Of a DNA stretch of 64,000 bases, positions 1 to 64,000 are shown one piece after another; positions within the stretch are counted from its first letter, which is position 1; each line of letters starts with the position of its first letter. Below the pieces are notes generated by a model. It worked only from the letters and a program-made list of their open reading frames with translations, was not told the origin of the DNA and did not search any database. This stretch comes from Armatimonadetes bacterium Uphvl-Ar1 (lineage in GTDB: Bacteria; Armatimonadota; Fimbriimonadia; Fimbriimonadales; Fimbriimonadaceae): assembly GCA_002162075.1 (NCBI GenBank), contig CP021423.1, positions 1,612,001 through 1,676,000 of the forward strand, in the 5' to 3' direction. The position numbers and the translations under genes were made by a program.

Positions 1-161
1 CTCGAGCCGTCACCGCAAGCGTTGGAGTTTCCACCGTCTATTCCCTCTCCAAATCCGAGCAAACCCTAATCGATGAAGCCGACAAAGCTATGTACCACAG
101 CAAGCAGAACGGCAAAAATCGAGTCACTCATTACGGTCACGGAATGCTTGAGTCAGCGTAA
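1..161 (+). CDS. GGDEF domain protein, C-terminal end (partial)
   Basis: The gene enters from the left edge and is read in frame from base 3. The 52 visible residues contain TASVGVST and later ADKAMYHSKQNGKNRV. These match the last part of a GGDEF diguanylate cyclase domain, which makes cyclic di-GMP from two GTP molecules: the conserved A-S-[VI]-G-[VI] strand followed by the AD-x-AMY-x-AK-x-x-GKN-R-V helix. The GGDEF signature itself and any sensor domain lie outside the window. The protein ends about ten residues after the domain (YGHGMLESA), so there is no further C-terminal domain. Catalytic competence cannot be judged from this fragment. Confidence 0.8.
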   Translation, partial: RAVTASVGVSTVYSLSKSEQTLIDEADKAMYHSKQNGKNRVTHYGHGMLESA

Positions 162-523
162 TCCGTCAGCACCGTAGATCAAATCACATCCGGGAAACCT
201 CGGGCCAGGTCCATGTCAAACTCCCTTTCTAAAGTCTGGGTAAGGCAATACGACCTAGACAAAATTCGGATGAACCAACATTCCGAACGATTAAGAATGT
301 TAAGAAGCCAATTCTGTATGAGTCCCAACTTCAACTCAATATTGCAACAAAATTGATACTTATGTTAAGGATGTCATTAAAATTTGTTTAAGGAGGAATC
401 TGTATGCTAAAGCAAAAGAATTATTAACATTCTCTTAATTTTAAGAATCGCAATATTCCGCAATAATCGTGGTGCGAGTCTGCATGTCAGACACGAAATC
501 TCTTGGAGAACCCAAAAGAAATC
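162..523. other. AT-rich intergenic leader of the pilin-like gene
   Basis: About 340 bases without a long gene lie between the GGDEF tail and the pilin-like gene. From about 285 the sequence becomes distinctly AT-rich, with repeated TTAAG/TTAAGA motifs (about 292, 301, 364 and 437). It contains one very strong ribosome-binding site (AAGGAGG at 390-396) in front of a seven-codon reading frame, listed separately. I could not assign a promoter or riboswitch with confidence. Confidence 0.5.
404..427 (+). CDS. putative seven-residue leader peptide upstream of pilin-like gene
   Basis: ATG at 404 begins a frame MLKQKNY followed by TAA. It is preceded by a perfect Shine-Dalgarno AAGGAGG (390-396) at ideal spacing. 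This is a much better site than the one in front of the downstream pilin-like gene. The stop is followed by an AT-rich imperfect inverted repeat around 428-446 (ATTCTcTTAA / TTAAGAAT). A translated leader that controls the mRNA is one reading. A decayed gene start is another. Confidence 0.35.
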   Translation: MLKQKNY

Positions 524-1555
524 ATGCGAAAAGCGTTTACCCTCATCGAACTCTTGGTCGTTATTGCGATCATTGCCATCCTGGCTGCCATCCTCTTCCC
601 TGTCTTCGCCAAAGCCAAGGAAGCCGCTAAGAAATCCTCCGACCTCAGCAACGTCAAGCAGTTGAGCCTCGGGATGACCATCTACACCACTGACTACGAC
701 GATGTCTATCCGTCCGCTTACTTCCACCGCGCCTTCAATCCGGCAGCTGGCGGAACGACGGCAGGTTACATTCACTGGTCCTGGATGATCACTCCGTACG
801 TCAAGAACCAGCAAATCTTCGTGAGCCCCGGCGACAACAGCCGAGGTCAAGCTCCGACGTGTTTCGCAAGCTCCGACAACAACAGCGGTGCTGGCATCCC
901 GGCCAACAACAACCCCAACGTCTGCCCTGCCGGTAGCCCGTTGACCCCGCCCGAGTGGATTCGAGGAGGCGCCATCGTTGACCAACAAGTCCCGCGATTG
1001 AGCTACACCGTTAACGGTGCTGTTATTCCGCGACTGCGCAACATCAACGACGTCAACCGAGGAATCAGCGTTGTCAGCCAAACCGCAATTGACAACGTCT
1101 CCAACACCATTCTTTTGACGGGTATGACCGACGTGTTCAGCTGCTTGGCCAGCGCGTCCATCACCGCAACCGTTCGAAGCGCGTCACACCGCTCCACCAA
1201 CGGCCTCTCACGAGATGCAAACAACACAACTGCATACTTCGGTTCTGCAGAAGATCCAGGTGGAGTTCGCCCAACACAGGTTTTTGCTCTGAACTGGAGC
1301 CGAATCAGCACAGGCTCCAACCAAATCTTCAACCTCTGCCGAACCGCCCCGTCCACGAGCTACCCGCTCGCGGTCTACCAAAGCTGGAACCGATGGAGCG
1401 AAGGCGACAACTACGGCATGAGCGACGGATCAGCGAAGTACCGCAAGTTCAACCAAACGTTGAACCCGGCGAGCTTCATGTGGGGCCCCAACGTCTACAC
1501 CGACGGTGGTTTGCAGGTCACCGATCCGATCTCAGGTCAACCGGTTCGCAACTAA
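524..1555 (+). CDS. type IV pilin-like protein with prepilin N-terminal methylation motif
   Basis: The protein begins MRKAFTLIELLVV and continues as one long hydrophobic helix, the class III signal cut by prepilin peptidase and methylated at the new Phe. The residue before the cut is Ala rather than the usual Gly. I prefer ATG at 524 to the in-frame TTG at 503 because it gives the normal short basic leader. After the helix comes FPVFAKAKEAAKKSSDLSNVKQL and a YxxDYDDVYP motif, with YGMSDGSAKYRKF near the C-terminus. This is the layout of the abundant DUF1559-like pilin-type proteins of Planctomycetes and Armatimonadota. Role: exported filament or secretion-pseudopilus subunit, exact function unknown. 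The 343-residue length fits the family. It appears to be a single-gene unit ending at hairpins beyond 1560. Confidence 0.85.
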   Translation: MRKAFTLIELLVVIAIIAILAAILFPVFAKAKEAAKKSSDLSNVKQLSLGMTIYTTDYDDVYPSAYFHRAFNPAAGGTTAGYIHWSWMITPYVKNQQIFVSPGDNSRGQAPTCFASSDNNSGAGIPANNNPNVCPAGSPLTPPEWIRGGAIVDQQVPRLSYTVNGAVIPRLRNINDVNRGISVVSQTAIDNVSNTILLTGMTDVFSCLASASITATVRSASHRSTNGLSRDANNTTAYFGSAEDPGGVRPTQVFALNWSRISTGSNQIFNLCRTAPSTSYPLAVYQSWNRWSEGDNYGMSDGSAKYRKFNQTLNPASFMWGPNVYTDGGLQVTDPISGQPVRN

Positions 1556-1629
1556 ACCAATTAGAACCACTAACTTTGAACGGGCAACCGCTCAGCCAAA
1601 GTTAGCCAGGTCTCTGGTGAATGCACATC

Positions 1630-1657
1630 GCAAGGCTCCCCTCCGGGGGAGCCTTGC
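1630..1657 (+). terminator. stem-loop downstream of pilin-like gene
   Basis: A perfect 11-bp GC-rich stem (GCAAGGCTCCC / GGGAGCCTTGC) with a 6-base loop stands between the pilin-like gene and arsC. It is followed by TCATAATTG rather than a clear T-run, so it may be a weak terminator or an mRNA 3'-end stabiliser. A weaker pair (CTAACTTTG / CAAAGTTAG, 1569-1605) lies just upstream. Confidence 0.5.
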
Positions 1658-1672
1658 TCATAATTGAAAGCA

Positions 1673-2044
1673 ATGAACATCCTCTTCGTCTGCATCGAAA
1701 ACAGCAACCGCTCCCAAATGGCCGAAGGCTTTGCCAAACATTTCGGCAACGCCTCCAGTTACTCCTCCGGCTCCCGTCCCTCCGGAAAAGTCAACCCCAA
1801 AGCCATCGCCGCCATGGCCGAACTCGGCATCAATATCTCCCATCATCAGTCGATCGGCCTCGATGAACTTCCCAAACTCGAATGGGATTGGGTTATCACA
1901 ATGGGTTGTGGCGACGCATGCCCCCACCTCCCCGCCAAAAATCGCGACGACTGGGCTCTCCCCGACCCCCGAGACCTCCCCCCCGAAGAATTCAACATCG
2001 TGCGCGACGAAATCGCCACTCGCGTCAAGAAATTACTCGCTTAA
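1673..2044 (+). CDS. arsC: arsenate reductase / low-molecular-weight tyrosine phosphatase family
   Basis: The start MNILFVCIENSNRSQMAEG carries the Cys-x5-Arg-Ser phosphate-binding loop (C-I-E-N-S-N-R-S) that defines LMW protein tyrosine phosphatases and their arsenate reductase relatives. Further on, ITMGCGDACP and DWALPDP match the ArsC branch, where extra cysteines relay reducing power. Their C-x3-C spacing differs from the C-x6-C of Bacillus ArsC and resembles thiol-dependent actinobacterial types. Probable role: reduction of arsenate to arsenite in the cytoplasm, or phosphotyrosine dephosphorylation. ATG at 1673 is chosen over TTG at 1664. No other ars gene is nearby, so the arsenate role rests only on family resemblance. 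Confidence 0.75.
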   Translation: MNILFVCIENSNRSQMAEGFAKHFGNASSYSSGSRPSGKVNPKAIAAMAELGINISHHQSIGLDELPKLEWDWVITMGCGDACPHLPAKNRDDWALPDPRDLPPEEFNIVRDEIATRVKKLLA

Positions 2045-2052
2045 TCAAGAAA

Positions 2053-2091
2053 AGCCCCCCTCTCCCTAACTTTCGTTAGGGAGAGGGGGCT
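2053..2091. terminator. bidirectional terminator between arsC and mqnE
   Basis: A 17-bp GC-rich stem (AGCCCCCCTCTCCCTAAC / GTTAGGGAGAGGGGGCT) with a four-base loop lies between the two convergent genes. It is the strongest inverted repeat in this part of the window. T-runs are short on both sides. Confidence 0.75.
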
Positions 2092-2111
2092 GGGGGGTGT
2101 GGGTCAAGGGG

Positions 2112-3272
2112 CTAAGAAACACTCAGCGGAATCAACTTACGCTCGCGTTTCGTCGAAACCACCGAGTCTCGCTTAATCTCATTGTATAGCGAATCCCGCT
2201 CAATCGGCTCCCGTCCTGCTTCCAAGATCATATCCGTCATCCGAGAAAGCGTCAAAACCTGCTGCTTATTCCCAAAATCACCTTCCTTATAGGTGATTTC
2301 ATATTCATGAACAAAACCATCCGCATCATCCGCTCCGTACCAGAGTGCCGTCTGCGTAACCTCCGGCGTATTCATAATCCAGAAGCTTTTGATATGCTCA
2401 AAGTTATCAAGCATCAACCGCGAAACCGCGATATTCCGCAAATCCACATAACCCGTCGGAGTTTTGATGTCCTCAAGCTCGGTCTTCTCTGGGTGGAACG
2501 AAAGCGGCGTAAAGCACACAAAATGCCCTGTCTCATCTTGCAATTCTCGCAATTGCATCAAGTGGCTCACCCGCTCTTCATTGGTCTCAATATGACCATA
2601 AAGCATCGTTGCGTACTGCGTCAGCCCAAGCTTTGACGCGGCTCGAGCAACGCTCTTCCATCCATCACCGCCAAGCTTCTTACCAAAGAGCTCACGGTGA
2701 ACCCGATCGCTCAACACCTCAATCCCCCCACCCGGCAATGAGTCAAGCCCCGCTTCGATGAGGTCTTTCAACGCCTGCTCATGCGTGACCCCACCCTTCA
2801 GCGCAATCTGCTCAATCTCAATCGCCGTGAATGCCTTAACGTGAGCGTTCGGATAAACTTCCTTCACCACCCGACACAAATCCATGTAGTACTGATAGGG
2901 CAAGCGCGGATTGATCCCCCCCACCATATGGATTTCCGTCACATCCACATCCATATGCCAGTGCAATCGCTTCCGAACCTCCTCAATTGTCATTTCATAA
3001 GGATCTGGCCCACCTTTCTTCGCATAAAATGAGCAAAACTTGCAAAACTTGTTACAGATGTTTGTGTAGTTGATATGTTGATTCCGCACAAAATACGTGC
3101 GCTTGCCGTGGCGACGCTCCCGCACCAAATTCGCCATGTACCCCACCGCTGTCAGCTTCGGCGTCTCATAAAGCCGTATCCCGTCTTCCAGCGAAAGACG
3201 CTCCCCCGCCTCAACCTTGCGATAAATGTCCATCAATTCATCGCCAACAATTCGCTCCGGCGCAATACTCAT
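2112..3272 (-). CDS. mqnE: aminofutalosine synthase (radical SAM)
   Basis: This radical SAM enzyme of the futalosine menaquinone pathway joins SAM-derived adenosine to 3-[(1-carboxyvinyl)oxy]benzoate. The cluster cysteines are C73, C77 and C80 (CNKFCKFC). Other hallmarks are HMVGGINPRLP, KAFTAIEIEQIA and GLDSLPGGGIEV. I favour MqnE over the related cyclase MqnC because of the VGGINPxLPYxYY and KAFTAxEI wording. ATG at 3272 is chosen over TTG at 3299 because a GGA-containing ribosome site precedes it and the 386-residue product fits the family. The gene is alone on this strand and faces arsC. Presence of mqnE implies menaquinone respiration without the classical Men route. Confidence 0.87.
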   Translation of the reverse strand: MSIAPERIVGDELMDIYRKVEAGERLSLEDGIRLYETPKLTAVGYMANLVRERRHGKRTYFVRNQHINYTNICNKFCKFCSFYAKKGGPDPYEMTIEEVRKRLHWHMDVDVTEIHMVGGINPRLPYQYYMDLCRVVKEVYPNAHVKAFTAIEIEQIALKGGVTHEQALKDLIEAGLDSLPGGGIEVLSDRVHRELFGKKLGGDGWKSVARAASKLGLTQYATMLYGHIETNEERVSHLMQLRELQDETGHFVCFTPLSFHPEKTELEDIKTPTGYVDLRNIAVSRLMLDNFEHIKSFWIMNTPEVTQTALWYGADDADGFVHEYEITYKEGDFGNKQQVLTLSRMTDMILEAGREPIERDSLYNEIKRDSVVSTKRERKLIPLSVS

Positions 3273-3386
3273 CGGTGTTCCACATCCAGTTTTCAACAAT
3301 AATTGAAAACTGTCCTGTTATACCTTACGTGAGTTGCCGTCTAAACATCAGAGGACCCGACAAATTTTCCAGCTAAACTACCAGCC

Positions 3387-4508
3387 GTGAAGCGGATCGC
3401 AATCCTCGGCTCAACCGGCTCAATCGGAACCCAAACCCTCGATATTGTCCGCCAGCACCCCGATAAACTCCGCGTCACCGGCCTCGTCGCCAACCGTTCT
3501 GCGACCGAACTCATCGCCCAAGCAAAAGAATTCAACACCAAAAACGTCGCTCTCATGGATGAAAAATCCGCCCGAGAAAACCTTCTCCCCGGCGGAATCC
3601 AAGCCATTATCGACATCGCTACCCACCCCGAGGTTGATCTCGTCGTCGTCGCCGTCGCCGGAGTCATTGGTCTCGAACCAACCCTCGCTGCCATCAACGC
3701 CAAAAAAGATATCGCCCTCGCCAGCAAAGAAGTCCTCGTTGCCGCCGGACAAGTTGTTATGCCGCTCATAGCCGAAAAAGGCATCACCCTCACCCCCATA
3801 GATTCCGAACACTCCGCTCTCTTCCAGTGCCTTCAGGGCTACCAACCGGATCAAATTGACAAGCTCATCCTTACGGCATCCGGCGGCCCATTCCGAGGAA
3901 AATCCCGCGACGAGCTCGCACAGGTTACAAAAAACCAAGTCCTTGCTCACCCCACCTGGAACATGGGCGGCAAAATCACCGTGGACTCCGCAACCCTCAT
4001 GAACAAGGGCCTCGAAGTCATCGAAGCCCATTGGCTATTCGGAACTTCCATCGAAGACGTCAACGTTGTCGTCCACCCCCAATCCATCATTCACAGCATG
4101 GTGCAATTCAAAGATTCCAGCGTGCTCGCCCAAATGGGCTGGCCCGATATGCGACTCCCCATCCAGTACGCTCTCCTTTACCCGGAAAGAACCCCCAATC
4201 ACCTCAAACCGTGGAATCCCATCGAAACGCCATCCCTCACCTTTGAAGCCCCAGATCCGGAAACATTTCAATGCCTTCAATTGGCCTACCAAGCCGCCTG
4301 GGCCGGGGGAACCATGCCCTGTGCGCTCAATGCTGCCAACGAAGAAACTGCAAATGCATTCCTCAAAGAATCTATCGGCTTCCTCGAAATTGCCGATATA
4401 AACCTCAAGGTGATGCAATCCCACACTCCCGTCGAACCAACCCTCGACAATATCATCGCCACCGACGCATGGGCCAGAATGACCGCCCGCGAACTCATCG
4501 CAAAGTAA
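3387..4508 (+). CDS. dxr: 1-deoxy-D-xylulose 5-phosphate reductoisomerase
   Basis: Dxr catalyses the first committed step of the MEP isoprenoid pathway, converting DXP to 2-C-methyl-D-erythritol 4-phosphate with NADPH. The N-terminal Rossmann loop is GSTGSIGTQ (residues 8-16). ALASKEVLVAAG, TPIDSEHSALFQ, LTASGGPFR and HPTWNMGGKITVDSATLMNKGLE are diagnostic for the family and include the metal-binding and fosmidomycin-contact residues. The start is GTG at 3387. Length (373) is slightly short but all conserved blocks are present. It lies 21 bases before the RseP-type protease, a pairing common in bacteria, so the two are probably one operon. Confidence 0.97.
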   Translation: MKRIAILGSTGSIGTQTLDIVRQHPDKLRVTGLVANRSATELIAQAKEFNTKNVALMDEKSARENLLPGGIQAIIDIATHPEVDLVVVAVAGVIGLEPTLAAINAKKDIALASKEVLVAAGQVVMPLIAEKGITLTPIDSEHSALFQCLQGYQPDQIDKLILTASGGPFRGKSRDELAQVTKNQVLAHPTWNMGGKITVDSATLMNKGLEVIEAHWLFGTSIEDVNVVVHPQSIIHSMVQFKDSSVLAQMGWPDMRLPIQYALLYPERTPNHLKPWNPIETPSLTFEAPDPETFQCLQLAYQAAWAGGTMPCALNAANEETANAFLKESIGFLEIADINLKVMQSHTPVEPTLDNIIATDAWARMTARELIAK

Positions 4509-4529
4509 AAAAGTAGGAACAAAAATCAA

Positions 4530-6173
4530 ATGGATTTGCTGAACACCGTATCCCATGGCGTCATCGTTGGAATAACCTTTCTCATTGTCATTACCATCTT
4601 GGTCGCCGTCCATGAACTCGGGCACTACTGGTTCGCCAAGCTTTGCGGAATGCATGTCGAAGCATTCGCCGTCATGGTCGGAGGAATCCGCAAAACCCCT
4701 CTCAACGAGCACCTCACCAAACCTCTAGTCCCCGCCCGCAACGTCTGGCTGATCGGCACCAGTATCGCAATTGTCACTTTCCTTGCTGGCTTCTTTAACC
4801 TCAACCCCATTTTCTACAGTGGTTTAGCATTCCTGGCAATCGGTGGCCCGGTGTGGATCATCACCCGACTCTCATCTCTCTATCACCGCCCTGTCCAAGT
4901 CGGCATTCTCACCCTTCTCAAGTCATGGGGAGTCGTTGCCGTCATCCTCTTCATGGGCACTCAGTTTCAAAATCTTGACCTCTCTTACGCGCTCAACTTC
5001 CTTCTTGCCGGATCAGTCTGCGCTGTTTTACTCGTCTACTACGCCCCAGTACTCGGAGCCGCTGACATGGAAGGCAACAAAGGCCGCGGGGAAATCAAGA
5101 TCGATGGTCAAAAGATCCCGGTTCAATACCGCCCGCTTCTCAGCAAAACCAACAAAGAAGGCACCGAATTCTCCCTCCTTCTTCTCCCTCTAGGAGGATT
5201 CGCCGCCATCAAAGGTATGCAACCGCGCGAAGACGGCAGCGAAACAAAAATCGACAAAGGATTCTTTTCTCGCCCCCCACTCCAACGACTCCTCGTCCTT
5301 TTCGCCGGACCTCTCTTCAGCATCGTCTTTGGGCAAATAATCCTCTTTGGCACCATCATGGCCCAAGGAATACCCGGCGAAGCTACTACGACCATTGGGT
5401 TCCTACCTACCGGGCCTGGCAAAGCCGCTGGGCTAGAGGTCGGGGACAAAATCACCACCATCAACGGTCAACCCGTTAACAACTTTAGTGACATCAGGGA
5501 GATAGTCCGGTTCTTTTACGACAAAGATTACAAACCAAAACCAATCAACCTAACCGTGATTCGGGATGGCAAAACCAAAAATTTCTCACTCCTGCCAACC
5601 ATTGATCCAAAACCAGAGATCGTCCTTAACCGTGACAACGAGCCAGTCACAACAACAGAGAACGGCAAGCTCATCGACCTCAAAGCCAGACAAGCGCGAA
5701 TCGGTTTCATTGGCAGCCCGTCATACGAACCCGCGAACCTCAACGAAGCTGCAACAATAGCCGCCCTCGCCCCTGTTACGATGACCCTGAATATAATCAG
5801 CATCTTCACAAGCTTTAACGAAGCCAAGGAAAGTGTCGGGGGACCAGCTGCCATGGTGCAGCAAACATCCGATTCCGTCAAAGGCGGTTTCATAAAAATC
5901 CTCGAGCTTGCTGCCCTCCTGAGCATCAGCCTTGGAATCATGAACCTCCTCCCCATCCCACCTCTCGATGGCGGTCAAATGGTCATCGCCTTTACCGAAC
6001 TGATTCGGGGCAACAAACGCCTCCCCATGAACTTCCAACTCGCCCTCCACAACATCGGTGGCTTCCTCGTGGTTCTCCTCATGCTTGCCGTCTTTGCGAT
6101 AGATGCCGGACGCCGGAGTGAACTCAACAAGATCAGAGAAGACTCAGTAATCTCGGCTCCCGAGAAGCGTTAG
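4530..6173 (+). CDS. rseP: RseP-type site-2 zinc protease with extra membrane insert
   Basis: This is an intramembrane M50 metalloprotease, the family that cuts anti-sigma factors and leftover signal peptides. HELGH (28-32) supplies two zinc ligands and the catalytic Glu. The third-ligand motif NLLPIPPLDGGQ lies near residue 475. One PDZ domain is visible (GKAAGLEVGDKITTINGQPV). At 547 residues it is about 100 longer than typical RseP. The extra length is a hydrophobic block between HELGH and LPLGGFAAIKG, roughly residues 65-180, with three or four additional membrane segments. It follows dxr by 21 bases. Its end overlaps the convergent TIM-barrel gene by four bases. Confidence 0.93.
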   Translation: MDLLNTVSHGVIVGITFLIVITILVAVHELGHYWFAKLCGMHVEAFAVMVGGIRKTPLNEHLTKPLVPARNVWLIGTSIAIVTFLAGFFNLNPIFYSGLAFLAIGGPVWIITRLSSLYHRPVQVGILTLLKSWGVVAVILFMGTQFQNLDLSYALNFLLAGSVCAVLLVYYAPVLGAADMEGNKGRGEIKIDGQKIPVQYRPLLSKTNKEGTEFSLLLLPLGGFAAIKGMQPREDGSETKIDKGFFSRPPLQRLLVLFAGPLFSIVFGQIILFGTIMAQGIPGEATTTIGFLPTGPGKAAGLEVGDKITTINGQPVNNFSDIREIVRFFYDKDYKPKPINLTVIRDGKTKNFSLLPTIDPKPEIVLNRDNEPVTTTENGKLIDLKARQARIGFIGSPSYEPANLNEAATIAALAPVTMTLNIISIFTSFNEAKESVGGPAAMVQQTSDSVKGGFIKILELAALLSISLGIMNLLPIPPLDGGQMVIAFTELIRGNKRLPMNFQLALHNIGGFLVVLLMLAVFAIDAGRRSELNKIREDSVISAPEKR

Positions 6174-6973
6174 TCCAACAGCCCTTTCAGGTAGTCAAAC
6201 TCCGTTCGAATCGAAGCCGCCTCGGAGCTGACCATCGGTCGTAATTCCACCCGACCGGAAAACTCCATGTTCCGAAGTTGACGCATCATATCTGCCCAAT
6301 CGGTCATCCCGTCCTGAACGGTTGACCACCGCCGGGCCCACCCTTTGCTATTCACATCGGAAGCCCCTGGATGCTTCACCAAAACGTTGTCTCGAACCGT
6401 AACACACGCCAGATAGTCCATCAGAATCGCAACCGTGTAATCCCAAGCCTCAAAACCTTCAAAAAGCGCGCCGCCCGGATCAAGCTGAACTCCAAATTGG
6501 AACGGATTCAACCCCCGAATCAAATGGAACGCCGCGCTCGGTGAGGGAAGCAAACTTTCCCCACTCACCGGCAGAATCAAGCGAAGCTCATTCTCTTCCA
6601 AAATCGGCTTAAGCTGATCAAGTGCTTCCCTTGCCTTAGTTAAGCGAGACCGCACGAAATACCCCTTCTTTGCAAGTTCAGCGATCGAAAATTCCTTGAT
6701 CCCACAAGCCTTAAGCAATTTCAAGAAGTCAGGCTCACCGATCAACTGTTGCAGCGTTAAATCAAGCTGAACAGAATAGCTCTCGATTCCCGCTGCCGCA
6801 ACGGCATTAATATAGTCCGGCAATTCCGGATAAATATGCTCAACCGTTGCCTGTCCGTTCTCACCCACCACAACCGTACAAGTCTCGGCCCCCGCGTCCG
6901 TCACCAAACGCGCCATGTCTTCAGCCGTCAGCCCATCTAACTGCTCCGGATGCAAGCTCCAAACGATGTTCAC
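6170..6973 (-). CDS. TIM-barrel protein, sugar phosphate isomerase/epimerase-like
   Basis: The 267-residue soluble protein begins MNIVWSLHPEQLDGLTAEDMARLVTDAGAE. It shows alternating strand-helix segments as in the xylose-isomerase-like / AP-endonuclease-2 superfamily. FQFGVQLDPGGALFEG and YTVAILMDYLACVTVRDN resemble the barrel strands that carry the metal ligands, followed by SGRVELRPMV at the eighth strand. The ligand residues are not all recognisable, so enzymatic activity is uncertain and the substrate is unknown. It is divergent from the aquaporin gene and overlaps the end of rseP by four bases. Confidence 0.6.
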   Translation of the reverse strand: MNIVWSLHPEQLDGLTAEDMARLVTDAGAETCTVVVGENGQATVEHIYPELPDYINAVAAAGIESYSVQLDLTLQQLIGEPDFLKLLKACGIKEFSIAELAKKGYFVRSRLTKAREALDQLKPILEENELRLILPVSGESLLPSPSAAFHLIRGLNPFQFGVQLDPGGALFEGFEAWDYTVAILMDYLACVTVRDNVLVKHPGASDVNSKGWARRWSTVQDGMTDWADMMRQLRNMEFSGRVELRPMVSSEAASIRTEFDYLKGLLD

Positions 6974-7027
6974 TCCCCCAGTTTAACCGCTCCCAATTGC
7001 CGCCCCAGTTCGTCCAGATCACTAACA

Positions 7028-7699
7028 ATGAACACAAAAGCCTTGGTCGCCGAATTCATTGGCGTCTTCGCCCTCTGTTTCGTTGGCATTTTTGCAATTG
7101 CTAACGCCGGAGCCGGAGCCACCAATCTCACCGGAGTCGCCTTTGCTCACGGTCTCGCCATTGCTGTAATGGTTGCCGCATTTGCTGCAGTAAGCGGAGC
7201 CCATTTCAACCCCGCCGTCAGTCTTGCGATGCTCGCTACCAAACGGATCACTGCATCCGGTTTCTTTGGCTATCTGATCGCCCAAATCCTAGGAGGCGCC
7301 GTCGCTGCATTGATTGCCGGAATCGTTCTTGGCACCCCTGCCGTTGCCGGAGGAACCCCCGCAATCGCCGATGGAGTCACCGCCGTCAATGCCATGATCG
7401 CGGAAATCGTCTGCACGTTCTTCCTGGTCGCTGTGATTTTCGGATGCGCGGTGGATAAGCGCAATTCCGGTCAGGCTCCCCTTTACATTGGGCTCGTGAT
7501 CGTTGCTGGCATCCTCGCGATTGGCCCCTTATCCGGAGCCGCCCTGAACCCCGCTCGATACATTGGCCCTGCCATCGTGGGCGGAGCATTCGGCCCTAAC
7601 TTCTGGGTTTGGATTGTCGGCCCCTGCATCGGAGCAATCATCGCCGCATTCCTGTTCGATGGCGTAATCTTCAAGAACGAACCTGAAGCATCCGAATAA
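7028..7699 (+). CDS. aquaporin / MIP family channel
   Basis: A 223-residue membrane channel with two half-helix signature motifs: HFNPAVS (NPA at 61-63) and ALNPARYIGP (NPA at 174-176). It has six predicted transmembrane helices. ATG at 7028 (MNTKALVAEFIG) is chosen because earlier in-frame codons would overlap the start of the divergent gene and add a non-membrane tail. Probable role: passive movement of water or small uncharged solutes across the inner membrane. The ALNPARxxGP wording is closer to AqpZ-type water channels than to GlpF, but the pore-lining residues do not settle the substrate. A strong terminator follows. Confidence 0.92.
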   Translation: MNTKALVAEFIGVFALCFVGIFAIANAGAGATNLTGVAFAHGLAIAVMVAAFAAVSGAHFNPAVSLAMLATKRITASGFFGYLIAQILGGAVAALIAGIVLGTPAVAGGTPAIADGVTAVNAMIAEIVCTFFLVAVIFGCAVDKRNSGQAPLYIGLVIVAGILAIGPLSGAALNPARYIGPAIVGGAFGPNFWVWIVGPCIGAIIAAFLFDGVIFKNEPEASE

Positions 7700-7702
7700 G
7701 CA

Positions 7703-7743
7703 AAAAGAAACCCCCTGATCTTTACGATCAGGGGGTTTCTTTT
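7703..7743. terminator. bidirectional intrinsic terminator
   Basis: A perfect 18-bp stem (AAAAGAAACCCCCTGATC / GATCAGGGGGTTTCTTTT) with a five-base loop carries an A-run on the left arm and a T-run on the right arm. It can therefore end transcription of both the aquaporin gene and the convergent Spy-like gene. Confidence 0.95.
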
Positions 7744-7749
7744 GCCCTT

Positions 7750-8637
7750 TTAGGCGTTCAGAAGTTCGCCACCACCGCCCCCGCCTGGCCGTCCACCACG
7801 GCCCTGCTGGGGTGGAGAAAATTCAAACTTCGCTCCCGTCATTTGGTTCCACTGATTCCGCTGATTGCCATTCAAAACTCCCAGGAGTTCGTTCATCAAC
7901 TTGTCCATGCGCGCTTTCATTTCCTCGGGGTTCGGCGGCTGGGGCGGTTCGCCTTGACCACCTTGGCCCGGTTCCGGTCGCGGCGGTCGGTTTGCTTCCA
8001 TGATTGCTCGCATTTGCTGTTGCTGCTGCTCCGTGATACCGAGTTTTTGAACCACATCAGGTCGCATGAACGCCATCGGGCCAGAAGCTTGCAGCGACAA
8101 TTGCTGATACCGGTTAAATTGACCGTCATTCAAGATCGTTTTCAATTTTGCTTCGATTTGCTGAACCAACTCCGCACCCGGTCCGCCTTGACCACCGGGG
8201 CCACCTTGGCCCCGCTGACCGCCACCTTGACCCTGTCCACCCTGACCTTGACCGCCTTGGCCCCGTTGACCGCCGCCTTGGCCCTGACCACCTTGACCTT
8301 GTCCTCCCGGACCGCCTTGCGGTCGCATCTCTTCCAAGATTTGCTGGATCTGCGATTTTTGTTGGTCGCTTAATTTCAATTCGACTTGGACTTTAGGATC
8401 GCGCAGAATCATTGGTCCCGCTTGTGGCCCCCGCATTTGCATTCCGCCTCGCTGACCGCCTTGACCCTGTTGGCCTCCTGGTCCACCTTGTCCGCCACCG
8501 CGTGGGCCAGCTTGCTGAGCAAACAACTCGTCACACTCTTGAGATCCAGCGGAGCCGTTAACAACAAATGCCGCGCTCGCCATCCCGACGATGCCGATCG
8601 TTGCCAATGCTATTGTGAGTAATTTTTGTGTTTTCAT
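7750..8637 (-). CDS. exported Spy/LTxxQ-like glycine- and glutamine-rich protein 1
   Basis: The start MKTQKLLTIALATIGIVGMASA is a signal peptide. ATG at 8637 is set by a GAGG ribosome site 9-12 bases upstream. The mature part has a Gly/Gln/Arg-rich segment (about residues 40-75), a helical DPKVQVELKLSDQQKSQI block, a second low-complexity stretch (about 105-155), and two more helical blocks (LKTILNDGQFNRYQQL; KLGITEQQQQQM). The LSDxQ, LxxxQ and LGITxxQ repeats resemble Spy/CpxP (LTxxQ) periplasmic chaperone-like and metal-sensing proteins. It is a paralogue of the protein at 11861-12919. It lies just downstream of the response regulator on the same strand, which suggests it is part of that regulon. 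Confidence 0.65.
   Translation of the reverse strand: MKTQKLLTIALATIGIVGMASAAFVVNGSAGSQECDELFAQQAGPRGGGQGGPGGQQGQGGQRGGMQMRGPQAGPMILRDPKVQVELKLSDQQKSQIQQILEEMRPQGGPGGQGQGGQGQGGGQRGQGGQGQGGQGQGGGQRGQGGPGGQGGPGAELVQQIEAKLKTILNDGQFNRYQQLSLQASGPMAFMRPDVVQKLGITEQQQQQMRAIMEANRPPRPEPGQGGQGEPPQPPNPEEMKARMDKLMNELLGVLNGNQRNQWNQMTGAKFEFSPPQQGRGGRPGGGGGGELLNA
8185..8325. repeat. coding low-complexity tandem repeat (Gly-Gln-rich)
   Basis: Within the Spy-like gene, degenerate 9-15-base units such as CCACCTTGGCC and CCGCCTTGACC repeat many times and encode GQGGQGQGGGQRGQGG-type sequence in two imperfect copies. The repeat is in frame and probably varies in length by slippage. Confidence 0.7.
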
Positions 8638-8734
8638 CTTTTCGTTCCTCAAGCTGCTTGCCTCTGGGAATCCCGCAAGCTACATGATCATTCTATGAAC
8701 GCAAAGTGAGAAAACTATGAGGAAACCCCTCATT

Positions 8735-9439
8735 TCACGAACCAGACCGAATTTCTGCCCGATATCCATACCCTCGAACTGTATGAATCAACCGAGATCC
8801 AAGCCGCTTTTCAACCTTCGACCTCACCCGATAAATCATAACCTCCAGAGAATTCTGGCTAAACGACTGGTCATATCCCCAAACATGCTCAAAAATCTGA
8901 TCGCGAGACAAAACGTTGCCGTAATTCTGCATCAAGTACTCCAGGAGCCGAAACTCAAGCAAGGTCAATTCAATATTCTCTCCATGAATCTCAACCTTCA
9001 ACTGAGACGCATTCAACAATAAGTCACCTGCCGAATATTCTTCATCTTTCGCGGCTGGGTCGCTCGAATACTCGGACACCCGCCGCAACAATGCTCTCAC
9101 CCGCGCCAGTAACTCGCGGGGCTCAAACGGCTTTGCCAAATAGTCATCGGCTCCCACCTCCAAACCAACAATCTTATCAACGACGTCTGCCTTACTCGTC
9201 AACATAATAATAGGTATTCGACTCTTCTGCCTGACCCTGCGGCAAAACGAAATACCGTTCTCGCCGGGCAAATTGATATCCAAAATCACGAGATCCGGAT
9301 TCTCGTTCCTCAAGAATTCCGAAGCAATTTCCGTATTGGGTGCCGTCAAAACGGTCAACCCTTCTCCCAAGAGCAATTCTCTGAGCGATTTCAATATAAA
9401 TTGATCGTCATCAACTACCAATATTTTTGACCCTAACAT
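8735..9439 (-). CDS. OmpR/PhoB-family response regulator
   Basis: Receiver domain: ILVVDDDQ (acidic pocket D10-D12), phospho-acceptor D54 in LVILDINLPG, then PIIMLTSKAD (switch Thr/Ser) and the lysine of DDYLAKPFEP near 103. The C-terminal winged helix (LLLNASQLKVEIHGENIELTLLEFRLLEYL, then YRVRSKVEKRLGSRLIHTVRGYGYRAE) is the OmpR/PhoB DNA-binding type. ATG at 9439 is chosen because MLGSKILVVDDD is the canonical start and overlaps the kinase stop by seven bases, which implies translational coupling. Its partner is the interrupted kinase directly upstream. Likely targets include the neighbouring Spy-like genes, which is an inference from position. Confidence 0.93.
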   Translation of the reverse strand: MLGSKILVVDDDQFILKSLRELLLGEGLTVLTAPNTEIASEFLRNENPDLVILDINLPGENGISFCRRVRQKSRIPIIMLTSKADVVDKIVGLEVGADDYLAKPFEPRELLARVRALLRRVSEYSSDPAAKDEEYSAGDLLLNASQLKVEIHGENIELTLLEFRLLEYLMQNYGNVLSRDQIFEHVWGYDQSFSQNSLEVMIYRVRSKVEKRLGSRLIHTVRGYGYRAEIRSGS

Positions 9440-10128
9440 CGCTGAAACTCCATCACAAATTTTGTCCCAACCCCAATTTCCGATTCGCAACGAATCACTG
9501 CATCATGCATCTCAATAATCTGCTTCGCACTATAAAGTCCAAGCCCAATTCCGTCCGGTCGCCCTGATTGAAACGGCACAAATAGGTTTTGCTGAGCATC
9601 AAGCGACATCCCACGTCCCGAATCCCAAACCATCACTTGAATCAACTCTTCACCAACATCAATTGTCTGAATTCCAATTCGCCCCCCTTGGTCAACTATT
9701 TGCACAGCATTCAAAAGCAAATTTAGAAATAAATGCTCAAGCCTGACCCGATCTCCCATAATCCACGCATCGCTCGCATTCAGATCAATCTCAACCGTTA
9801 TCTGAGCCAACTCAGCATGAGCATTCAGCATCTCCAAAACCGAGAGCAAAATCTCATGCATGTCCACTTGCTCCATGTGCCCCGAATGAGGCTTGCAATA
9901 GGAAAGCAATCGATTCGACAACACCCGAAAACGTGTGATCTGCTCATCCATCATTTCCAGCTTCGCTGAATCGCTCAATCCCGGCATCTTCATCTGCAAT
10001 TGCATGGTCGACAAAATATTGCGGATGTCGTGCGAAATGCTCGCCGAAAGCTGCCCCGTTACAACCAATTTCTCCTGGTCGATCAAGTTCTTCTGAACTG
10101 TACTCAATTCCGATTGCAATTGAGCCAA
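9433..10128 (-). CDS. histidine kinase core (HisKA + HATPase), separated from its sensor part
   Basis: This fragment holds the catalytic half of a sensor kinase: the H-box KLVVTGQLSASISHDIRNILSTMQ with the phosphorylated His, the N-box LEHLFLNLLLNAVQIV, the G1 box VWDSGRGMS and the G2 box GRPDGIGLGLYSAKQI. The frame has only TTG starts and runs back to a stop upstream. The missing N-terminal part is the PAS-GAF fragment at 10215-11009. Adding one G to the six-base run at 10149-10154 makes IGGEIERENHLAQLQ continuous with that fragment. So this is one gene split by a frameshift, with a stop codon just upstream of it. Whether the core is translated separately is unknown. Confidence 0.8.
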   Translation of the reverse strand: MAQLQSELSTVQKNLIDQEKLVVTGQLSASISHDIRNILSTMQLQMKMPGLSDSAKLEMMDEQITRFRVLSNRLLSYCKPHSGHMEQVDMHEILLSVLEMLNAHAELAQITVEIDLNASDAWIMGDRVRLEHLFLNLLLNAVQIVDQGGRIGIQTIDVGEELIQVMVWDSGRGMSLDAQQNLFVPFQSGRPDGIGLGLYSAKQIIEMHDAVIRCESEIGVGTKFVMEFQRC

Positions 10129-10214
10129 GTGATTCTCTCGCTCAATCTCCCCCCAATCCGCGCCGCAATTTGTTCCAAAAACCGAATCTCTTCCGGGTCA
10201 AATTCTTGCTCACT

Positions 10215-11009
10215 CTATCCGTCCAAAATGCACAGCGTGCCAATCGCTTCCCCACTTGGTCGCCTTACCGGAACCCCCAAATATCGAGTCAGCCCCAAAG
10301 AACAAGGCAGAATATTCCGCGCCACTTCGTCCAGCCGAGCATCCTGAATCAGCAAAGTCTGATCCTGCTTCATACACAATTGACAGTAGGAATCTTGAAG
10401 TGGATTTCCCTCCACCCCTTGCGCCGGATTCGTCGCCCCTCCCACCGCCTCAAACCGCATCATCTCTCCATCCAAGATGCTCAGTAAAACCCAAGTACCA
10501 AAATATTGACTCGTCCGCTCCACAATTCCCGCATAAACCTTTCTCGGGTCGGCATCAATCATCAACGACGTCTCGTGCAACGCTTCCAAAATTCGAGTCT
10601 TCCGGTTTGAACTGGTTCGATCCTGAAAAGTCCATAACCGTCCAACGGGTTCCCCTTTTTCACCGATAAGCGGGCCCGTATAACGGTGAATTACCGCTCG
10701 TGGCCCCTGTAAATTCAACAGATCCGATTGCCGCAAAAAAGGATCGCTATAGACCTTCGCTAAATTGCTCTCCCATGCCGATACATCCATCAATCGCGAA
10801 CGAACAGCCGTTCTCAAACCCTCGACGGACTCTCGAACAGCCAGTTCAATGTCCAAACCCCAAAGCTCGCCAAATCGTTGATTACACATTAGCGTGCGGT
10901 GGTTCAGGTCTGTAACCAAAATGCCACTATCCGATTCTGCAGCAACGGAATGAAGCAATGGCTGCAGAATCGAATCATCAATATCTCGAAGGGCAAGGCG
11001 AGTTACCAT
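10215..11009 (-). CDS. PAS-GAF sensor portion of histidine kinase, ends at in-frame TAG
   Basis: ATG at 11009 has an AAGGG ribosome site. Residues about 25-125 form a PAS domain (SGILVTDLNHRTLMCNQRFGELWGLD). About 135-265 form a GAF domain (ILEALHETSLMIDADPRKVYAGIVERTSQYFG, later YLGVPVRRPSGEAIGTLCILDG). The frame stops at TAG (10215-10217) just where a GAF domain normally continues. Downstream in the same frame, SEQEFDPEEIRFLEQIAARIGG is the expected GAF end and linker. The intact ancestor was therefore a cytoplasmic PAS-GAF-HisKA-HATPase kinase with no membrane segment. Two lesions now separate it from its catalytic core. Confidence 0.75.
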   Translation of the reverse strand: MVTRLALRDIDDSILQPLLHSVAAESDSGILVTDLNHRTLMCNQRFGELWGLDIELAVRESVEGLRTAVRSRLMDVSAWESNLAKVYSDPFLRQSDLLNLQGPRAVIHRYTGPLIGEKGEPVGRLWTFQDRTSSNRKTRILEALHETSLMIDADPRKVYAGIVERTSQYFGTWVLLSILDGEMMRFEAVGGATNPAQGVEGNPLQDSYCQLCMKQDQTLLIQDARLDEVARNILPCSLGLTRYLGVPVRRPSGEAIGTLCILDG

Positions 11010-11036
11010 TAAGCTACCCTTCAGTATAGCGGACCT

Positions 11037-11789
11037 CTAACCATTTGCAGGATTTGGATACAAATCTGCATTGGAAGGAACAAGGGCGGGATCAAATGTT
11101 TTAGCCACTGAATTCCCGGTTGACATGCTCAAGAATGGAGTCAGAGCCGCAACAACCTGATCAATACTGGTCAAGCCATAAGTGCGCTCATAGACGTTAT
11201 TGTTTGGAGGATCAACGCTCTCGGGAGATCCCGAAAGGCCAGTGACCGCCGATAATCCCAGGTCATCCCCAATCAATCGAGCCAAGGTCCTGTGGTCACT
11301 TTCGACCCCCATTATCTGTGCTGCCAAAACCCGGAGCGCAGGAGTCGAAAGATCCTTAACCCCAATCAGATAGGCCGCAATGAAGGCATCCTCAAGGGTA
11401 ACGAGTGTATTGATTGTCGTCGCGATATTCGTAAACATTCCGGTCGGGAAAAAGTAGTTGGTCTGCGCATGCTCGCTACCAGTTGCGCTGAATAACAAAT
11501 CGTAGTGGAACTTTTCTTGATCCCTGGCCGCAACGATATAAGCCTGATTCTCACCCGAAAGGGTTCCGAAGAACGGTGCGTCGTTAATAATTGCCGTGTA
11601 CATCGTAGTCGCAAGTGCTTCTGCAATTTTGGCCGCACCAAGAATTGATGCATCCATGTTTGTTTGCGCGGTTGACGATCCGGATCCCCCGCATCCAATC
11701 AAGGAACCTATTGCTGTCAATCCAATACCGGCCATGCCAGCGTGTACTATGAACGAGCGACGATCTGTTTTTTCTGAAAATTTTTCCAT
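11037..11789 (-). CDS. ferritin-like domain lipoprotein with twin-arginine-type leader
   Basis: MEKFSEKTDRRSFIVHAGMAGIGLTAIGSLIGCGGSG has a D-R-R-S-F twin-arginine motif, a hydrophobic core and a lipobox-like Cys. It is therefore probably exported folded and anchored to the membrane. The mature part is helical, with AAKIAEALATTMYTAII, ARDQEKFHYDLLFS, LEDAFIAAYLIG and AQIMGVESDHRTLARLIG. The E-x2-H-type pairs are those of DUF4439/ferritin-like four-helix di-iron proteins. ATG at 11789 follows a good GAGGAAACCAG site. Probable role is iron binding or oxidation at the envelope, substrate unknown. It stands 27 bases upstream of the sensor kinase gene, so it is likely in the same transcript. Confidence 0.72.
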   Translation of the reverse strand: MEKFSEKTDRRSFIVHAGMAGIGLTAIGSLIGCGGSGSSTAQTNMDASILGAAKIAEALATTMYTAIINDAPFFGTLSGENQAYIVAARDQEKFHYDLLFSATGSEHAQTNYFFPTGMFTNIATTINTLVTLEDAFIAAYLIGVKDLSTPALRVLAAQIMGVESDHRTLARLIGDDLGLSAVTGLSGSPESVDPPNNNVYERTYGLTSIDQVVAALTPFLSMSTGNSVAKTFDPALVPSNADLYPNPANG

Positions 11790-11860
11790 CTGGTTTCCTC
11801 GTTCATTCACTCTATCAAGTGAATCTGAACGAACCATGAACCCAGACTAAATATTCCCTA

Positions 11861-12919
11861 TCAATTCCCGCCTCGCCGACCCTGACCGCCGCCTGAACGA
11901 CCCATTCCTCCACCCATACCGCCCATTCCCCCCATCATTCCGCCAAAGGCCGCCATCGGGTTGCTGAACGTGAACGGTTTCCCAGTTGCAGACTTCCACT
12001 TGGCCTGGGAATCAGCATCAAGAGCCGCCACAAGTTTCTTATCAAAATCCGCCTTGGCTTTCATGATTTTGCTCAAGTCTGGCATCTGTCGTCCGCCACC
12101 CTGACCGCCACCTTGTCCACCACTCTGCAACGAAGCCATCATTTCTTGACCAAACGCCTCGGCCATTTTCTGCATTTTCTCCGCTTCTGCATCACTAATC
12201 GCAAAACGAGTCTTGAAATTGTCGCCCATCATAGAAGCCGGACCAATTTGCTGGAATACCAATTCCTCGTACCGCTTCACCTGCTGAGAATTCAAAATCG
12301 TTCGCAATTTCGGCCCCAATTCCGCCGAAGCACGCCTCATCCCCCGCGCTACTCCTTCGAGCCCTTCACCACCGTTACCCGAAGCTGCTGGCGGTTTCAT
12401 GGCATCGGTAATCTGCTTTTTCTGAGCATCTGACAACTTCAATTCGGTCGCCACTTTAGGGTCATTCAAAATCATCCCGCCCATGCCCAAGATGTCAACC
12501 TCGCCCATCTGAGCCTCCCCGCCCCCTTGCGGTCGAGGTCTTGCCGGAGTTTCTCCGCCGCCCCGCTGCGGTTGGGCAGGTACCGAAGAAGTTTCACCCG
12601 GGGCCACTGATCCCCCTCCTCGGCGCATCCCACCTCCTCCTCCCATAAAGGGTCGATTGGGAGCCGACATTCCCCCTTGTGGTGCCTCAATATTCCCCGG
12701 AGTTTCTCCAACTCCAACTCCTGCATCGTTCGGCAAACCACTCGCCAAATCGTCCCCCGTTGGCGCATTCTGAGTCCGCTCGCCAATCGTTGAATTCGTC
12801 ATCACGAGCTCCTTCTTAGATTCTCGCGCCTGAATATCAAAGTTGCGGTAACCCGCGTAACCCAAGAGCCCTGCCCCAACAACGACCCCAACGATTGCGT
12901 AGATGCCACGATTTTCCAT
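11861..12919 (-). CDS. membrane-anchored Spy/LTxxQ-like protein 2
   Basis: A paralogue of the protein at 7750-8637. Both share MILxDPKVxxELKLSDxQKxQI, LxTILNxxQxxRYxxL and a C-terminal block ending TGxxFxF followed by Gly/Met-rich tails. Here the N-terminus (MENRGIYAIVGVVVGAGLLGYAGYRNF) is an uncleaved-looking membrane anchor. Residues about 60-140 are low-complexity Pro/Gly-rich. The function is probably that of an envelope stress or metal-responsive chaperone-like protein, by weak resemblance to Spy/CpxP. It is the first gene of a same-strand series: this gene, ferritin-like protein, sensor kinase, response regulator, Spy-like 1. Confidence 0.62.
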   Translation of the reverse strand: MENRGIYAIVGVVVGAGLLGYAGYRNFDIQARESKKELVMTNSTIGERTQNAPTGDDLASGLPNDAGVGVGETPGNIEAPQGGMSAPNRPFMGGGGGMRRGGGSVAPGETSSVPAQPQRGGGETPARPRPQGGGEAQMGEVDILGMGGMILNDPKVATELKLSDAQKKQITDAMKPPAASGNGGEGLEGVARGMRRASAELGPKLRTILNSQQVKRYEELVFQQIGPASMMGDNFKTRFAISDAEAEKMQKMAEAFGQEMMASLQSGGQGGGQGGGRQMPDLSKIMKAKADFDKKLVAALDADSQAKWKSATGKPFTFSNPMAAFGGMMGGMGGMGGGMGRSGGGQGRRGGN

Positions 12920-13013
12920 ATCTTTCTTATGTCACCTCAATGCCCGGAGGTTCCATTCATAAGCATATCAGATAACTCCATCAATCCGCAAAAAGTGGTG
13001 GCAAAAACAAAAA

Positions 13014-13101
13014 TGGCGGAGCGAGAGAGATTCGAACTCTCGATAGGTTGCCCTATACACGATTTCCAATCGTGCTCCTTCAACCACTCGGACACCGCTC
13101 C
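13014..13101 (-). tRNA. tRNA-Ser (anticodon GGA)
   Basis: Read on the minus strand, the sequence folds into a tRNA. The acceptor stem GGAGCGG/TCGCTCC is followed by discriminator G and an encoded CCA (13014-13016). The anticodon loop TTGGAAA gives anticodon GGA. There is a long variable arm (TATAGGGCAACCTATC) typical of serine tRNAs, and a T-loop TTCGAAT. It decodes UCC/UCU. Confidence 0.97.
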
Positions 13102-13161
13102 GCGTCAGCCTTCTATTGTGATCGGTTTACGACGACCGAAAATAGACCCCCTAGGCCTGAT

Positions 13162-14247
13162 TCATCGCGGACGACCACTCAAACCCATTCCAGGTTCAAA
13201 AACAACCACTGGTATCGAACACACCTCCGCCAAAAGCGACCCCATTCTGACCATCCCCGGCTGCTCTGTAGAATAATGCCCGCACGCCAAAATTGTTAAT
13301 CCGCTCTCACTTGCCTCCAATGCAACATGCTGAGGAACCTCTCCTGTGATGTAAGCATCCGCTCCCAAAGCCAAAGCTGCCTGCCACTCGCCTGATGCCG
13401 CACCTCCCACCACAGCAACCCGCCGAACTGGATGATCATGTCCCACCCACATCTCCGATCGACTCCCCAACCGATCATCAACAAATCCTTGAAAATTTTC
13501 CACACCCTGCAAATCCCCAATTCTCCCGCAAGGATGTGCCACCCCGTCAGCCAACTGCACCCAATCAAACGCCGGCTCTTCATATGGGTGAGCGGCTCTC
13601 AATGTCGCCTCGACAACCCCTCGTCGTTCACCCGAAACAACCATCTCAATCCGAGCTTCCGCAACCTCTTCAACCCGTCCCCGCTCACCAATGACCGGAT
13701 TCGACTCCGCTCCACCCCGAAACGTCCCAACACCCTCGGTAAAGAATGCGCAACGGTCATAGTTTCCAATCACTCCAGCCCCCGCGGCCGACAGCTGATC
13801 AGCCAAAAAATCTCGATTTGCAATCGGAACAAAGACAACCAGCTTCCACCGCTCCGACTTCTCACCCCAACCAAACGAGACAACATGTTCCAGACCCAGC
13901 CTATCCGCCAGCGCATCATTGATCCCTCCTGGCGCGCAATCCCAATTGGTATGGGCCGCAATCAAAGAAATCCCCCGCCGCACCAGCTCAATAACCCGGC
14001 GCTGCGCCCAATTGTCCGACCTCACGGCTGTAAGCTCGTCCCAAATCACCGGGTGGTGAGTCACCATCAGATTTGCACCAACCGATGTCGCAAACTCAAT
14101 CGCCCCTATTCCCGAATCCAAACTCACGACAATTTTCTCAACGTCCGCCGTCGGATCACCAACCTGCAACCCCACCTTATCAAACCCAAACGCATAGTGA
14201 GGCGGTGCCAGTCTTTCCACCTCATTGAGAACATCTCGTACCTTCAC
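13162..14247 (-). CDS. NIF3-like dinuclear metal protein
   Basis: The N-terminal part (FDKVGLQVGDP, VVSLDSG, LMVTHHPVIW and LIAAHTNWDCAPGGINDALADRLGL) and the C-terminal block (ALALGADAYITGEVPQHVALEASESGLTILACGHYSTEQPGM) hold the His/Asp/Glu residues that bind two metals in NIF3/YbgI/YqfO proteins. The 361-residue length and the VVFVPIANRDFLADQLSAAGAG segment in the middle show the YqfO-type inserted domain. The family is very widespread and is often called GTP cyclohydrolase I type 2, but its biological role is still unsettled. It lies downstream of rplE beyond a terminator, so it is probably transcribed separately. Confidence 0.9.
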   Translation of the reverse strand: MKVRDVLNEVERLAPPHYAFGFDKVGLQVGDPTADVEKIVVSLDSGIGAIEFATSVGANLMVTHHPVIWDELTAVRSDNWAQRRVIELVRRGISLIAAHTNWDCAPGGINDALADRLGLEHVVSFGWGEKSERWKLVVFVPIANRDFLADQLSAAGAGVIGNYDRCAFFTEGVGTFRGGAESNPVIGERGRVEEVAEARIEMVVSGERRGVVEATLRAAHPYEEPAFDWVQLADGVAHPCGRIGDLQGVENFQGFVDDRLGSRSEMWVGHDHPVRRVAVVGGAASGEWQAALALGADAYITGEVPQHVALEASESGLTILACGHYSTEQPGMVRMGSLLAEVCSIPVVVFEPGMGLSGRPR

Positions 14248-14261
14248 AACTCAGAGACTAC

Positions 14262-14300
14262 CAAATAAAAATTCCCCCGGATGAAAAACCCAGGGGAATC
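14262..14300 (-). terminator. intrinsic terminator after rplE
   Basis: On the minus strand, ATTCCCCTGG pairs with CCGGGGGAAT (one mismatch) around a nine-base loop, followed by TTTTATTT. It marks the end of the rpsS-rplE unit. The normal spc continuation (rpsN, rpsH, rplF and so on) is absent here. Confidence 0.85.
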
Positions 14301-14320
14301 AATTGCGCTTCCGAGCGAAC

Positions 14321-14905
14321 TTACTTGTCTCGAAGCGGGAAGCCCAAAGCCTTCAAGAGCTCTCGGCCTTCTTCGTCCGTCTTCGCAGTGGTGCAAATAG
14401 TGATGTCCATTCCGCGCATTTTGTCGAACGAATCGTAGTCGATTTCCGGGAAAACCAACTGCTCTTGCAAACCAAAGGAGTAATTGCCTCGACCGTCAAA
14501 CGACTTGGGCGAGAGACCTTGGAAGTCACGCAATCGCGGCAGGGCGACCGTGTTCAACTTATCAAAGAAGTGCCACATTCGGTCTCCACGCATGGTGACG
14601 CGGCATCCGATCTTCATTCCTTCTCGAAGCTTAAACTGGGCAACTGACTTGCGCGCAATCGTCGTCACTGGTTTTTGTCCCGTAATCGAGGTCATGTCGC
14701 GCAGTGCCGAGTCCAATTCCTTATCGTCAATACCGGTTCCCATGTTGATCACAACCTTCGTGAGCTTAGGAACTTCCATAACTGACTTGTAATTGAACTT
14801 GTCACGCAACTTCTGGATAACCGTTTCTTTATAAATCTTCTTCAATCGCGGAGCCGGCAAGGCACCTTGCGGTCCGGATTCAATCTTGTGTTCTTTTCGT
14901 GCCAT
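14321..14905 (-). CDS. rplE: ribosomal protein L5
   Basis: This protein of the large-subunit central protuberance binds 5S r[73 protein letters not shown] and [18 protein letters not shown] are typical L5 blocks. Length (194) is slightly above the usual 180 because of an N-terminal extension ([17 protein letters not shown]). It is the last gene of its unit, six bases after rplX, and ends in a terminator. Confidence 0.97.
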
Positions 14906-14911
14906 CTCAGA

Positions 14912-15325
14912 TTAGTCCTTGTTGATCAATGATTGGTCTTTGAGCGTCTTGCCACTCTTCTTTGAATATCGAACAAGTTTGTCGCCTTCCTTTCGCTTTC
15001 CAACTCGTGTCGGTTGATCAGTTTCCGGATCAATCAACATCAAATTGCTGACGTGAATCGGGGACGGAATCCGCAACCGGTCGCTCTTCTCACCTTGGAA
15101 CTTCGCTTTCTTGTGCTTAATCACCGCGTTCAATGGCAACGGTGCATCAGGATTGTCCGGGTTGTCCTTCAAGACATACGCCTTGTTTTCAACCGGGCTA
15201 ATCTTGGCCACGTAACCGCGCTCACCTTTATCTTTGCCTGCGATGATAACAACTTGGTCACCCTGTCGCAACCGGAGCTTCGGCTGGCTTTTCGCACTGC
15301 GCTTCATTTCTGCTTTAGTTGGCAT
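14912..15325 (-). CDS. rplX: ribosomal protein L24
   Basis: Has the KOW motif of L24 (RQGDQVVIIAGKDKGERGYVAKISPVENKAYV) and the downstream HVSNLMLIDPETDQPTRVG. ATG at 15325 (MPTKAEM) is chosen over an upstream in-frame codon because GGAGG stands at good spacing and the codon follows the rplN stop by one base. At 137 residues it is longer than most (about 105). The extra residues are a basic N-terminal stretch and an inserted segment near the middle. Role: early assembly of the large subunit. Confidence 0.95.
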   Translation of the reverse strand: MPTKAEMKRSAKSQPKLRLRQGDQVVIIAGKDKGERGYVAKISPVENKAYVLKDNPDNPDAPLPLNAVIKHKKAKFQGEKSDRLRIPSPIHVSNLMLIDPETDQPTRVGKRKEGDKLVRYSKKSGKTLKDQSLINKD

Positions 15326-15326
15326 C

Positions 15327-15695
15327 TTAGAGAACCTCCGGAGCAAGCGAGACGATCTTCATATAGTTGCCGTCGCGCAGTTCACGGGCCACCGGACCAA
15401 AAATCCGCGTACCCTTGGGCTCGCCGTTCGGGTTGATCACAACGCAAGCATTGTCGTCAAACCGCAACATCGAACCATCTTGCCGTCGAACAGACTTTCT
15501 TGTCCGAACGATGACCGCCTTAATCACTTCACCCTTCTTAATGGGCATATTCGGAGTCGCCGACTTCACCGAACAAACGATGACGTCCCCAATCCCGCCG
15601 TAACGAGGTTGCGACCCTTTCAAAACTCGAATGCACATCACTTCGCGTGCGCCCGAGTTGTCGGCTACTTTCAGCCGTGAGAACTGTTGAATCAT
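15327..15695 (-). CDS. rplN: ribosomal protein L14
   Basis: [55 protein letters not shown] and [27 protein letters not shown] are near-consensus L14. The length of 122 is exactly the family norm. It lies 102 bases downstream of rpsQ and almost touches rplX. Confidence 0.98.
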
Positions 15696-15797
15696 TTCTT
15701 TGCTCCAAATCTTTGCGCAGAGGGCGTGATAGTTCTCAAACCAGCACGCCGTGCACTTCTCTGCCTAAGGTTGCAGAAACACCTTGTCGAAAAAGCC

Positions 15798-16061
15798 TTA
15801 CTTGACCTTTTCAATAATTCGGGTCACGCGCCATCGCTTGTCTTTACTCAGCGGACGAGTTTCCATAATTTCAACGGTGTCACCAATGTCGCAGCCCAGC
15901 TCGTCATGAGCCTTCAACGTCATTGATGCCTTAACCGTCTTGCCATAAAGGGGGTGCTGCTTGGTCGTGCTCATTCGAACAACGACCGTCTTGTCCATCT
16001 TGTTGCTGGAAACGACGCCGCGTCGAACTTTGCGCGCACCTCGGCTGATGACTTCGCTCAT
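15798..16061 (-). CDS. rpsQ: ribosomal protein S17
   Basis: RRGVVSSNKMDKTVVVRMSTTKQHPLYGKTVKASMTLKAHDE, then CDIGDTVEIMETRPLSKDKRWRVTRIIEKVK, is a standard OB-fold S17 of 87 residues that binds 16S rRNA early in assembly. Its start overlaps the rpmC stop by four bases (ATGA), so the pair is translationally coupled. Confidence 0.97.
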   Translation of the reverse strand: MSEVISRGARKVRRGVVSSNKMDKTVVVRMSTTKQHPLYGKTVKASMTLKAHDELGCDIGDTVEIMETRPLSKDKRWRVTRIIEKVK

Positions 16062-16267
16062 GACTGATCTCCTGATTTCTTCTCGTTAATCAAAGTCAAC
16101 AATCGAGCAATGTTGTGTCGTCGAGTTTTCAAACCCGCCGTGTCTGTCGTGTTGCGAAACACCAAGTCACGACGAGCCTGGAACAAACCAGCTCGCTCTT
16201 GCTTGATCAGCTCTTCAAGTTCCGGTACTGATTTCGACCGGAGATCCTTTGCTTTCAATCCTTTCAT
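16058..16267 (-). CDS. rpmC: ribosomal protein L29
   Basis: MKGLKAKDLRSKSVPELEELIKQERAGLFQARRDLVFRNTTDTAGLKTRRHNIARLLTLINEKK is the two-helix hairpin of L29, near the nascent-chain exit tunnel. Length 69 fits. It lies between rplP (16-base gap) and rpsQ (four-base overlap), the normal order. Confidence 0.96.
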   Translation of the reverse strand: MKGLKAKDLRSKSVPELEELIKQERAGLFQARRDLVFRNTTDTAGLKTRRHNIARLLTLINEKKSGDQS

Positions 16268-16283
16268 GTCAGTTCATCCAAGT

Positions 16284-16715
16284 TTAGAGCCCGTTGGCTT
16301 CTTGGAACTCCTCCTTGGTTACAAATTTCGTCTTAATCGGCAACTTGTGCTGAGCAAGGCGCATCGCTTCCTTTGCAACTTCCGGGGCAACCCCGTTCAT
16401 TTCAAACATGATGCGACCGGGCTTGACAACGCAAACCCAACCTTCAACACCCGCCTTACCTTTCCCCATTCGCTGCTCAAGCGGCTTCTTGGTGTAAGGC
16501 TTGTCCGGGAAAATCCGAATCCAAACTTTTCCGCCCCGCTTGATGTGACGGGTCATGGCAATTCGAGCCGCTTCGATTTGGCGACTGGTGATCCACGCCG
16601 ATTCCAAAGACATCAGGCCGTAATCGCCAAAATTGACGACGTTCCCTCGGACAGCCTTCCCGCGCATCTTTCCGCGGAACTGCTTCCGAAACTTAGTTCG
16701 CTTAGGCATCAACAT
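16284..16715 (-). CDS. rplP: ribosomal protein L16
   Basis: [75 protein letters not shown]-like wording and [13 protein letters not shown] are diagnostic for L16, which organises the tRNA-binding face of the large subunit. Two ATG codons (MLMPKR) are possible, with MPKR the more usual start. It overlaps the end of rpsC by 14 bases. Confidence 0.97.
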
Positions 16716-17472
16716 TTTCGTTCACCTCGTTATTGTCACGGCCTCCGCCGTCATTGTCCCGCTTCTTATTGCGGTTCTTCTTCGGCTTGCGATCATTCAT
16801 TGCATCGGTCATCGCCTGGAGCTGACGCTCCGGCAAGACTTCGCCTCGATAAACCCAAACCTTAACGCCAACCGCACCATAAATGGTCTTAGCCGTTGCC
16901 GTACCGTAGTCGATGTCCGCTCGCAAAGTGTGCAGAGGAACCTTTCCAAATTTGTCAACTTCAATCCGCGCAATGTCCGCACCATTTAAGCGTCCACTGC
17001 ACATGATCTTCATTCCGCGACCATTCATGCGCTGAGCTCGGGTAATCGACTGGCGCATCGCCCGTCGGTGAGAAATCCGTCGTTCAAGCTGCACGGCAAT
17101 ATTCTCTGCAACCAACATCGCATCAAGCTCCGGCTGACGAACCTCGCTCACGTTCACTTGAACCTGAGCCGTATCGTCGTTCTTCCGAATCATGCGGTTG
17201 AGGTCTTCACTGATCTGATCGATACCTTTCCCGCCGCGACCGATGACCGCACCCGGACGACTTGTATAGATCGTGACCTTAACTCGGTTAGCTGCTCGCT
17301 CAATCTCAACCCGTGAAACAAGACCCTTCGAGATCTTCTCTTTCACATAGTCTCGAATCGCTTTGTCGCCTTGAAGGGCGTGTCGATAATGCTTCTTCGG
17401 GTAAATCCAGTGGCTGTCGTGTCCGCGGATTACGCCAATCCGAAAGCCGACTGGGTGAATTTTCTGACCCAT
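16702..17472 (-). CDS. rpsC: ribosomal protein S3
   Basis: [22 protein letters not shown] at ATG 17472 is the standard S3 start, so the longer upstream frame, which lies inside rplV, is rejected. The KH domain ([25 protein letters not shown]) and the C-terminal domain ([30 protein letters not shown]) are intact. The last about 35 residues are charged ([18 protein letters not shown]...), a variable tail common in S3. It starts one base after the rplV stop. Confidence 0.97.
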
Positions 17473-17473
17473 C

Positions 17474-18043
17474 TTAGTTCTTCTCCTCCCCTTCGGCTTC
17501 TGGGGCTGTTTCGACTGCCGCAACCTCTTCGGTCACTTCAGCTACCGTTTCTTCCGCAGGCGCATCCACAACTTCTTCAGTTACCACTTCTTCCTTCACT
17601 TCTTCAACTGGTGCCGCCTTTGCTTCGGCTTTCTTGCCTTTCTTGGCGACCACAGCAAGCTTCGGACGAGGTTTCTCGGGCGTGGTCGCAACTTTCGCCA
17701 ATACCACCGGCTCCATCTCATCCACCACAACCGTGATGTGGCTCATCCGCTTCTGAATGCGGTTCGCCCGGCCCATGGCCCGCGCTTGGATCCGCTTCAA
17801 AACTGGACCCTCATCAACGCGGATTTCGCGAATCTTCAACTTGGAACTGTCCAACCCGTGGGTGTTCTCGGCATTGAAAATTGCACTCACCAAAACTTTG
17901 CGCAATACAAACGCACCCTTGCTCGGGTGGAATCGCAAGTGGTTCGCCGCATAGATCGCTGGCTTACCCTTGACTTCATTCGCAATCAAGCGAACCTTTC
18001 GCGGCTGAACGCGAACAAACTTTGCAACTGCTCGTACTTCCAT
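17474..18043 (-). CDS. rplV: ribosomal protein L22 with long acidic C-terminal tail
   Basis: The first about 115 residues are normal L22: MEVRAVAKFVRVQPRKVRLIANEVKGKP, GLDSSKLKIREIRVDEGPVLKRIQARAMGRANRIQKRMSHITVVV. L22 lines the exit tunnel. The protein then continues with a basic linker (PEKPRPKLAVVAKKGKKAEAKA) and a strongly acidic stretch rich in E, V and A to residue 189. Usual length is 110-120. The tail is in frame, has no stop and precedes rpsC directly, so it is probably real. Confidence 0.95.
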   Translation of the reverse strand: MEVRAVAKFVRVQPRKVRLIANEVKGKPAIYAANHLRFHPSKGAFVLRKVLVSAIFNAENTHGLDSSKLKIREIRVDEGPVLKRIQARAMGRANRIQKRMSHITVVVDEMEPVVLAKVATTPEKPRPKLAVVAKKGKKAEAKAAPVEEVKEEVVTEEVVDAPAEETVAEVTEEVAAVETAPEAEGEEKN

Positions 18044-18058
18044 TTCAAATCTCCCGGC

Positions 18059-18346
18059 TTAGCGAAGCCGCGTCCCCCGATCCGGAATCGAACCGTCGTG
18101 ACCCTTGTATGTGCGGGTCGGAGCAAATTCACCGAGTTTGTGGCCCACCATGTTTTCGGTCACAAAAACCGGCACGTGTGCTTTGCCGTTGTGAACCCCA
18201 AACGTGTGCCCAATAAAATCGGGAATGATCGTCGAACGGCGAGACCAAGTCTTAATGACCCTCTTCTCACCTTTTTCATTCATCGCGTCCACCTTTTTCA
18301 TCAGGTGGTCATCGACGAAGTAACCTTTCTTTAGACTTCGTGCCAA
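18059..18346 (-). CDS. rpsS: ribosomal protein S19
   Basis: [65 protein letters not shown] is S19, which contacts the 16S rRNA head and L5. No ATG exists at the correct place. TTG at 18346 has a GGAG ribosome site eight bases upstream and gives 95 residues, the family norm. The longer frame back to an ATG at 18406 would add 20 residues not expected in S19. It is the first gene of the unit rpsS-rplE. Confidence 0.95.
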
Positions 18347-18646
18347 ATGTTTCTCCAGGTCGTTCTTAACGTCTCGCGCAGAGCCAATCCTGAAGATCGA
18401 GTCCAACGAAAACGCAAGTTAACTGAGTCTGGTCCGCCTCGAACAACGAGGCAGGTTAGGACAGCAGTAGACGCAAACAGGAATAATACACGCTAGACCA
18501 GGTTCAACACAACGGACCCACAGCTAAATAGACCCCTTGTCCCGCCAAGAGTGGGCCAAGCGGCTACATATTCTTAGAATTTGGACGAGCTAAATGAGAA
18601 ATAGGAAGCAATTAATGTCCGCCTCCTCGCCTCAAATACCCAACTC
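18347..18646. other. 300-base intergenic region upstream of rpsS
   Basis: This region separates rpsS from the LolA-like gene, both on the minus strand. In the normal S10 order rplB and rpsS are almost adjacent. It holds a candidate promoter (18483-18512) and a small hairpin (GCCTCGAACAACGAGGC, 18435-18451) that may form in the rpsS leader. No open reading frame with coding character is seen. Confidence 0.5.
18483..18512 (-). promoter_or_regulatory. candidate promoter for rpsS-rplE unit
   Basis: On the minus strand, TTGTGT and TATTAT are separated by 18 bases about 135 bases upstream of the rpsS start. The -35 is imperfect. A separate promoter is needed here because a terminator ends the preceding unit after rplB. 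Confidence 0.4.
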
Positions 18647-19219
18647 CTACTGCGCCAGCAAATCAACATACGGCGCCATCCGAATGTTGGGATAAGCCGG
18701 CATATCAAAAAACAACTCAGCAATCCAACTCGAATTCTCTCGAATCACCGACGCCGGAAGCTTCTTACCGTCCAAATCCGTCCAGCTCGTCGTACTCTTC
18801 AAAACCCCACCGTCCGGACCGTAATAATTCTTCCGCGTGACCCGCCCTTCCATCGGCGAAAACCCCGAATAGTGGTACTCCGCAAACGCCAAGCTTCGAT
18901 CTGCCCGGTAGATCGTCGTCAAATAAACAAAACTGTCCCCCGATTGCGAAGGATATGAGAAGTTCACCAACTCCGTCCGCCCCCCGCGAGCCCAGGCAAA
19001 AACCACCGCTTCTACGTCTTCCTTGGCCATTTGGTCGCCGTCCAAGTGGTCAGAATCCGTAAGCATCTTCACCCACTGCCCTTGCTGAAGCATCACCATC
19101 TTCTTGGCCTTGGGGTTCGACTCACTAAACTTATTCGCGCTCTCAACCAGCGCATCAATCGCCGCAATCTCATTCGTCTGCCCCACCACAATCGCCGCAA
19201 TTCCAACTAATGCCAACAT
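18647..19219 (-). CDS. exported LolA-like outer-membrane lipoprotein carrier fold protein
   Basis: The 190-residue protein starts MLALVGIAAIVVGQTNEIAAIDALVESANKFS, a short signal-like segment. It then shows strand-rich sequence with YRADRSLAFAEYHYSGFSPMEGRVTRKNYYGPDGGVLKSTTSW and WIAELFFDMPAYPNIRMAPY. The pattern resembles periplasmic half-barrel (LolA/VioE-type) proteins, but similarity is weak and the function is unknown. It is inserted between rplB and rpsS and follows the rplB terminator, so it likely has its own promoter or gets read-through. Placing an envelope protein inside the ribosomal cluster is unusual. Confidence 0.55.
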   Translation of the reverse strand: MLALVGIAAIVVGQTNEIAAIDALVESANKFSESNPKAKKMVMLQQGQWVKMLTDSDHLDGDQMAKEDVEAVVFAWARGGRTELVNFSYPSQSGDSFVYLTTIYRADRSLAFAEYHYSGFSPMEGRVTRKNYYGPDGGVLKSTTSWTDLDGKKLPASVIRENSSWIAELFFDMPAYPNIRMAPYVDLLAQ

Positions 19220-19242
19220 TCCCTCATCTTACTTGTTTGCAC

Positions 19243-19276
19243 AAAAAAAAGCTGGAGTTGCAACTGCAACTCCAGC
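19243..19276 (-). terminator. intrinsic terminator after rplB
   Basis: On the minus strand GCTGGAGTTGCA pairs with TGCAACTCCAGC and is followed directly by eight T. This is a textbook rho-independent terminator that separates rplC-rplB from the LolA-like gene and rpsS. Confidence 0.93.
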
Positions 19277-19301
19277 CCCGTAACTCCAAAAAACTTTGAA
19301 G

Positions 19302-20135
19302 TTACTTCTTCTTCCGACGACGGACAATGAACCGATCCGTCCGCTTGTTCGAGCGAGTCGGCGATCCAATCGCCTTGTTGCCCCAGCGGTCGACCGGGCC
19401 CTTGCGGCGTCCAACCGGTGACTTGGCTTCACCACCACCATGGGGGTGATCACGCGGCGACATCACAACCCCACGAACGTGAGGCTTGCGACCCTTACCA
19501 CGGTTGATACCGGCCTTACCCATCCGCTCGTTTTCGTGCTCGGCATTGCCAACTTCACCAATCGTCGCGCGGCAATCCATGTGAACCATCCGCATTTCGC
19601 CACTCGGCAAGCGAAGGGTCGCATAGTTCCCTTCCTTTGCCATCACCTGAGCTGAAGCCCCGGCGGAGCGAACCATCTGACCACCTCGGCCCGGTTGCAA
19701 CTCAATGTTGTGAACCAAGGTACCAAGCGGGATTTGCCGCAAGATTTTGCAGTTACCCGGCAAAATGTCTGCATCCGGACCACTCAAAAGCTGAGCCCCG
19801 TCCGTCACGTTTCGCGGAGCCAAGATGTAAGTCTTGGTGCCATCTTCGTATTGCAATAATGCAATCCGGCAAGTGCGGTTGGGATCGTACTCAATCCCAA
19901 TAACTGTCGCCACCATGCCATCTTTCTGTCGCTTGAAGTCAATGATTCGGTAACGGCGCTTGTTTCCACCGCCCCGGTTCTTCATTGTGATGCGACCCGT
20001 GTGGTTACGACCACCCTTCTTCTTGATCGGAGCCAAGAGGCTCTTTTCAGGGGTCTTCTTCGTAATCTCGCTGTAAGTAGCGGCGATCTTATGTCGTCGC
20101 CCCGGCGAGGTCGGTTTCATTCGTTTGGTCGGCAT
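19302..20135 (-). CDS. rplB: ribosomal protein L2
   Basis: [93 protein letters not shown] and [52 protein letters not shown] are the conserved core of L2, including the peptidyl-transferase-proximal His region. The 277 residues match the family. It lies three bases after rplW and ends in a strong terminator. Confidence 0.98.
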
Positions 20136-20138
20136 CTC

Positions 20139-20480
20139 TTAAACTCCAAAGTCCTCCAGGACTTGACCAGCGGCCAAAGTAACAATCGCCTTCTTCCGAA
20201 GCGCGGTCTTACCAGCCTTGCGTTGACCAACTCGGCGATTCCGACCTTTCACATTGATCGTTGCCACTTGAACAACCTCAATCTTCTCTTTGTCTTTCTT
20301 GCCGTCGTTGTAAATCGCTTCAACGGCAGACTTGATCTGAATCTTGTTGGCTCGCGGTGACACAATGAACGTGTACTTGCGAACAATTTCCTTTTCGTCT
20401 TTGATCCGCGGATCGCCGTATGCAAGCAAACGGGTTTTTTCCGTAATGTGCGGATAAAGAATGATTTCGTGGGGATCCAT
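20139..20480 (-). CDS. rplW: ribosomal protein L23
   Basis: MDPHEIILYPHITEKTRLL, KYTFIVSPRANKIQIKSAVEAIYN, VNVKGRNRR-like wording (INVKGRNRRVGQRKAGKTALRKKAIVTLAAGQ) identify L23, which binds trigger factor and SRP at the tunnel exit. ATG at 20480 overlaps the rplD stop (TAATG), so it is preferred to upstream codons. Length 113 is normal. Confidence 0.96.
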   Translation of the reverse strand: MDPHEIILYPHITEKTRLLAYGDPRIKDEKEIVRKYTFIVSPRANKIQIKSAVEAIYNDGKKDKEKIEVVQVATINVKGRNRRVGQRKAGKTALRKKAIVTLAAGQVLEDFGV

Positions 20481-21133
20481 TAGGCTAACCAGCACTCCTC
20501 TGTTTTCTTCATTGCGGCTTCGGTAATCACAATCTTGTGCGCTACCAGCAAGTCGCGAGCGGAGAATGATGCAGCCTTGCCATCGCGGCTCGGCGCCGTG
20601 CGAACTTCAACATTTGGAATGTTGCGGAAGCTCTTCACCACCATCTCGTCATATTCCGGAACAACCAGCAAAACGCGCTTTACGTCCGCCAAGCCAAGTG
20701 CCACGAGCATCGCTTGCGCATCTTTGGTTTTCGGAGCCTTAAAGCTCACTTCTTTGCTCAAGACAATCTTGCCAGCATTCGCTTGTGCTCCAAATGCCGC
20801 CATGATCGCAAGGCGTCGTTCCTTTCGGTTGACCTTCTTACTGTAATCGCGTGGTTTGGGAGCCAAAGCAACACCACCATGAGCATAGTGCGGAGCTCGG
20901 ATTGTCCCTTGTCGGGCATTCCCAGTCTTCTTCTGCTTATACGGTTTGCGTCCACCACCCCGAGCGTCGCTCCGGGTTTTGGTGCTTTGTGTCCCTTGTC
21001 GGGAATTTGCTTCCTCGGCAACGACTGTTCGGTGAAGAACCATGCCGTTGACGGTCAATTCAGCAAGGGGGGCCGCAAGCTTGTGCTTACCAACGCTTTT
21101 GCCCTTGCCATCAAAAATTTCGAGTTCTGCCAC
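20480..21133 (-). CDS. rplD: ribosomal protein L4
   Basis: L4 lines the exit tunnel and in some bacteria represses the S10 operon. AELEIFDGKGKSVGKHKL at the start, RQGTQSTKTRSDARGGGRKPYKQKKTGNARQGTIRAPHYAHGGVALAPKPRDYSKKVNRKERRLA and the Rossmann-like C-terminal part (VKRVLLVVPEYDEMVVKSFRNIPNVEV) are typical. GTG at 21133 is chosen because it begins two bases after the rplC stop, with AGG upstream, and gives a standard start. Earlier frame positions fall inside rplC. Confidence 0.96.
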   Translation of the reverse strand: MAELEIFDGKGKSVGKHKLAAPLAELTVNGMVLHRTVVAEEANSRQGTQSTKTRSDARGGGRKPYKQKKTGNARQGTIRAPHYAHGGVALAPKPRDYSKKVNRKERRLAIMAAFGAQANAGKIVLSKEVSFKAPKTKDAQAMLVALGLADVKRVLLVVPEYDEMVVKSFRNIPNVEVRTAPSRDGKAASFSARDLLVAHKIVITEAAMKKTEECWLA

Positions 21134-21135
21134 GG

Positions 21136-21762
21136 TTATTTCCCTGCCTTGGTTACTCGAACCAATCCATCCGGTGCGCCCGGAACGCTGCCGCTCACCC
21201 AAATCAGGTTACGCTCGGCATCAAGTCCAACAATTCGACTTCCCGTCTGAGTGATTTGTGCATCACCCATGTGGCCCGGCTTTTTCGTACCTTTGAAAAC
21301 GCGCTGGGGCCCAGTAGCACCGCTACTGTTCGGGCGTCGGTGGGTCATAAAACCGTGAGTCATGTGCTGACCCTTAAAGTGGTGCCGTTTCACACCACCA
21401 GCAAAACCGCGACCCTTACTCTTCGCCGTGAGATCAACGTTCTCACCTTCACCAAAGATATCAACCTTGATCTCTTGACCAAGCTCGAACCCATCGGTGC
21501 TGTCAACGCGGAATTCCGCCATGTGGCGAAGGTTGGTTGTCACGCCTGCCTTCTTCAAGTGGCCGTGCTTGGGGAAAGTGAGGTGCTTATCGCTCATTTC
21601 CTCATAGCCGACCTGGATCGCATTGTAGCCATCCGTTTCAACTGTTTTGATCTGTGTTACATAGACCGGACCAGCCTGGATTACGGTCACCGGGATATTC
21701 TTCCCTTCTTCCGTAAACACATGGGTCATGCCTACTTTTTTTCCAAGTATTCCTGAGAGCAT
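21136..21762 (-). CDS. rplC: ribosomal protein L3
   Basis: MLSGILGKKVGMTHVFTEEGKNIPVTVIQAGPVYVTQIKT, GQEIKVDIFGEGENVDLTAKSKGRGFAGGVKRHHFKGQHMTHG, RRPNSSGATGPQRVFKGTKKPGHMGDAQITQ is consensus L3, one of two proteins that begin large-subunit assembly. Length 208 is normal. It is the first gene of the rplC-rplD-rplW-rplB unit. rpsJ, which normally precedes it directly, is 1.7 kb upstream beyond two inserted genes. Confidence 0.98.
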   Translation of the reverse strand: MLSGILGKKVGMTHVFTEEGKNIPVTVIQAGPVYVTQIKTVETDGYNAIQVGYEEMSDKHLTFPKHGHLKKAGVTTNLRHMAEFRVDSTDGFELGQEIKVDIFGEGENVDLTAKSKGRGFAGGVKRHHFKGQHMTHGFMTHRRPNSSGATGPQRVFKGTKKPGHMGDAQITQTGSRIVGLDAERNLIWVSGSVPGAPDGLVRVTKAGK

Positions 21763-21887
21763 GTTGCCTCCGGCAGCTTCTTTATGAGGATTTCAACCGT
21801 CTAAATGGTGTTGCCCGCGCAGAACCAAGGTTCGCCGGGTCACCGCAGTTGATTCCCTATCAAAAGCCGCGAGTGTGTGCGTCACGC

Positions 21888-21915
21888 AGAATAATCCCCG
21901 CGTCGCAATCATCAA
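21888..21915 (-). promoter_or_regulatory. candidate promoter for rplC-rplB unit
   Basis: On the minus strand TTGATG and TATTCT are separated by 16 bases, about 130 bases upstream of rplC in the 214-base gap. A separate promoter is plausible because the str unit ends after rpsJ. Confidence 0.35.
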
Positions 21916-21976
21916 TCATGGCAGATTCAACCGAACCAACGATAGGTAACCCTTGCCGATTCGGGACCTAATCTGT

Positions 21977-22732
21977 TTATTCAACCACTCGCACCGTACG
22001 ACTGAGGATTTCGTCGGCAAATCCATCAATTTCCCGCGCGATCAACTCCCGCTTCATCCCCGCCTCGTTGATCGTCCGCGGGAACTTCCATGTCCCATCG
22101 TCCTCCACCAACGTCTCACCCAAAACAAACCGATCCAACTGCAACCGAACCCGACTTCCCGGCTTTCCTGTCCCCGCAATCACCCAACTCCCCTTAGCAA
22201 CACTTCCATCCTCAACCGGACGAACGATTGCAAATACCGCATCATCGCCGTCAACCGACCCCGTCGTAGTCAGCAATAAATTCGGCTCAGTATGAATGAC
22301 CTGACCCCCATCGTTATAAAACTTAACTGAAAAAACGTCCGGAAGCGGAGCCTGAACATCTGCATCAAACACCCACGTCCCGTCCTCTTTTGCTTCCCCA
22401 CTTCCCATTTCCGCATTGTCGCCAAACAGCACAACTCGCGTTCCTGGCTCCGCAAAACCGCCAAATCGATTGATTCCCAGCTCAATTTCATCTCCAAGCT
22501 TTGGTGAAGAAACAATCGGATGACTAATTGCAACCGCCGTTTTCTTTTCTTGTTTTCTCGTCCCCCCAGCAACAGGGTTCAACAACTTCTTTGCCTGTAC
22601 TGGAAGCTGATCGCCTTTCTCCTGAACCGTCCAGTTCATCAAGTAGCCCACAAGAGCCACCATTAGACAACTCGCCACGAATCCCTTACCCCAATCGTAA
22701 CGACGCAAATTCAGAGAACGCGCCGGAGTCAT
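21977..22732 (-). CDS. membrane-anchored Ig-like domain protein of unknown function
   Basis: ATG at 22732 overlaps the upstream stop as ATGA, giving MTPARSLNLRRYDWGKGFVASCLMVALVGYLMNWTV. This is a basic N-terminus and one membrane segment, so the rest probably faces the periplasm. Two similar beta modules follow: NRFGGFAEPGTRVVLFGDNAEMGSGEAKEDGTWVFD and AGTGKPGSRVRLQLDRFVLGETLVEDDGTWKF. Each has the G-x-a-x-PGs-x-V-x-L ... D-G-x-W-x-F wording of bacterial Ig-like (Big) modules. The role is unknown. It is coupled to the HhH membrane protein upstream and stands between rpsJ and rplC. Confidence 0.6.
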   Translation of the reverse strand: MTPARSLNLRRYDWGKGFVASCLMVALVGYLMNWTVQEKGDQLPVQAKKLLNPVAGGTRKQEKKTAVAISHPIVSSPKLGDEIELGINRFGGFAEPGTRVVLFGDNAEMGSGEAKEDGTWVFDADVQAPLPDVFSVKFYNDGGQVIHTEPNLLLTTTGSVDGDDAVFAIVRPVEDGSVAKGSWVIAGTGKPGSRVRLQLDRFVLGETLVEDDGTWKFPRTINEAGMKRELIAREIDGFADEILSRTVRVVE

Positions 22733-23400
22733 TGGCGACCGTTCCTTGCGAGCCTGGCCGCTTCCCCAATCCACGCCTCCGGATCAACTTTCTGCCAGGC
22801 CTCAGGCTGAATAATTTCGAGCAGTTGCTCCGTACTGAGCCCGCCCAAATCGCGAAATGTCAAAATTCCCGCTTGCCAAAACATGTTCTCATATTTCGGC
22901 CCGATCCCCTTGATTGCTCTGAGCGAATCCCGATCTCCACTGACCAAAGATGTGTCACGCTTAGCCGCTTTGACATAGACTTTCAGAGGCTCTCCCAATT
23001 CTGGCTCAGCCGGTACTGCCTCTGCCGGAAGCACTGCGACAACTTCAGACTCAACAATCGGCTCCGCAAGACCAGACTCAAAAGTTGACTCTAATCCTGG
23101 CTCCAAATAGACTTCCCCATCCGCAACCCCACGAAGCGCATCCCATTCCGCCTTGAGCCGCTCGACTTCCTTCTCCCGCACATGATCGCGTTCCGCCATT
23201 TGATTCCGCAAATCCTCAATCACTCGAGTTTGGTCAGCGACCTGCTTCTGATACCGATCCCGCTCAACCAAAGCCCGTTCAGACCCTTCAACAAATCGCA
23301 ATCGCTTCCGAAAATAAGCAAGATCGATAATCCATTCAACTCCCCACCCCAAAAGCAATCCGAGGAGCAACATAAACCACGGATCGGCAAAGATTCCCAT
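22729..23400 (-). CDS. membrane protein with coiled coil and C-terminal helix-hairpin-helix
   Basis: MGIFADPWFMLLLGLLLGWGVEWIIDLAYFRKR is one membrane segment followed by basic residues. About residues 35-90 form a charged coiled coil (SERALVERDRYQKQVADQTRVIEDLRNQMAERDHVREKEVERLKAEW). A low-complexity acidic linker follows, then a helix-hairpin-helix-type domain (SLRAIKGIGPKYENMFWQAGILTFRDLGGLSTEQLLEII), similar to those in DUF4332-like and L21-associated proteins. HhH domains usually bind DNA or protein without base specificity. Here it is tethered to the membrane, so its partner is unknown. It is translationally coupled to the Ig-like gene. Confidence 0.65.
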   Translation of the reverse strand: MGIFADPWFMLLLGLLLGWGVEWIIDLAYFRKRLRFVEGSERALVERDRYQKQVADQTRVIEDLRNQMAERDHVREKEVERLKAEWDALRGVADGEVYLEPGLESTFESGLAEPIVESEVVAVLPAEAVPAEPELGEPLKVYVKAAKRDTSLVSGDRDSLRAIKGIGPKYENMFWQAGILTFRDLGGLSTEQLLEIIQPEAWQKVDPEAWIGEAARLARNGRQ

Positions 23401-23447
23401 AACGATCAGTCTATCAACCTCAGCCGTCGCAAGTCAAATGAACGACC

Positions 23448-23497
23448 AGGAGAAACTAAAACTGGTCACTTTCCCAGGTTTCCAGGAAAGTGACCAG
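23448..23497 (-). terminator. intrinsic terminator after rpsJ
   Basis: A perfect 13-bp stem (CTGGTCACTTTCC / GGAAAGTGACCAG) is followed on the minus strand by TTTTAGTTTCT. It ends the rpsL-rpsG-fusA-tuf-rpsJ unit. Confidence 0.85.
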
Positions 23498-23516
23498 AAG
23501 CCAGGTCGTAATCAGG

Positions 23517-23831
23517 TCAGACCGTCTTAATTTGAATATCCACACCACTCGGCAAATCAAGTCGCTCAAGCGCCTCAATTGTCCGGTTGGTCAGATCATG
23601 AAGATCAAGGAGTCGGTTGTGAATGCGAAGCTCAAAATGCTCCATCGATTCCTTGTCAATGTGCGGACCACGAATCACGCAGAACTTGCGAATCTTGGTC
23701 GGCAAGGGGATCGGTCCACTGATCCGAGCACCTGTTCGTTTGCAGGTCTCAGCAATCTTTACGGCCGACTGATCAAGGATCCGATGATCATAAGCCCGGA
23801 TTCGAATTCGTACTGTTGGAAGTCCACTCAT
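23517..23831 (-). CDS. rpsJ: ribosomal protein S10
   Basis: [71 protein letters not shown] and [10 protein letters not shown] are consensus S10 (also NusE, the antitermination factor). Length 104 is normal. It follows tuf after a hairpin, and the usual next gene rplC is displaced by two inserted genes. Confidence 0.97.
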
Positions 23832-23848
23832 GGTTCTATCTCAAAAGT

Positions 23849-23880
23849 GTGCCCCTCTCGCCTTTCAACAAGAGGGGCAC
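23849..23880 (-). terminator. hairpin between tuf and rpsJ (attenuator or weak terminator)
   Basis: GTGCCCCTCT pairs with AGAGGGGCAC in the 56-base tuf-rpsJ gap. On the minus strand it is followed by ACTTTTG, a short T-run. It may lower rpsJ expression relative to tuf. Confidence 0.6.
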
Positions 23881-23887
23881 GATTTTC

Positions 23888-25093
23888 TTATTCGTAGACC
23901 TTCGAGATGGTGCCCGCACCAACCGTTCGGCCGCCTTCGCGAATTGCAAACTTGGAACCTTGTTCCATAGCAATCGGGGCGATGAGTTCAACCGTCATGG
24001 TGATGTTCTCACCCGGCATGACCATTTGAACGCCTTCCGGCAAGTTCAAGGTACCCGTGACGTCCGTCGTGCGGAAGTAGAACTGCGGTCGGTAACCGGT
24101 GTTAAACGGCGTGTGGCGACCACCTTCGTCCTTCGACAATACGTAGACTTCAGCATCAAACTTGGTGTGCGGCTTGATGGAGCCCGGCTTGCAGATAACC
24201 ATGCCGCGCTCGATGTCATTTCGGTCAATACCTCGGAGCAACAAACCAACGTTGTCGCCAGCTTGGCAGCTGTCCAAGAGCTTCCGGAACATTTCGATCC
24301 CGGTGCAGGTCGTCTTTCGCGTATCGTGAATACCAACGATTTCGACTTCAGTGTTCACGTTGAGCGTTCCTCGCTCAACCCGGCCCGTAGCAACGGTACC
24401 GCGACCAGTGATCGTGAAGACGTCTTCGATTGCGCAAAGGAACGGCTTGTCCGTGTCGCGCTCCGGAGTCGGAATCCAAGCATCAACGCTGTCCATCAAA
24501 GCATAGATCGGTGCCAAAGCAGCATCGTCTGCCGTTGCGCCAGCATCAAGAGCTTCGGTTGCCTTCAATGCCGAACCGCGGGTGATCGGAGTATCGTCGC
24601 CCGGGAAGTTATAGCTGCTGAGCAATTCTCGAATTTCCATTTCAACCAATTCGAGCAACTCTTCGTCATCAACTTGGTCAACCTTGTTAATGAAGACAAC
24701 GATGTAAGGAACACCAACCTGTCGAGCCAAAAGGATGTGCTCACGGGTTTGCGGCATCGGACCGTCAGTTGCGCTAACAACCAAGATCGCACCGTCCATC
24801 TGAGCGGCACCAGTGATCATGTTCTTGATGAAGTCAGCGTGGCCCGGACAGTCAACGTGCGCATAGTGGCGGGTTTCGGTTTCGTACTCTTGGTGCGAAA
24901 TGTTAATCGTAATACCGCGCGCCTTTTCTTCCGGCGCATTGTCAATTTCGGCGTAGTTGACTTTCTTAGAAAGACCCTTGAGCGACAAGCTACCCGTGAT
25001 AGCTGCCGTCAAAGTCGTCTTCCCGTGGTCAACGTGACCGATCGTCCCAACGTTTACGTGGGGCTTGGTTCGTTCGAATTTAGCTCTTGCCAT
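23888..25093 (-). CDS. tuf: elongation factor Tu
   Basis: EF-Tu is the GTPase that brings aminoacyl-tRNA to the ribosome. G1 GHVDHGKT, the switch I region [15 protein letters not shown]3 DCPGHAD, G4 NKVD and G5 SALKA are present (here [11 protein letters not shown]). Domains 2 and 3 follow intact ([46 protein letters not shown]). It is 401 residues long and lies 17 bases after fusA. Only this copy is visible; a second elsewhere cannot be excluded. Confidence 0.98.
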
Positions 25094-25110
25094 GTCTTTT
25101 TCCTGATTAC

Positions 25111-27240
25111 TTAGCTGCCTTTTTGTTGCTTTTCAACAATTTCTTTTTCCACGCTGTTGGGCACCTGCTCGTAGTGAGAAGGTGTCACGTTAGGCGTCGC
25201 TCGTCCTTGCGTAAGGCCTCGCAAGGTCGTGACGTATCCAAACATCTCAGCGAGAGGGACGTGCGCATTCACAACCGTCACACCACCAAGTGCTGCGTCC
25301 ATTCCCTCAATTCGTCCACGGCGACCGTTCAAGTCACCAACAACGTCACCCACATTTTGCTCGGGCGTCGTTACTTCCACATGCATAATCGGCTCCTTCA
25401 AAATCGGCTTCGCGTTGCGCATCGCCTCCCGGAATCCAATAATGCCCGCTTGCTTAAAGGCGTTTTCGTTCGAGTCAACATCGTGGTAGCTACCGTCAAT
25501 AACGGCAACTTTGACATCAACAACCGGATAGCCCGCGATGACACCATTGTTGAGTGCTTCGCGAACGCCCTTCTCGACCGCCGGGATGTATTCCTTCGGA
25601 ATCGCTCCACCAACGACCTTGTTTTCAAACTCAAAGCCTTTTCCAACTTCAAGCGGCGTGATCTCCAGAGTACAAACTCCGTACTGACCAGAACCACCTG
25701 TCTGTCGGACAAAGCGACCTTCCGCTTTTGCGGTCGTCGAAACTGTTTCTCGGTAAGCAACCTGAGGCTTACCTTGGTTGGCTTGAACACCAAATTCTCG
25801 GTTTAACCGGTCAACAATGATGTCCAGGTGAAGCTCACCCATCCCTGAAATGATCGTTTGACCACTTTCCGGATCGGTAAACACGCGGAACGTCGGGTCT
25901 TCTTCAGCCAACCGCACCAAGCTCGAACCAAGCTTCTCTTGGTCAGCTCGAGATTTAGGCTCAATCGCGACTTGAATAACCGGCTCGGGGAACTTGATCG
26001 CCTCAAGAACAATCTCGTTGGAACCGTCACAAAGCGTTTGACCAGTCTTGACATCGCTCAAACCAATCACACCGACGATTTCACCGGCGTAAACCGCATC
26101 GATATCTTGACGAGTATTCGCGTGCATTTCCAAAATCCGACCAACCCGCTCGTTTCGGGTGCGGAAGTCATTTGTTTGCGGATCGCGATAAGCAACCGCA
26201 ACTTGTGAACCTTTCTTCAAAATACCACTGTAAACGCGGACGTAAGTCAAACGACCAACAAATTTGTCCGAAGCAATCTTGAACGCAAGGGCGCTGAACG
26301 GCTCTTCGTCGCTCGGCTTGCGAAGCTTCTCTTGATCGGTGTCTGGGTCAACTCCCACAATCGCATCAACGTCAAGCGGCGAAGGAAGATAGTCAACAAC
26401 ACAGTCGCAAAGGAACTGCACACCCTTGTTCTTGAACGATGAACCGCACAAAACCGGAATGATCTTATTCGCGACCGTACCAATACGCAAAGACTTCTTG
26501 AGATCCTCCATCGGAATCTCTTCGCCCTCAAGGAATCGCTCCATAATCGAGTCGTCGAATTCGGCAATCGACTCCATCAACTTCTCGCGCCACTCCGCCG
26601 CCACATCCACCATATCTGCCGGAATGTCGGTAACCTCGTACTCCTTACCGTCGTCGCTCTTGTAAATCGTCGCCTTCATGGAAAGCAAATCAACGTATCC
26701 GGCAAACTCGCTTTCCGCCCCAATGGGAATCGCAATCGGCGCAGCGTTGGCCCCGAGTCGGTCACGCAACTTGGCAACGACTTCATAAAATTCTGCGCCA
26801 AGGCGATCCATCTTATTGACATAAGCAATTCGTGGAACCTTATACTTGTTCGCCTGTCGCCAAACCGTTTCAGATTGAGGCTGTACGCCGCCAACCGCGC
26901 AATAAACGGCAACCAACCCGTCAAGAACGCGCAAAGATCGCTCGACTTCAACCGTAAAGTCAACGTGGCCCGGAGTGTCAATAATGTTGATCTTGTGCTC
27001 CGGCTTGTCCGTGTTGGAACCGCGCCAGAACGCAGACGTCGCAGCCGAGGTGATCGTAATCCCTCGCTCTTGCTCCTGCTCCATCCAGTCCATCGTTGCC
27101 GCACCGTCGTGAACTTCCCCAATCTTGTGCGTCTTACCAGTGTAGTAAAGAATTCGCTCCGTTGTAGTTGTCTTGCCCGCGTCAATATGAGCGGCAATAC
27201 CAATGTTTCGGATGAGTTCAAGCGGGTGAGATCGAGGCAT
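25111..27240 (-). CDS. fusA: elongation factor G
   Basis: The translocation GTPase. G1 AHIDAGKTT, switch [17 protein letters not shown]3 DTPGHVDF and G4 NKMDRLG are intact. Five domains are visible, ending with the C-terminal EF-G/ribosome-contact region ([32 protein letters not shown]). Length 709 is normal. It lies between rpsG (27 bases) and tuf (17 bases), the standard str order. Confidence 0.98.
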
Positions 27241-27267
27241 GTTCTGGGTTTTCCTTCGGTTCGATTG

Positions 27268-27738
27268 TTAGAATCGGTAGTGACTAAACGCGCGGTTAGC
27301 GTCAGCCATTCGGTGAGTATCTTCTTTCTTCTTCACGGCACTGCCCGTGTTGTTGTAAGCATCAATAAATTCGCCGGTCAGTCGCTCGATCATCCCTTTC
27401 CCGCTACGCTTTCGGGCAAAAGTGACGAACCAACGCAACGCCAAAGTGCTCTTGCGCTCCTGGCGAACTTCCATTGGAACTTGGTAGGTTTGACCACCCA
27501 CCCGTCGAGGGCGAACTTCCATCTGAGGCATGACGTTGCTCATTGCCTTCTCAAAAACTTCAAGTGGCTCGACTTCAAGCTTTTCCGCTGCATTATTGAG
27601 CGAAGTGTAGACAATGTGCTCAGCGCGAGACTTCTTACCGTCAAGCATCAAACGATTAATAAATCGCTGCAACAAAACACTTCCGTGAACCGGGTCTGGA
27701 AGAATTTCTCGTACTTGGACTGGACCTTTTCGTGGCAT
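27268..27738 (-). CDS. rpsG: ribosomal protein S7
   Basis: [71 protein letters not shown] and FAHYRF-like end ([10 protein letters not shown]) are S7. It nucleates the 30S head and contacts E-site tRNA. Length 156 is the norm. It is the second gene of the str unit. Confidence 0.98.
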
Positions 27739-27766
27739 TTCTTTTCAATAACTCCTTAAATTCTTC

Positions 27767-28147
27767 TTAAGCCGTCGGCTTCGGTCGCTTCGTCCCGTAC
27801 TTACTCCGACTCTTCTTCCGGTTGTTAACTCCGGCAGTTTGTTGAGCACCACGAATAATGTGGTACCGAACCCCCGGCAAATCCTTGACCCGACCACCGC
27901 GCACAAGCACAACTGAGTGCTCTTGCAAGTTGTGACCCTCGCCCGGAATGTAGGCGGTCACCTCAACGCCGTTAGTCAAACGCACACGAGCTACCTTACG
28001 AAGTGCCGAGTTGGGCTTCTTCGGCGTCATCGTCCGCACGTTTGTGCAAACCCCGCGCTTAAACGGGTTCTTTCGCAAAGCCGGCGACTTGGACTTAATT
28101 GAGTCCTTTGTTCGGCCTTTTCTAACTAACTGGTTTACGGTCGGCAT
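27767..28147 (-). CDS. rpsL: ribosomal protein S12
   Basis: [79 protein letters not shown] is consensus S12 at the decoding centre. The streptomycin-site lysines are the usual wild-type residues (TPKKPNS, and KDLPG). Length 126 is normal. It is the first gene of the str unit, preceded by a promoter and two leader hairpins. Confidence 0.98.
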
Positions 28148-28334
28148 TCAATCCTCTGGTCAAACGGTGTCGCCTGCATATCTTCCGAACATAAAAAAAG
28201 CCCGGTCGCTCTGACACGGGGCTCGCTCACTCGACTCGTTTTCCTTTCGATTCGTTGTTTCTGAGTGCCCAAACTCCGTGAAGTTGCTGGCGGGTATAAA
28301 AAACCTGCGGGCAGGTTCTTCACACCAGACGCCG
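28148..28334 (-). promoter_or_regulatory. str operon leader with two terminator-like hairpins
   Basis: Between the promoter at 28335-28364 and rpsL lie two inverted repeats followed by T-runs on the minus strand. The first is AACCTGC/GCAGGTT with TTTTT (28298-28317). The second is AGCCCCG/CGGGCT with seven T (28193-28224). Both look like intrinsic terminators inside the 5' leader and suggest transcript attenuation before rpsL. A short reading frame spanning this segment (28135-28377) lacks coding character and is not called. Confidence 0.6.
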
Positions 28335-28364
28335 ATAATACGCCCGGCCCGAGTTCAGTGTCAA
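28335..28364 (-). promoter_or_regulatory. sigma-70-type promoter of the str operon
   Basis: On the minus strand a perfect -35 TTGACA and a -10 TATTAT are separated by 18 bases, about 190 bases upstream of rpsL. This is the best promoter match I found in the window and fits the expected strong expression of rpsL-fusA-tuf. Confidence 0.8.
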
Positions 28365-28540
28365 GGTCCCGTCCCATCCGCTAGGTCAAACGGATAGCTA
28401 CCCAACCCAGCAAACAAGCTCATTAACCAGGGGTCCTATAAATATCATCAAATAATGATATGTCACGGAACTCCAATCAGCCAACCCTCGTTACGAACAC
28501 CATCGGACGGCTCACAAAGCCACCGCAAAGGTACGAGACA

Positions 28541-29101
28541 ATGAAATTCAAAGCACTGACCATGGTAGCGATCGCTGCCCTCACCATCACTTCCTCCGTC
28601 GCAACCGCACCGGCAAAGAAAGACATCGTAGACACTGCCGTTGACAGCAAGGCGTTCCCGACCCTCGTCAGCCTCGTGAAGAAAGCTGGCCTCGTCGAGA
28701 CCCTCAAGTCAAAGGGACCCTTCACTGTTTTCGCACCTTCCGAAGAAGCATTCAAGAAGCTCGACAAGAAGACTCTTGATGCAGTCCTTAACGACAACGA
28801 ACTCCTGAAGAAAGTTCTTCTTTACCATGTCGTCCCGGGCAAGATCATGGCTGCAGATGCAGTTAAGTTGAATGGCAAGCAAGGCGCAACCGCCCTTAAA
28901 GGCGCAAAGGTGGACATCAAAGTCAAGAACGGCAAAGTCATGATCGATAATGCAACTGTCATCAAGACCGACATCGACACCAGTAATGGCGTCATCCACG
29001 TCATCGACACCGTCATCGTTCCGTCCGCGGCCGAGCTCAAAGGCATGGAGCCCGCTCCGGCCCCCGCAAAATCTTGCGGAACTTGCACCGGCGGTAACTA
29101 A
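28541..29101 (+). CDS. secreted fasciclin-domain protein
   Basis: ATG at 28541 follows AAAGGT and begins [23 protein letters not shown], a signal peptide; the longer frame back to 28460 is rejected. One FAS1 domain fills the rest: [84 protein letters not shown]. These are the H1 and H2 motifs. The C-terminus is [14 protein letters not shown], a short Pro-rich tail with two Cys. FAS1 proteins mediate adhesion at the cell surface, and the exact ligand is unknown. It ends in a strong terminator. Confidence 0.92.
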
Positions 29102-29157
29102 GATGGTATAGTGGGGTTCGACAAAGAAACGTCTTTTCTAACTACCCCACAAACCCC

Positions 29158-29190
29158 AGGCGCCCTTCCCCAGGGCGCCTCTATTTTTTT
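29158..29190 (+). terminator. intrinsic terminator after fasciclin gene
   Basis: AGGCGCCC pairs with GGGCGCCT around a seven-base loop, followed closely by seven T (29184-29190). A typical rho-independent terminator. Confidence 0.92.
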
Positions 29191-29238
29191 CGAGCCCTCC
29201 CAATCCGCAGCCAAGCCTGTCAGGTAGCTTTACATCTC

Positions 29239-30861
29239 ATGGTCAGATTCAAATTCGTCATCTTAATCTTCCTCCTCGCTTTACCCTTCCTTGTCATAGC
29301 TCAAGATTCCAGTCCATCCGAAGTTTCCGAAACACTCGAACACCCCCGCGCAACCCTCACAACTTTTTTCACTGCCATGAACGCGAGCCCACCCGACCTC
29401 GCGACCGCCGCAACCACGCTGGACCTATCGGAAGTCCCACCTCTAGCTCAAGAAACTCAAGGCGAATCCACCTCAATCCAACTCTTCGGAATCTTCAACC
29501 GCACGAAGTTCATTGAACTCGATCAATTCTCCAACGACCCCAATGCAGAGGAAGTCACGATCAACCTGAGCATTAGCATTAACCGCCGCATCCAAGATCT
29601 TCCACCGATCATCATCCGAAAAAACGCCGACGGAGCCTGGAGATTCTCAGCCCAAACAGTTGCATCCGTACCCGCAACCTGGAAACTCGTCAAAGATCAA
29701 CCAGTTCTCGGTGAGCTCAAGGATATTCGCCCCTACGAATCGGTGTACGCGAGGTGGGCGAATGAAAACCTGAGCGGATCATGGCTCCAGCCTGGATTCC
29801 TGGGCGTGATCAACTGGAAATGGCCCACTCTCATTTTGTTTCTATTAGGCAGTTATATATGTGGGCTGATTATTCGCATTCTCGCAAAGCTGATCATCCG
29901 GCTCAAAACCGGGCGGATCGGCTCAGAACTCAGCAAGTCAACCCTCGACTCCGCAGGGAACGGCTTTAGCCTCCTCACCAACGGTCTCATCTTCGGGTAT
30001 CTCGCCAAACAACTCTCTCTACCCCCTGACCCCAAAGCCGCCGTGCTGTTTCTTGCCCTTGTAATCACCACAGTCGGAATGGGTTGGCTAGCCATGGCGG
30101 TTGTTCAATTCCTGATCAATCGGCTCACCCCCAAAATCGCCGACAATGAACGAGCCGAAAAGCTTTTCCTTCCAATTCTTACCAACCTTGGACGCCTCCT
30201 TGTCATTGGCCTCACTCTCCTCTTCTTTCTCGGACGCATCGGTTTCGACATCACCGGGCTCATCGCCGGACTCGGCATTGGCGGCCTTGTCGTCGCCCTC
30301 GCCGCCAAAGATTCAGTCGAAAACTTCTTCGGCTCCCTCACGTTAATTTTCGAAATGCCGTTCCAGATCGGAGACTGGATCATCGCCGACGGCATTGAGG
30401 GAATTGTCGAGGAAATCTCTATCCGATCAACCACCATCCGCACGTTTCACGACAGCACCATCCTTGTCCCCAACAGCAAGTTCATCGCCAAACCAGTCGA
30501 AAACATGGGGCGCCGCCGATTCCGACGCCTCAAAACAACCCTTGGCATCACCTACGACGCCACTCCCGAGCAAGTCGAACAGTTCGTCCAAAAACTCCGC
30601 ACCTACATTCTCGAGCACCCCAAAACCTGGGACGACAAGATCAACATTGCATTCAATGACTACGGTCCATCCAGCCTCAACATCTTAATGATTGTCTTCA
30701 TCGACGCTGACAACTACAACGACGAACTCCTCATCCGCGAAGAACTCCTTCTCGGCGTTATGAAAATTGCCGAAGAATGCGACGTCCACTTCGCCTTCCC
30801 CACCCAACGCATGATTATCGACGGCCCTGCCTCTCCCGGACTAGCCCAACGCCCTCAATGA
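29239..30861 (+). CDS. mechanosensitive channel of the MscS family
   Basis: A signal peptide (MVRFKFVILIFLLALPFLVIAQ) precedes a periplasmic domain of about 170 residues (HPRATLTTFFTAMN..., SNTF2/Tol-like in appearance). Then come five or so membrane segments, ending in the MscS pore helix (FDITGLIAGLGIGGLVVALAAKDSVENFFGSLTLIFEMPFQIGDWI). The cytoplasmic beta domain (GIEGIVEEISIRSTTIRTFHDSTILVPNSKF) and C-terminal alpha/beta domain follow. Role: release of solutes on hypo-osmotic shock or ion signalling. Length 540 places it in the larger MscM-like group. Its ATG at 29239 opens the frame used here. Confidence 0.93.
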   Translation: MVRFKFVILIFLLALPFLVIAQDSSPSEVSETLEHPRATLTTFFTAMNASPPDLATAATTLDLSEVPPLAQETQGESTSIQLFGIFNRTKFIELDQFSNDPNAEEVTINLSISINRRIQDLPPIIIRKNADGAWRFSAQTVASVPATWKLVKDQPVLGELKDIRPYESVYARWANENLSGSWLQPGFLGVINWKWPTLILFLLGSYICGLIIRILAKLIIRLKTGRIGSELSKSTLDSAGNGFSLLTNGLIFGYLAKQLSLPPDPKAAVLFLALVITTVGMGWLAMAVVQFLINRLTPKIADNERAEKLFLPILTNLGRLLVIGLTLLFFLGRIGFDITGLIAGLGIGGLVVALAAKDSVENFFGSLTLIFEMPFQIGDWIIADGIEGIVEEISIRSTTIRTFHDSTILVPNSKFIAKPVENMGRRRFRRLKTTLGITYDATPEQVEQFVQKLRTYILEHPKTWDDKINIAFNDYGPSSLNILMIVFIDADNYNDELLIREELLLGVMKIAEECDVHFAFPTQRMIIDGPASPGLAQRPQ

Positions 30862-30911
30862 ATCGTGAACCTATCAGTTACAAAACAATTCAAATACCAG
30901 AAACCACCCAC

Positions 30912-31265
30912 CTAACGACTCCGAACCAGCTTCACAATCCGACTGACAATCCCAATCGCCAAAAACAGCGGCGCAACCTTCTCAACAATGCCAAAAGCCG
31001 TCTGCGCATGGTCGTCCACCACTCGCACAATCCCGCGAGTCCGAACCCCAACCTCATCCGTAACATCACGAACGTTCGTTGCAATTCCATCCACCTTTTC
31101 CGTCAATGCCGTTACTCGAACATTCAGGCCGCTCAACATTTTCCGCACGTCCAGCAGAATCCAAAACACCCCAACACTGACTACCGCAATCAAAGCCATC
31201 GCCACCGATCCCAATATAAAAAAGATCGTTGACGCTGTCACCCAGCTTTCCGGCAATGATTCCAC
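30912..31265 (-). CDS. small membrane protein with amphipathic helix (DUF948-like)
   Basis: The 117 residues start with a membrane helix (ASTIFFILGSVAMALIAVVSVGVFWILL). They continue with a heptad-like region (VRKMLSGLNVRVTALTEKVDGIATNVRDVTDEVGVRTRGIV) and end in a second hydrophobic stretch (VAPLFLAIGIVSRIVKLV). This layout resembles DUF948/YoxC-type bacterial membrane proteins of unknown role. The stop is 15 bases from the next gene's end on the same strand, so it is probably transcribed with the large gene upstream. Confidence 0.6.
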   Translation of the reverse strand: MESLPESWVTASTIFFILGSVAMALIAVVSVGVFWILLDVRKMLSGLNVRVTALTEKVDGIATNVRDVTDEVGVRTRGIVRVVDDHAQTAFGIVEKVAPLFLAIGIVSRIVKLVRSR

Positions 31266-31280
31266 TCTCTTAGTTTACAC

Positions 31281-33869
31281 TCAATCCGGAATCCGCCCGC
31301 TCACGATCACTTTCCGACCTGGCTCCATTGCAACCGGCACGCGGAACACTCCATCGGTCAACGGAATGACTCGTTCCCCAAAACCCAACTCTCGCCCCCA
31401 CAGCCCACGAACCGAAAGCTCAGTCGCGATCGCTTTGTCCGCCGGATTTTCTACGACCAGCTCAAACCACCGCAGATTCAAATCGAGTCGTAACTCCCGA
31501 ATCACTCCAAACGCCATCTCAAACTCCACCCCGATCTGGCGCATCACGATCCGACGACCAACGCCGTCCCAGGGGCGGACAATGTGCATGTCCCCTTCGA
31601 TCTGGGCGTGGCACCCAAACGAGTAACCATCCTGAGTTCGGCTGGGCAAGACGTAACTCGCGGCCCCAATCAAATAATGCGCATAGCCATGCCCCCCAGG
31701 ACCTGTAAACCGGTTATATCCTGCTTGCTTGCTACTCAAATCCGGGCAATAACACATGCTGGATGCACCATCACTGCGAATCAAAGCCCACGGCCCAAGC
31801 ATCCCGCCAAACGCCAATCGAACATATGCATCTGGCAAAGCCAAATAATCCCGATCCATTAACCCAAAAAAGATCATCGAATTCGGAATTGTCGTATGAC
31901 CCAAACACAGCTCTCCCCGGTCAAGAACAGCTTTCTGGGAATTTGATTCACCGAGATCACCGTGCCGCTTGTCCGATCCATACCACCACCAACTCGGTGC
32001 CAATGAACGAGTTGCGAAGGCACACCGAATCGTTCGCTCCAAATGGTCATCGTCATCCTGATACCGCGCCGCCGCCGCGACCTCCTCGAATCCACTTGTA
32101 TCCATCACCGTTTCCCCCGCAAACGGATACTTCATCTTCACTAGCTCACCACTCTTGAAATCAATCCACCGCCGAACCGAGTCTGCTAACTCCGTCATTC
32201 CCGCCTGACGGATGTGTCGCTCAATCTCATAAATGCGCGAAAAGCCCATGACCCCAACTGATCGAACATATAGTCGCCATCCGTGCTCGAACAAGGCTTC
32301 AATCGTCCGACCCGCCAACCGCAAATAGTCATCTGCAGTCCGAGAAACCTCACCATATCCATTTGCAATCTTATACATAGCAAAGTACAAGTTCGCCACA
32401 CTGGGATAAGTCATCGGACGTCCAAAATAAGCCGGAACTCCATCCACTAAAACACTCGCAACGGCTCCATTTCCCGGGTTCTGTACCCGTTGCAACAAGA
32501 ATTCTTCAACATATTTATCAATTGCCACGACTTGTTCCCGGACTGGATAAATGGCACACTTCTCCGCCAAAAACAACGCATCCCCTAAAGAACATTCAAG
32601 TCCGCTGGGCTCAGCATAATCCGTAGGGTCAACCAACTTGATTGGCGGCTCATCCATCGCTCCCATCTCCGCCGGAACAATCGCCCCGTTCAATGCCCCA
32701 CCCTCCGCTCCAACTGTTTGGAACTTGGTCAGCCAAGCGGCTCGCCGTTTGATCAAATCCTCAATCGGATCAACAAACATCAAGTGCGCATGGCACATCA
32801 CCCCTTCCCCATTCTGAAAACTCACAATCATCGGCCCGGCTTCCCTAGGACGTACAAAGCAGAACCCCCCATTCTCGTCCAAATCCACCTCGGTCTCGGC
32901 TTCTCGGCTGACAAAGAACTTCTTTACTGCCGTTCCCGCAACCTCGACTCCTATCCCGATATCCGCCGGCGCAACCGCACTCGGCAAAACCCTAATTGTC
33001 GGACGATTACAAAGTGAAAGCGTATGGTGAACCCCATCAAACTTATCGCTTTCCGTTGCCACAAATCGGGTCTGAATCTTGCGACTATCCCCCGGCTCCA
33101 AGATCAAACTCGTATGCTCATTGAACCAAGTCGGCCACTCCTCCCGCTCAATAGTAGCTTTGCTGTAAACATAAAACACGGGGATCCCTTCCCATTGATG
33201 AGGCGTGCTCAGACTCCCCGGAACATGATTAAAGAACTCCCAACCCGTATTCTCGCCTGGATACACCAACAACCCCGGAGAAAGCGCCGTCATCCTCTGC
33301 GCAAAGAGCCAGCTCGCCCCTCCGCCCACAAATTTATGAAGATAAACCCGGCTTTGCCAAAGTCTAGTCAGCTGCTCATCATTCCAGCCAAACCCATCAA
33401 AGTAATTGTTGAGGGCAAATGGGAAACCAAGTTCTCCCACCTCCAGCGTTTTCCGACCCGTATTCTTGATCTCGACATCCCACACCACTTGCGGCAGGCC
33501 GTCCATCTGCTCATAAAACCGCCCCGTGACTTCCAATCCGTCAATGAACGGAAACTCATATTCAAAAACAATTCCTTCTTCCGCCTCCCCAAATCCCGGC
33601 ACCGTCCGCATCTTTGCCCCCGAATTCCGAGAGCTCGCCCACGGCTCATCCGGGTCGCTTCGCACCGACATCAAAATGGTGCCCGGATAATAGTCATCTG
33701 CCCCCTCTTCCCCAAACTGGATCGGTGGCAAAACAAACTGAAAATCTTCCCCCTCTTCCGGCAAACCCGGATCAGTCGCCCACAACTGATGAATCCGCCC
33801 GTCTTCCCCAAACTCCATCGTCATCAAGGTCGAAGCCAGTTCCGGCCGCCCAAATTCAAAATCATCCAT
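31281..33869 (-). CDS. large conserved protein, possible six-hairpin glycosidase-like
   Basis: I do not recognise this 862-residue protein with certainty. It has no signal peptide. The first about 300 residues look beta-rich, with aromatic/acidic surfaces (GRFYEQMDGLPQVVWDVEIKNTGRKTLEVGELGFPFALNNYF) like a galactose-mutarotase-type beta-sandwich. The middle and C-terminal parts contain helical blocks (YPSVANLYFAMYKIANGYG, DDYLRLAGRTIEALFEHGW, RTIRCAFATRSLAPSWWWYGSDKRHGD, GHGYAHYLIGAASYVLP) in a rhythm like an (alpha/alpha)6 toroid. A cytoplasmic carbohydrate-active enzyme is possible. Some DUF5695-type proteins have this layout. Catalytic acids cannot be named from sequence alone. Confidence 0.5.
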   Translation of the reverse strand: MDDFEFGRPELASTLMTMEFGEDGRIHQLWATDPGLPEEGEDFQFVLPPIQFGEEGADDYYPGTILMSVRSDPDEPWASSRNSGAKMRTVPGFGEAEEGIVFEYEFPFIDGLEVTGRFYEQMDGLPQVVWDVEIKNTGRKTLEVGELGFPFALNNYFDGFGWNDEQLTRLWQSRVYLHKFVGGGASWLFAQRMTALSPGLLVYPGENTGWEFFNHVPGSLSTPHQWEGIPVFYVYSKATIEREEWPTWFNEHTSLILEPGDSRKIQTRFVATESDKFDGVHHTLSLCNRPTIRVLPSAVAPADIGIGVEVAGTAVKKFFVSREAETEVDLDENGGFCFVRPREAGPMIVSFQNGEGVMCHAHLMFVDPIEDLIKRRAAWLTKFQTVGAEGGALNGAIVPAEMGAMDEPPIKLVDPTDYAEPSGLECSLGDALFLAEKCAIYPVREQVVAIDKYVEEFLLQRVQNPGNGAVASVLVDGVPAYFGRPMTYPSVANLYFAMYKIANGYGEVSRTADDYLRLAGRTIEALFEHGWRLYVRSVGVMGFSRIYEIERHIRQAGMTELADSVRRWIDFKSGELVKMKYPFAGETVMDTSGFEEVAAAARYQDDDDHLERTIRCAFATRSLAPSWWWYGSDKRHGDLGESNSQKAVLDRGELCLGHTTIPNSMIFFGLMDRDYLALPDAYVRLAFGGMLGPWALIRSDGASSMCYCPDLSSKQAGYNRFTGPGGHGYAHYLIGAASYVLPSRTQDGYSFGCHAQIEGDMHIVRPWDGVGRRIVMRQIGVEFEMAFGVIRELRLDLNLRWFELVVENPADKAIATELSVRGLWGRELGFGERVIPLTDGVFRVPVAMEPGRKVIVSGRIPD

Positions 33870-33992
33870 CTTAAGTCAAAAAGGTTACCCCCGTGACCGT
33901 CACTTCTTATCCCGACATTCCGGGTGTGACCTGGAAACTCCCCCATAAAGAGAACAACCAGTTCCAAACGATCTCCCGAACGACAACTCAAC

Positions 33993-34023
33993 AAAAAAGG
34001 GATCAGAGCAAAACTCTGATCCC
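33993..34023 (-). terminator. intrinsic terminator after CPPC redox protein gene
   Basis: GGGATCAGAG pairs with CTCTGATCCC around a five-base loop. On the minus strand it is followed by six T. It lies 20 bases beyond the stop of the gene at 34044-34592. Confidence 0.93.
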
Positions 34024-34043
34024 TCGATTATCCCAATCTTCTC

Positions 34044-34592
34044 TTAGTTGTCAATCTTGGCAATCGCTGCATCGAGCTTCGCCAAGCCAGCCTTGTCGGC
34101 CTTGAAGTTCACGAACTTCTCGACAATCTTGCGATTCTTGTAAACAAAAACCGTGTTCTTCACTTCTCGGTCAATGTTGTACTTGTAATCTTCGATCGCC
34201 TTATCGCTTGCGTTCACGTGTGCGATTCCAACCTTAACTTCGCCAACTTTCTTGGCCAAGTCGGTGGTTTCACCCGCGCAACCATCGCAGAAAGCAACGC
34301 GAATTGCGAACGCCTTCAACTCGTGCTTGCTGGAACCAACTTTCGCATCCAAGTGCTTGATGGTCGCAACCAAATTCTCTTCGTCGTCGTGGTTGTGCCA
34401 GACCTGAACCGCTGGTCGGTTACCGTACTTGCAAGGAGGGCAAGTATCTGTACCCTTGTCCGGGCCACCAACGTGCGTCGGGTGGAAAGCCGAAACCATT
34501 TCCCCAACCTTAAGACCACTGTCCGGAGCCGAAGCAAACGCCGGCAAAGCCAACGCAAGTACCGCAACCGTTCCAAGAAGCGCATTTTTCAT
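34044..34592 (-). CDS. exported thioredoxin-like protein with CPPC motif
   Basis: ATG at 34592 follows AGGA and begins MKNALLGTVAVLALALPAFASA, a cleavable signal. The longer upstream frame is rejected. VGEMVSAFHPTHVGGPDKGTDTCPPCKYGNRPAVQVWHN places a CPPC redox pair at the end of a redoxin-like strand order. FAIRVAFCDGCAGETTDLAKKVGEVKVGIAHVNAS and KNTVFVYKNRKIVEKFVNF follow as in thioredoxin folds. A second C-x2-C (CDGC) is also present. Probable role: disulfide exchange or antioxidant function outside the cytoplasm. It is probably transcribed alone. Confidence 0.75.
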   Translation of the reverse strand: MKNALLGTVAVLALALPAFASAPDSGLKVGEMVSAFHPTHVGGPDKGTDTCPPCKYGNRPAVQVWHNHDDEENLVATIKHLDAKVGSSKHELKAFAIRVAFCDGCAGETTDLAKKVGEVKVGIAHVNASDKAIEDYKYNIDREVKNTVFVYKNRKIVEKFVNFKADKAGLAKLDAAIAKIDN

Positions 34593-34672
34593 AGTTCTGA
34601 AATCCTGTCGAATGCCACGATCCGACACCCAACAGTTTACATTAATATCGGGAAAGCCCCAAAAGTTCCCCA

Positions 34673-35958
34673 TCAAAACCCAAACACTTCACCATTCAAT
34701 AGCTCCCGCACTTCCTTCAGCAAATAAAAACTCCCCGTCACGAGGACCACGTCTTCATCAACTTCGCTAAGAGCTTCGGCAATCGAATCAAATGCCTGAC
34801 TATTCCGGGTGAGACTCGCTAAAGTCTTCGGATGTGCCGACAAACTCCAGTCGATTGGAACGCACCTGACCAATCCGCCCAAGAGATCAATCTGGCCCAA
34901 AACCGACGCCGGATCATGCGACGACAACATCCCAAAAATGACCCCCGGACAAATCCCCGGATACTCCTGCCGAAAACTCCGCACCAATTCCGAAGCCGCT
35001 TGCTCATTGTGCGCTCCGTCAAATATCCAAGTTCTCCCTCCCGCACGCACAACCTCAAACCGACCTGGCAAAAATGCTCGCTCCAATCCCCGAGAAATCA
35101 CCCGAATTTGCTCATCCAATTCCATCTCTCCATAAGAAAAATGGAGGAAGCACATAGCCGCAACCGCCGCGTTGTGAGTCTGAATCGCCCCCGGAGGCGA
35201 CGCGGTTTGGGCAAATCAAAATTTCCAAATCGGCTCACCAGAGCAAATTTTGCCTGGTCCACATTCGGTCGAATTCGCCAATCTTCACCATAAACATCAA
35301 CTGCCGCCCCAACCGATTGCGCGTATCTGCAAATCACGTCGCGCGTTTCTGCGGGCACATCCCCCAAAACGAGCGGCCGCCCCGGTTTTGCCACCCCCGC
35401 TTTCTCCAAAGCAATCTCGCCCAGTGTATCACCGAGCACATCCATGTGGTCAAACCCGATCGAAACGATGGCACTCACCACCGGATCAATGATATTCGTA
35501 CAATCCAAAATCCCACCCAACCCAACTTCAACCGCCGCCGCATCAACTCGCTCCTCCTTCCAATACCAAAACGCCAATGCGGTGAACAATTCAAAGACCG
35601 TGGGCTTACCAAATCCCTCACGCTCCAAAATCTCAACCGCTTCGCGCAACACCTGTCCCCCCCGAACAAAATCCTCCTCAGAAATCAATTCCCCGCCGAC
35701 CATCGCCCGCTCCCGGACGGAATAAACGTACGGGCTGTAGCAACTTCCCGCTTTGTGCCCCGCCTCCCGCATCATGGCCTCCACCATCGCGGTGACACTC
35801 CCCTTCCCGTTTGTCCCCGCTACATGAATGAATCGTGCCGACCCACCACCGGGCACCCCAACTAGCTCAGAGAGACGTTCAATGCGGTCGAGCTTTCTGC
35901 GCCAAATCGCTCCCCGGTGGGAGTAAATCCAATCAACCACCTCCGCCAACGTTCTCAT
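34673..35958 (-). pseudogene. folC: folylpolyglutamate/dihydrofolate synthase, frameshifted
   Basis: The N-terminal frame (35958 to about 35190) has MRTLAEVVDWIYSHRG, FIHVAGTNGKGSVTAMVEAM (P-loop), VYSVRERAMVGGELIS, VFELFTALAFWYW, EVGLGGILDCTNII and IVSIGFDHMDVLGDTLGEIALEKAG. The C-terminal frame has RTWIFDGAHNEQA and LVTGSFYLLKEVRELL. The two frames join if one C is added to the five-base run at 35188-35192, which gives PRRLRGAIQTHNAAVAAMCFL, a proper FolC linker. As written, the protein is cut before its C-terminal domain. FolC is normally essential for folate metabolism, so an assembly error or a slip-tolerant run are both live explanations. Confidence 0.85.
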
Positions 35959-36302
35959 GTCTAAGTTATTTTATCAAAACATAACAAAAGAGGCCATGAC
36001 CAAATCCATGAAAAATGTATCCCAAAGCAAATATTGTGAGGGTATTCCCTACCTGTAAGGCACAGAATTAGTTCTCTGGTCACGCCAAAGTACGCTCGCG
36101 ACGTCATCATTTGCTAAGACTCAAATCTAAGACTCCACTCTTGCATTCTCCGCAAAGTTGGCTCGGATGCATGTCTTCTGAACCGTCTCCTGGGCAATTA
36201 CTCGTTCAAGTTCTGTTCGTATCTCTCACCCGCTCGACCATATATACAATTGTCCATCGTCTCCTACCACCATCCTCCCCCTGGTAAACTCAGTTCTGTT
36301 CC
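35959..36302. other. intergenic region between folC and tRNA-Arg
   Basis: No gene is seen in these 344 bases. They must hold the promoter of folC (minus strand) and that of the tRNA (plus strand). A TGGTAAACT extended -10-like box at about 36284-36292 is the only weak candidate for the tRNA. It is the last chromosomal stretch before the mobile island. Confidence 0.5.
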
Positions 36303-36378
36303 GGCCTCGTAGCTCAGTGGATAGAGCGCCTCCGTCCTAAGGAGGGCGTCGGGGGTTCGATTCCCTCCGGGGCCGCCA
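36303..36378 (+). tRNA. tRNA-Arg (anticodon CCT)
   Basis: Acceptor stem GGCCTCG/CGGGGCC (one T-G pair), D-arm AGCTCAGTGGATAGAGC, anticodon stem CCTCC/GGAGG with loop GTCCTAA (anticodon CCT), T-loop TTCGATT, discriminator G and encoded CCA. It decodes AGG. It is the probable integration site of the island, since an integrase gene starts 114 bases downstream. tRNA-Arg genes are frequent targets of tyrosine integrases. Confidence 0.97.
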
Positions 36379-36397
36379 CTTTTTTGAACTTAAATTA

Positions 36398-36457
36398 GAG
36401 AGACCTGATAGAGGGAAATGAGAGACCAAGCCCCTCGGTCTCTCAAAAGGTCTCTCA
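36398..36457 (+). repeat. four TGAGAGACC repeats, probable integrase arm-type sites
   Basis: Sites: GAGAGACC at 36398-36405, TGAGAGACC at 36419-36427, and the inverse GGTCTCTCA at 36437-36445 and 36449-36457. Four near-identical 9-mers in 60 bases between the tRNA 3' end and the integrase start fit arm-type integrase or excisionase binding sites. The inner pair could also fold as a hairpin and serve as the tRNA terminator. Confidence 0.65.
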
Positions 36458-36491
36458 ATTTTGAAATAGATTCCCGTGTAGAATCTAGTAC

Positions 36492-37646
36492 ATGGCAACA
36501 CGCGCAGATCACGGAGAAGGGTCGTGCCGACCGATTAGCACGGGCAAACTCGCAGGAAAGTGGCGCGTTCAGTACGTCCTGGAGGACACCACAGGGGTCA
36601 AAAAACGCATCTCGCGAATCTTCCCGACACAGCGCGAGGGCAAAGACTTCCTGCGCTCTCTCAAGCGATCTGACGAGGTGGCTGCGATTCACAAGGTTCA
36701 AGCGATGACCTTTGGAGAGTGGTTCACATGGCTCTCAGAGAACGACTGGAAGGACTCGCTCGACCCCAAGACACTTAGAGACCGTGTCTCTCGATACAAG
36801 AAGTACGCAGCTCCAAGGTGGGCAGGCGTTCCCCTTACGAAGATCGATCCGTTGGACGTTCGGACGTTCTATCAGAAGCTGAAGGATGATGGCGTCGGGG
36901 AGCACACCCGCATTGCACTCAAAGCTGGACTGGTTCGAGCGTTCAACCAAGCGATCACACCATATAGGAGGGTTCCTCACTTCTGGTCGAATCCGTTCTG
37001 CTTGGATATGCCCGCACCTGCACGACGCGAAGCGGTCGCACTCTCGCCGGAGGAAGCAAAGAAGGCTCTGGCTTCAAAGAAACTCGACGATTCCAGGCGA
37101 GCAATGCTCGGCGTATTCCTTCTGGCTGGACTTCGGCTTGGTGAGCAGATGGCTCTGACCTGTAGTCAGTTGAGAATGAGTGAGGGTCTGATTCTGATTG
37201 ATCGCGCTGTGAAGCTCGATGCGAAGAGTTCACAATCTGTCGGGCTTCCAAAGGGTGACAAGGTTCGGACGGCGGTGATGTGTGACTCGCTCAAGAGACT
37301 CTTACAACCAGTGATTGAGGGGCTCAAAGATGATGACTTGATCTGGCCTCAAGCGAGCGAGAACAAGCCACGTATGAAGGCCCTAGTCTACGCAACCTGG
37401 CGGCGGATTCGGAAGGAGGCTGGATTGCCTGAAAACATGAGCCCGCATGATTGCCGCCTCACCCACATCAACTGGATTGAGAAACTTTGCCCGGAGGTCT
37501 CGCCGACGACCCTCAAAGAGCATGTTGGGCATTCAGCGGATGGCGTGACAGAGGTGAATTACACCAGGCCATTGTCCAATGCCCAACGAATGATGGCGGT
37601 TAGAATAGACTCCTTATTCGCCGAGACGATTAAATCCGACCATTGA
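36492..37646 (+). CDS. tyrosine recombinase (phage-type integrase)
   Basis: The 384-residue site-specific recombinase has an N-terminal AP2-like DNA-binding region (GKWRVQYVLEDTTGVKKRISRIFPTQREGKDFLRSL), a SAM-like core-binding domain (MTFGEWFTWLSEND...) and a catalytic domain. Visible catalytic residues are R215 (AGLRLGEQ), H319 and R322 (SPHDCRLTH), H347 (EHVGHS) and nucleophile Y357 (VNYTRP). K254 is a likely beta-hairpin lysine. It starts 114 bases after tRNA-Arg, the normal place for an integrase that recombines into a tRNA 3' end. Its end overlaps the convergent Dcd-like gene by 17 bases. All key residues are present, so it should be active. Confidence 0.95.
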   Translation: MATRADHGEGSCRPISTGKLAGKWRVQYVLEDTTGVKKRISRIFPTQREGKDFLRSLKRSDEVAAIHKVQAMTFGEWFTWLSENDWKDSLDPKTLRDRVSRYKKYAAPRWAGVPLTKIDPLDVRTFYQKLKDDGVGEHTRIALKAGLVRAFNQAITPYRRVPHFWSNPFCLDMPAPARREAVALSPEEAKKALASKKLDDSRRAMLGVFLLAGLRLGEQMALTCSQLRMSEGLILIDRAVKLDAKSSQSVGLPKGDKVRTAVMCDSLKRLLQPVIEGLKDDDLIWPQASENKPRMKALVYATWRRIRKEAGLPENMSPHDCRLTHINWIEKLCPEVSPTTLKEHVGHSADGVTEVNYTRPLSNAQRMMAVRIDSLFAETIKSDH

Positions 37647-38229
37647 GCACCCAATCAGGCTTTGGCGTACCAACCGTAGGCTTGCGTCCGCCTGCAAAAG
37701 AAGACTTTCTGATTTCTCCCGGTGAGATGTTCTCCACCTCTTCAAAGAAGAGTTGACAGATCGGCATACCCACTAAGAGTTTTATTGGTGCTCGTCCCAC
37801 GTTTGCAATTTCCAGAGTGAGACAACCATTGAATGACGGCTGCACACCGGTAGCTGTAGCTATTATCAGTCCTCGCCTCCCCCAACTAGATTTGCCAACG
37901 ACATGGGCTGACATATTATTAGGGAACCTTAGCCACTCCAGAGTGATGCCAAGGACGAACTGACCAGGATGAACGATGATTGGGCGATTTATCGGGACGT
38001 AGTGCTGTCGAACTATCTGCCCCTCTTTCGTTTCAGGCTCAATAGCGAGACTTTCCGTACTCAGTTCGCGATAGGTGCAAAACCAACTGCCTAAATGCAA
38101 ATCCAAACCAACACTGTCGAGGTCCCCATCCACAATTCTCGGTTCTGGCATGACCACCAAGTCCTTTCTTTCGTCGTAGGCTTGTACATCATCCCAAAGT
38201 CGCTTCTTAATTTCACGTAAAGACAACAT
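37630..38229 (-). CDS. dCTP deaminase/dUTPase-family protein, altered active site
   Basis: The trimeric Dcd/Dut fold is clear: VHPGQFVLGITLEWLRFP, VVGKSSWGRRGL, TATGVQPSFNGCLTLEIANVGRAPIKLLVGMPICQLFFEE. Against E. coli Dcd, the catalytic S111, R115, A124 and E138 appear to align with S114/S115, R118, A126 and E140. The deoxyribose-contact Asp (D128 in the IDPGW motif) is Gln130 here, and the following Gly is Ser. Free-standing dCTP deaminases are known anti-phage proteins that destroy dCTP on infection. Here the gene is third in an operon with an HExxH protease (four-base gap) and a small protein. Substrate and role are inferred, not shown. Confidence 0.75.
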   Translation of the reverse strand: MLSLREIKKRLWDDVQAYDERKDLVVMPEPRIVDGDLDSVGLDLHLGSWFCTYRELSTESLAIEPETKEGQIVRQHYVPINRPIIVHPGQFVLGITLEWLRFPNNMSAHVVGKSSWGRRGLIIATATGVQPSFNGCLTLEIANVGRAPIKLLVGMPICQLFFEEVENISPGEIRKSSFAGGRKPTVGTPKPDWVLNGRI

Positions 38230-38233
38230 CTCT

Positions 38234-39586
38234 TCAGGGAACTCCCGCCATCAGATCATTAATCTCCAATGACTTTGCAACCGTCTCCTTCAACACGCGA
38301 TTGCAGCTAATAAATGCAGTCCACGTCTGTTTTCCTTCAGGAGTTGCGAAGGCAAGCATCTGACCACGCTGCTCATCCGACACTTCCCAAGCTGCACATA
38401 GGGTCTCCTGTGGAGTGCAATCAGATGGAGTTGGCACGCAAAGCGACAAGTAACTTTTTGCCCTCTTTACTCGCTCAGCATCAGGAGCAACAACACCTGC
38501 ACTCTGACCGATTGTACTTGCAAAGGACAAAATCTCAGAAGCAACTTCGATTACCGTTAATTCTCCTAAGATGGAAACGAGGAAGAACGGCTGGGAGGCT
38601 GAGGCGATTGCGCCCAACACCTCAGGGTTGCTATATGGATACACTTCAATACGACTCTTTGTATCGAAAGCTACTTCAAAACACATTGGAATCGAGATAC
38701 CTAACCTGTTTGCAGCGCAGACCAAAAGGCTCGATCTAGTTGCACTTGAACAGTAGGTGTCTGAATAGTCGCCGCGTGCGCCAGTTGCCGCAAGATAAGC
38801 AAATGCACTCAAGTAAGAACTACCAAACGTAGAAATCCCAATGTAATCGCAAAAAGTTTCTTCTGCTTGGCGGTGTGCTGAGCCACTGAGACGTGTAACC
38901 AGGTTTGAGTAAAAGATGTTTGTTTGAAGCTCGCCTGGTGCACCTGGCTTCGTAAGTCCTCCAGTGCATCCCGATCCCTCAAGATGATCCCAATAGTCGA
39001 AGACGATCTTTCGAAACTTCTCGTCGATGAGCCTTCTCAAGTTTTCTTTCGACTTAGAGTATGCCCAGAACGCGTGTCCTGCCTCATGAGCCATTATGGG
39101 ATAGACGAGGGAATTGTCACTTTCGGTTGCTGGAAGTCCAAAGAGGATCATCTCCTCTAACAAGTCGTGCTTTTGATAGTAGAGCGGAGAATAATGCCAC
39201 TCAGAAGCGCACAAAATATTGAATTGAGAACTCGCTAAGACTCCATCTGTATGCAGGAGTTGCGTTGCTAGAGTTTGAACTGATTTTGCTAACTCAAACG
39301 CGATCCGAAGACTTGATGAGCGTTGCAACACGCCTAGTCGCGGCACTAGTTGTGCTATCTTTGAGAGCAACACCCTGCAGGCCTGAGAGATGTCAGCCGG
39401 GGGCGCACTGATAGAATGTAACCTGTCAATTTCAGCATCCAATTTATTGAGTTCTTCGAGATACGAAAAAAGGAGGCGAGATGCTGCCTCCTGGGGAAAG
39501 GCCTGTGACAGCATTCCAAGGATAGTGTCACGGACAACGCTTATTCGCTCTTTCGAGTAACAAGATAAAAGAGATGCCTCATTCAT
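38234..39586 (-). CDS. uncharacterised HExxH zinc metalloprotease-like protein
   Basis: The 450-residue soluble protein has HEAGH at 167-171 and, 70 residues later, QAEETFCDYIGIS (E242/E243, D247). This is the order expected for a gluzincin-type zinc site, with two His, a catalytic Glu and a later Glu ligand. The first about 110 residues are helical (LLFSYLEELNKLDAEIDRLHS). The last about 150 are also helical, with no recognised domain, signal or membrane segment. I know no named family for it. Its ATG overlaps the stop of the small upstream gene (ATGA), and the Dcd-like gene follows by four bases, so the three are one translational unit. A regulated protease in a mobile-island operon suggests a stress or phage trigger. 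Confidence 0.7.
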   Translation of the reverse strand: MNEASLLSCYSKERISVVRDTILGMLSQAFPQEAASRLLFSYLEELNKLDAEIDRLHSISAPPADISQACRVLLSKIAQLVPRLGVLQRSSSLRIAFELAKSVQTLATQLLHTDGVLASSQFNILCASEWHYSPLYYQKHDLLEEMILFGLPATESDNSLVYPIMAHEAGHAFWAYSKSKENLRRLIDEKFRKIVFDYWDHLEGSGCTGGLTKPGAPGELQTNIFYSNLVTRLSGSAHRQAEETFCDYIGISTFGSSYLSAFAYLAATGARGDYSDTYCSSATRSSLLVCAANRLGISIPMCFEVAFDTKSRIEVYPYSNPEVLGAIASASQPFFLVSILGELTVIEVASEILSFASTIGQSAGVVAPDAERVKRAKSYLSLCVPTPSDCTPQETLCAAWEVSDEQRGQMLAFATPEGKQTWTAFISCNRVLKETVAKSLEINDLMAGVP

Positions 39587-40044
39587 AGCGGAAGAGCTTG
39601 CCCTTCTCGAATCGCCTGCTCTACTGCCGTAGTCATATGATTCGATAGAGAGCGAGAGAAGCGCTCAATTTGCTCCAATCGGGCATTGTCCGTTAGGGAG
39701 CCTGAGATAACTTCTTCAAGTTGCTGATCGAGCGTCGTGATTGCGTTCAGGTAAACGCTAACATTAGCTTCAGTGGCAGAAACTAACCCACTCTCTCGAA
39801 GTGCAGGTGCAATTGCCAGAAGAGCAACTGGAAGCACTGAGTCGGGCGACACTCCCTCAAGGCTGTCAAGGCCTAGAAACTCTGGAAGGAAGTCTCGAAA
39901 CGCACTGATAGGAGGAGCGTCGAGCTCTTGACCCTGTCGAGTTGCAGCCAATGCCGTCGATACTTTGATGCAGAGCATTGAGCTCTCAAGGTAATCCACC
40001 CTCGACAGTGCGAGGAGCGGTGAGATTGGAAGGGTTGCTGTCAT
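39583..40044 (-). CDS. small helical protein, first gene of metalloprotease/Dcd-like operon
   Basis: ATG at 40044 (MTATLPISPLLALSRVDYLESS) follows GAGGG; earlier ATGs at 40107-40110 lack a ribosome site. The 153 residues are mostly helical, with no Cys cluster, signal or membrane segment. Motifs are LPEFLGLDSLEGVSPDSVLPVALLAIAP, TTLDQQLEEVISG and RLEQIERFSRSLSNHMTTAVEQAI. No family is recognised. It is coupled by ATGA overlap to the HExxH protease, so it may be its regulator, inhibitor or adaptor. That is inference from position only. Confidence 0.65.
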   Translation of the reverse strand: MTATLPISPLLALSRVDYLESSMLCIKVSTALAATRQGQELDAPPISAFRDFLPEFLGLDSLEGVSPDSVLPVALLAIAPALRESGLVSATEANVSVYLNAITTLDQQLEEVISGSLTDNARLEQIERFSRSLSNHMTTAVEQAIREGQALPL

Positions 40045-40271
40045 TTTTAAAGTTCCCTCGACGAAACAGGACGAATCAGGTCGCCTGAAAGCATCGATTA
40101 CACCCATCATATGATAAAGGAGTGGTCATAGCAATGTGTTCCACGTATTTACCTGATTTTTGCGTTTGGTCGCCAGCGGAGCTGGTCAAACTGAGCATGG
40201 CAGGATGCCATGCATCCGAAGTGGCATTCCAAATACAGCAGTCTTGCACTATTTCTGAGTGTATGTAGCCT

Positions 40272-40607
40272 TTAAGTTCTGGAAAGAAAAAAGCGACCTC
40301 GCATGAGGTCGCTGGAATTAGTAATCCTCGGGAGGAGAACGGTGGTGATGGATCGATCCCATTCGGTGATGATCCAGAAAGTGAGGCCGCTTGTGCTCGT
40401 ATAGACCGACATGAGCCTGAGACCTTCGATCAACGCTTCCTCGTTGGAAGCCCGATCTTCGTCGCAGACCTCACCCCAGTCACCAGAAGCATGGCGTCCA
40501 ATGGCCATGGCTACATCATCCGGAGGGAGCTGAGAGGCTGCGTAACTCGTTGCGACAAGCTGACCTAACGGGAACTTAGCATTGGCTAGAATCATCTCGC
40601 CACACAT
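40272..40607 (-). CDS. plasmid-related small protein (conserved in mobile elements)
   Basis: From ATG 40607 (MCGEMILANAKFPLGQLVATSYAASQL), or ATG 40595, the protein runs PPDDVAMAIGRHASGDWGEVCDEDRASNEEALIEGLRLMSVYTSTSGLTFWIITEWDRSITTVLLP. This is the conserved wording of a small plasmid/ICE-encoded family (LGQ-x-V-x-T ... RHxxGDWG ... DxxxN ... R-x-x-S-x-Y ... WIITExDRSxTTVLLP) whose function is unknown. Homologues usually end near VLLP. Here 17 more residues continue through a terminator hairpin before the stop. It is divergent from the HTH gene. Confidence 0.75.
   Translation of the reverse strand: MCGEMILANAKFPLGQLVATSYAASQLPPDDVAMAIGRHASGDWGEVCDEDRASNEEALIEGLRLMSVYTSTSGLTFWIITEWDRSITTVLLPRITNSSDLMRGRFFLSRT
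40287..40313 (-). terminator. intrinsic terminator overlapping the 3' end of the plasmid-related gene
   Basis: AGCGACCTC pairs with GAGGTCGCT around a four-base loop and is followed on the minus strand by six T. It lies inside the last 14 codons of the gene, so the hairpin is also coding. Confidence 0.8.
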
Positions 40608-40728
40608 CTTAGGCGGACTGTGCGTTGCTGTCTCACTTTCGTCACTTTGTGCAACGGTGGTTGAGTCACGGCTCAACAATCCAGATAGGCGTTCTCTCCC
40701 AAAACGGCAACTCACGCACTATCAATCT

Positions 40729-40947
40729 GTGAGGGAGACCAACTACAAAAAGCTGGCATACACGGTTGAGGAGGCAGCAGACCTGCTGTCCCTCAGTCGC
40801 GCTCATGTTTACCGCCTACTCGATCTTGGTCAGCTCGGCTCTGTCTCCATCGGTCGCTCCAGACGTATCACGTCCGCGCAGCTTTCTGACTTCCTCAAAG
40901 GGTTGGAGCAACGATCTGGGCTCCCACGAGCCAACGCCCGATTCTAG
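40729..40947 (+). CDS. excisionase-like helix-turn-helix protein
   Basis: From GTG 40729 the 72-residue product is RETNYKKLAYTVEEAADLLSLSRAHVYRLLDLGQLGSVSIGRSRRITSAQLSDFLKGLEQRSG. This is the MerR-like winged HTH of the excisionase/HTH_17 family (YTVEEAAxxLxLSRxxVYRLxxxGxLxxxxIGRxxRI). It could be the recombination directionality factor or a regulator of the element. There is no good ribosome site at the GTG, so the exact start is uncertain. The longer frame back to 40582 overlaps the divergent gene and is less likely. Confidence 0.75.
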   Translation: MRETNYKKLAYTVEEAADLLSLSRAHVYRLLDLGQLGSVSIGRSRRITSAQLSDFLKGLEQRSGLPRANARF

Positions 40948-41000
40948 CTGGGGTACAAAATCACCCCCTTTTGACTGTAAACTCTGAACAGAAGTTCGAG

Positions 41001-41804
41001 ATGGCCCTGATCACCTGCACTGAATGCTCAAAGGAGGTGAGCGAATTCGCTCCCTCTTGCCCACATTGCGGCTTTCCACTCGCCGCGATCACCACGGAGG
41101 GCAAAGTTGCGCTTCGGAACTGTCCTGACTGCAGCGGCTCTGGAAAGCAGAAGGACGAGTGTTTCGAATGCGTGAATGGTGTGGCGAAGTGCAAACTTTG
41201 CGGAGGAGGCACCTGGTGGGGTGATGGGCCCCACTGTAATATTTGCAAAGGTTCTGGGACGATGCGCTGTGAATATTGCGGAGGTCAGGGCTACTTCCAA
41301 CGTAACTGCCAGACCTGTGACCACTCCGGACAGATAACGATTCGCCGATACGATGAGATCATCGAGTATCGGCGGGGTGTGGAAGAGGCGAACCAGAAAG
41401 CCAATCAAGAGAGGCTGCGTGAGACGCAAGCAAGGGAGCAGATGGATGCTGCGCAAAAGCTCTCCGCTCTCAAGGAGCGACTCATCGAGCTGAACGGCAC
41501 ATTGCTACACATTGGGTTGGCTCAGAATGGGTTGATTCTCTCTGACGCAGCCTATGCAGTTGATCGAGCCAAGATCATGAAAATCTATGGAGGGCAGCTC
41601 CAAGCTCTCAGAGTACACCGCTTCCAATGCCAATTCTGTGGTGAGCCTCTCGAACGCAAGGAGCGTCTCCGAAAGCTCCACGTTCATGACAAGCAAGACT
41701 GCAAAGAAGGGTGGGATCGGGTCAGCAAACAGATCGCTGAGAACAACTCCGACTATGAGAAATTCATGCGCGAGAACGCTCCTCGAATCGGAGATGAGGG
41801 TTAG
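41001..41804 (+). CDS. zinc-ribbon / DnaJ-type cysteine-rich protein
   Basis: ATG at 41001 begins MALITCTECSKEVSEFAPSCPHCGFPL, an N-terminal zinc ribbon (two CxxC pairs). It is followed by repeated CPDCSGSGKQ, CFECVNGVAKCKLCGGGTW, CNICKGSGTMRCEYCGGQGYF and CQTCDHSGQI. These CxxCxGxG-type modules are those of the DnaJ zinc domain, which binds unfolded protein. A coiled coil follows (IEYRRGVEEANQKANQERLRETQAREQ) and later another pair (CQFCGEPLERKERLRKLHVHDKQDC). There is no J-domain. The gene is 11 bases from the next, so the two are likely an operon. Function unknown. Confidence 0.7.
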   Translation: MALITCTECSKEVSEFAPSCPHCGFPLAAITTEGKVALRNCPDCSGSGKQKDECFECVNGVAKCKLCGGGTWWGDGPHCNICKGSGTMRCEYCGGQGYFQRNCQTCDHSGQITIRRYDEIIEYRRGVEEANQKANQERLRETQAREQMDAAQKLSALKERLIELNGTLLHIGLAQNGLILSDAAYAVDRAKIMKIYGGQLQALRVHRFQCQFCGEPLERKERLRKLHVHDKQDCKEGWDRVSKQIAENNSDYEKFMRENAPRIGDEG

Positions 41805-41815
41805 TCGAGGCACGT

Positions 41816-42682
41816 ATGCAGTGGGTTTTAGGCATCGTATACCTGTTCTTCTTGTTTGCTCTGTGGCAGTTTTTCGTTGTGTTGTTCGTCGCCACTGCCA
41901 TTGCATCCTTGCTTGCCGCTATATTCCTGTCGGTGCGAGCGACCATGCTTGCACGAGCTCCTGGCGTCATCGAAGTACAAGAGCAGAACGGCAGCTATGT
42001 CTGCACAATTCATCCTTCAGCATACGACCGGATTGGCCTCATCGCGGTCTACTTTCCACTGATCGCCTACTTACTGGTGTGGCTCTTTATGGCGAATAAT
42101 GCTATGCAGGCTGGTCTGGATTTCATGGACGTCCTTGGACTTGTCATGCTCCTACCTCCAGTTTTCCTTATTTTCAAGTTTGCTCCGAAGTTGGAGTGGT
42201 TTGCGAAATCACCCCTAGAGAGATTCGCCAAGAAGGCGACGGATAAGCTCAGGATTCCCGAATTCTTAATCCAGTCCGATGCGAAAGGGCGGGAATTGGC
42301 AAAAGCTCTCGCCGGGCAGTGGTCTCCCTCATTCACAGAACGCTACCTTCAACGACTCGAAATGGAGCCGATGTTGCTTCAAACTGAGAAGGCTCAACTG
42401 GAAGTGATCGAAGAGTTTAGAAAACCAGGAATGCACGATCTCAACCTCCTCTCCACCGCCGAGGATCACTGGAAGGCCGTAGATGCGTTGGTTAAAATCG
42501 CCTCCGAAACGGCTATCGTCCTAAAAGATGAGCAGATGAAGAGCGACGCCGCATTTCTCGCTAAATCCCTACGCGACCCCGAACTGTCCGACCTGTTGGA
42601 GTTTCGAGACTTCGGGGAGTTTTACGATGTTCTGGTAGCGATCCAAGCGGACGCGGAGAAGTTGCTGGAGGGGCGATTCTAG
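41816..42682 (+). CDS. membrane protein of unknown function
   Basis: The 288 residues begin with two close hydrophobic helices (MQWVLGIVYLFFLFALWQFFVVLFVATAIASLLAAIFLSV). Two more membrane segments lie near residues 75-125 (GLIAVYFPLIAYLLVWLFM; VLGLVMLLPPVFLIFKF). The C-terminal half is soluble and helical (FTERYLQRLEMEPMLLQTEKAQLEVIEEF; TAEDHWKAVDALVKIASE). No family is recognised. It is probably co-transcribed with the zinc-ribbon protein. Confidence 0.6.
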   Translation: MQWVLGIVYLFFLFALWQFFVVLFVATAIASLLAAIFLSVRATMLARAPGVIEVQEQNGSYVCTIHPSAYDRIGLIAVYFPLIAYLLVWLFMANNAMQAGLDFMDVLGLVMLLPPVFLIFKFAPKLEWFAKSPLERFAKKATDKLRIPEFLIQSDAKGRELAKALAGQWSPSFTERYLQRLEMEPMLLQTEKAQLEVIEEFRKPGMHDLNLLSTAEDHWKAVDALVKIASETAIVLKDEQMKSDAAFLAKSLRDPELSDLLEFRDFGEFYDVLVAIQADAEKLLEGRF

Positions 42683-42758
42683 TCTGAGTCATTCAAGAGA
42701 CGCTACAGAAGAGTTTCTACTAGCTCATCAGAGATGCCCTTTGATAATCTGAACTCCA

Positions 42759-43028
42759 TTGGGACGGTTGCTTTGCCTTACGAACCCTTACGGGCCCTTC
42801 TTCGCGCTGGACCAATGCAGCCAGGTTTACAACTGCACCCTTCACCAGATGAACCGCTATCTAGGACACTCACAGATTGCCTTGACTTCTATCCTGTATC
42901 GCAACGTGCTGGATGAGGCCACGATGTATTCCGCTACTATGCTACAAGAGGCATACGTTAACACGGCTTCTTGTGAGCCGTCCCCAGTTCCGAACCCGGC
43001 TACATCGGGAAACTATCACCGAGAATGA
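42759..43028 (+). pseudogene. remnant of a tyrosine recombinase C-terminus
   Basis: The frame 42759-43028 contains HQMNRYLGHSQIALTSILYRNVLDEATMYSATMLQ (about 42843-42950). This matches the box II LGHSxxxxT...Y end of tyrosine recombinases, with H36-like and Y47-like residues. The sequence upstream in the same frame is not recombinase-like and there is no start with a ribosome site, so it looks like a fragment left by an older element. The 317 bases between the membrane protein and the nucleotidyltransferase gene hold nothing else that I can support. Confidence 0.45.
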
Positions 43029-43869
43029 TCTTCCAAAGACGCTTTGCTTCCGCGTGATCACCGTCCTCTTCTGCCTTCAAAGCCTTTTGTGCTCGGTCAG
43101 CAGCGGATGCAAGCGCCTGAACCAGGTCATTTCTGCCGCTCCTGCTTAGGTAACTACTCAGGTCGCCACTTTGTCCACCTGGGTCATTGACCGACAAGTT
43201 ACCCTGGCTCCACTCGAAAAACTTCAGTACAGCATCCCGGTAGTTGCTTCCCATTGAACTAAAGATTGTTCCGGCTACTGTTTCAAGATGAAACGAACGC
43301 ATCCGCTTCGAATGCGTCCTGTTCCACGATTTAACCAGCCTCACAAGAGGTGCAAGATGGTAGCCCAGGTCCTGATTGCGCTTCGCAAACCACTTACTCG
43401 CCACAGTCGGCGAAGTATTAATCCATCCTCCAGACCCGTTCGGTAGCAGATACACATCGTTTCCGGCTGAGAACACGGGCGCAACATCAACGTGGCCGCC
43501 AGTCTGGTAAAAAACACGTATTGCTTGCCCCCTAGTTCCTACTTGCTGGATTGAGACTCCGTCATAGGCGTCTCTTATTCTATAAATAAATCCCTTCGAG
43601 TCATACTTATACTTCTCCCAAGCATCGTTGACATTTGAAAAGACTGCAAGCACATCAATATCATCGATTGGGCGAATAATAGTGTTCTTTTCTGCAGACC
43701 CCATGAGTAACCCGTGTGAGTACGGCATGTCTGATGTGCTCTTAAACTTTTCCGTCAGCCGTTCGTCTACGGTTCTCTTTCTAGCTGTAATAATGGTCTC
43801 TTTTTGATAGTCAGTTGCACTGATATCTTCAAGAAACTTCGCGAACGCTTGCGCGGTTGTAGACGCCAT
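43000..43869 (-). CDS. CD-NTase-like (SMODS) nucleotidyltransferase 1
   Basis: A pol-beta fold nucleotidyltransferase. GS at 57-58 (LLMGSAEKNTIIRPIDDIDVLAVF), metal-binding D70 and D72, and a third acidic residue D128 (GGHVDVAPVF) complete the active site. The layout GS...x(10-12)-DxD plus a helical C-terminal half matches the SMODS/CD-NTase enzymes that make cyclic oligonucleotide alarm signals in CBASS. Its C-terminus (DLVQALASAADRAQKALKAEEDGDHAEAKRLWKIILG) resembles that of the second nucleotidyltransferase at 44798-45631, so the two are paralogues. It lies three bases after the S-4TM gene. It is the last gene of the defence series. The product nucleotide is unknown. Confidence 0.85.
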   Translation of the reverse strand: MASTTAQAFAKFLEDISATDYQKETIITARKRTVDERLTEKFKSTSDMPYSHGLLMGSAEKNTIIRPIDDIDVLAVFSNVNDAWEKYKYDSKGFIYRIRDAYDGVSIQQVGTRGQAIRVFYQTGGHVDVAPVFSAGNDVYLLPNGSGGWINTSPTVASKWFAKRNQDLGYHLAPLVRLVKSWNRTHSKRMRSFHLETVAGTIFSSMGSNYRDAVLKFFEWSQGNLSVNDPGGQSGDLSSYLSRSGRNDLVQALASAADRAQKALKAEEDGDHAEAKRLWKIILGDSFPM

Positions 43870-43872
43870 GCT

Positions 43873-44790
43873 CTATCCCTTTCCTCCCTTGAATTTTGTA
43901 GACATGTCATTAGCTGCAGCCAGCATCTCCCTCTCATTCCTATTTCTGAGCAGTTTATACAGCCAGTCCGGCACTAGGGGTGCATCTCGACGTAGCGAGA
44001 ACAACTGAGATTGCCATGCAAGCAGTTGCTCCGGAAGAATCTCATTGACTGCATCAACTGCTATCGCATCATGTATCTCATTCGCTAGAGCTTCACGTTC
44101 ACGGCTCGCTAACCTAACTACTGTAAACTCTTCCCACGCGTCCACTAAGGGCGGTAGGATTGGTATTACCACCGCCAAAAGAAACGTCGCTAAAGAAAAG
44201 TCTCTGAATAGGCCGATCCAAACAGCAACGAACGCCCAAACAATTAGTACAACTAACCATAAAGATGCATACCAGAGCAGCAAACGCCTGGTATATGCCG
44301 CGTTTGCTCTCTGAGCTATAGCAATTGCAACGCGACCTGGTGAATTGGTTTCAATCGGATACCAGTCACGCAATTTTTCGATTGAATACATTGCTCTTCT
44401 TGAAGGCATCTTCAATGCAACCATATCCTCCGGAAGAATTCGGGGTTCTCTTGCTGCGATCATCGGCATGCAAAAGATTTTCATATCGAATTCTTCTTGA
44501 ATAATTGCTCCACGTGCAGCACCCCGCCGCTCCAAATACTTAAATAACGCGATGTTGAAAACATACCAAACGGATGCAACCGTTGCCAGGGTAACAGCAA
44601 GATGCTCATCATATGCGGTGAGAACAGGGGCGCTAACAGCAACTACGAAGACGCCAAGATATCGCACATTTGACCAAATTTTTGCAGATGAGTACACTTT
44701 TCGCTGTGCAAGTAGAAGGCTCAAGTTCGCGTCACTATTTTGCGCTTCAAGAATCTCGGTTGCGGATGGAGGTTGATAGTTTCTGGGCAT
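43873..44790 (-). CDS. S-4TM family putative pore-forming effector
   Basis: Two pairs of membrane helices stand at about residues 38-90 (VRYLGVFVVAVSAPVLTAY; VTLATVASVWYVFNIALFKYL) and 195-250 (LLLWYASLWLVVLIVWAFVAVWIGLF; TFLLAVVIPILPPLVDAW). They are separated by a cytoplasmic part with IIQEEFDMKIFCMP. A helical C-terminal region follows (REREALANEIHDAI). The IQExFD motif and 2+2 helix layout are those of the S-4TM family, predicted pore-forming effectors found beside SMODS nucleotidyltransferases. Probable role: membrane disruption when its nucleotide signal appears. It is flanked by two nucleotidyltransferases at gaps of three and seven bases. Confidence 0.85.
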   Translation of the reverse strand: MPRNYQPPSATEILEAQNSDANLSLLLAQRKVYSSAKIWSNVRYLGVFVVAVSAPVLTAYDEHLAVTLATVASVWYVFNIALFKYLERRGAARGAIIQEEFDMKIFCMPMIAAREPRILPEDMVALKMPSRRAMYSIEKLRDWYPIETNSPGRVAIAIAQRANAAYTRRLLLWYASLWLVVLIVWAFVAVWIGLFRDFSLATFLLAVVIPILPPLVDAWEEFTVVRLASREREALANEIHDAIAVDAVNEILPEQLLAWQSQLFSLRRDAPLVPDWLYKLLRNRNEREMLAAANDMSTKFKGGKG

Positions 44791-44797
44791 AATATTG

Positions 44798-45631
44798 TTA
44801 CCTGTTAAACAAAAGCTCTAGCTGAGCGATAGCGTTTGAGTGGTCCTCATTTCTGTGATAATTCTTTGCCTTCTCTGCACGAGCCACGGCTGTGGACAGC
44901 TTTGACATCGCATCAGCTTTACTCGCATCTGTCGAGCACGATGTAAACCTCGAGCCTAAACCACTAGGATCGTTCATTGATGCCAGAGAATGGTCGTGAA
45001 GCTTCTTAAGTAATTGATAGATATCCCAGACAGGAACATATGAGGCTTCACCAGATAAATGCTGTGCTGCCCGCATTTCCAGATAACAGGACGAGACGGG
45101 CACATTTCTTCTGTACTTCCAAATTTTCATGAAACGAGCCAGTTGTTTCGCACCACCATTGAAAGTGCTGTTGATTCCATTTACATATTCGTTATGCTTT
45201 TCAGGAAACGTATTCATCCAACCGTCGATTGGACTTGCAACGCGATACCCTTTGTCATCTCCATCAAAGATGTAGCCAGGAATAACCTCTACTATTCCAT
45301 CACTAAACTGGCAAACGACTGCTGGCCTTCGAATTTGTATAGTCGTAGTTGGGAACCTACCTTGTAGCGACTCCTTTACTTTATTCAACATTGTCCATGG
45401 ACTGGAAGGTTGACTACCCTTCAACGAAACGAGGTAATCGGCATCACTGTGCTGCCACACGCCTGTGCCATGGCGCAATGAACCTATCTCAAACATTCGA
45501 TGCACTCCGAGAGTTGAATCAAGCCGTGTCTCAATGGACGATCTGTGTCTCCTTGCTGCATCAAACTGAAATGATGTTGGCGTAAAATGAGAGTTCAGCT
45601 CCTTCAACCACGATGTTGTAGTTTCGGCCAT
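44798..45631 (-). CDS. CD-NTase-like nucleotidyltransferase 2
   Basis: GS at 50-51 (FEIGSLRHGTGVWQHSDADYLVSL), D63 and D65 form the metal-binding DxD, and E115 (DGIVEVIPGY) is the third acidic residue. The fold is the same as in nucleotidyltransferase 1, but the residue order is different enough for another product or for a regulatory partner role. The C-terminal half (FMKIWKYRRNVPVSSCYLEMRAAQHLSG) keeps the substrate-side helices, and the last 40 residues resemble those of the paralogue. It is separated by two bases from a small upstream reading frame and by seven from the S-4TM gene. Confidence 0.8.
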   Translation of the reverse strand: MAETTTSWLKELNSHFTPTSFQFDAARRHRSSIETRLDSTLGVHRMFEIGSLRHGTGVWQHSDADYLVSLKGSQPSSPWTMLNKVKESLQGRFPTTTIQIRRPAVVCQFSDGIVEVIPGYIFDGDDKGYRVASPIDGWMNTFPEKHNEYVNGINSTFNGGAKQLARFMKIWKYRRNVPVSSCYLEMRAAQHLSGEASYVPVWDIYQLLKKLHDHSLASMNDPSGLGSRFTSCSTDASKADAMSKLSTAVARAEKAKNYHRNEDHSNAIAQLELLFNR

Positions 45632-45633
45632 CG

Positions 45634-45840
45634 CTATTGCTCCCCTCGGTTTCCAACTAACCCCAGGAATCTCTCGAAGAGCCCAACGGACTTAGCCAGG
45701 ACTCTTTGTTTCTTCTGAACGTGCACACCATCGGCTGAGAACCGAGTCATTTGAGGCATCCCTTTTGTGATCGCGGCTCCGCTTGTTCGGATAATGCCGT
45801 TTTGTAGCAGGACGAGATTGTGAAAGTATATCTGTGGCAT
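45634..45840 (-). CDS. small protein of unknown function in defence operon
   Basis: The 68 residues from ATG 45840 (MPQIYFHNLVLLQNGIIRTSGAAITKGMPQMTRFSADGVHVQKKQRVLAKSVGLFERFLGLVGN) fill the space between the YgjP-like gene (10 bases) and nucleotidyltransferase 2 (two bases). There is no recognised motif and no clear ribosome site. Position in a tightly packed operon is the main support. Confidence 0.45.
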   Translation of the reverse strand: MPQIYFHNLVLLQNGIIRTSGAAITKGMPQMTRFSADGVHVQKKQRVLAKSVGLFERFLGLVGNRGEQ

Positions 45841-45850
45841 CTGTTTATTT

Positions 45851-46570
45851 CTAGTATTGCCAATCCTCGTGTCGCACTGGTAGCCGATTTAACTCTTCGC
45901 GATAGAACTTCCATTTCGGCATATTCTCGTTCATCAAATTGATAAATCGCTCGTTGTGGCTCCGCTCGATCAGGTGAACCATTTCATGCACGACGATATA
46001 TTCAAGGCACTCCACTGGCTTCTTTGCTAGCTCAGTGTTTAGACGTATGTTCCCCTTTTCGTGGCTACAGCTACCCCATTTTGTTTTCATGCGCTGAACG
46101 TAGAAGTTGGCGACTTCGACGCCAATTTTGGGCTCCCACTTGGCGATCAGCTTCGGAACGGCCGATTTTAGTTGCTGCCTTAGCCAGGTTTCAAGTAACT
46201 CCGCTCGTTTCTCAACGGTTGAGTCCGGGCGTACGTGAAGTTCAAGATGACGTGCACGAAGGACTACATGGGGCGTTGTGGCCGTCTCAAACACGTGCAA
46301 AAGGTATCGTTTGCCCCACAGATAGTGGCTCTCACCGTTTACATACTCACGCGGGGTTATCCGCTCTTGAGATTGAAGTTTCTTCTGTTGCTGCTTAATC
46401 CACCGCAACTTCGAGACCGCATACGCCCGAACATTGTCGATGGACATCCGTTCTGGTGCTGAGATTCTCACGTGACCGTTCGGGGGATAGACGCTCAGGT
46501 GAACGTTCTTGATGTCCTTCAAGATCACGTCGGCAACAATATCTCCAAGTGTGATTTGAGCTTCCATCAA
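45851..46570 (-). CDS. YgjP/SprT-like metallopeptidase of type I restriction loci
   Basis: FYVQRMKTKWGSCSHEKGNIRLNTELAKKPVECLEYIVVHEMVHLIERSHNERFINLMNENMP is the zinc site (HExxH plus a later His) of the DUF45/YgjP-like family. This family is very often encoded beside hsdR. The N-terminal half is beta-rich (VHLSVYPPNGHVRISAPERMS). The start overlaps the hsdR stop as ATGA. Its role in restriction is not known. Proteolytic control of the restriction complex is a common guess. Confidence 0.9.
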   Translation of the reverse strand: MMEAQITLGDIVADVILKDIKNVHLSVYPPNGHVRISAPERMSIDNVRAYAVSKLRWIKQQQKKLQSQERITPREYVNGESHYLWGKRYLLHVFETATTPHVVLRARHLELHVRPDSTVEKRAELLETWLRQQLKSAVPKLIAKWEPKIGVEVANFYVQRMKTKWGSCSHEKGNIRLNTELAKKPVECLEYIVVHEMVHLIERSHNERFINLMNENMPKWKFYREELNRLPVRHEDWQY

Positions 46571-49500
46571 TACTCCTTCTGGTTACGGATAATCGAGAAA
46601 ACGCGCTCAACTTCCTCGTCATCTTTCAGGATGCTGTAGAGCTCCCGCTTGATAACCTTTTCTTTCTGGGGGTTTCCTCGCCAACCGTCCGGACGCACTT
46701 TCCGAATCGCGGCGTCCAACTGGAGGGCCAACTGCTCGTCTTGTCCAAGGTTATTATAGAGGGCTCGCTTGCCATGGCTATTGAGGGTCGAAGGAATATC
46801 TGGCGAAGCTCCCTCTTCAACCATTTTCGCTAGAGCAGCGATCTTCTTGAGATATTCCTCATACTTGAGAGCCTTGTCCTTGCGGGCGGCAATTATCTCA
46901 GCCAGTAACGCAGACATCTTTGCGAAGAACGCCGGGTCGTTGATCTGCTCCTTCACGATTTTGCTTCGGACGTTGTTCTCGATAGTCTCAGCAATCGCTT
47001 CTTGGTTACCTCGAAGCCCTTCCGGAAGTGACTCGATGGCGGCGGCGATTCCTGTCTTCACGATCAACTCAAGCAACGGCATGTCATCGAAAGGAGAAAT
47101 CTTTCTAGGTTCGTCGGCCTGGATATAGGTGTCGATGAGATGCCGCATGTCCGCCTCGAACGGCTTGATGTCGAGCACTTCACCAGCGGCCTGACGGATT
47201 ACGTCGCGGAGCTTCACATAGTGATCGAGTCGCTCTTTGATGACTGCGATCCACTGATCAGAATAGCCTGCCTCACTCAGCTCATCAGCGATATTCGCAT
47301 AGGCTCGGATTAAACCAACGGTCAGCTTGTACAGAGTAACGCGTTGAACTTCTCGGTCCGCCAAATCAGATGGTATTTCGGTATTCCCACAGAAGTAGTG
47401 GATGTGTTCAAGCTCGCCCTGCGGTAGATCAACCGGTTCGCAAAGCACATGCAGGGCCTCAAGTGCGGCATCGAGACGCTGACGACCGAGCTCAAGGCGA
47501 TCCTTGATTAGCACTTCCGGCTCGGCTCCCTCAGCTGAATCATCAAGCTCGGACGTATAGACGGAAATCGCATTCTCGACCTTCTTGAAGAGGTCTTTAT
47601 AGTCCACGATGTGACCGAAGTCTTTGTCCTCACCGTCGAGCCGGTTGGTTCGGCATATCGCTTGGAACAGACCATGATCTTGGAGCGACTTGTCGATATA
47701 GAGGTACGTGCAAGGAGGTGCATCGAAGCCTGTGAGGAGTTTATTCACCACGATCAGGAGCTTCATGTTCGCCGGTTCCTTCTTGAACCGCTCCTTCATC
47801 GCATCCTCGTAGGTCTCGGTCTTGGACTTTCCTGGGGCCGCATCAACCTTTTTCAGAAGGTCCGTGTAGACGTTGTAGATGTACTGCTTGTCGGTCTCGG
47901 TGTTCGCGCCCGTATCCTCAAGGGTCACGTCGCGGGCCTGAGGATCGTATGACGTGATGATCGCACAGTGGTTTTTGAAGACCGTCTTCTGGAACAGCTC
48001 GAAGTATTTGCAGGCTTCATAAATGCTTGAAGCCACGAGCATCGCGTTTCCACGCTCACTCGAAAGGCGTGGCTGAACACTGAAGTCAAAAACAACGTCC
48101 GCGACCACTCGGTCCATGCGGGCTTTGGAGCTGAGGACGCTCTGCATCGTGCCCCATTTGTTCTTAAGCTCTTCTCGCTGCCATTCGTTCAGACCTTTGG
48201 TCTTTGCGTCGAACCACAGATCGATCTTCTCTTGGTTGCCGACGTGCTGATCGATGTCCCTTGCTTCGTAGATGAGGTCAAGTACGACTTCATCCTCGAC
48301 GGCTTCCTTGAATTTATAGGTGTGGATGTAGCTGCCAAAGACCTCCATCGTGGTCTGCTTGTCTTGACGGAGCAGCGGCGTTCCCGTAAATCCGATGAAG
48401 ATCGAACCGGGAAGCAATGCCTTCATTGCCTTGTTCAGCTTTCCGCTTTGGGTGCGGTGGGCTTCATCGACAAACACGAATATCTCGCCTTGCACTTGGC
48501 TCGGCTTGGATTTGATCTCCTCGATGAACGAATCGAAGTTGGCGACGCCCCTCTGCCCAAACTTGTGAACTAGGGAGCACAGGAGCCTCGGCTTCGCTTG
48601 CGAGAGTTGATACATCAGGTCCGATCCGCTGCTCGTCCGATAAATCTCCTGGCCTGCGCCCTCGAAGACGTCCTTGATCTGCTTGTCGAGCTCGTCGCGG
48701 TCGGTGATCAGGCAAACGCGGGCGTTCGGGTTATGCTCCAGAATCCACTTAGCTAGAAGCACCATGACGATGCTCTTTCCGCTGCCCTGGGTGTGCCAGA
48801 TGATTCCACCTCTGTTCTCCTTGATGCGCTCCTGAGCGAGCTTCACACCGAAAAACTGGTGTGGGCGTGGGAGCTTCTTGACTCCGGCATCGAACACGAC
48901 AAAGTTCCGAACCAGGTCGAGGAGCCGGTTCTTCTCAAAAATTTTGAGGAGGTACTTGTCTAGCTTGAAGCGGGTGTTATCCTCCTCGTCCTCCTTCCAC
49001 TTCAGCCAAAACTTCTCGGGCGTGCCTATCGACCCGTACTGGAGACCTTCAGAGTCATTTCCAGCCATCACAAACTGGACGGTGGGATAAAACCACTCGT
49101 GGAACATCTTGTCTTGGTTGCTGATCGCTTGGCGAACGCCTTCACCGATTCCTACTGTGCTTCGCTTAAGCTCAAGCACTCCGAGCGCAAGGCCGTTCAA
49201 GTAGATTGCGATGTCGGGACGACGCTCATGGTCGCCGTTGAGCGTGACTTCTTCGGCGATAGCAAAGTCGTTCTTCTCCGGCTGATCCCAGTTGATGAGC
49301 CAAACCTTCTCGGTGTTCTCGCTTGCGCCAACCTTGACGTCAACCCCGTAATACAGGAGGTTCCAAACCGCCTGGTTGTTTGCGTAGAGGGTTCTCGATG
49401 GGTTCGTAGTTTCGCGGCGAAGTTTGTCTAAAGCTCGACTGATCTGATCCTGCGTATAGCCAGACTTAACGAGGAAAGCACTCAGAAGGTCGGTCTCAAT

Positions 49501-49617
49501 GTTGGAGTTGCCTTCGCGCTCTTCCCAATTGCCGAGATAGGTGTACTTAAGCTCGTCCCGAAACAGCGCGACGACGCGGTTCTGGGTGATGCGCTCGATC
49601 TTTCCGACTTCGCTCAT
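46567..49617 (-). CDS. hsdR: type I restriction enzyme, R (endonuclease/translocase) subunit
   Basis: ATG at 49617 overlaps the upstream stop as ATGA; the longer frame is rejected. The N-terminal nuclease carries RRPDIAIYLNGLALGVLELKR (PD-ExK). The helicase motor has Walker A (IIWHTQGSGKSIVM), motif II (VDEAHRTQSG), motif III (FTGTPLL) and motif VI-type residues (QAICRTNRL, preceded by LLTGFDAPPCTYLYIDK). The C-terminal part is helical. Length 1,016 is normal for HsdR. It cuts DNA lacking the modification after ATP-driven translocation and works with the HsdM and HsdS encoded upstream. Confidence 0.97.
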   Translation of the reverse strand: MSEVGKIERITQNRVVALFRDELKYTYLGNWEEREGNSNIETDLLSAFLVKSGYTQDQISRALDKLRRETTNPSRTLYANNQAVWNLLYYGVDVKVGASENTEKVWLINWDQPEKNDFAIAEEVTLNGDHERRPDIAIYLNGLALGVLELKRSTVGIGEGVRQAISNQDKMFHEWFYPTVQFVMAGNDSEGLQYGSIGTPEKFWLKWKEDEEDNTRFKLDKYLLKIFEKNRLLDLVRNFVVFDAGVKKLPRPHQFFGVKLAQERIKENRGGIIWHTQGSGKSIVMVLLAKWILEHNPNARVCLITDRDELDKQIKDVFEGAGQEIYRTSSGSDLMYQLSQAKPRLLCSLVHKFGQRGVANFDSFIEEIKSKPSQVQGEIFVFVDEAHRTQSGKLNKAMKALLPGSIFIGFTGTPLLRQDKQTTMEVFGSYIHTYKFKEAVEDEVVLDLIYEARDIDQHVGNQEKIDLWFDAKTKGLNEWQREELKNKWGTMQSVLSSKARMDRVVADVVFDFSVQPRLSSERGNAMLVASSIYEACKYFELFQKTVFKNHCAIITSYDPQARDVTLEDTGANTETDKQYIYNVYTDLLKKVDAAPGKSKTETYEDAMKERFKKEPANMKLLIVVNKLLTGFDAPPCTYLYIDKSLQDHGLFQAICRTNRLDGEDKDFGHIVDYKDLFKKVENAISVYTSELDDSAEGAEPEVLIKDRLELGRQRLDAALEALHVLCEPVDLPQGELEHIHYFCGNTEIPSDLADREVQRVTLYKLTVGLIRAYANIADELSEAGYSDQWIAVIKERLDHYVKLRDVIRQAAGEVLDIKPFEADMRHLIDTYIQADEPRKISPFDDMPLLELIVKTGIAAAIESLPEGLRGNQEAIAETIENNVRSKIVKEQINDPAFFAKMSALLAEIIAARKDKALKYEEYLKKIAALAKMVEEGASPDIPSTLNSHGKRALYNNLGQDEQLALQLDAAIRKVRPDGWRGNPQKEKVIKRELYSILKDDEEVERVFSIIRNQKEY

Positions 49618-50552
49618 GATTGGCCTCCAGGGATCAGTTTGAAGCTGACTTGATATCGATAGAATGATACGGAAGGGACCGCGGACAAAGCCCACTTGAG
49701 CCGAGGATCATCCTCCAACGCGATGACCACGCCTTCCACGGACTGATCTAGTTCTGCGACTTGCCCTTTAATGTAGCCCATATAACGAAGAATCTGGCCA
49801 ACGACAACATCGCTCGCTCGTCCCCGCTTTAGCTCAACCACGAGAAGCCGCTTTCTATCCTTGCTGATGGCAAGAATATCAATCGGCCCCGTGTCGGTCG
49901 GATACTGTTGTCCAACGATCTCGCCTTCCTCTTGGAAGATGTCGAACTCTTTGCTTAGGGGTGTTGAATTCCAATTAGCCACCAGAAAGGCCTCCAGGTG
50001 TTTCTCCATCGCAAACGCAACCGGGTCTTCAACCTCGGGGTCGCCTTTGATCTGGAGGACGGGACCACTTTGGCTGCCTAGGAACTGCTCAATCTCTTCA
50101 TGGAACCTAGTGATCTCGCTAACTGTGCCGATTGAGCCGGTTGAGTTCTGCAGAGCTTCGCTCATTGCCGAGCGTGGAATCACCACATCTAGCCACTTAA
50201 CGGGGCGGTGGTGTGGCAATGGAGAATCGGGCGAATATACATAGCTTCCGGTGATCTCGCCTACCTTGTATGAACCCTTTCCATCTGGACAAAGCACCAG
50301 ATCACCCACTTGAAATCCTTTACAGATCCGCCAAAGGGCTCCGACGTTGGCGGCGGCACTAGCTTTCGACTTCTCCGGGAACTGTTCGCGCTGGATCGGA
50401 ATAAACTCTTGCCGAAAATGCCAGGCGTCTTCGGAGAGCCGCTCTGTGAGATCGAGGCCAAACACAAATCCCGCTGCAATGTAGCCACCATCAAAACACT
50501 CTTGGGCGTGGCGGCTTTGCGGCCCGAGCATAACGCGGTAGTAGTTTCTCAT
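49614..50552 (-). CDS. NucS/DUF91-type nuclease encoded within the type I restriction operon
   Basis: The N-terminal about 160 residues (MRNYYRVMLGPQSRHAQECFDGGYIAAGF, FQVGDLVLCPDGKGSYKVGEITGSYVYSP) resemble an EVE/PUA-like or Mrr N-terminal module. The C-terminal half (DTGPIDILAISKDRKRLLVVELKRGRASDVVVGQILRYMGYIK) has the D...(x)n-ExK nuclease core and the Q-x3-R-Y of NucS/RecB-like (DUF91) endonucleases. It sits between hsdS and hsdR with ATGA overlaps on both sides, so it must be made together with them. It may add a second nuclease or read modified bases. Its function is not established. Confidence 0.85.
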   Translation of the reverse strand: MRNYYRVMLGPQSRHAQECFDGGYIAAGFVFGLDLTERLSEDAWHFRQEFIPIQREQFPEKSKASAAANVGALWRICKGFQVGDLVLCPDGKGSYKVGEITGSYVYSPDSPLPHHRPVKWLDVVIPRSAMSEALQNSTGSIGTVSEITRFHEEIEQFLGSQSGPVLQIKGDPEVEDPVAFAMEKHLEAFLVANWNSTPLSKEFDIFQEEGEIVGQQYPTDTGPIDILAISKDRKRLLVVELKRGRASDVVVGQILRYMGYIKGQVAELDQSVEGVVIALEDDPRLKWALSAVPSVSFYRYQVSFKLIPGGQS

Positions 50553-51814
50553 ACGAGCCTCACCTTCCCAGTCAACAACTGTTGCATCATGCCTTGCTTG
50601 ATGGCCTTGGTCTTCGTAACGCGATCTTGAAGGAATGCGATCTCAGAGTCAATATCCGCGAGAACTTCCGAAATAGCGTCCTGTTCGTCTCTGGCAGGAA
50701 GGGTAAGGACAGCACTCGTCAAAGCTGGCTTTGAAATGTTGTACCGGGTAGAGCCCTGAGCAAGCGATTTGACGATCTCACGCCCTTGCGAACTACGAAA
50801 GAACGATGCAAGAAATGAGCCGTTTATTTTTGACCTGTCTGTGAATCTAAAACCAAAACAAAAGCTATTCAGATACAAATCTGGAATATCGCAATCAACA
50901 TATGCACACATAGCGACCTCCTCAGGGGTTTCAGATGAGCCATTGAAAAGAAGGTCCCCACGAATAACATGGTTCTGAGACTCGGAAGAAGAAACCCGTA
51001 CATATCCGAGTTGAGCCGGGTCGATGACCACGTTGGACATCACATTCATGAATGTGACGTAGGGACAATTCCCAGAATCGAAATCCGCCTTGGACTTCCC
51101 TGACAATCCGCCATAAGCGAATCCAAGCTGTGAGAGCTTGACCCGCTCCCAGTCGCCACGGAAGCCGGGGAGGCGGATTTGGCCGGTCAGGAGCTGCTGC
51201 ACGACGGACTGTTTGAGATCGCGCTTTTTGGCGATCAGCCGGTCAAGCCTGCTCAGCAGCTGATCCACATCACCCAATGCTGTTGCGATAGCGCGTTGCT
51301 CTGGGAGAGAGGGAATTGGCGCAAGAACACGTCCAAGATTCTGTTGGCCGACGTTGGCGCGAACCGCGCCTTGTCCCATGGGAATAATCTGTGACCTGAT
51401 GCAAGGAGCACGAAGTGCGTAGCCAGCGTAAACTGGGTCGAGGCTCTCGGCAAGTGGTCGCCCACGAATTACAAACCCTCCGAACACAACGCGTTCAGTT
51501 CCCAAGTAGGTTGCGGCCAATGCAACTTCTTCTTGTGTTTCTGAAGTGCGATTGAAAAGCACATCACCCCGACGGACGGTGTAAGATTTAAGAATCGATT
51601 CAGGCAACGTAACTTGCCCGGTGATTTCCGGGCCGTGGATGTGTGAGTATGTAATCGGCTCAAGAACATTGATGAACCGAACCCCTTGCCCATATGCTGC
51701 CTTGTCAGCATTGACGCCGTTTCGGAACGCGAAGAGTTCGGCAAACCGTGTCACTTCCCAGTCCTCCGGGACGACGCCGACCTCGGTCTGTTTGTAGCCG
51801 GGCTTCACTTCCAT
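50549..51814 (-). CDS. hsdS: type I restriction enzyme, S (specificity) subunit
   Basis: Two target-recognition domains with conserved spacer helices. The first half begins MEVKPGYKQTEVGVVPEDWEV and ends with IPSLPEQRAIATALGDVDQLLSRLDRLIAKKRDLKQSVVQQLLTGQIRLPGF. The second ends with LPARDEQDAISEVLADIDSEIAFLQDRVTKTKAIKQGMMQQLLTGKVRL. It selects the bipartite DNA target for both methylation and cleavage. Length 421 is normal. Start overlaps hsdM by ten bases. Confidence 0.97.
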   Translation of the reverse strand: MEVKPGYKQTEVGVVPEDWEVTRFAELFAFRNGVNADKAAYGQGVRFINVLEPITYSHIHGPEITGQVTLPESILKSYTVRRGDVLFNRTSETQEEVALAATYLGTERVVFGGFVIRGRPLAESLDPVYAGYALRAPCIRSQIIPMGQGAVRANVGQQNLGRVLAPIPSLPEQRAIATALGDVDQLLSRLDRLIAKKRDLKQSVVQQLLTGQIRLPGFRGDWERVKLSQLGFAYGGLSGKSKADFDSGNCPYVTFMNVMSNVVIDPAQLGYVRVSSSESQNHVIRGDLLFNGSSETPEEVAMCAYVDCDIPDLYLNSFCFGFRFTDRSKINGSFLASFFRSSQGREIVKSLAQGSTRYNISKPALTSAVLTLPARDEQDAISEVLADIDSEIAFLQDRVTKTKAIKQGMMQQLLTGKVRLV

Positions 51815-54204
51815 ACAACACCCATTCTCTTCAACTGTTCGTCGACGCGGGATGCGAGCAGTGCTACTTCTTCAGAGAGGTTTGGTAAAGGGGTAGCGTA
51901 GCGTTCTGCGAGTTGCCGAATACGCTGGGCTAGGGCCTGGCTCAGCCGGTCTACCTCCCCCTGAACTGCTCCGCCGATGGTGGCCAGCCACTTGTCATCA
52001 ACAACAAGAGCCTTAACATCTTGCTCCGTCAGGGCCTTGTACTTCGCAAGTAGCTTCTGATCGAGGTCGGCCAGTGCGGATTTCAGCCATTGTTTCACTG
52101 CTTGCTCCTCGCCCGCAAGTTCTAGATACCGCTTCAGCAATTCGACCTCTTCGGGCATCAACCCGGCAGGGTCCTTGGCCATTGCCTTGAGGTGAGCTTT
52201 GACCGAGCCTAGATTGACCTTGTCTAGGTCGGAGAAGACACCCTCATCACCATTTTGCTCCTCTTCCATTTCTTCAAGCTCGGCGGAAATCGTAACAAGT
52301 TTAGCCTCGTGCTTGTTGATGTGATCCTGCTCTGCTTGGAAGTAGCGAGCAATCACCAGTTCCTTCGGAATCAAGTCGCACGTCCATCCGGACGCTTTGC
52401 CCTTTTTATTCAGCACCAGCTCGATTTCCGCTTTCCAACCATCTGCTGCCACGAGGTAGCAGTCGTCTTGCATAGTCGAGGCCCAATAGTCCATGAGGTG
52501 CTGGAACACAGCATACGGATCGATCAGGTCGAGACCCTGGAAATGATTGAGGAGGCTTTCCGAGAGCTTGGCGATCTCCTCCTTTGGAAGCATATCCTTT
52601 CCAAGGACTTTGAGTTCCTTGGCGGATTCAGTGCGCCACTGATCAAAGTGGCTTTGAACCTCCGCGACAAACCCCTTGAATTCGTTGTGATCGAGGATCG
52701 TCTGTCTGATTTCGGCTTCCTCAATCCGCAACTCAACGAAGTCTGGGCGCATCGGTTCGAAGAGAGTTGACCGCAGACCCGGACAGACTTTCCAGTACGC
52801 CGCGAGGGCGGCGATGTCGGATTCAGGGATGCCGCCATTGAGATGCGCGTCCAAGTCTTGGAGGTCTTCAGGATCAGAGCTGTCGATATAGCGCGGAAGG
52901 TTGAGGTTAAAATCGTTCTTCTCGATTTCCTCGATCTTGACAAAGCGCGAGAACTTTGCGATTTCAGCTTGACGATTGAAAGCATCCACGATGCGGTGGA
53001 TGTCCTCATTTCGAAGGCGGTTCTTCGGACCATCCTTCATGAAACCCTTGTTTGCATCGATCATGAAAATGCCCTTCCGATCCGATGAGCCATCCTTGTC
53101 GATTACGATAATGCAGGCCGGAATTCCAGTGCCGTAGAAGAGATTTGCCGGGAGGCCGATGATGCCCTTGAGGTAGCCGCGTTGAATCAGGTTCTTACGG
53201 ATGACGGCCTCTGCATTCCCACGGAAAAGAACACCGTGTGGAAGAATGCATGCTCCTTTACCCGTGCTCTTGAGTGAGGCAATGATGTGAAGGAGATAGG
53301 CGAAGTCACCTTGCTTGACAGGTGGCACGCCAAAGCTGAACCGTCGAAACTCGTCGTTGGCTGGGGTGAACCCAGTCGTCCATCGCTTGTCGCTGAACGG
53401 CGGATTTGCCACGACAAAGTCAAAAGTCTTGAGTGCCGTCCCGTCCTTGAAATGGGGATCTGCGAGGGTGCTGGAGCCTCCTTTGATCTCTGCGGTGGCA
53501 TGATTGTGCAGGATCATGTTCATCCGGGCGAGACCAGCGGTGGCCACATCCTTCTCCTGACCGTAGAGCGTGACCTCAGTTGGAGCTTCGTCCGCAACCT
53601 TTAGGAGAAGCGATCCTGATCCACAGGTTGGATCGTAGACAGCTGTGCTGCGAGTCGTCGTGGCGGTCTTGATCCCGATGACCTGCGCCATGATTCGGCT
53701 CACCTCGGCTGGCGTGTAGAACTGTCCCTTGCTCTTGCCACTCTCCGTGGCGAAGTGCCGCATGAGGAACTCATAGGCGTCGCCCAGGAGGTCGTCGCCG
53801 TCCGCTCGGTTTTTGCTAAAGTCGAGGGCTTTGTTTTCGAAGATCGAAATGAGGTTGGTAAGGCGATCCACCATCTCCTTGCCGCTGCCGAGTTTGTTGG
53901 CGTCATTGAAGTCTGGAAAATCAGCCTCGGGAAGGTTGTTAGCCTTGGCGAGAGGAGCGATGATCTTCTTATTGATCTGGTCGCCGATATCCGGCTGGCC
54001 TTTCAGGGCGATCATGTCCTTGAAGCTGGCTCCCTCGGGGACCTCGATGTCGCCATATTTCTGCCCGGCGTATTTGTCGCTGACGTACTTTACAAACAGC
54101 ATCACCAGTACGTAGTCCTTGTACTGGCTCGCGTCCATCCCGCCGCGAAGCTCGTCGCAACTTGCCCAGAGAGAGCTATAGAGTTCAGATTTCTTGATTG
54201 CCAT
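51805..54204 (-). CDS. hsdM: type I restriction enzyme, M (methyltransferase) subunit
   Basis: An N6-adenine methyltransferase: AdoMet motif I (STAVYDPTCGSGSLLLKV) and catalytic motif IV (FDFVVANPPFSDKRW), followed by an N-6_Mtase body (GDFAYLLHIIASLKSTGKGACILPHGVLFRG). The N-terminal helical HsdM domain is intact (MAIKKSELYSSLWASCDELRGGMDASQYKDYVLVMLFVKYVSDKY). At 799 residues it is longer than typical HsdM (about 500). The long C-terminal helical extension (from about residue 500) resembles that of larger HsdM proteins. It starts 87 bases after the IetS-like gene. Confidence 0.97.
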   Translation of the reverse strand: MAIKKSELYSSLWASCDELRGGMDASQYKDYVLVMLFVKYVSDKYAGQKYGDIEVPEGASFKDMIALKGQPDIGDQINKKIIAPLAKANNLPEADFPDFNDANKLGSGKEMVDRLTNLISIFENKALDFSKNRADGDDLLGDAYEFLMRHFATESGKSKGQFYTPAEVSRIMAQVIGIKTATTTRSTAVYDPTCGSGSLLLKVADEAPTEVTLYGQEKDVATAGLARMNMILHNHATAEIKGGSSTLADPHFKDGTALKTFDFVVANPPFSDKRWTTGFTPANDEFRRFSFGVPPVKQGDFAYLLHIIASLKSTGKGACILPHGVLFRGNAEAVIRKNLIQRGYLKGIIGLPANLFYGTGIPACIIVIDKDGSSDRKGIFMIDANKGFMKDGPKNRLRNEDIHRIVDAFNRQAEIAKFSRFVKIEEIEKNDFNLNLPRYIDSSDPEDLQDLDAHLNGGIPESDIAALAAYWKVCPGLRSTLFEPMRPDFVELRIEEAEIRQTILDHNEFKGFVAEVQSHFDQWRTESAKELKVLGKDMLPKEEIAKLSESLLNHFQGLDLIDPYAVFQHLMDYWASTMQDDCYLVAADGWKAEIELVLNKKGKASGWTCDLIPKELVIARYFQAEQDHINKHEAKLVTISAELEEMEEEQNGDEGVFSDLDKVNLGSVKAHLKAMAKDPAGLMPEEVELLKRYLELAGEEQAVKQWLKSALADLDQKLLAKYKALTEQDVKALVVDDKWLATIGGAVQGEVDRLSQALAQRIRQLAERYATPLPNLSEEVALLASRVDEQLKRMGVVWK

Positions 54205-54291
54205 GAGGTGTGATTAAGCCGGCTATTATCGATTTACGGCTGGTTGGAGCAACTTTATTCTGACAGGTTGCGCTCGGACTATCCAGCGAAG

Positions 54292-56541
54292 CTAGATGCG
54301 AACAGGAATCTCAATCTTGGGAGTCAGAACTCGCAAGTTCGCTCCATAGCGCGTTCGCACACGGTCGTAAAGGTCATTTACTGCTTTGCAACGAATCGTC
54401 AAGACTAAAGCGTATGGAATTTCCGGCTGATTTGTCCCGGCCGTGGGTTGTCCAGCATCGCGCCGATTGTAATGCAGCTCAATACAGGGGTTCTTATAGC
54501 TTGTTGCCCGTTTATTTTTAGTTGCTTTGAGAACAGTGTCCCACAGATGAGCGTCCTTCCGTTCGTCCGCCTCGCCATAAACTCCGCCTTGGTTGAACAA
54601 GGGTTCACTTTTTACAGTTTGACTATCTCGCTTCGTTCCATCTTCTTGGATGATGACGCCAAACTTGTCCGCATTCGGTCGGAAGATCGTCTCGATTCCA
54701 GCCTGTACGTACGATGCTGGAAAATCGGGGTCTACACGGCTTGCATAACAGAGAGTCGCTTCCAACTCGACCATTCCTTGTAGGTCTGGTGGCATTGGAA
54801 TTTCGTGCCGGACATACTTCCCTGCTGTGAGATTGCCCTGAAATAAGACCTTAACTTCATGATCGTCTGAAGTAAGGAGGCTCTCAATGTCAGTCTGGAC
54901 GAGACCATGACCAACTTCGCGCCGCTCACGATTCTCCAACTTGCTGTTGTGTAGCAAGAGGGCTCGAAGGCCAGTGATTGTAAGTTGGTCTCCCATTGTT
55001 GCTAAGACCATGCCTGCCGTTCGCATCGCGGCGGGCGAAGCAAAACTAGTTCCAGCTGTGTTGTATCGCTCAGGCTGGGCTCCCGGACCAATGCATCCAA
55101 AAGGCTCGTCTAGCGAGCCCCCAAAAGCGACAACATCCGGTTTCACACGGCATCCGAGGCGTCCTGGCCCCACACAACTATAGTAGGCGCGTTGCCAATT
55201 CGCTTGGCGCGAATCAGAAGCACCAACCGAAATGGCATTCACCGCATCTGAAGGCGGTTGCACCCGATTCAATTGCAGATCGTCGTCGAGGTCGCCTGAG
55301 TTTCCTACCGCCACAAAGGCTAACCGTTTTCCGTCGCTGAGCAACTCGTCGAGCACCGCTGTAAATGCGTTTACATCATCATCCAGCATTGCTTCGTCAG
55401 GTCCGAAGCTGAGGTTGATGAGTTGGTAGTCGTTAGCCGCGACTTGTTCCTGAATCGTCTTCAGTGCAGCATGGTATCCCGAGTTATCAGGATCTTCGCC
55501 TAATACTCCGTGGTGATGAATCGAGAAAACTGGCGAACCAACTTGAACGTTGTCAAGCGGGCCGAATGTTGCCGCTGATGAAACACATAGGCCATGAAGG
55601 CGTTCGTCCTCGTCCGTGTACGGTGTAACGCCGTATTCCTTCTCTTCCACCCAACGATGCATGGCATGATCGTTCGGGAGAGGTGCGTCGAAAACAGCTG
55701 CGACAATGCCGCTGTCGATTGGATCGGAGTCGGGCAGTTGAATGCGCATTCCCGTGGTCGCACGTGCAACTTTCGTTGGTAGCAGAGGTCGCATTCTCGG
55801 CATTGGACGAATCCGTCGCAAGAACGAGAAATAGGCTAGCTTCTGAATCGCGGCCTCGTCTCCGGAAACCGCCAAAAAGCAAAGCCCAGAAGCAAATAGT
55901 TCGTGGTCGCGGTCGATGTTCAAACCAAGGAGGCGGGCATATTCAGCGAAGTCACGAACAACTGTTGAGTCGAGAGTTTTCGAACGAGCATGAAGAACAC
56001 ATTCCAAGAGTCCCTGCCTGGCGTCAGAATCCATCGGAGATAAGCGGTCTTCGGGTGTAACTGCCCGGAAATCTTCTACCGCCGCAAGTTCCTCCTGAAC
56101 CCTGCTAGAGAATCCTGAGATTGAGCCCTGGAGCCGAGTGGCAAAAGCATCGAAGGCTTGCATTGAACCTGCTACAAACAGAGTCGAAGTGGCTTCGTCG
56201 CGTGGTTCCGATTTGCGGGCGACCTTATCGGGCTTGATATGGTCAGGCTTGCTGCCGATGGCGCGTAGCCCAACGTCATTTAGCAGATCACTTGGAAATG
56301 CCGACTTGCTAAGATACTGAGGGTGAAGCGTAAGTGCGGCCACAGCCTCTCCACCCGGCAGGGCTTCAGGAGGGGCCTGGCGAAGTGTAATGACTGCGCT
56401 GGACGCTCTTGGCGACAGTCTCGCCCGTGCCTCATCAGGCAGATATGGCGAGTTTTTTCGTGGAGCCTTCGGTGGTGGGAGAACAGTTTCAACCAGTTGT
56501 TCACCGGCTCCAAGGATGTAGTTGCGTTTTGCTTGCCTCAT
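54292..56541 (-). CDS. ietS: IetS-like subtilisin family serine protease
   Basis: A cytoplasmic subtilase (S8) without a signal peptide. The catalytic triad is visible as Asp about 284 (GIVAAVFDAPLP), His about 316 (RLHGLCVSSAATFG) and Ser about 497 (TAGTSFASPAA), with the oxyanion Asn in VAVGNSGD. The N-terminal 250 residues are specific to the family (RNYILGAGEQLVETVLPPPKAPRKNSPYLPDEARARL). The C-terminal about 180 residues form an extra domain. It is encoded after an AAA+ ATPase with an ATGA overlap. That pair is the IetAS anti-phage system (ATPase plus subtilase). Length 749 is within the expected range. It begins the defence series together with the ATPase. Confidence 0.87.
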   Translation of the reverse strand: MRQAKRNYILGAGEQLVETVLPPPKAPRKNSPYLPDEARARLSPRASSAVITLRQAPPEALPGGEAVAALTLHPQYLSKSAFPSDLLNDVGLRAIGSKPDHIKPDKVARKSEPRDEATSTLFVAGSMQAFDAFATRLQGSISGFSSRVQEELAAVEDFRAVTPEDRLSPMDSDARQGLLECVLHARSKTLDSTVVRDFAEYARLLGLNIDRDHELFASGLCFLAVSGDEAAIQKLAYFSFLRRIRPMPRMRPLLPTKVARATTGMRIQLPDSDPIDSGIVAAVFDAPLPNDHAMHRWVEEKEYGVTPYTDEDERLHGLCVSSAATFGPLDNVQVGSPVFSIHHHGVLGEDPDNSGYHAALKTIQEQVAANDYQLINLSFGPDEAMLDDDVNAFTAVLDELLSDGKRLAFVAVGNSGDLDDDLQLNRVQPPSDAVNAISVGASDSRQANWQRAYYSCVGPGRLGCRVKPDVVAFGGSLDEPFGCIGPGAQPERYNTAGTSFASPAAMRTAGMVLATMGDQLTITGLRALLLHNSKLENRERREVGHGLVQTDIESLLTSDDHEVKVLFQGNLTAGKYVRHEIPMPPDLQGMVELEATLCYASRVDPDFPASYVQAGIETIFRPNADKFGVIIQEDGTKRDSQTVKSEPLFNQGGVYGEADERKDAHLWDTVLKATKNKRATSYKNPCIELHYNRRDAGQPTAGTNQPEIPYALVLTIRCKAVNDLYDRVRTRYGANLRVLTPKIEIPVRI

Positions 56542-57620
56542 GCTGACACCTCCTTCTTCGCATGCTTCCTCAGAGTGTTCCTCGAAGTTCCGGTAAGTTC
56601 GGATGCTCGACGCTGTGAAACTCCGCTAGAGATAAGCTTCTCCGAAATGTCGTGTCTCCTTGCCATTGGAAGAAGCCTCAATCTCTCGGCAAAGGCCTCA
56701 ATCACCCCTTCCTGCTCATCAGATTTGTTCATGACAGCACTACGCCGCCCGGCATTGACCCGACTCACAATCTCAGCGTGATTCATACCATCTGAAATGT
56801 CTGCGAGCATTAACAGCATAGATTCACTGGTCAGGCACGGCATTCTCCTAAGTACTTCGGTGCGTTCAGCCAACCCTGGCAAGGGCAGGTTAAAAGTCAG
56901 GTCAAATCGACGCCAGATTGCAGGGTCAAGAATATCAGGGTGATTTGTTGCTGCCAGAACAAGCGAGCCCTCGGGCCACTCATCAAGCTCTTGCAGGAGA
57001 ACGTTGACCAATCGCTTGAGCTCGCCTAGGTCAGTCTCGTCGGCGCGTTTTTTCGCGATAGCATCAACCTCATCGAGCAACAGAATGCAATCGAACTCTT
57101 TGCAGAAATCAAAGAGCTGGCGTACATTCTGCCCAGTCTTCCCTAGAAAGCTGCTGATAGACGAAGACAGGTCAAGGACTACAAGCGGCCTTCTCAGTTC
57201 ACGAGCAATCCATTGAGCAGCCATGGTCTTGCCGACACCCGGCGGCCCGATGAGAAGGGCAGACTTGCTCGGAGATAGACCAGCCAGCTTCAGTGCGGAA
57301 GAATCCAAGTGCTCTGCAACGAGTTGACGCAGTTGCTGTTCGAGAGTAGCAGGCAAGACGGGCTTTTCGGCTAAGGCTGCATCGACAATTCTTGCCAGCG
57401 CGAGCCTTGAATCAGCATCTACAGGCAGCGGCCTCTTTGCGCTCCGAAGCGACCCTTCGCTTACCACAATGGACGCCAGCGCAGCTGAAAGTTCGGGAAC
57501 GGTTTTTCGGTATTGCTGGGCCATTTTGCGAGCCAGGGCCTTTACATCTCTACTCCGACCTTCTGCGCCGAATCGAACCAAGTGGATCACGTCCTTGATC
57601 ACTGAATCAAATTGCTCCAT
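56538..57620 (-). CDS. ietA: IetA-like AAA+ ATPase with C-terminal helix-turn-helix
   Basis: ATG at 57620 (MEQFDSVIKDV) has a strong GAAGGAG site five bases upstream, so the longer start is rejected. The AAA+ module has Walker A (LIGPPGVGKTMAA), Walker B (CILLLDEVDAIAKKR), sensor 1 (LVLAATNHPD) and the arginine-finger region (AIWRRFDLTFNLPLPG). It is followed by the lid. The last about 45 residues (MARRHDISEKLISSGVSQRRASELTGTSRNTLRKHAKK) read as a helix-turn-helix, not an obligatory part of AAA+ proteins. It may bind DNA or another partner. It is the first gene of the operon. Two repeats lie near its promoter. Pair with the subtilase: IetAS anti-phage system. Confidence 0.88.
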   Translation of the reverse strand: MEQFDSVIKDVIHLVRFGAEGRSRDVKALARKMAQQYRKTVPELSAALASIVVSEGSLRSAKRPLPVDADSRLALARIVDAALAEKPVLPATLEQQLRQLVAEHLDSSALKLAGLSPSKSALLIGPPGVGKTMAAQWIARELRRPLVVLDLSSSISSFLGKTGQNVRQLFDFCKEFDCILLLDEVDAIAKKRADETDLGELKRLVNVLLQELDEWPEGSLVLAATNHPDILDPAIWRRFDLTFNLPLPGLAERTEVLRRMPCLTSESMLLMLADISDGMNHAEIVSRVNAGRRSAVMNKSDEQEGVIEAFAERLRLLPMARRHDISEKLISSGVSQRRASELTGTSRNTLRKHAKKEVSA

Positions 57621-57644
57621 GCTGCTCCTTCGTTCCATGAATCT

Positions 57645-57717
57645 ATTATACCGTCATTCTTGCACAAAGTGGATCACATTGTCAAAACAAGCAAAAAATG
57701 ACCCATCTTGCATGAAG
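57645..57717 (-). promoter_or_regulatory. promoter with TATAAT and two similar sites near the start of the defence operon
   Basis: On the minus strand a perfect -10 TATAAT (57645-57650) stands 25 bases upstream of the ietA start codon. The best -35 candidates near it are poor (an acceptable TTGACA lies too far, 29 bases away). Two imperfect 14-mers, ATTCTTGCACAAAG (57656-57669) and CATCTTGCATGAAG (57704-57717), share 11 of 14 bases and frame this region. They may be an operator for the HTH of the IetA-like ATPase; that is a hypothesis. Confidence 0.45.
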
Positions 57718-57762
57718 CGTCCTAGAATTTGATTACTCGCTCAGGATTGAGACCTTAGGAGC

Positions 57763-58287
57763 ATGGCTACTCGCCTCGCACCTGAAACACCCCCCTATGC
57801 CCCCTTCGACACCGAACCTGGCTTCTACCCTGAAGCTGGGCTCTGGTTGTATGGCAACGCTCGCCTCCTCGGGACATCGCTTGCTTCCATTTCAAGAGCA
57901 GTAGGTCACCCTCACCACATGCCGGAAGATCTGGGACAGATCGAGTATGAAACGGAACAGGCAGTCTTGGAGGGACGGATTGTCGTGACGGGCGTCCACA
58001 ATCCCGCCCACCAACGGGTGGCTATCGTGCCGCTCCGCTGGGGTGCCCCTCGAATCCTCGTGTTCTCGGGTGGGTTTCATCACCACCTTGGGTCTGACCT
58101 GAAGGAAGAGCCTTTCAGAGCGGCGCGGTTGTGGCGATACCAGTTCGACGCAAAGACCGACCTGGTGATCTCACGTCGTGCGCCCGACAAGTTGCCCACC
58201 TTCGCCCAGTTCAACCCAACGGTTGATCGCCTCATCGAGCGGATCACTGCCCGACTCGTTCCCGGCATCCTCTTTGAACCGAGGTAG
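57763..58287 (+). CDS. conserved hypothetical protein, unknown function
   Basis: The 174 residues (MATRLAPETPPYAPFDTEPGFYPEAGLWLYGNARLLGTSLASISRAVGHP) have no signal or membrane segment. QAVLEGRIVVTGVHNPAHQRVAIVPLRWGAPRILVFSGGFHHHLGSDL is a hydrophobic alternating stretch with a conserved-looking SGGFHHHLG motif. No family is recognised. An AGGAG is only one base from the ATG, which is too close, so the true start is not certain. It is divergent from the defence operon and ends in a terminator. Confidence 0.6.
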   Translation: MATRLAPETPPYAPFDTEPGFYPEAGLWLYGNARLLGTSLASISRAVGHPHHMPEDLGQIEYETEQAVLEGRIVVTGVHNPAHQRVAIVPLRWGAPRILVFSGGFHHHLGSDLKEEPFRAARLWRYQFDAKTDLVISRRAPDKLPTFAQFNPTVDRLIERITARLVPGILFEPR

Positions 58288-58297
58288 CCACAGTTCT

Positions 58298-58323
58298 GCA
58301 GTCCGAAGTTCGGGCTGCTTTTT
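58298..58323 (+). terminator. intrinsic terminator after 57763-58287 gene
   Basis: GCAGTCCGAA pairs with TTCGGGCTGC (one T-G pair) with a one-base loop and is followed by five T. Confidence 0.8.
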
Positions 58324-58333
58324 CGTGGACAAG

Positions 58334-58362
58334 AAAAAATCCTCACGGGCGATTCCGTGAGG
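58334..58362 (-). terminator. intrinsic terminator after ardC
   Basis: CCTCACGG pairs with CCGTGAGG. On the minus strand it is followed by ATTTTTTC. It lies 12 bases past the stop of the ArdC-like gene. Confidence 0.9.
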
Positions 58363-58373
58363 TTGGGATTGGG

Positions 58374-59243
58374 CTATGAGTTGGCATACTCAACGCCCCG
58401 AATGAAGTCAGCGGCTCTTTGAGCTTGAGCAGCGGCGATGACGACTGCTTTGGGGTCAGACTTCAGGACGCTCAGCCATCCGTTGATGTAGGACGCAGCA
58501 TCGCCGATGAGCCTGTCATCGAGGGAGACGGTTGCCGCGCAGAAAGCCGAAGTCAGTTCAGCGACCAGCTCTTCCTTGCTATATTCACCCGAGCCAAATA
58601 GGATACGGCCCGTGACTCCTGATCTGTTCAACCTCTTCTCGTGTCCCGTTGCATGACCAAGTTCATGGAACAGGGTTGCATAGAACGCATCCGCACTCTT
58701 GAACGAGTCCAACTTCGGAACTTGAACATGATCATCGCTGGGGCGATACCAAGCCGTGTCGCCACCCTCCGAAATCGACGGCCTATTCGGCATGTACCGG
58801 ATCAGAAGCTCAGCTCTCTCGATCCGTTCGTGTTCTTTGTACTCCTCTGGCTTATGAAGATCAGGGAGTGTCAGTCCAACGCACTGTTCAGCGTTGAAAA
58901 CCTTGAAGTACCGGAGGAGTGGAACCTCTCGGGTGACTCCTGCCTCCTGCTCTTCTTGCGGCACATTCGGCTTCCATCGTTTCCAGAACACAACGGTCGT
59001 TGCCTTCTCGCCCGGTTTCACTGCTCCACCGAGTTCGTTGGCCTGCTTCAGGGTCAGCCAGCGGTGATCGGTGTACGGGTGGATCGAAAGGAGAAAGGTG
59101 TTCACCCCTCGGTACGGCCGATTCGTTGTCGCATTTGTGGGCACTGACTGGAGCTGATGCCACGGCTTCTTCCAGGGAACGACGCCTTGCTCAAGGGCTG
59201 CAATGATCGTCTTGGTGACGTTCTCGTAGATTGCGGTGCTCAA
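58374..59243 (-). CDS. ardC: ArdC-family antirestriction protein
   Basis: The N-terminal ssDNA-binding domain (MSTAIYENVTKTIIAALEQGVVPWKKPW, TTNRPYRGVNTFLLSI, WLTLKQANELGG, VFWKRWKP) and a C-terminal metallopeptidase-like domain (LFHELGHATGHEKRLNRSG, SKEELVAELTSAFCAATVSL with a third acidic ligand) match ArdC/TraC-type proteins. These protect incoming plasmid DNA from restriction during transfer. TTG at 59243 is supported by an AGAGGTG site. No close ATG fits. It suggests the island or an ancestor moved by conjugation. It shares the island with a type I restriction system. Confidence 0.93.
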   Translation of the reverse strand: MSTAIYENVTKTIIAALEQGVVPWKKPWHQLQSVPTNATTNRPYRGVNTFLLSIHPYTDHRWLTLKQANELGGAVKPGEKATTVVFWKRWKPNVPQEEQEAGVTREVPLLRYFKVFNAEQCVGLTLPDLHKPEEYKEHERIERAELLIRYMPNRPSISEGGDTAWYRPSDDHVQVPKLDSFKSADAFYATLFHELGHATGHEKRLNRSGVTGRILFGSGEYSKEELVAELTSAFCAATVSLDDRLIGDAASYINGWLSVLKSDPKAVVIAAAQAQRAADFIRGVEYANS

Positions 59244-59426
59244 CCGAGCACCTCTGGTTGCTTAATGTTCATAGTGATCCAAGGCGATCAAATCGCCTCC
59301 GTCACCATGCCCTAGCCATAGAGATCGAACCATTTTGCACGTGGCGACGCAATCTGGACATTCAAGCAATCGGCGCGTGTGCGCAACGATACAAGGCTCA
59401 TCATCGTCTTGGAGGTTGGAGCCAGA

Positions 59427-59603
59427 ATGAGTAGCGAAAATGACATCTGCGATATCTGCGGCGAGGAAAGCTGCCCTTGTCCGCTTTGCCACGGTGATCC
59501 CAAGAGACATCTAGGAGGAACTCATTCTGGAATCGACCAGTATGATTCCAGCGGATTCCCCACCGGTGAAATCGAATGCCCAGAATGTGGCGAAGTCAGT
59601 TGA
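59427..59603 (+). CDS. small zinc-binding protein
   Basis: The 58 residues from ATG 59427 (MSSENDICDICGEESCPCPLCHGDPKRHLGG ... EIECPECGEVS) have three CxxC pairs and one C-P-C, enough for one or two zinc sites. A GGAG ribosome site stands about eight bases upstream. Earlier in-frame codons are rejected. It is probably transcribed with the ATPase 40 bases downstream. Function unknown. Confidence 0.7.
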   Translation: MSSENDICDICGEESCPCPLCHGDPKRHLGGTHSGIDQYDSSGFPTGEIECPECGEVS

Positions 59604-59643
59604 CCATCTAGGCAACGCGACTGCCACTTGCTAGCATGAGCAA

Positions 59644-60399
59644 ATGGCTCACAAGAATACTGAGACTACATTTGTTCGATCCGTTCGACTTGCACCCTCC
59701 ACGCCGGAGGAGCGGAACCGCTTCCCGCACAATCTTCCAATTCTTCATGGTTTGGAGAGCTTAGAGCTACACCCAAGGGTGACCTTTCTGGTTGGCGAGA
59801 ACGGTAGTGGAAAATCTACTTTGATTGAGGCACTCGCCATTTCAGCGGGTATGAACGCAGAGGGTGGCAGTCGCAATTTTAGTTTCAGCACGAGAGCTTC
59901 GCATTCAGATTTACACAAGCGACTCACTCTAGTGAAAAACGGCTCGCTACCTAGCGACAGCTACTTCTTGAGAGCTGAGACGTTCTACAATGTTTCAACG
60001 GAAATCGAGAGACTTGATGAGGGTGGTGGGGGAAAGAGGATTCGGGATGCATATGGAAGTCGTGCGCTGCATGAACAATCACATGGCGAATCGTTTCTGT
60101 CACTAGTATCCAATCGGTTCCGTGGCGATGGCCTGTACTTTCTTGATGAACCTGAGGCAGCGCTTTCGCCACGAGGCATTCTAAGGTTGATCGCGACCAT
60201 TGATTCACTCGTCTCTAAAGGGTCGCAGTTCATTATCTCCACGCACTCACCCGTGCTCATGTGCTATCCAGACTGCGTTCTTTACGAAGTTAAGAATGGT
60301 TCCCTTAAGCAAACATCCGTAACCGAAACGGATCATTTCCAACTTAGTCTTGACATCCTAACTAACCCAGTCGTTTACCTGCGAAAACTGATGGAATAG
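59644..60399 (+). CDS. AAA-family (ABC/SMC-like) ATPase
   Basis: An SMC/ABC-type ATPase: Walker A LVGENGSGKST (about 56-66), signature-like ALHEQSHGESFLSLVSNRF, Walker B GLYFLDEPEAALSP and a H-loop FIISTHSPVL. At 251 residues it lacks a long coiled coil. It resembles the small predicted ATPases (AAA_21/AAA_23) that occur alone or with a nuclease in mobile elements. No nuclease gene is next to it. It is flanked by two small zinc-ribbon proteins (59427 and 60482). Confidence 0.85.
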   Translation: MAHKNTETTFVRSVRLAPSTPEERNRFPHNLPILHGLESLELHPRVTFLVGENGSGKSTLIEALAISAGMNAEGGSRNFSFSTRASHSDLHKRLTLVKNGSLPSDSYFLRAETFYNVSTEIERLDEGGGGKRIRDAYGSRALHEQSHGESFLSLVSNRFRGDGLYFLDEPEAALSPRGILRLIATIDSLVSKGSQFIISTHSPVLMCYPDCVLYEVKNGSLKQTSVTETDHFQLSLDILTNPVVYLRKLME

Positions 60400-60481
60400 A
60401 TTGGTTAAGGTGCGTTTGTGCAATGGTTGCTCACCCCTCATCAAATTTGCGGACACTCACGATTCTGGCAATTGTAGATTC

Positions 60482-60751
60482 ATGGCCAACTGCTACCTAT
60501 GCGGAAAACCGCTCAAAGAATCTCGATATCGCCTGCGCCGCCGTGTGAAGACCGGCGAGTGGGTTCGGCGAGACTACCGATCCGGGAAGCCTTCATCCGT
60601 CCAGAACCGCTTCGGACCAAGGATCGTCTGCCAGGGCTGTGCGAAGCGAATCGATGCTCGGGACTTGAGAGGTGCTCGTTTGCAGTGGATTCAATTGGGA
60701 GTTGCGGTCGCGGCGATTGCCTACTTGATCCTGACCGCCCGGTTTGTGTGA
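60482..60751 (+). CDS. small zinc-ribbon protein with C-terminal membrane helix
   Basis: From ATG 60482 the 89 residues begin MANCYLCGKPLKESRYRLRRRVKTGEWVRRDYRSGK and contain CxxC at the start and a second pair (VCQGCAKRID) later, a zinc ribbon. The end is hydrophobic (WIQLGVAVAAIAYLILTARFV), a tail-anchor. The longer upstream frame is less likely. Its last 239 bases overlap the opposing recombinase frame, which raises doubt about one of the two. The zinc and membrane pattern makes this one credible. Confidence 0.65.
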   Translation: MANCYLCGKPLKESRYRLRRRVKTGEWVRRDYRSGKPSSVQNRFGPRIVCQGCAKRIDARDLRGARLQWIQLGVAVAAIAYLILTARFV

Positions 60752-62288
60752 GATCGGCTTGATATTGCTTGACAATTTCCTGTAAGGCTCCGAATTCGTG
60801 GGTAACCGTGTTCGAAAACTCAACGCCTCGGTCTACCACGTTCAAAGTTGATGCCTCAATGTTGGTTCTTACTCGCTCTAGGAGCGATTTCCCAGGTGTT
60901 CGAAATCCAGTCTCTGGATCAAAAAGTACACCTTGGGGAAACATGAACCGCATGAGGTCTTTTTTGAACTCTAATGAAAACGCTTTCCATCTTGCCCCAA
61001 TGGTCTCCAGGAACTCGCGTGCAAACGCGACGAGTTCTGAAGAGTCCCATATCTCAGATTTCTTTGCAAGGCGAGTAGAAATTTCTGCTAATTCTTCTGT
61101 GATTCGACCAAGCTGCACTCTGGCAATGTCATCCGGAATCACCCCGGAGGCATTCTTGATTGCTATTGAGCCCGCAAGCTCGTCAAGTTCAGCCTTACGG
61201 GACAGATCTCGCTCTGAAAGCATCTGTGCTTCTTCAGTCACGCGATCGTGCGTTCGGCAAAGCTCGGCGTTGATCGCATCCCACTCTGAATCAATCAGCT
61301 GATAACCGTTCAGGAATTGATCGAACAGCTCTTCAACTTTGTGTTTTGGGTAGTTCGTTCTAGGGCAGGCCATGCAGCGGTAGTAAGCGTAGCGATTGCC
61401 ACTCTTGCTCCGCGCCCAGTACCCCGTCAATAACTTGCCACACTCGCATAGTGCAGTGCCTCGAATCGGAAAGTCTTCCCGCTCAACTTGATACTGCTGG
61501 GGATTGTTTGAGGGGCGCAAAGCACGTCGAGCTAGAACGGCAATGTTCTCAGTTACCAGAGGAACGAAGGGCGGGGCGGAATCAAACGTGCCGCCAAACG
61601 AAACTATCTTGCCCAAATACATGGGGTTCTCAATCATGGAGTAGAACCTCGTTCGACTGAGTGGCATCCCAGCAGCTTGCATCCGCCTCCAAATGATTGG
61701 TGCACTCTGATGCCCAAAGGCCAACTGTTCGAAGGCTTCCTTTACGAACGGGGCTTGTTCGGGGTGCGGTTCTATGTTGCCCTTGCCGTTGACTCGAACG
61801 TTTCTGTATCCAAAAGGTGCTGGCCAGACCCAACGGCCTTGCGAAACTGCTTCAACCATGCCTCCCCTACTCCGCTCTGATCTGATCTCGTTGTCGAACT
61901 GCGCAACCGAAGCAAGGATGGTCTCCGTGAAGCGACCAACGGGTGTATCCTCGATCTTCTCGCCAATCGACTCCAATCTTACTTTTAGCTTGGAAAGTCG
62001 GACGCGAAGGCCTGTGTAGTCAGAGACATTTCGAGCAAGCCTGTCGATTTTTGGGATGATGACGACGGTCGGCGGGGGTGTTGTATCAGCGCAAAATCGG
62101 AGCATTTCTTGAAGAATTGGTCGCTGATCGGTCTTGGCACTTTGCCCCTCTTCCCGGAAGATTCGAACCAAGCAATATCCCTGATTTTCAGCGTACGTCT
62201 TTACTTGCTTCTCCTGAGTGTCCAGGGAACTACCATCGTCAACTTGCTTCTGGGATGAGACGCGGATGTAGGCTACTGCTGTTTCCAT
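60513..62288 (-). CDS. large serine recombinase
   Basis: Resolvase domain: AYIRVSSQKQ (catalytic Ser11), SLDTQEKQ, IPKIDRLARN and FTETILASVAQFDNEIRSERSRGGM. Recombinase domain: WVWPAPFGYRNVRVNGKGNIEPHPEQAPFVKEAFEQLA and MYLGKIV. Zinc ribbon: CECGKLLTGYWARSKSGNRYAYYRCMAC. A coiled coil follows. Such proteins integrate and excise mobile DNA without a Holliday junction. The last about 70 residues (from SGSSRQSPRP) have no recombinase character and run antisense to the zinc-ribbon gene. The original end may be near 60750. It overlaps a small upstream frame by 16 bases. Confidence 0.9.
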   Translation of the reverse strand: METAVAYIRVSSQKQVDDGSSLDTQEKQVKTYAENQGYCLVRIFREEGQSAKTDQRPILQEMLRFCADTTPPPTVVIIPKIDRLARNVSDYTGLRVRLSKLKVRLESIGEKIEDTPVGRFTETILASVAQFDNEIRSERSRGGMVEAVSQGRWVWPAPFGYRNVRVNGKGNIEPHPEQAPFVKEAFEQLAFGHQSAPIIWRRMQAAGMPLSRTRFYSMIENPMYLGKIVSFGGTFDSAPPFVPLVTENIAVLARRALRPSNNPQQYQVEREDFPIRGTALCECGKLLTGYWARSKSGNRYAYYRCMACPRTNYPKHKVEELFDQFLNGYQLIDSEWDAINAELCRTHDRVTEEAQMLSERDLSRKAELDELAGSIAIKNASGVIPDDIARVQLGRITEELAEISTRLAKKSEIWDSSELVAFAREFLETIGARWKAFSLEFKKDLMRFMFPQGVLFDPETGFRTPGKSLLERVRTNIEASTLNVVDRGVEFSNTVTHEFGALQEIVKQYQADLTQTGRSGSSRQSPRPQLPIESTANEHLSSPEHRFASHSPGRRSLVRSGSGRMKASRIGSLAEPTRRSSHGGAGDIEIL

Positions 62289-62461
62289 TCCTTGTAAGCG
62301 TTATAGATTAGCTGGGCGAGTGCGCGAGCTTCCTCGCGCTTAATGTCGCGTATTTCTTCCTCGTTGGCAAGCTCCTGTTGAACTTTGAATGGACTCGCGT
62401 CCATGTCACCTCGGAAGGTGAGTATTTGAAGGGGTGTGCTGGGGAAGGGTGACTTGGACAT
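62273..62461 (-). CDS. small protein upstream of the serine recombinase
   Basis: From ATG 62461 the frame MSKSPFPSTPLQILTFRGDMDASPFKVQQELANEEEIRDIKREEARALAQLIYNAYKEWKQQ gives 62 residues with an acidic-basic helical C-terminus. Its stop overlaps the recombinase start by 16 bases. ATG 62404 is an alternative start. No ribosome site is clear for either. It may be a cofactor of the recombinase or a remnant. No family is recognised. Confidence 0.45.
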   Translation of the reverse strand: MSKSPFPSTPLQILTFRGDMDASPFKVQQELANEEEIRDIKREEARALAQLIYNAYKEWKQQ

Positions 62462-62575
62462 GAATCCAAGCCTAGACGGCGAATAGAAGCTCGAAAAACC
62501 GTTCCAAAGCCCCGCACCGCTTGCATCGACGTACAAGGACTTGTCGGCTTTTGTTCGGTCTGGTGCAATGGGTGC

Positions 62576-63010
62576 ATGCACAAACCACCCCCAACCCAGG
62601 CCTTCGGGCCGGTCATCAATCGGGTTTCCGATCTGATGATTCACACCAATCGGTACGCTTTCCACGGCGTCACTCGTCTGGCTGTCGATGCTAAGGTGAG
62701 TCCTTCATCAGTCTCCCGGCTGATCAACGGCAAGATGAACCCAAGCTTCGCCCTGGTTGCCCGGATCACCACTGCCCTGGAGCAAACGCTCGGCTACCGG
62801 ATAGACCCGAGAGACTTGGTGGCTGAGCTTGGAAGGTTCTTGACACCGCATACCTGCGATCTAGCTAGTTGCCAGGGGTGCCTCCCTGAGAATGCAACCG
62901 ATGAATTTGGTGATATCAAACCTACCTTTGCCGGGGTTAAACCCGGGAAATGGGTGACCTCACGCCATCCAAAAGGCTATCTCGAAACAAAGAAAGGAGA
63001 ATCAAAATGA
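62576..63010 (+). CDS. XRE-type helix-turn-helix regulator with Cys motif
   Basis: The 144 residues contain a typical HTH (HGVTRLAVDAKVSPSSVSRLINGKMNPSFALVARITTALEQTLG). A Cys cluster (HTCDLASCQGCLP) follows that may bind a metal or Fe-S, and then a basic tail. It is divergent from the recombinase gene and begins a plus-strand series with ATGA overlaps (nuclease-like gene, helical protein, replication-type protein). It is probably the regulator of this module. Confidence 0.8.
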   Translation: MHKPPPTQAFGPVINRVSDLMIHTNRYAFHGVTRLAVDAKVSPSSVSRLINGKMNPSFALVARITTALEQTLGYRIDPRDLVAELGRFLTPHTCDLASCQGCLPENATDEFGDIKPTFAGVKPGKWVTSRHPKGYLETKKGESK

Positions 63011-63513
63011 CTAACCAAACGATGCTTCATGTTTTGCAAGGAAGTTCCTTGCACAGTCTTTTGTTACTGACTTCAAAAGTGCTTTCTCGGTCAGGATTTG
63101 GTGAAGTCCAGGTGCTAGATCGCAGGGAAACGCGTCAAAAATCTCGCTTCGGCGGACATGAGCTGATGTGCGAGAGCACGTTTGGCTCGCTTCCCGTGAA
63201 AGTGATTGTCAAGGTGATCAATGATTCAGTCCGGCTCAGGATGCTGGATGAACTCGTTGGAGCGGTCCAGCGCACGAAGGCTGATCTCGGAATCATTGTC
63301 TCCCCTCGTCACGTTACCGCCTCCGCCCGAAAGCTTCAAGACCACTACAAAGCCTCTCGGGTGAACATCATTGATGGGACTGAACTTGCGGACCGACTCA
63401 CTCGCCTCGGCATTGGTGTAAGACCCAAGGGTGACGTGGACTTCCAGTTCTTCGGCGCGTTGGAGGAGGTCGGACACCGGGTCACCGCGTTCATGAAAAT
63501 GGGGGCGCGATGA
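63007..63513 (+). CDS. Mrr-type restriction endonuclease-like protein
   Basis: ATG at 63007 overlaps the regulator stop (ATGA) and has AAAGGAG upstream. The 168 residues (MTNQTMLHVLQGSSLHSLLLLTSKVLSRSGFGEVQVLDRR, FGGHELMCESTFGSLPVKVIVKVINDSVRLRMLDELVGAVQRTKADLGIIVSPRHV) read like an Mrr_cat domain, with a hydrophobic strand, V-x-V-K and a later helix. The usual D-x(n)-E/QxK residues are not all intact (ESTFG ... VIVKVI), so nuclease activity is uncertain. It may be a regulatory or DNA-binding derivative. Confidence 0.65.
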   Translation: MTNQTMLHVLQGSSLHSLLLLTSKVLSRSGFGEVQVLDRRETRQKSRFGGHELMCESTFGSLPVKVIVKVINDSVRLRMLDELVGAVQRTKADLGIIVSPRHVTASARKLQDHYKASRVNIIDGTELADRLTRLGIGVRPKGDVDFQFFGALEEVGHRVTAFMKMGAR

Positions 63514-63920
63514 GCCTTGATCGGAAGACAAAGCTCGCGGTTGAGCTGTACAAACTGGGCGTCTCCAAAGATGGCGTGATCGAACTCCTCGCCCACTTCA
63601 GTGAGGACGAAATAGAGCGACAACTGATCTACCTTCCGTACCGCCGCGCAAAACGAAAAGAAGCCTTCATAGTGGATGCAATAAAGAAAAGCTACTCACC
63701 TCCTAAGGAATACTACTATGCCCAGACTAAAGCTGACCTTGCCGCCGCCTTCGACGCCGTGGACCAAGGTTCCCAACGTGCTCTTCGACAAGGTGATTCC
63801 GAATCTCAAGGACACGGAACTCCGGATTCTCCTGATCCTGATCCGGCAAACCTCGGGCTGGCAGCGAGAGAACCAGACGATCATGCTGACCTACCGAACT
63901 TTGATGGCACGATCCGGTAG
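63510..63920 (+). CDS. small helical protein of replication module
   Basis: ATG at 63510 overlaps the previous stop (ATGA). The first about 75 residues (MSLDRKTKLAVELYKLGVSKDGVIELLAHFSEDEIERQLIYLPYRRAKRKEAFIVDAIKKSYSPPKEYYYA) match a helical domain known from plasmid/phage replication modules (EIERQLxYLPxRxAKxxxAFIVxAI). The rest continues in frame across the start of the replication gene at 63718 and is of low complexity. The true end may be earlier. Function unknown. Confidence 0.65.
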   Translation: MSLDRKTKLAVELYKLGVSKDGVIELLAHFSEDEIERQLIYLPYRRAKRKEAFIVDAIKKSYSPPKEYYYAQTKADLAAAFDAVDQGSQRALRQGDSESQGHGTPDSPDPDPANLGLAAREPDDHADLPNFDGTIR

Positions 63921-64000
63921 AGGTCATGATGCGGTTTCCCGTGCTTTACGAACACTGCGAGACCTCGGACTTATCCACAAGCGACGTTCATTCGTGCAAC
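63718..64000 (+). CDS. replication protein, phage O/RepA-type N-terminus (partial)
   Basis: From ATG 63718 (AAGGA eight bases upstream) the sequence reads MPRLKLTLPPPSTPWTKVPNVLFDKVIPNLKDTELRILLILIRQTSGWQRENQTIMLTYRTLMARSGRGHDAVSRALRTLRDLGLIHKRR. This is the winged HTH found at the N-terminus of phage replication proteins and many plasmid initiators (T-E-L-R-I-L-L ... T-x-x-x-L-x-x-R-S-G-R-x-x-x-x-V-S-R-A-L). The gene runs off the window edge, so the rest of the replication domain and the island's end are unseen. Confidence 0.8.
   Translation, partial: MPRLKLTLPPPSTPWTKVPNVLFDKVIPNLKDTELRILLILIRQTSGWQRENQTIMLTYRTLMARSGRGHDAVSRALRTLRDLGLIHKRRSFVQ

What the first reader, a model, noticed from the sequence alone, without database searches (positions are those of the whole stretch)
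37630..40044. Candidate new defence operon: small helical protein, HExxH metalloprotease and Dcd-like protein
Three tightly coupled genes (ATGA, four-base gap) lie directly after the island integrase. The middle protein has a gluzincin-type HEAGH ... EETFCD zinc site but no known family. The last is a dCTP-deaminase fold that keeps the Ser, Arg, Ala and Glu catalytic set but replaces the deoxyribose-binding Asp with Gln. dCTP deaminases are established anti-phage effectors. A protease that could release or cleave such an effector on infection would be a new arrangement. I do not know of a named system with this trio.
Basis: partly seen in the sequence, partly recalled or inferred. Interest (0 to 1): 0.85.

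Follow-up and report, generated by a model that had tools for sequence, protein, structure and literature searches.

The report
Conserved helical–protease–Dcd three-gene module
A three-gene unit (small helical protein, unnamed zinc-protease-like protein, altered dCTP-deaminase-like protein) travels together on islands, plasmids and prophages of very different bacteria; it is probably an undescribed phage-defence system, though nothing here shows what it does.

Summary
SML (39583-40044), HEX (38234-39586) and DCD (37630-38229) form a tight minus-strand operon, tail-to-tail with an integrase at a tRNA-Arg attachment site. HEX matches no Pfam, NCBIfam, PADLOC or PHROGs family. Where contigs reach far enough, the trio is intact in all 19 independent HEX loci found (at least four phyla, conjugative plasmids, prophage contigs). 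HEX and DCD distances correlate (Mantel r 0.75, 0/10000). Among Armatimonadota Dcd-like genes, all 9 of the trio-type group have HEX upstream; none of 21 others do. HExGH and a downstream E-E-x-F-C/S-D are invariant in 17 core HEX proteins; trio DCDs replace the canonical Asp. Two branches decay oppositely: one lost the HEX metal site and the small gene but keeps Dcd; another keeps HEX but lost Dcd's Ser/Arg. The island also holds a CBASS-like locus, type I R-M and IetAS; about half the other loci adjoin defence or mobile genes, the rest housekeeping genes. Best reading: a defence module in which the small protein controls the protease and the protease controls a nucleotide enzyme. Defence is probable; direction is open. 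The analogy with known anti-phage dCTP deaminases is functional, not homologous.

The parts
39583..40044 (-). SML: small helical protein, 153 aa (an upstream ATG at 40110 would give 175 aa); first gene of the operon
   Evidence: ORF; homologues upstream of HEX in every locus whose contig reaches that far; AF2 six-helix bundle, pLDDT 87, pTM 0.81; no Pfam family above cut-off, no PDB fold match
38234..39586 (-). HEX: 450-aa HExxH protein, unnamed family, putative zinc metalloprotease
   Evidence: No family in Pfam, NCBIfam, PADLOC or PHROGs; relatives in 19 independent loci; AF2 pLDDT 78.7
39074..39088 (-). HEAGH zinc-site motif (H167-E168-A169-G170-H171), on predicted helix 164-176
   Evidence: HExGH invariant in 17/17 core HEX proteins and in 3 distant ones; helix
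38846..38863 (-). EETFCD motif (E242-D247), putative third zinc ligand plus supporting Asp, on predicted helix 224-254
   Evidence: E242, E243, F245 and D247 invariant in 17/17 core HEX; E-x-x-C/A-D retained in three distant HEX
37630..38229 (-). DCD: 199-aa dCTP-deaminase/dUTPase-fold protein
   Evidence: PF22769 4.5e-29; TIGR02274 111.9 bits against cut-off 92.8; family profile matches solved Dcd structures, 2qxx 7.9e-32
37810..37890 (-). DCD active-site stretch S114 to E140, with Q130 in place of the canonical Asp
   Evidence: Alignments to 2qxx/2j4h and across 17 trio DCDs: S114, R118, A126 kept in 16/17, E140 in 17/17, position 130 is Q/H in 16/17
40106..40134 (-). promoter-like site just upstream of SML (TTGCTA-17-TATGAT)
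   Evidence: Consensus scan only, 9 of 12 matches; 5 sites found in the region against 2.5 expected
36492..37646 (+). tyrosine integrase of the island, convergent with DCD
   Evidence: PF00589 5.6e-13
36303..36378 (+). tRNA-Arg(CCT); its last 23 bases (36356-36378) are the attachment repeat
   Evidence: ARAGORN; exact 23-bp direct repeats 42, 61 and 68 kb downstream in the same genome

Best explanation
SML-HEX-DCD is one functional unit, an undescribed mobile module most likely used against phages or competing mobile elements. Shown by sequence: the three genes are inherited together, and the trio-type Dcd group occurs only with HEX in the sample examined. HEX keeps an invariant HExGH plus E-x-x-C-D signature; nearly all DCDs keep the deaminase residues except the Asp. 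Inferred: HEX is a zinc protease held in check by, or acting on, the fast-evolving small helical protein SML, which would receive the infection signal. Inferred: active HEX then releases, processes or activates DCD, which alters the dCTP/dUTP pool or a related nucleotide and stops phage replication or the cell. The working analogy is a CapP/CapH- or IrrE/DdrO-style protease-plus-small-partner switch placed upstream of a nucleotide-pool enzyme.
For: Constant gene order in 19 independent loci across Armatimonadota, Planctomycetota, Kiritimatiellae, Methylacidiphilales, Alpha- and Gammaproteobacteria. HEX/DCD distance correlation r = 0.75, 0/10000 permutations. 9/9 trio-type Dcds have HEX against 0/21 other Dcds (Fisher p 7e-8; about 7 independent lineages in the first set). 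Patchy distribution, roughly 0.3-1% of genomes. Mobile and defence settings: tRNA island with CBASS-like genes, type I R-M and IetAS; conjugative Rhizobium plasmids beside S8/trypsin/AAA genes; conjugative Bradyrhizobium plasmid; prophage tail cargo L023 and terminase neighbour L024; CHAT+Pepco, PLD-helicase, type III methylase, type I R-S and TIR neighbours. DCD (mean 48% identity) is more conserved than HEX (33%), with SML lowest (about 15% to the window copy), as expected for effector, switch and sensor. In L089 the HEX metal site is gone, no small gene lies in the 56-bp upstream gap, and DCD stays intact, tying SML to the metal site.
Against: No functional data. About half the loci (L006, L011, L017, L018, L019, L035, L037, L092, L094) lie among housekeeping genes, and the neighbour count was not tested against a background. 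L022 keeps an intact HEX but has a Dcd lacking K/S/R/T/A, so deaminase chemistry is not always needed. L089-L091 keep Dcd with a dead HEX, so proteolysis is not always needed either. The HEX model has low confidence around 128-155 and matches no known protease fold. No cleavage site in SML or DCD was identified.
Confidence: 0.42

Rival explanations
1. The reverse direction: DCD is the sensor. It binds a nucleotide that changes on infection (dCTP, dUTP or a phage-modified dNTP) through its retained pocket and C-terminal lid, and switches on HEX, which is the effector protease; SML is the inhibitor or adaptor.
For: L022 DCD lost S/R/A but kept E140, N143, R182 and P184 while its HEX is intact; HEX metal-site residues are invariant in the core family; the Asp exchange suggests an altered ligand.
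Against: L089-L091 lost the HEX metal site, at least L089 has no SML, and all keep the Dcd catalytic residues, odd if DCD only serves to switch HEX. The most conserved protein would be the sensor, which is unusual.
Confidence: 0.25
2. A toxin-antitoxin-like stabilisation module of mobile elements: SML is a labile antitoxin that restrains HEX and/or DCD, and loss of the element frees the toxin.
For: Carried by islands, plasmids and prophages; small fast-evolving first gene in a tightly coupled operon.
Against: Three conserved genes, two of them large, are unlike usual TA pairs; several copies sit alone in chromosomes with no nearby element. TA function and phage defence also overlap.
Confidence: 0.13
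3. Nucleotide metabolism, not conflict: DCD supplies dUMP/dUTP for dTTP synthesis in hosts lacking a normal Dcd, and HEX is a regulatory or structural partner.
For: The host has a normal dUTPase but no other Dcd; L089-L091 look domesticated, in conserved chromosomal synteny as the only Dcd match with a dead HEX.
Against: Very patchy and mobile; none of the seven same-genus genomes searched has HEX, yet they live; an invariant protease-like site is unexplained.
Confidence: 0.14
4. Chance adjacency of three unrelated genes.
For: None beyond the single locus.
Against: Same order in all 19 independent loci wherever the contig reaches.
Confidence: 0.01

Closest known systems
Canonical bacterial dCTP deaminase / Dcd-Dut (PF22769, TIGR02274; E. 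coli 2j4h, M. tuberculosis 2qxx)
   Same: Same fold family; K/R-S-S..R, T-A and E active-site residues and the C-terminal G-x-R-x-P lid kept in nearly all trio DCDs
   Different: Asp128 position is Q or H, one residue deleted before it, outside the supported canonical group, always beside HEX; one member (L022) lost Ser/Arg
Anti-phage dCTP deaminase systems (AvcID and relatives)
   Same: If DCD deaminates dCTP, the outcome (dC-nucleotide depletion) would be the same
   Different: AvcD is described as a deoxycytidylate deaminase paired with an RNA antitoxin (PMC10511110); DCD is of the dUTPase/Dcd fold, hits no PADLOC model, and is paired with two proteins
CapH/CapP of CBASS and PprI(IrrE)/DdrO
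   Same: HExxH protease acting on a partner protein, linked to defence or damage responses (PMC10904395); HExGH followed by E-x-x-C/A-D; one distant HEX (L094) weakly hits the capP model, E 0.0026, not significant over ten queries
   Different: SML has no recognised DNA-binding domain, HEX is 400-460 aa with a long helical N-terminus, the HExGH-to-E spacing is 26-79 residues, no profile match from the core family
FxSxx-COOH / zincin peptide-processing pair of Kaur et al. 2020 (PMC7159879)
   Same: A zincin beside a small, fast-diverging protein in a conflict context; a subset of SMLs share a C-terminal P-[YF]-[RKH]-[RTK] end
   Different: No NCBIfam match for HEX or SML; motif absent from many SMLs; no Dcd mentioned in that paper

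Membership tests
dCTP deaminase (TIGR02274 / PF22769) | Profile score above the curated cut-off | tested here: met
   TIGR02274 111.9 bits against 92.8; PF22769 101.9 against 27
dCTP deaminase (TIGR02274 / PF22769) | Catalytic Ser111, Arg115, Ala124, Glu138 (E. coli numbering) | tested here: met
   S114, R118, A126, E140 in the window copy and 15 other trio DCDs; L022 keeps only E140. That these are the catalytic residues is recalled knowledge
dCTP deaminase (TIGR02274 / PF22769) | Asp128 in the sugar pocket | tested here: not met
   Q in the window copy; Q/H in 16 of 17 trio DCDs, P in L022. The structural role of Asp128 is recalled, not tested
dCTP deaminase (TIGR02274 / PF22769) | dCTP deamination activity | not testable with these tools
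   needs purified protein
Anti-phage dCTP deaminase defence family | Match to a PADLOC defence model | tested here: not met
   DCD hits 0 of 5027 PADLOC models at E <= 1; L023 DCD also none
HExxH (gluzincin-type) zinc metalloprotease | HExxH on a helix plus a downstream Glu on a second helix | tested here: met
   Invariant HExGH on helix 164-176; invariant E242/E243 on helix 224-254
HExxH (gluzincin-type) zinc metalloprotease | Ligands converge on a metal in 3D; zincin fold | tested here: inconclusive
   Model low-confidence at 128-155; no Foldseek match at E <= 0.001; coordinates not available to measure
ImmA/IrrE/CapP (M78-like) proteases | Profile similarity to CapP or other named protease families | tested here: not met
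   Window HEX hits no PADLOC model and core HEX members hit no Pfam or NCBIfam peptidase family; only distant L094 weakly hits capP, 0.0026
FxSxx-COOH/HExxH peptide-processing pair | NCBIfam models for the zincin and the FxSxx-COOH protein | tested here: not met
   no hit for HEX or SML; no peptidase hit across 16 HEX members
Anti-phage defence system | Protection against phage | not testable with these tools
   only context evidence

The most novel reading that the evidence does not exclude
A new class of immune system in which a new family of zinc proteases, controlled by a small helical sensor, regulates (or is regulated by) a Dcd-fold protein with a re-tooled sugar pocket, perhaps acting on a nucleotide other than dCTP such as a phage-modified one. 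The pair is ancient, reaching distant HEX forms with little sequence similarity, and can swap which partner stays catalytic.
Probability: 0.3. Interest if true: 0.88.

Novelty: new variant of a known kind. Interest (0 to 1): 0.68.

Why it matters
If confirmed, it adds a defence module built on an uncatalogued protease family and on the dUTPase/Dcd fold, which DefensePredictor lists (as dUTPase) among predicted but unvalidated defence domains (PMC13092281). Its two halves lose catalytic residues independently in nature, so naturally dead versions exist to work out which protein is switch and which is output. It also gives a testable explanation for orphan 'dCTP deaminase' annotations on plasmids and prophages.

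Tried and rejected
Chance adjacency was rejected. Filing DCD under the known anti-phage dCTP deaminases was rejected (no PADLOC hit, different fold family). Filing HEX under a named peptidase family was rejected (Pfam, NCBIfam, PADLOC, PHROGs, PDB sequence and Foldseek against PDB and BFVD all without a match). H at the Asp128 site alone is not diagnostic: L081 and L087 appear to carry H there without HEX; the group in the tree is what matters. My first HEX motif scan had the spacing wrong and found nothing; the corrected one returned two known loci, one broken HEX fragment beside phage head genes (L055) and one false hit (L056). A marginal gammaproteobacterial hit (G1173, E 7e-4) was not counted. 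A phage accession for an ImmA/IrrE comparison was not held, so that relation stays a motif-level lead. Paper searches for a described Dcd + HExxH operon found none, but the library lacks most subscription papers.
Full report
What is there. The genome is an armatimonadote (one 2.99-Mb contig). Three minus-strand genes lie at 40044-37630: SML (153 aa), HEX (450 aa) and DCD (199 aa). SML and HEX overlap by ATGA, and HEX and DCD are 4 bases apart. DCD runs tail-to-tail into a tyrosine integrase that sits just after tRNA-Arg(CCT). The last 23 bases of that tRNA recur exactly 42, 61 and 68 kb downstream, as expected for a tandem array of integrated elements; the trio's element would be about 42 kb and run past the window.

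Families. DCD is a Dcd-fold protein (PF22769 4.5e-29; TIGR02274 above cut-off; closest solved relatives are dCTP deaminases). HEX hits nothing in Pfam, NCBIfam, PADLOC or PHROGs, and 16 relatives hit no peptidase family in Pfam or NCBIfam. SML has no family either.

Recurrence. HEX relatives were found on ten Rhizobium conjugative plasmids, in 3 of 291 Armatimonadota, in 14 loci of the genome collection, in IMG/VR contigs and in samples of Planctomycetota and Alphaproteobacteria; the Gammaproteobacteria sample gave only its own centre strongly. Collapsing duplicates gives 19 independent loci. Wherever the contig extends far enough, SML is directly upstream and DCD directly downstream. L013 and L021 end before DCD, L024 before SML. 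Pairwise distances of HEX and DCD correlate (r 0.75, 0/10000 permutations).

Exclusive pairing. A DCD search of 241 Armatimonadota genomes found 29 genomes with Dcd-like genes. In a tree, the trio DCDs and six further Dcds (L061-L065, L071) lie outside the supported canonical group; the trio itself is not resolved as one clade, and L022 is a long branch of unsure place. All nine Armatimonadota members of this trio-type group have a HEX homologue directly upstream (a truncated one in L065); none of the 21 others does within about 1.4 kb (Fisher p 7e-8; L061-L063 are near-identical, so about seven independent lineages). Distant HEX forms with the same motif order also sit on a Bradyrhizobium conjugative plasmid (L088) and in L092 and L094, again after a small gene.

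Active sites. HExGH, E242, E243, F245 and D247 are invariant in 17 core HEX proteins; position 246 is C in 16 and S in one. Distant forms keep HExGH and E-x-x-C/A-D at spacings of 26-55 residues. AlphaFold2 gave pLDDT 78.7 for HEX, with the two motifs on helices 164-176 and 224-254 but low confidence at 128-155. Foldseek found no match in PDB or BFVD. SML is a confident six-helix bundle (pLDDT 87) without a PDB match. In DCD, S114, R118 and A126 are kept in 16 of 17, E140, R182 and P184 in 17 of 17, and the Asp128 site is Q or H in 16 of 17.

Opposite decay. In L089-L091 (three related genomes) HEX has lost HExxH and the downstream Glu, and Dcd is intact; in L089 only 56 bp separate HEX from the preceding gene, so no SML fits. 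In L022 the reverse holds: HEX intact, Dcd without K/S/R/T/A. This suggests that HEX and DCD need each other physically and that SML serves the protease. It is one event each, so it is a hint, not proof.

Setting. The window's island carries a CBASS-like locus with two SMODS cyclases around an S-4TM effector, type I R-M and IetAS. Elsewhere the trio adjoins S8/trypsin and AAA genes, CHAT + Pepco, a PLD-helicase 11 bp downstream, a type III methylase, a type I R-S fusion and a TIR gene. In L023 it follows prophage tail genes and in L024 it lies near a terminase. About half the copies lie among housekeeping genes. I did not measure a background rate for these neighbours.

Mechanism. The order of divergence (SML fastest, HEX middle, DCD slowest) and the decay pattern favour a chain from SML (signal, inhibitor or substrate) to HEX (protease) to DCD (nucleotide enzyme). 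Protease-plus-partner switches are known in CapP/CapH and PprI/DdrO (PMC10904395), and nucleotide depletion is a known defence output (reviewed in PMC11124354; AvcID, PMC10511110). Every functional step here is inferred. The reverse chain, with DCD as nucleotide sensor and HEX as effector, fits L022 better and cannot be excluded.

Known or new. No library or paper found here describes the trio. DefensePredictor lists a dUTPase among predicted, unvalidated defence domains (PMC13092281). I call it a new variant of a known kind because the likely principles exist separately, while the protease family and the combination appear undescribed.

Noticed in passing
window 43000-45631: CBASS-like locus with two different SMODS cyclases (289 and 277 aa, matching different PADLOC cyclase models) flanking one S-4TM effector; a two-cyclase layout worth a look.
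   Followed up: partly
window 54292-57638: IetAS pair: S8 subtilase (IetS 1.7e-47) and AAA ATPase (IetA 1.4e-80).
   Followed up: yes
window 46567-54204: Type I R-M operon (HsdR, HsdS, HsdM) with a NucS_C-domain nuclease-like gene (49614-50552, PF01939 1e-7) between HsdR and HsdS.
   Followed up: partly
window 36356-36378 and G000 C1:1690703, 1709647, 1716406: The tRNA-Arg 3' end is repeated exactly three more times within 68 kb, suggesting tandem integrated elements; same-genus genomes G151 and G155 also show repeated copies of the tRNA end near their tRNA.
   Followed up: partly
window 58374-59243: ArdC-type antirestriction protein (ArdcN + MPTase-PolyVal) in the same island as type I R-M.
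   Followed up: no
window 40971-42682: Two plus-strand genes between trio and CBASS without clear family assignment: a 277-aa protein rich in CxxC repeats (zinc-ribbon-like) and a 288-aa protein with hydrophobic segments.
   Followed up: no
L014, L011, L012, L017, L018 (SML ends): A subset of SML proteins ends in P-[YF]-[RKH]-[RTK] at the very C-terminus; possible protease docking or cleavage tail, partly explicable by an overlapping ribosome-binding site.
   Followed up: partly
L089-L091: Chromosomal Dcd genes in three related genomes preceded by a HEX homologue that lost HExxH and the downstream Glu; looks like domestication of the pair.
   Followed up: partly
L055 637-1254: Broken HEX fragment at the edge of a viral contig beside phage head genes.
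   Followed up: no
L008 5687-6061: Pepco-domain protein (PF24393) next to a CHAT protein directly after a trio in an IMG/VR contig.
   Followed up: no
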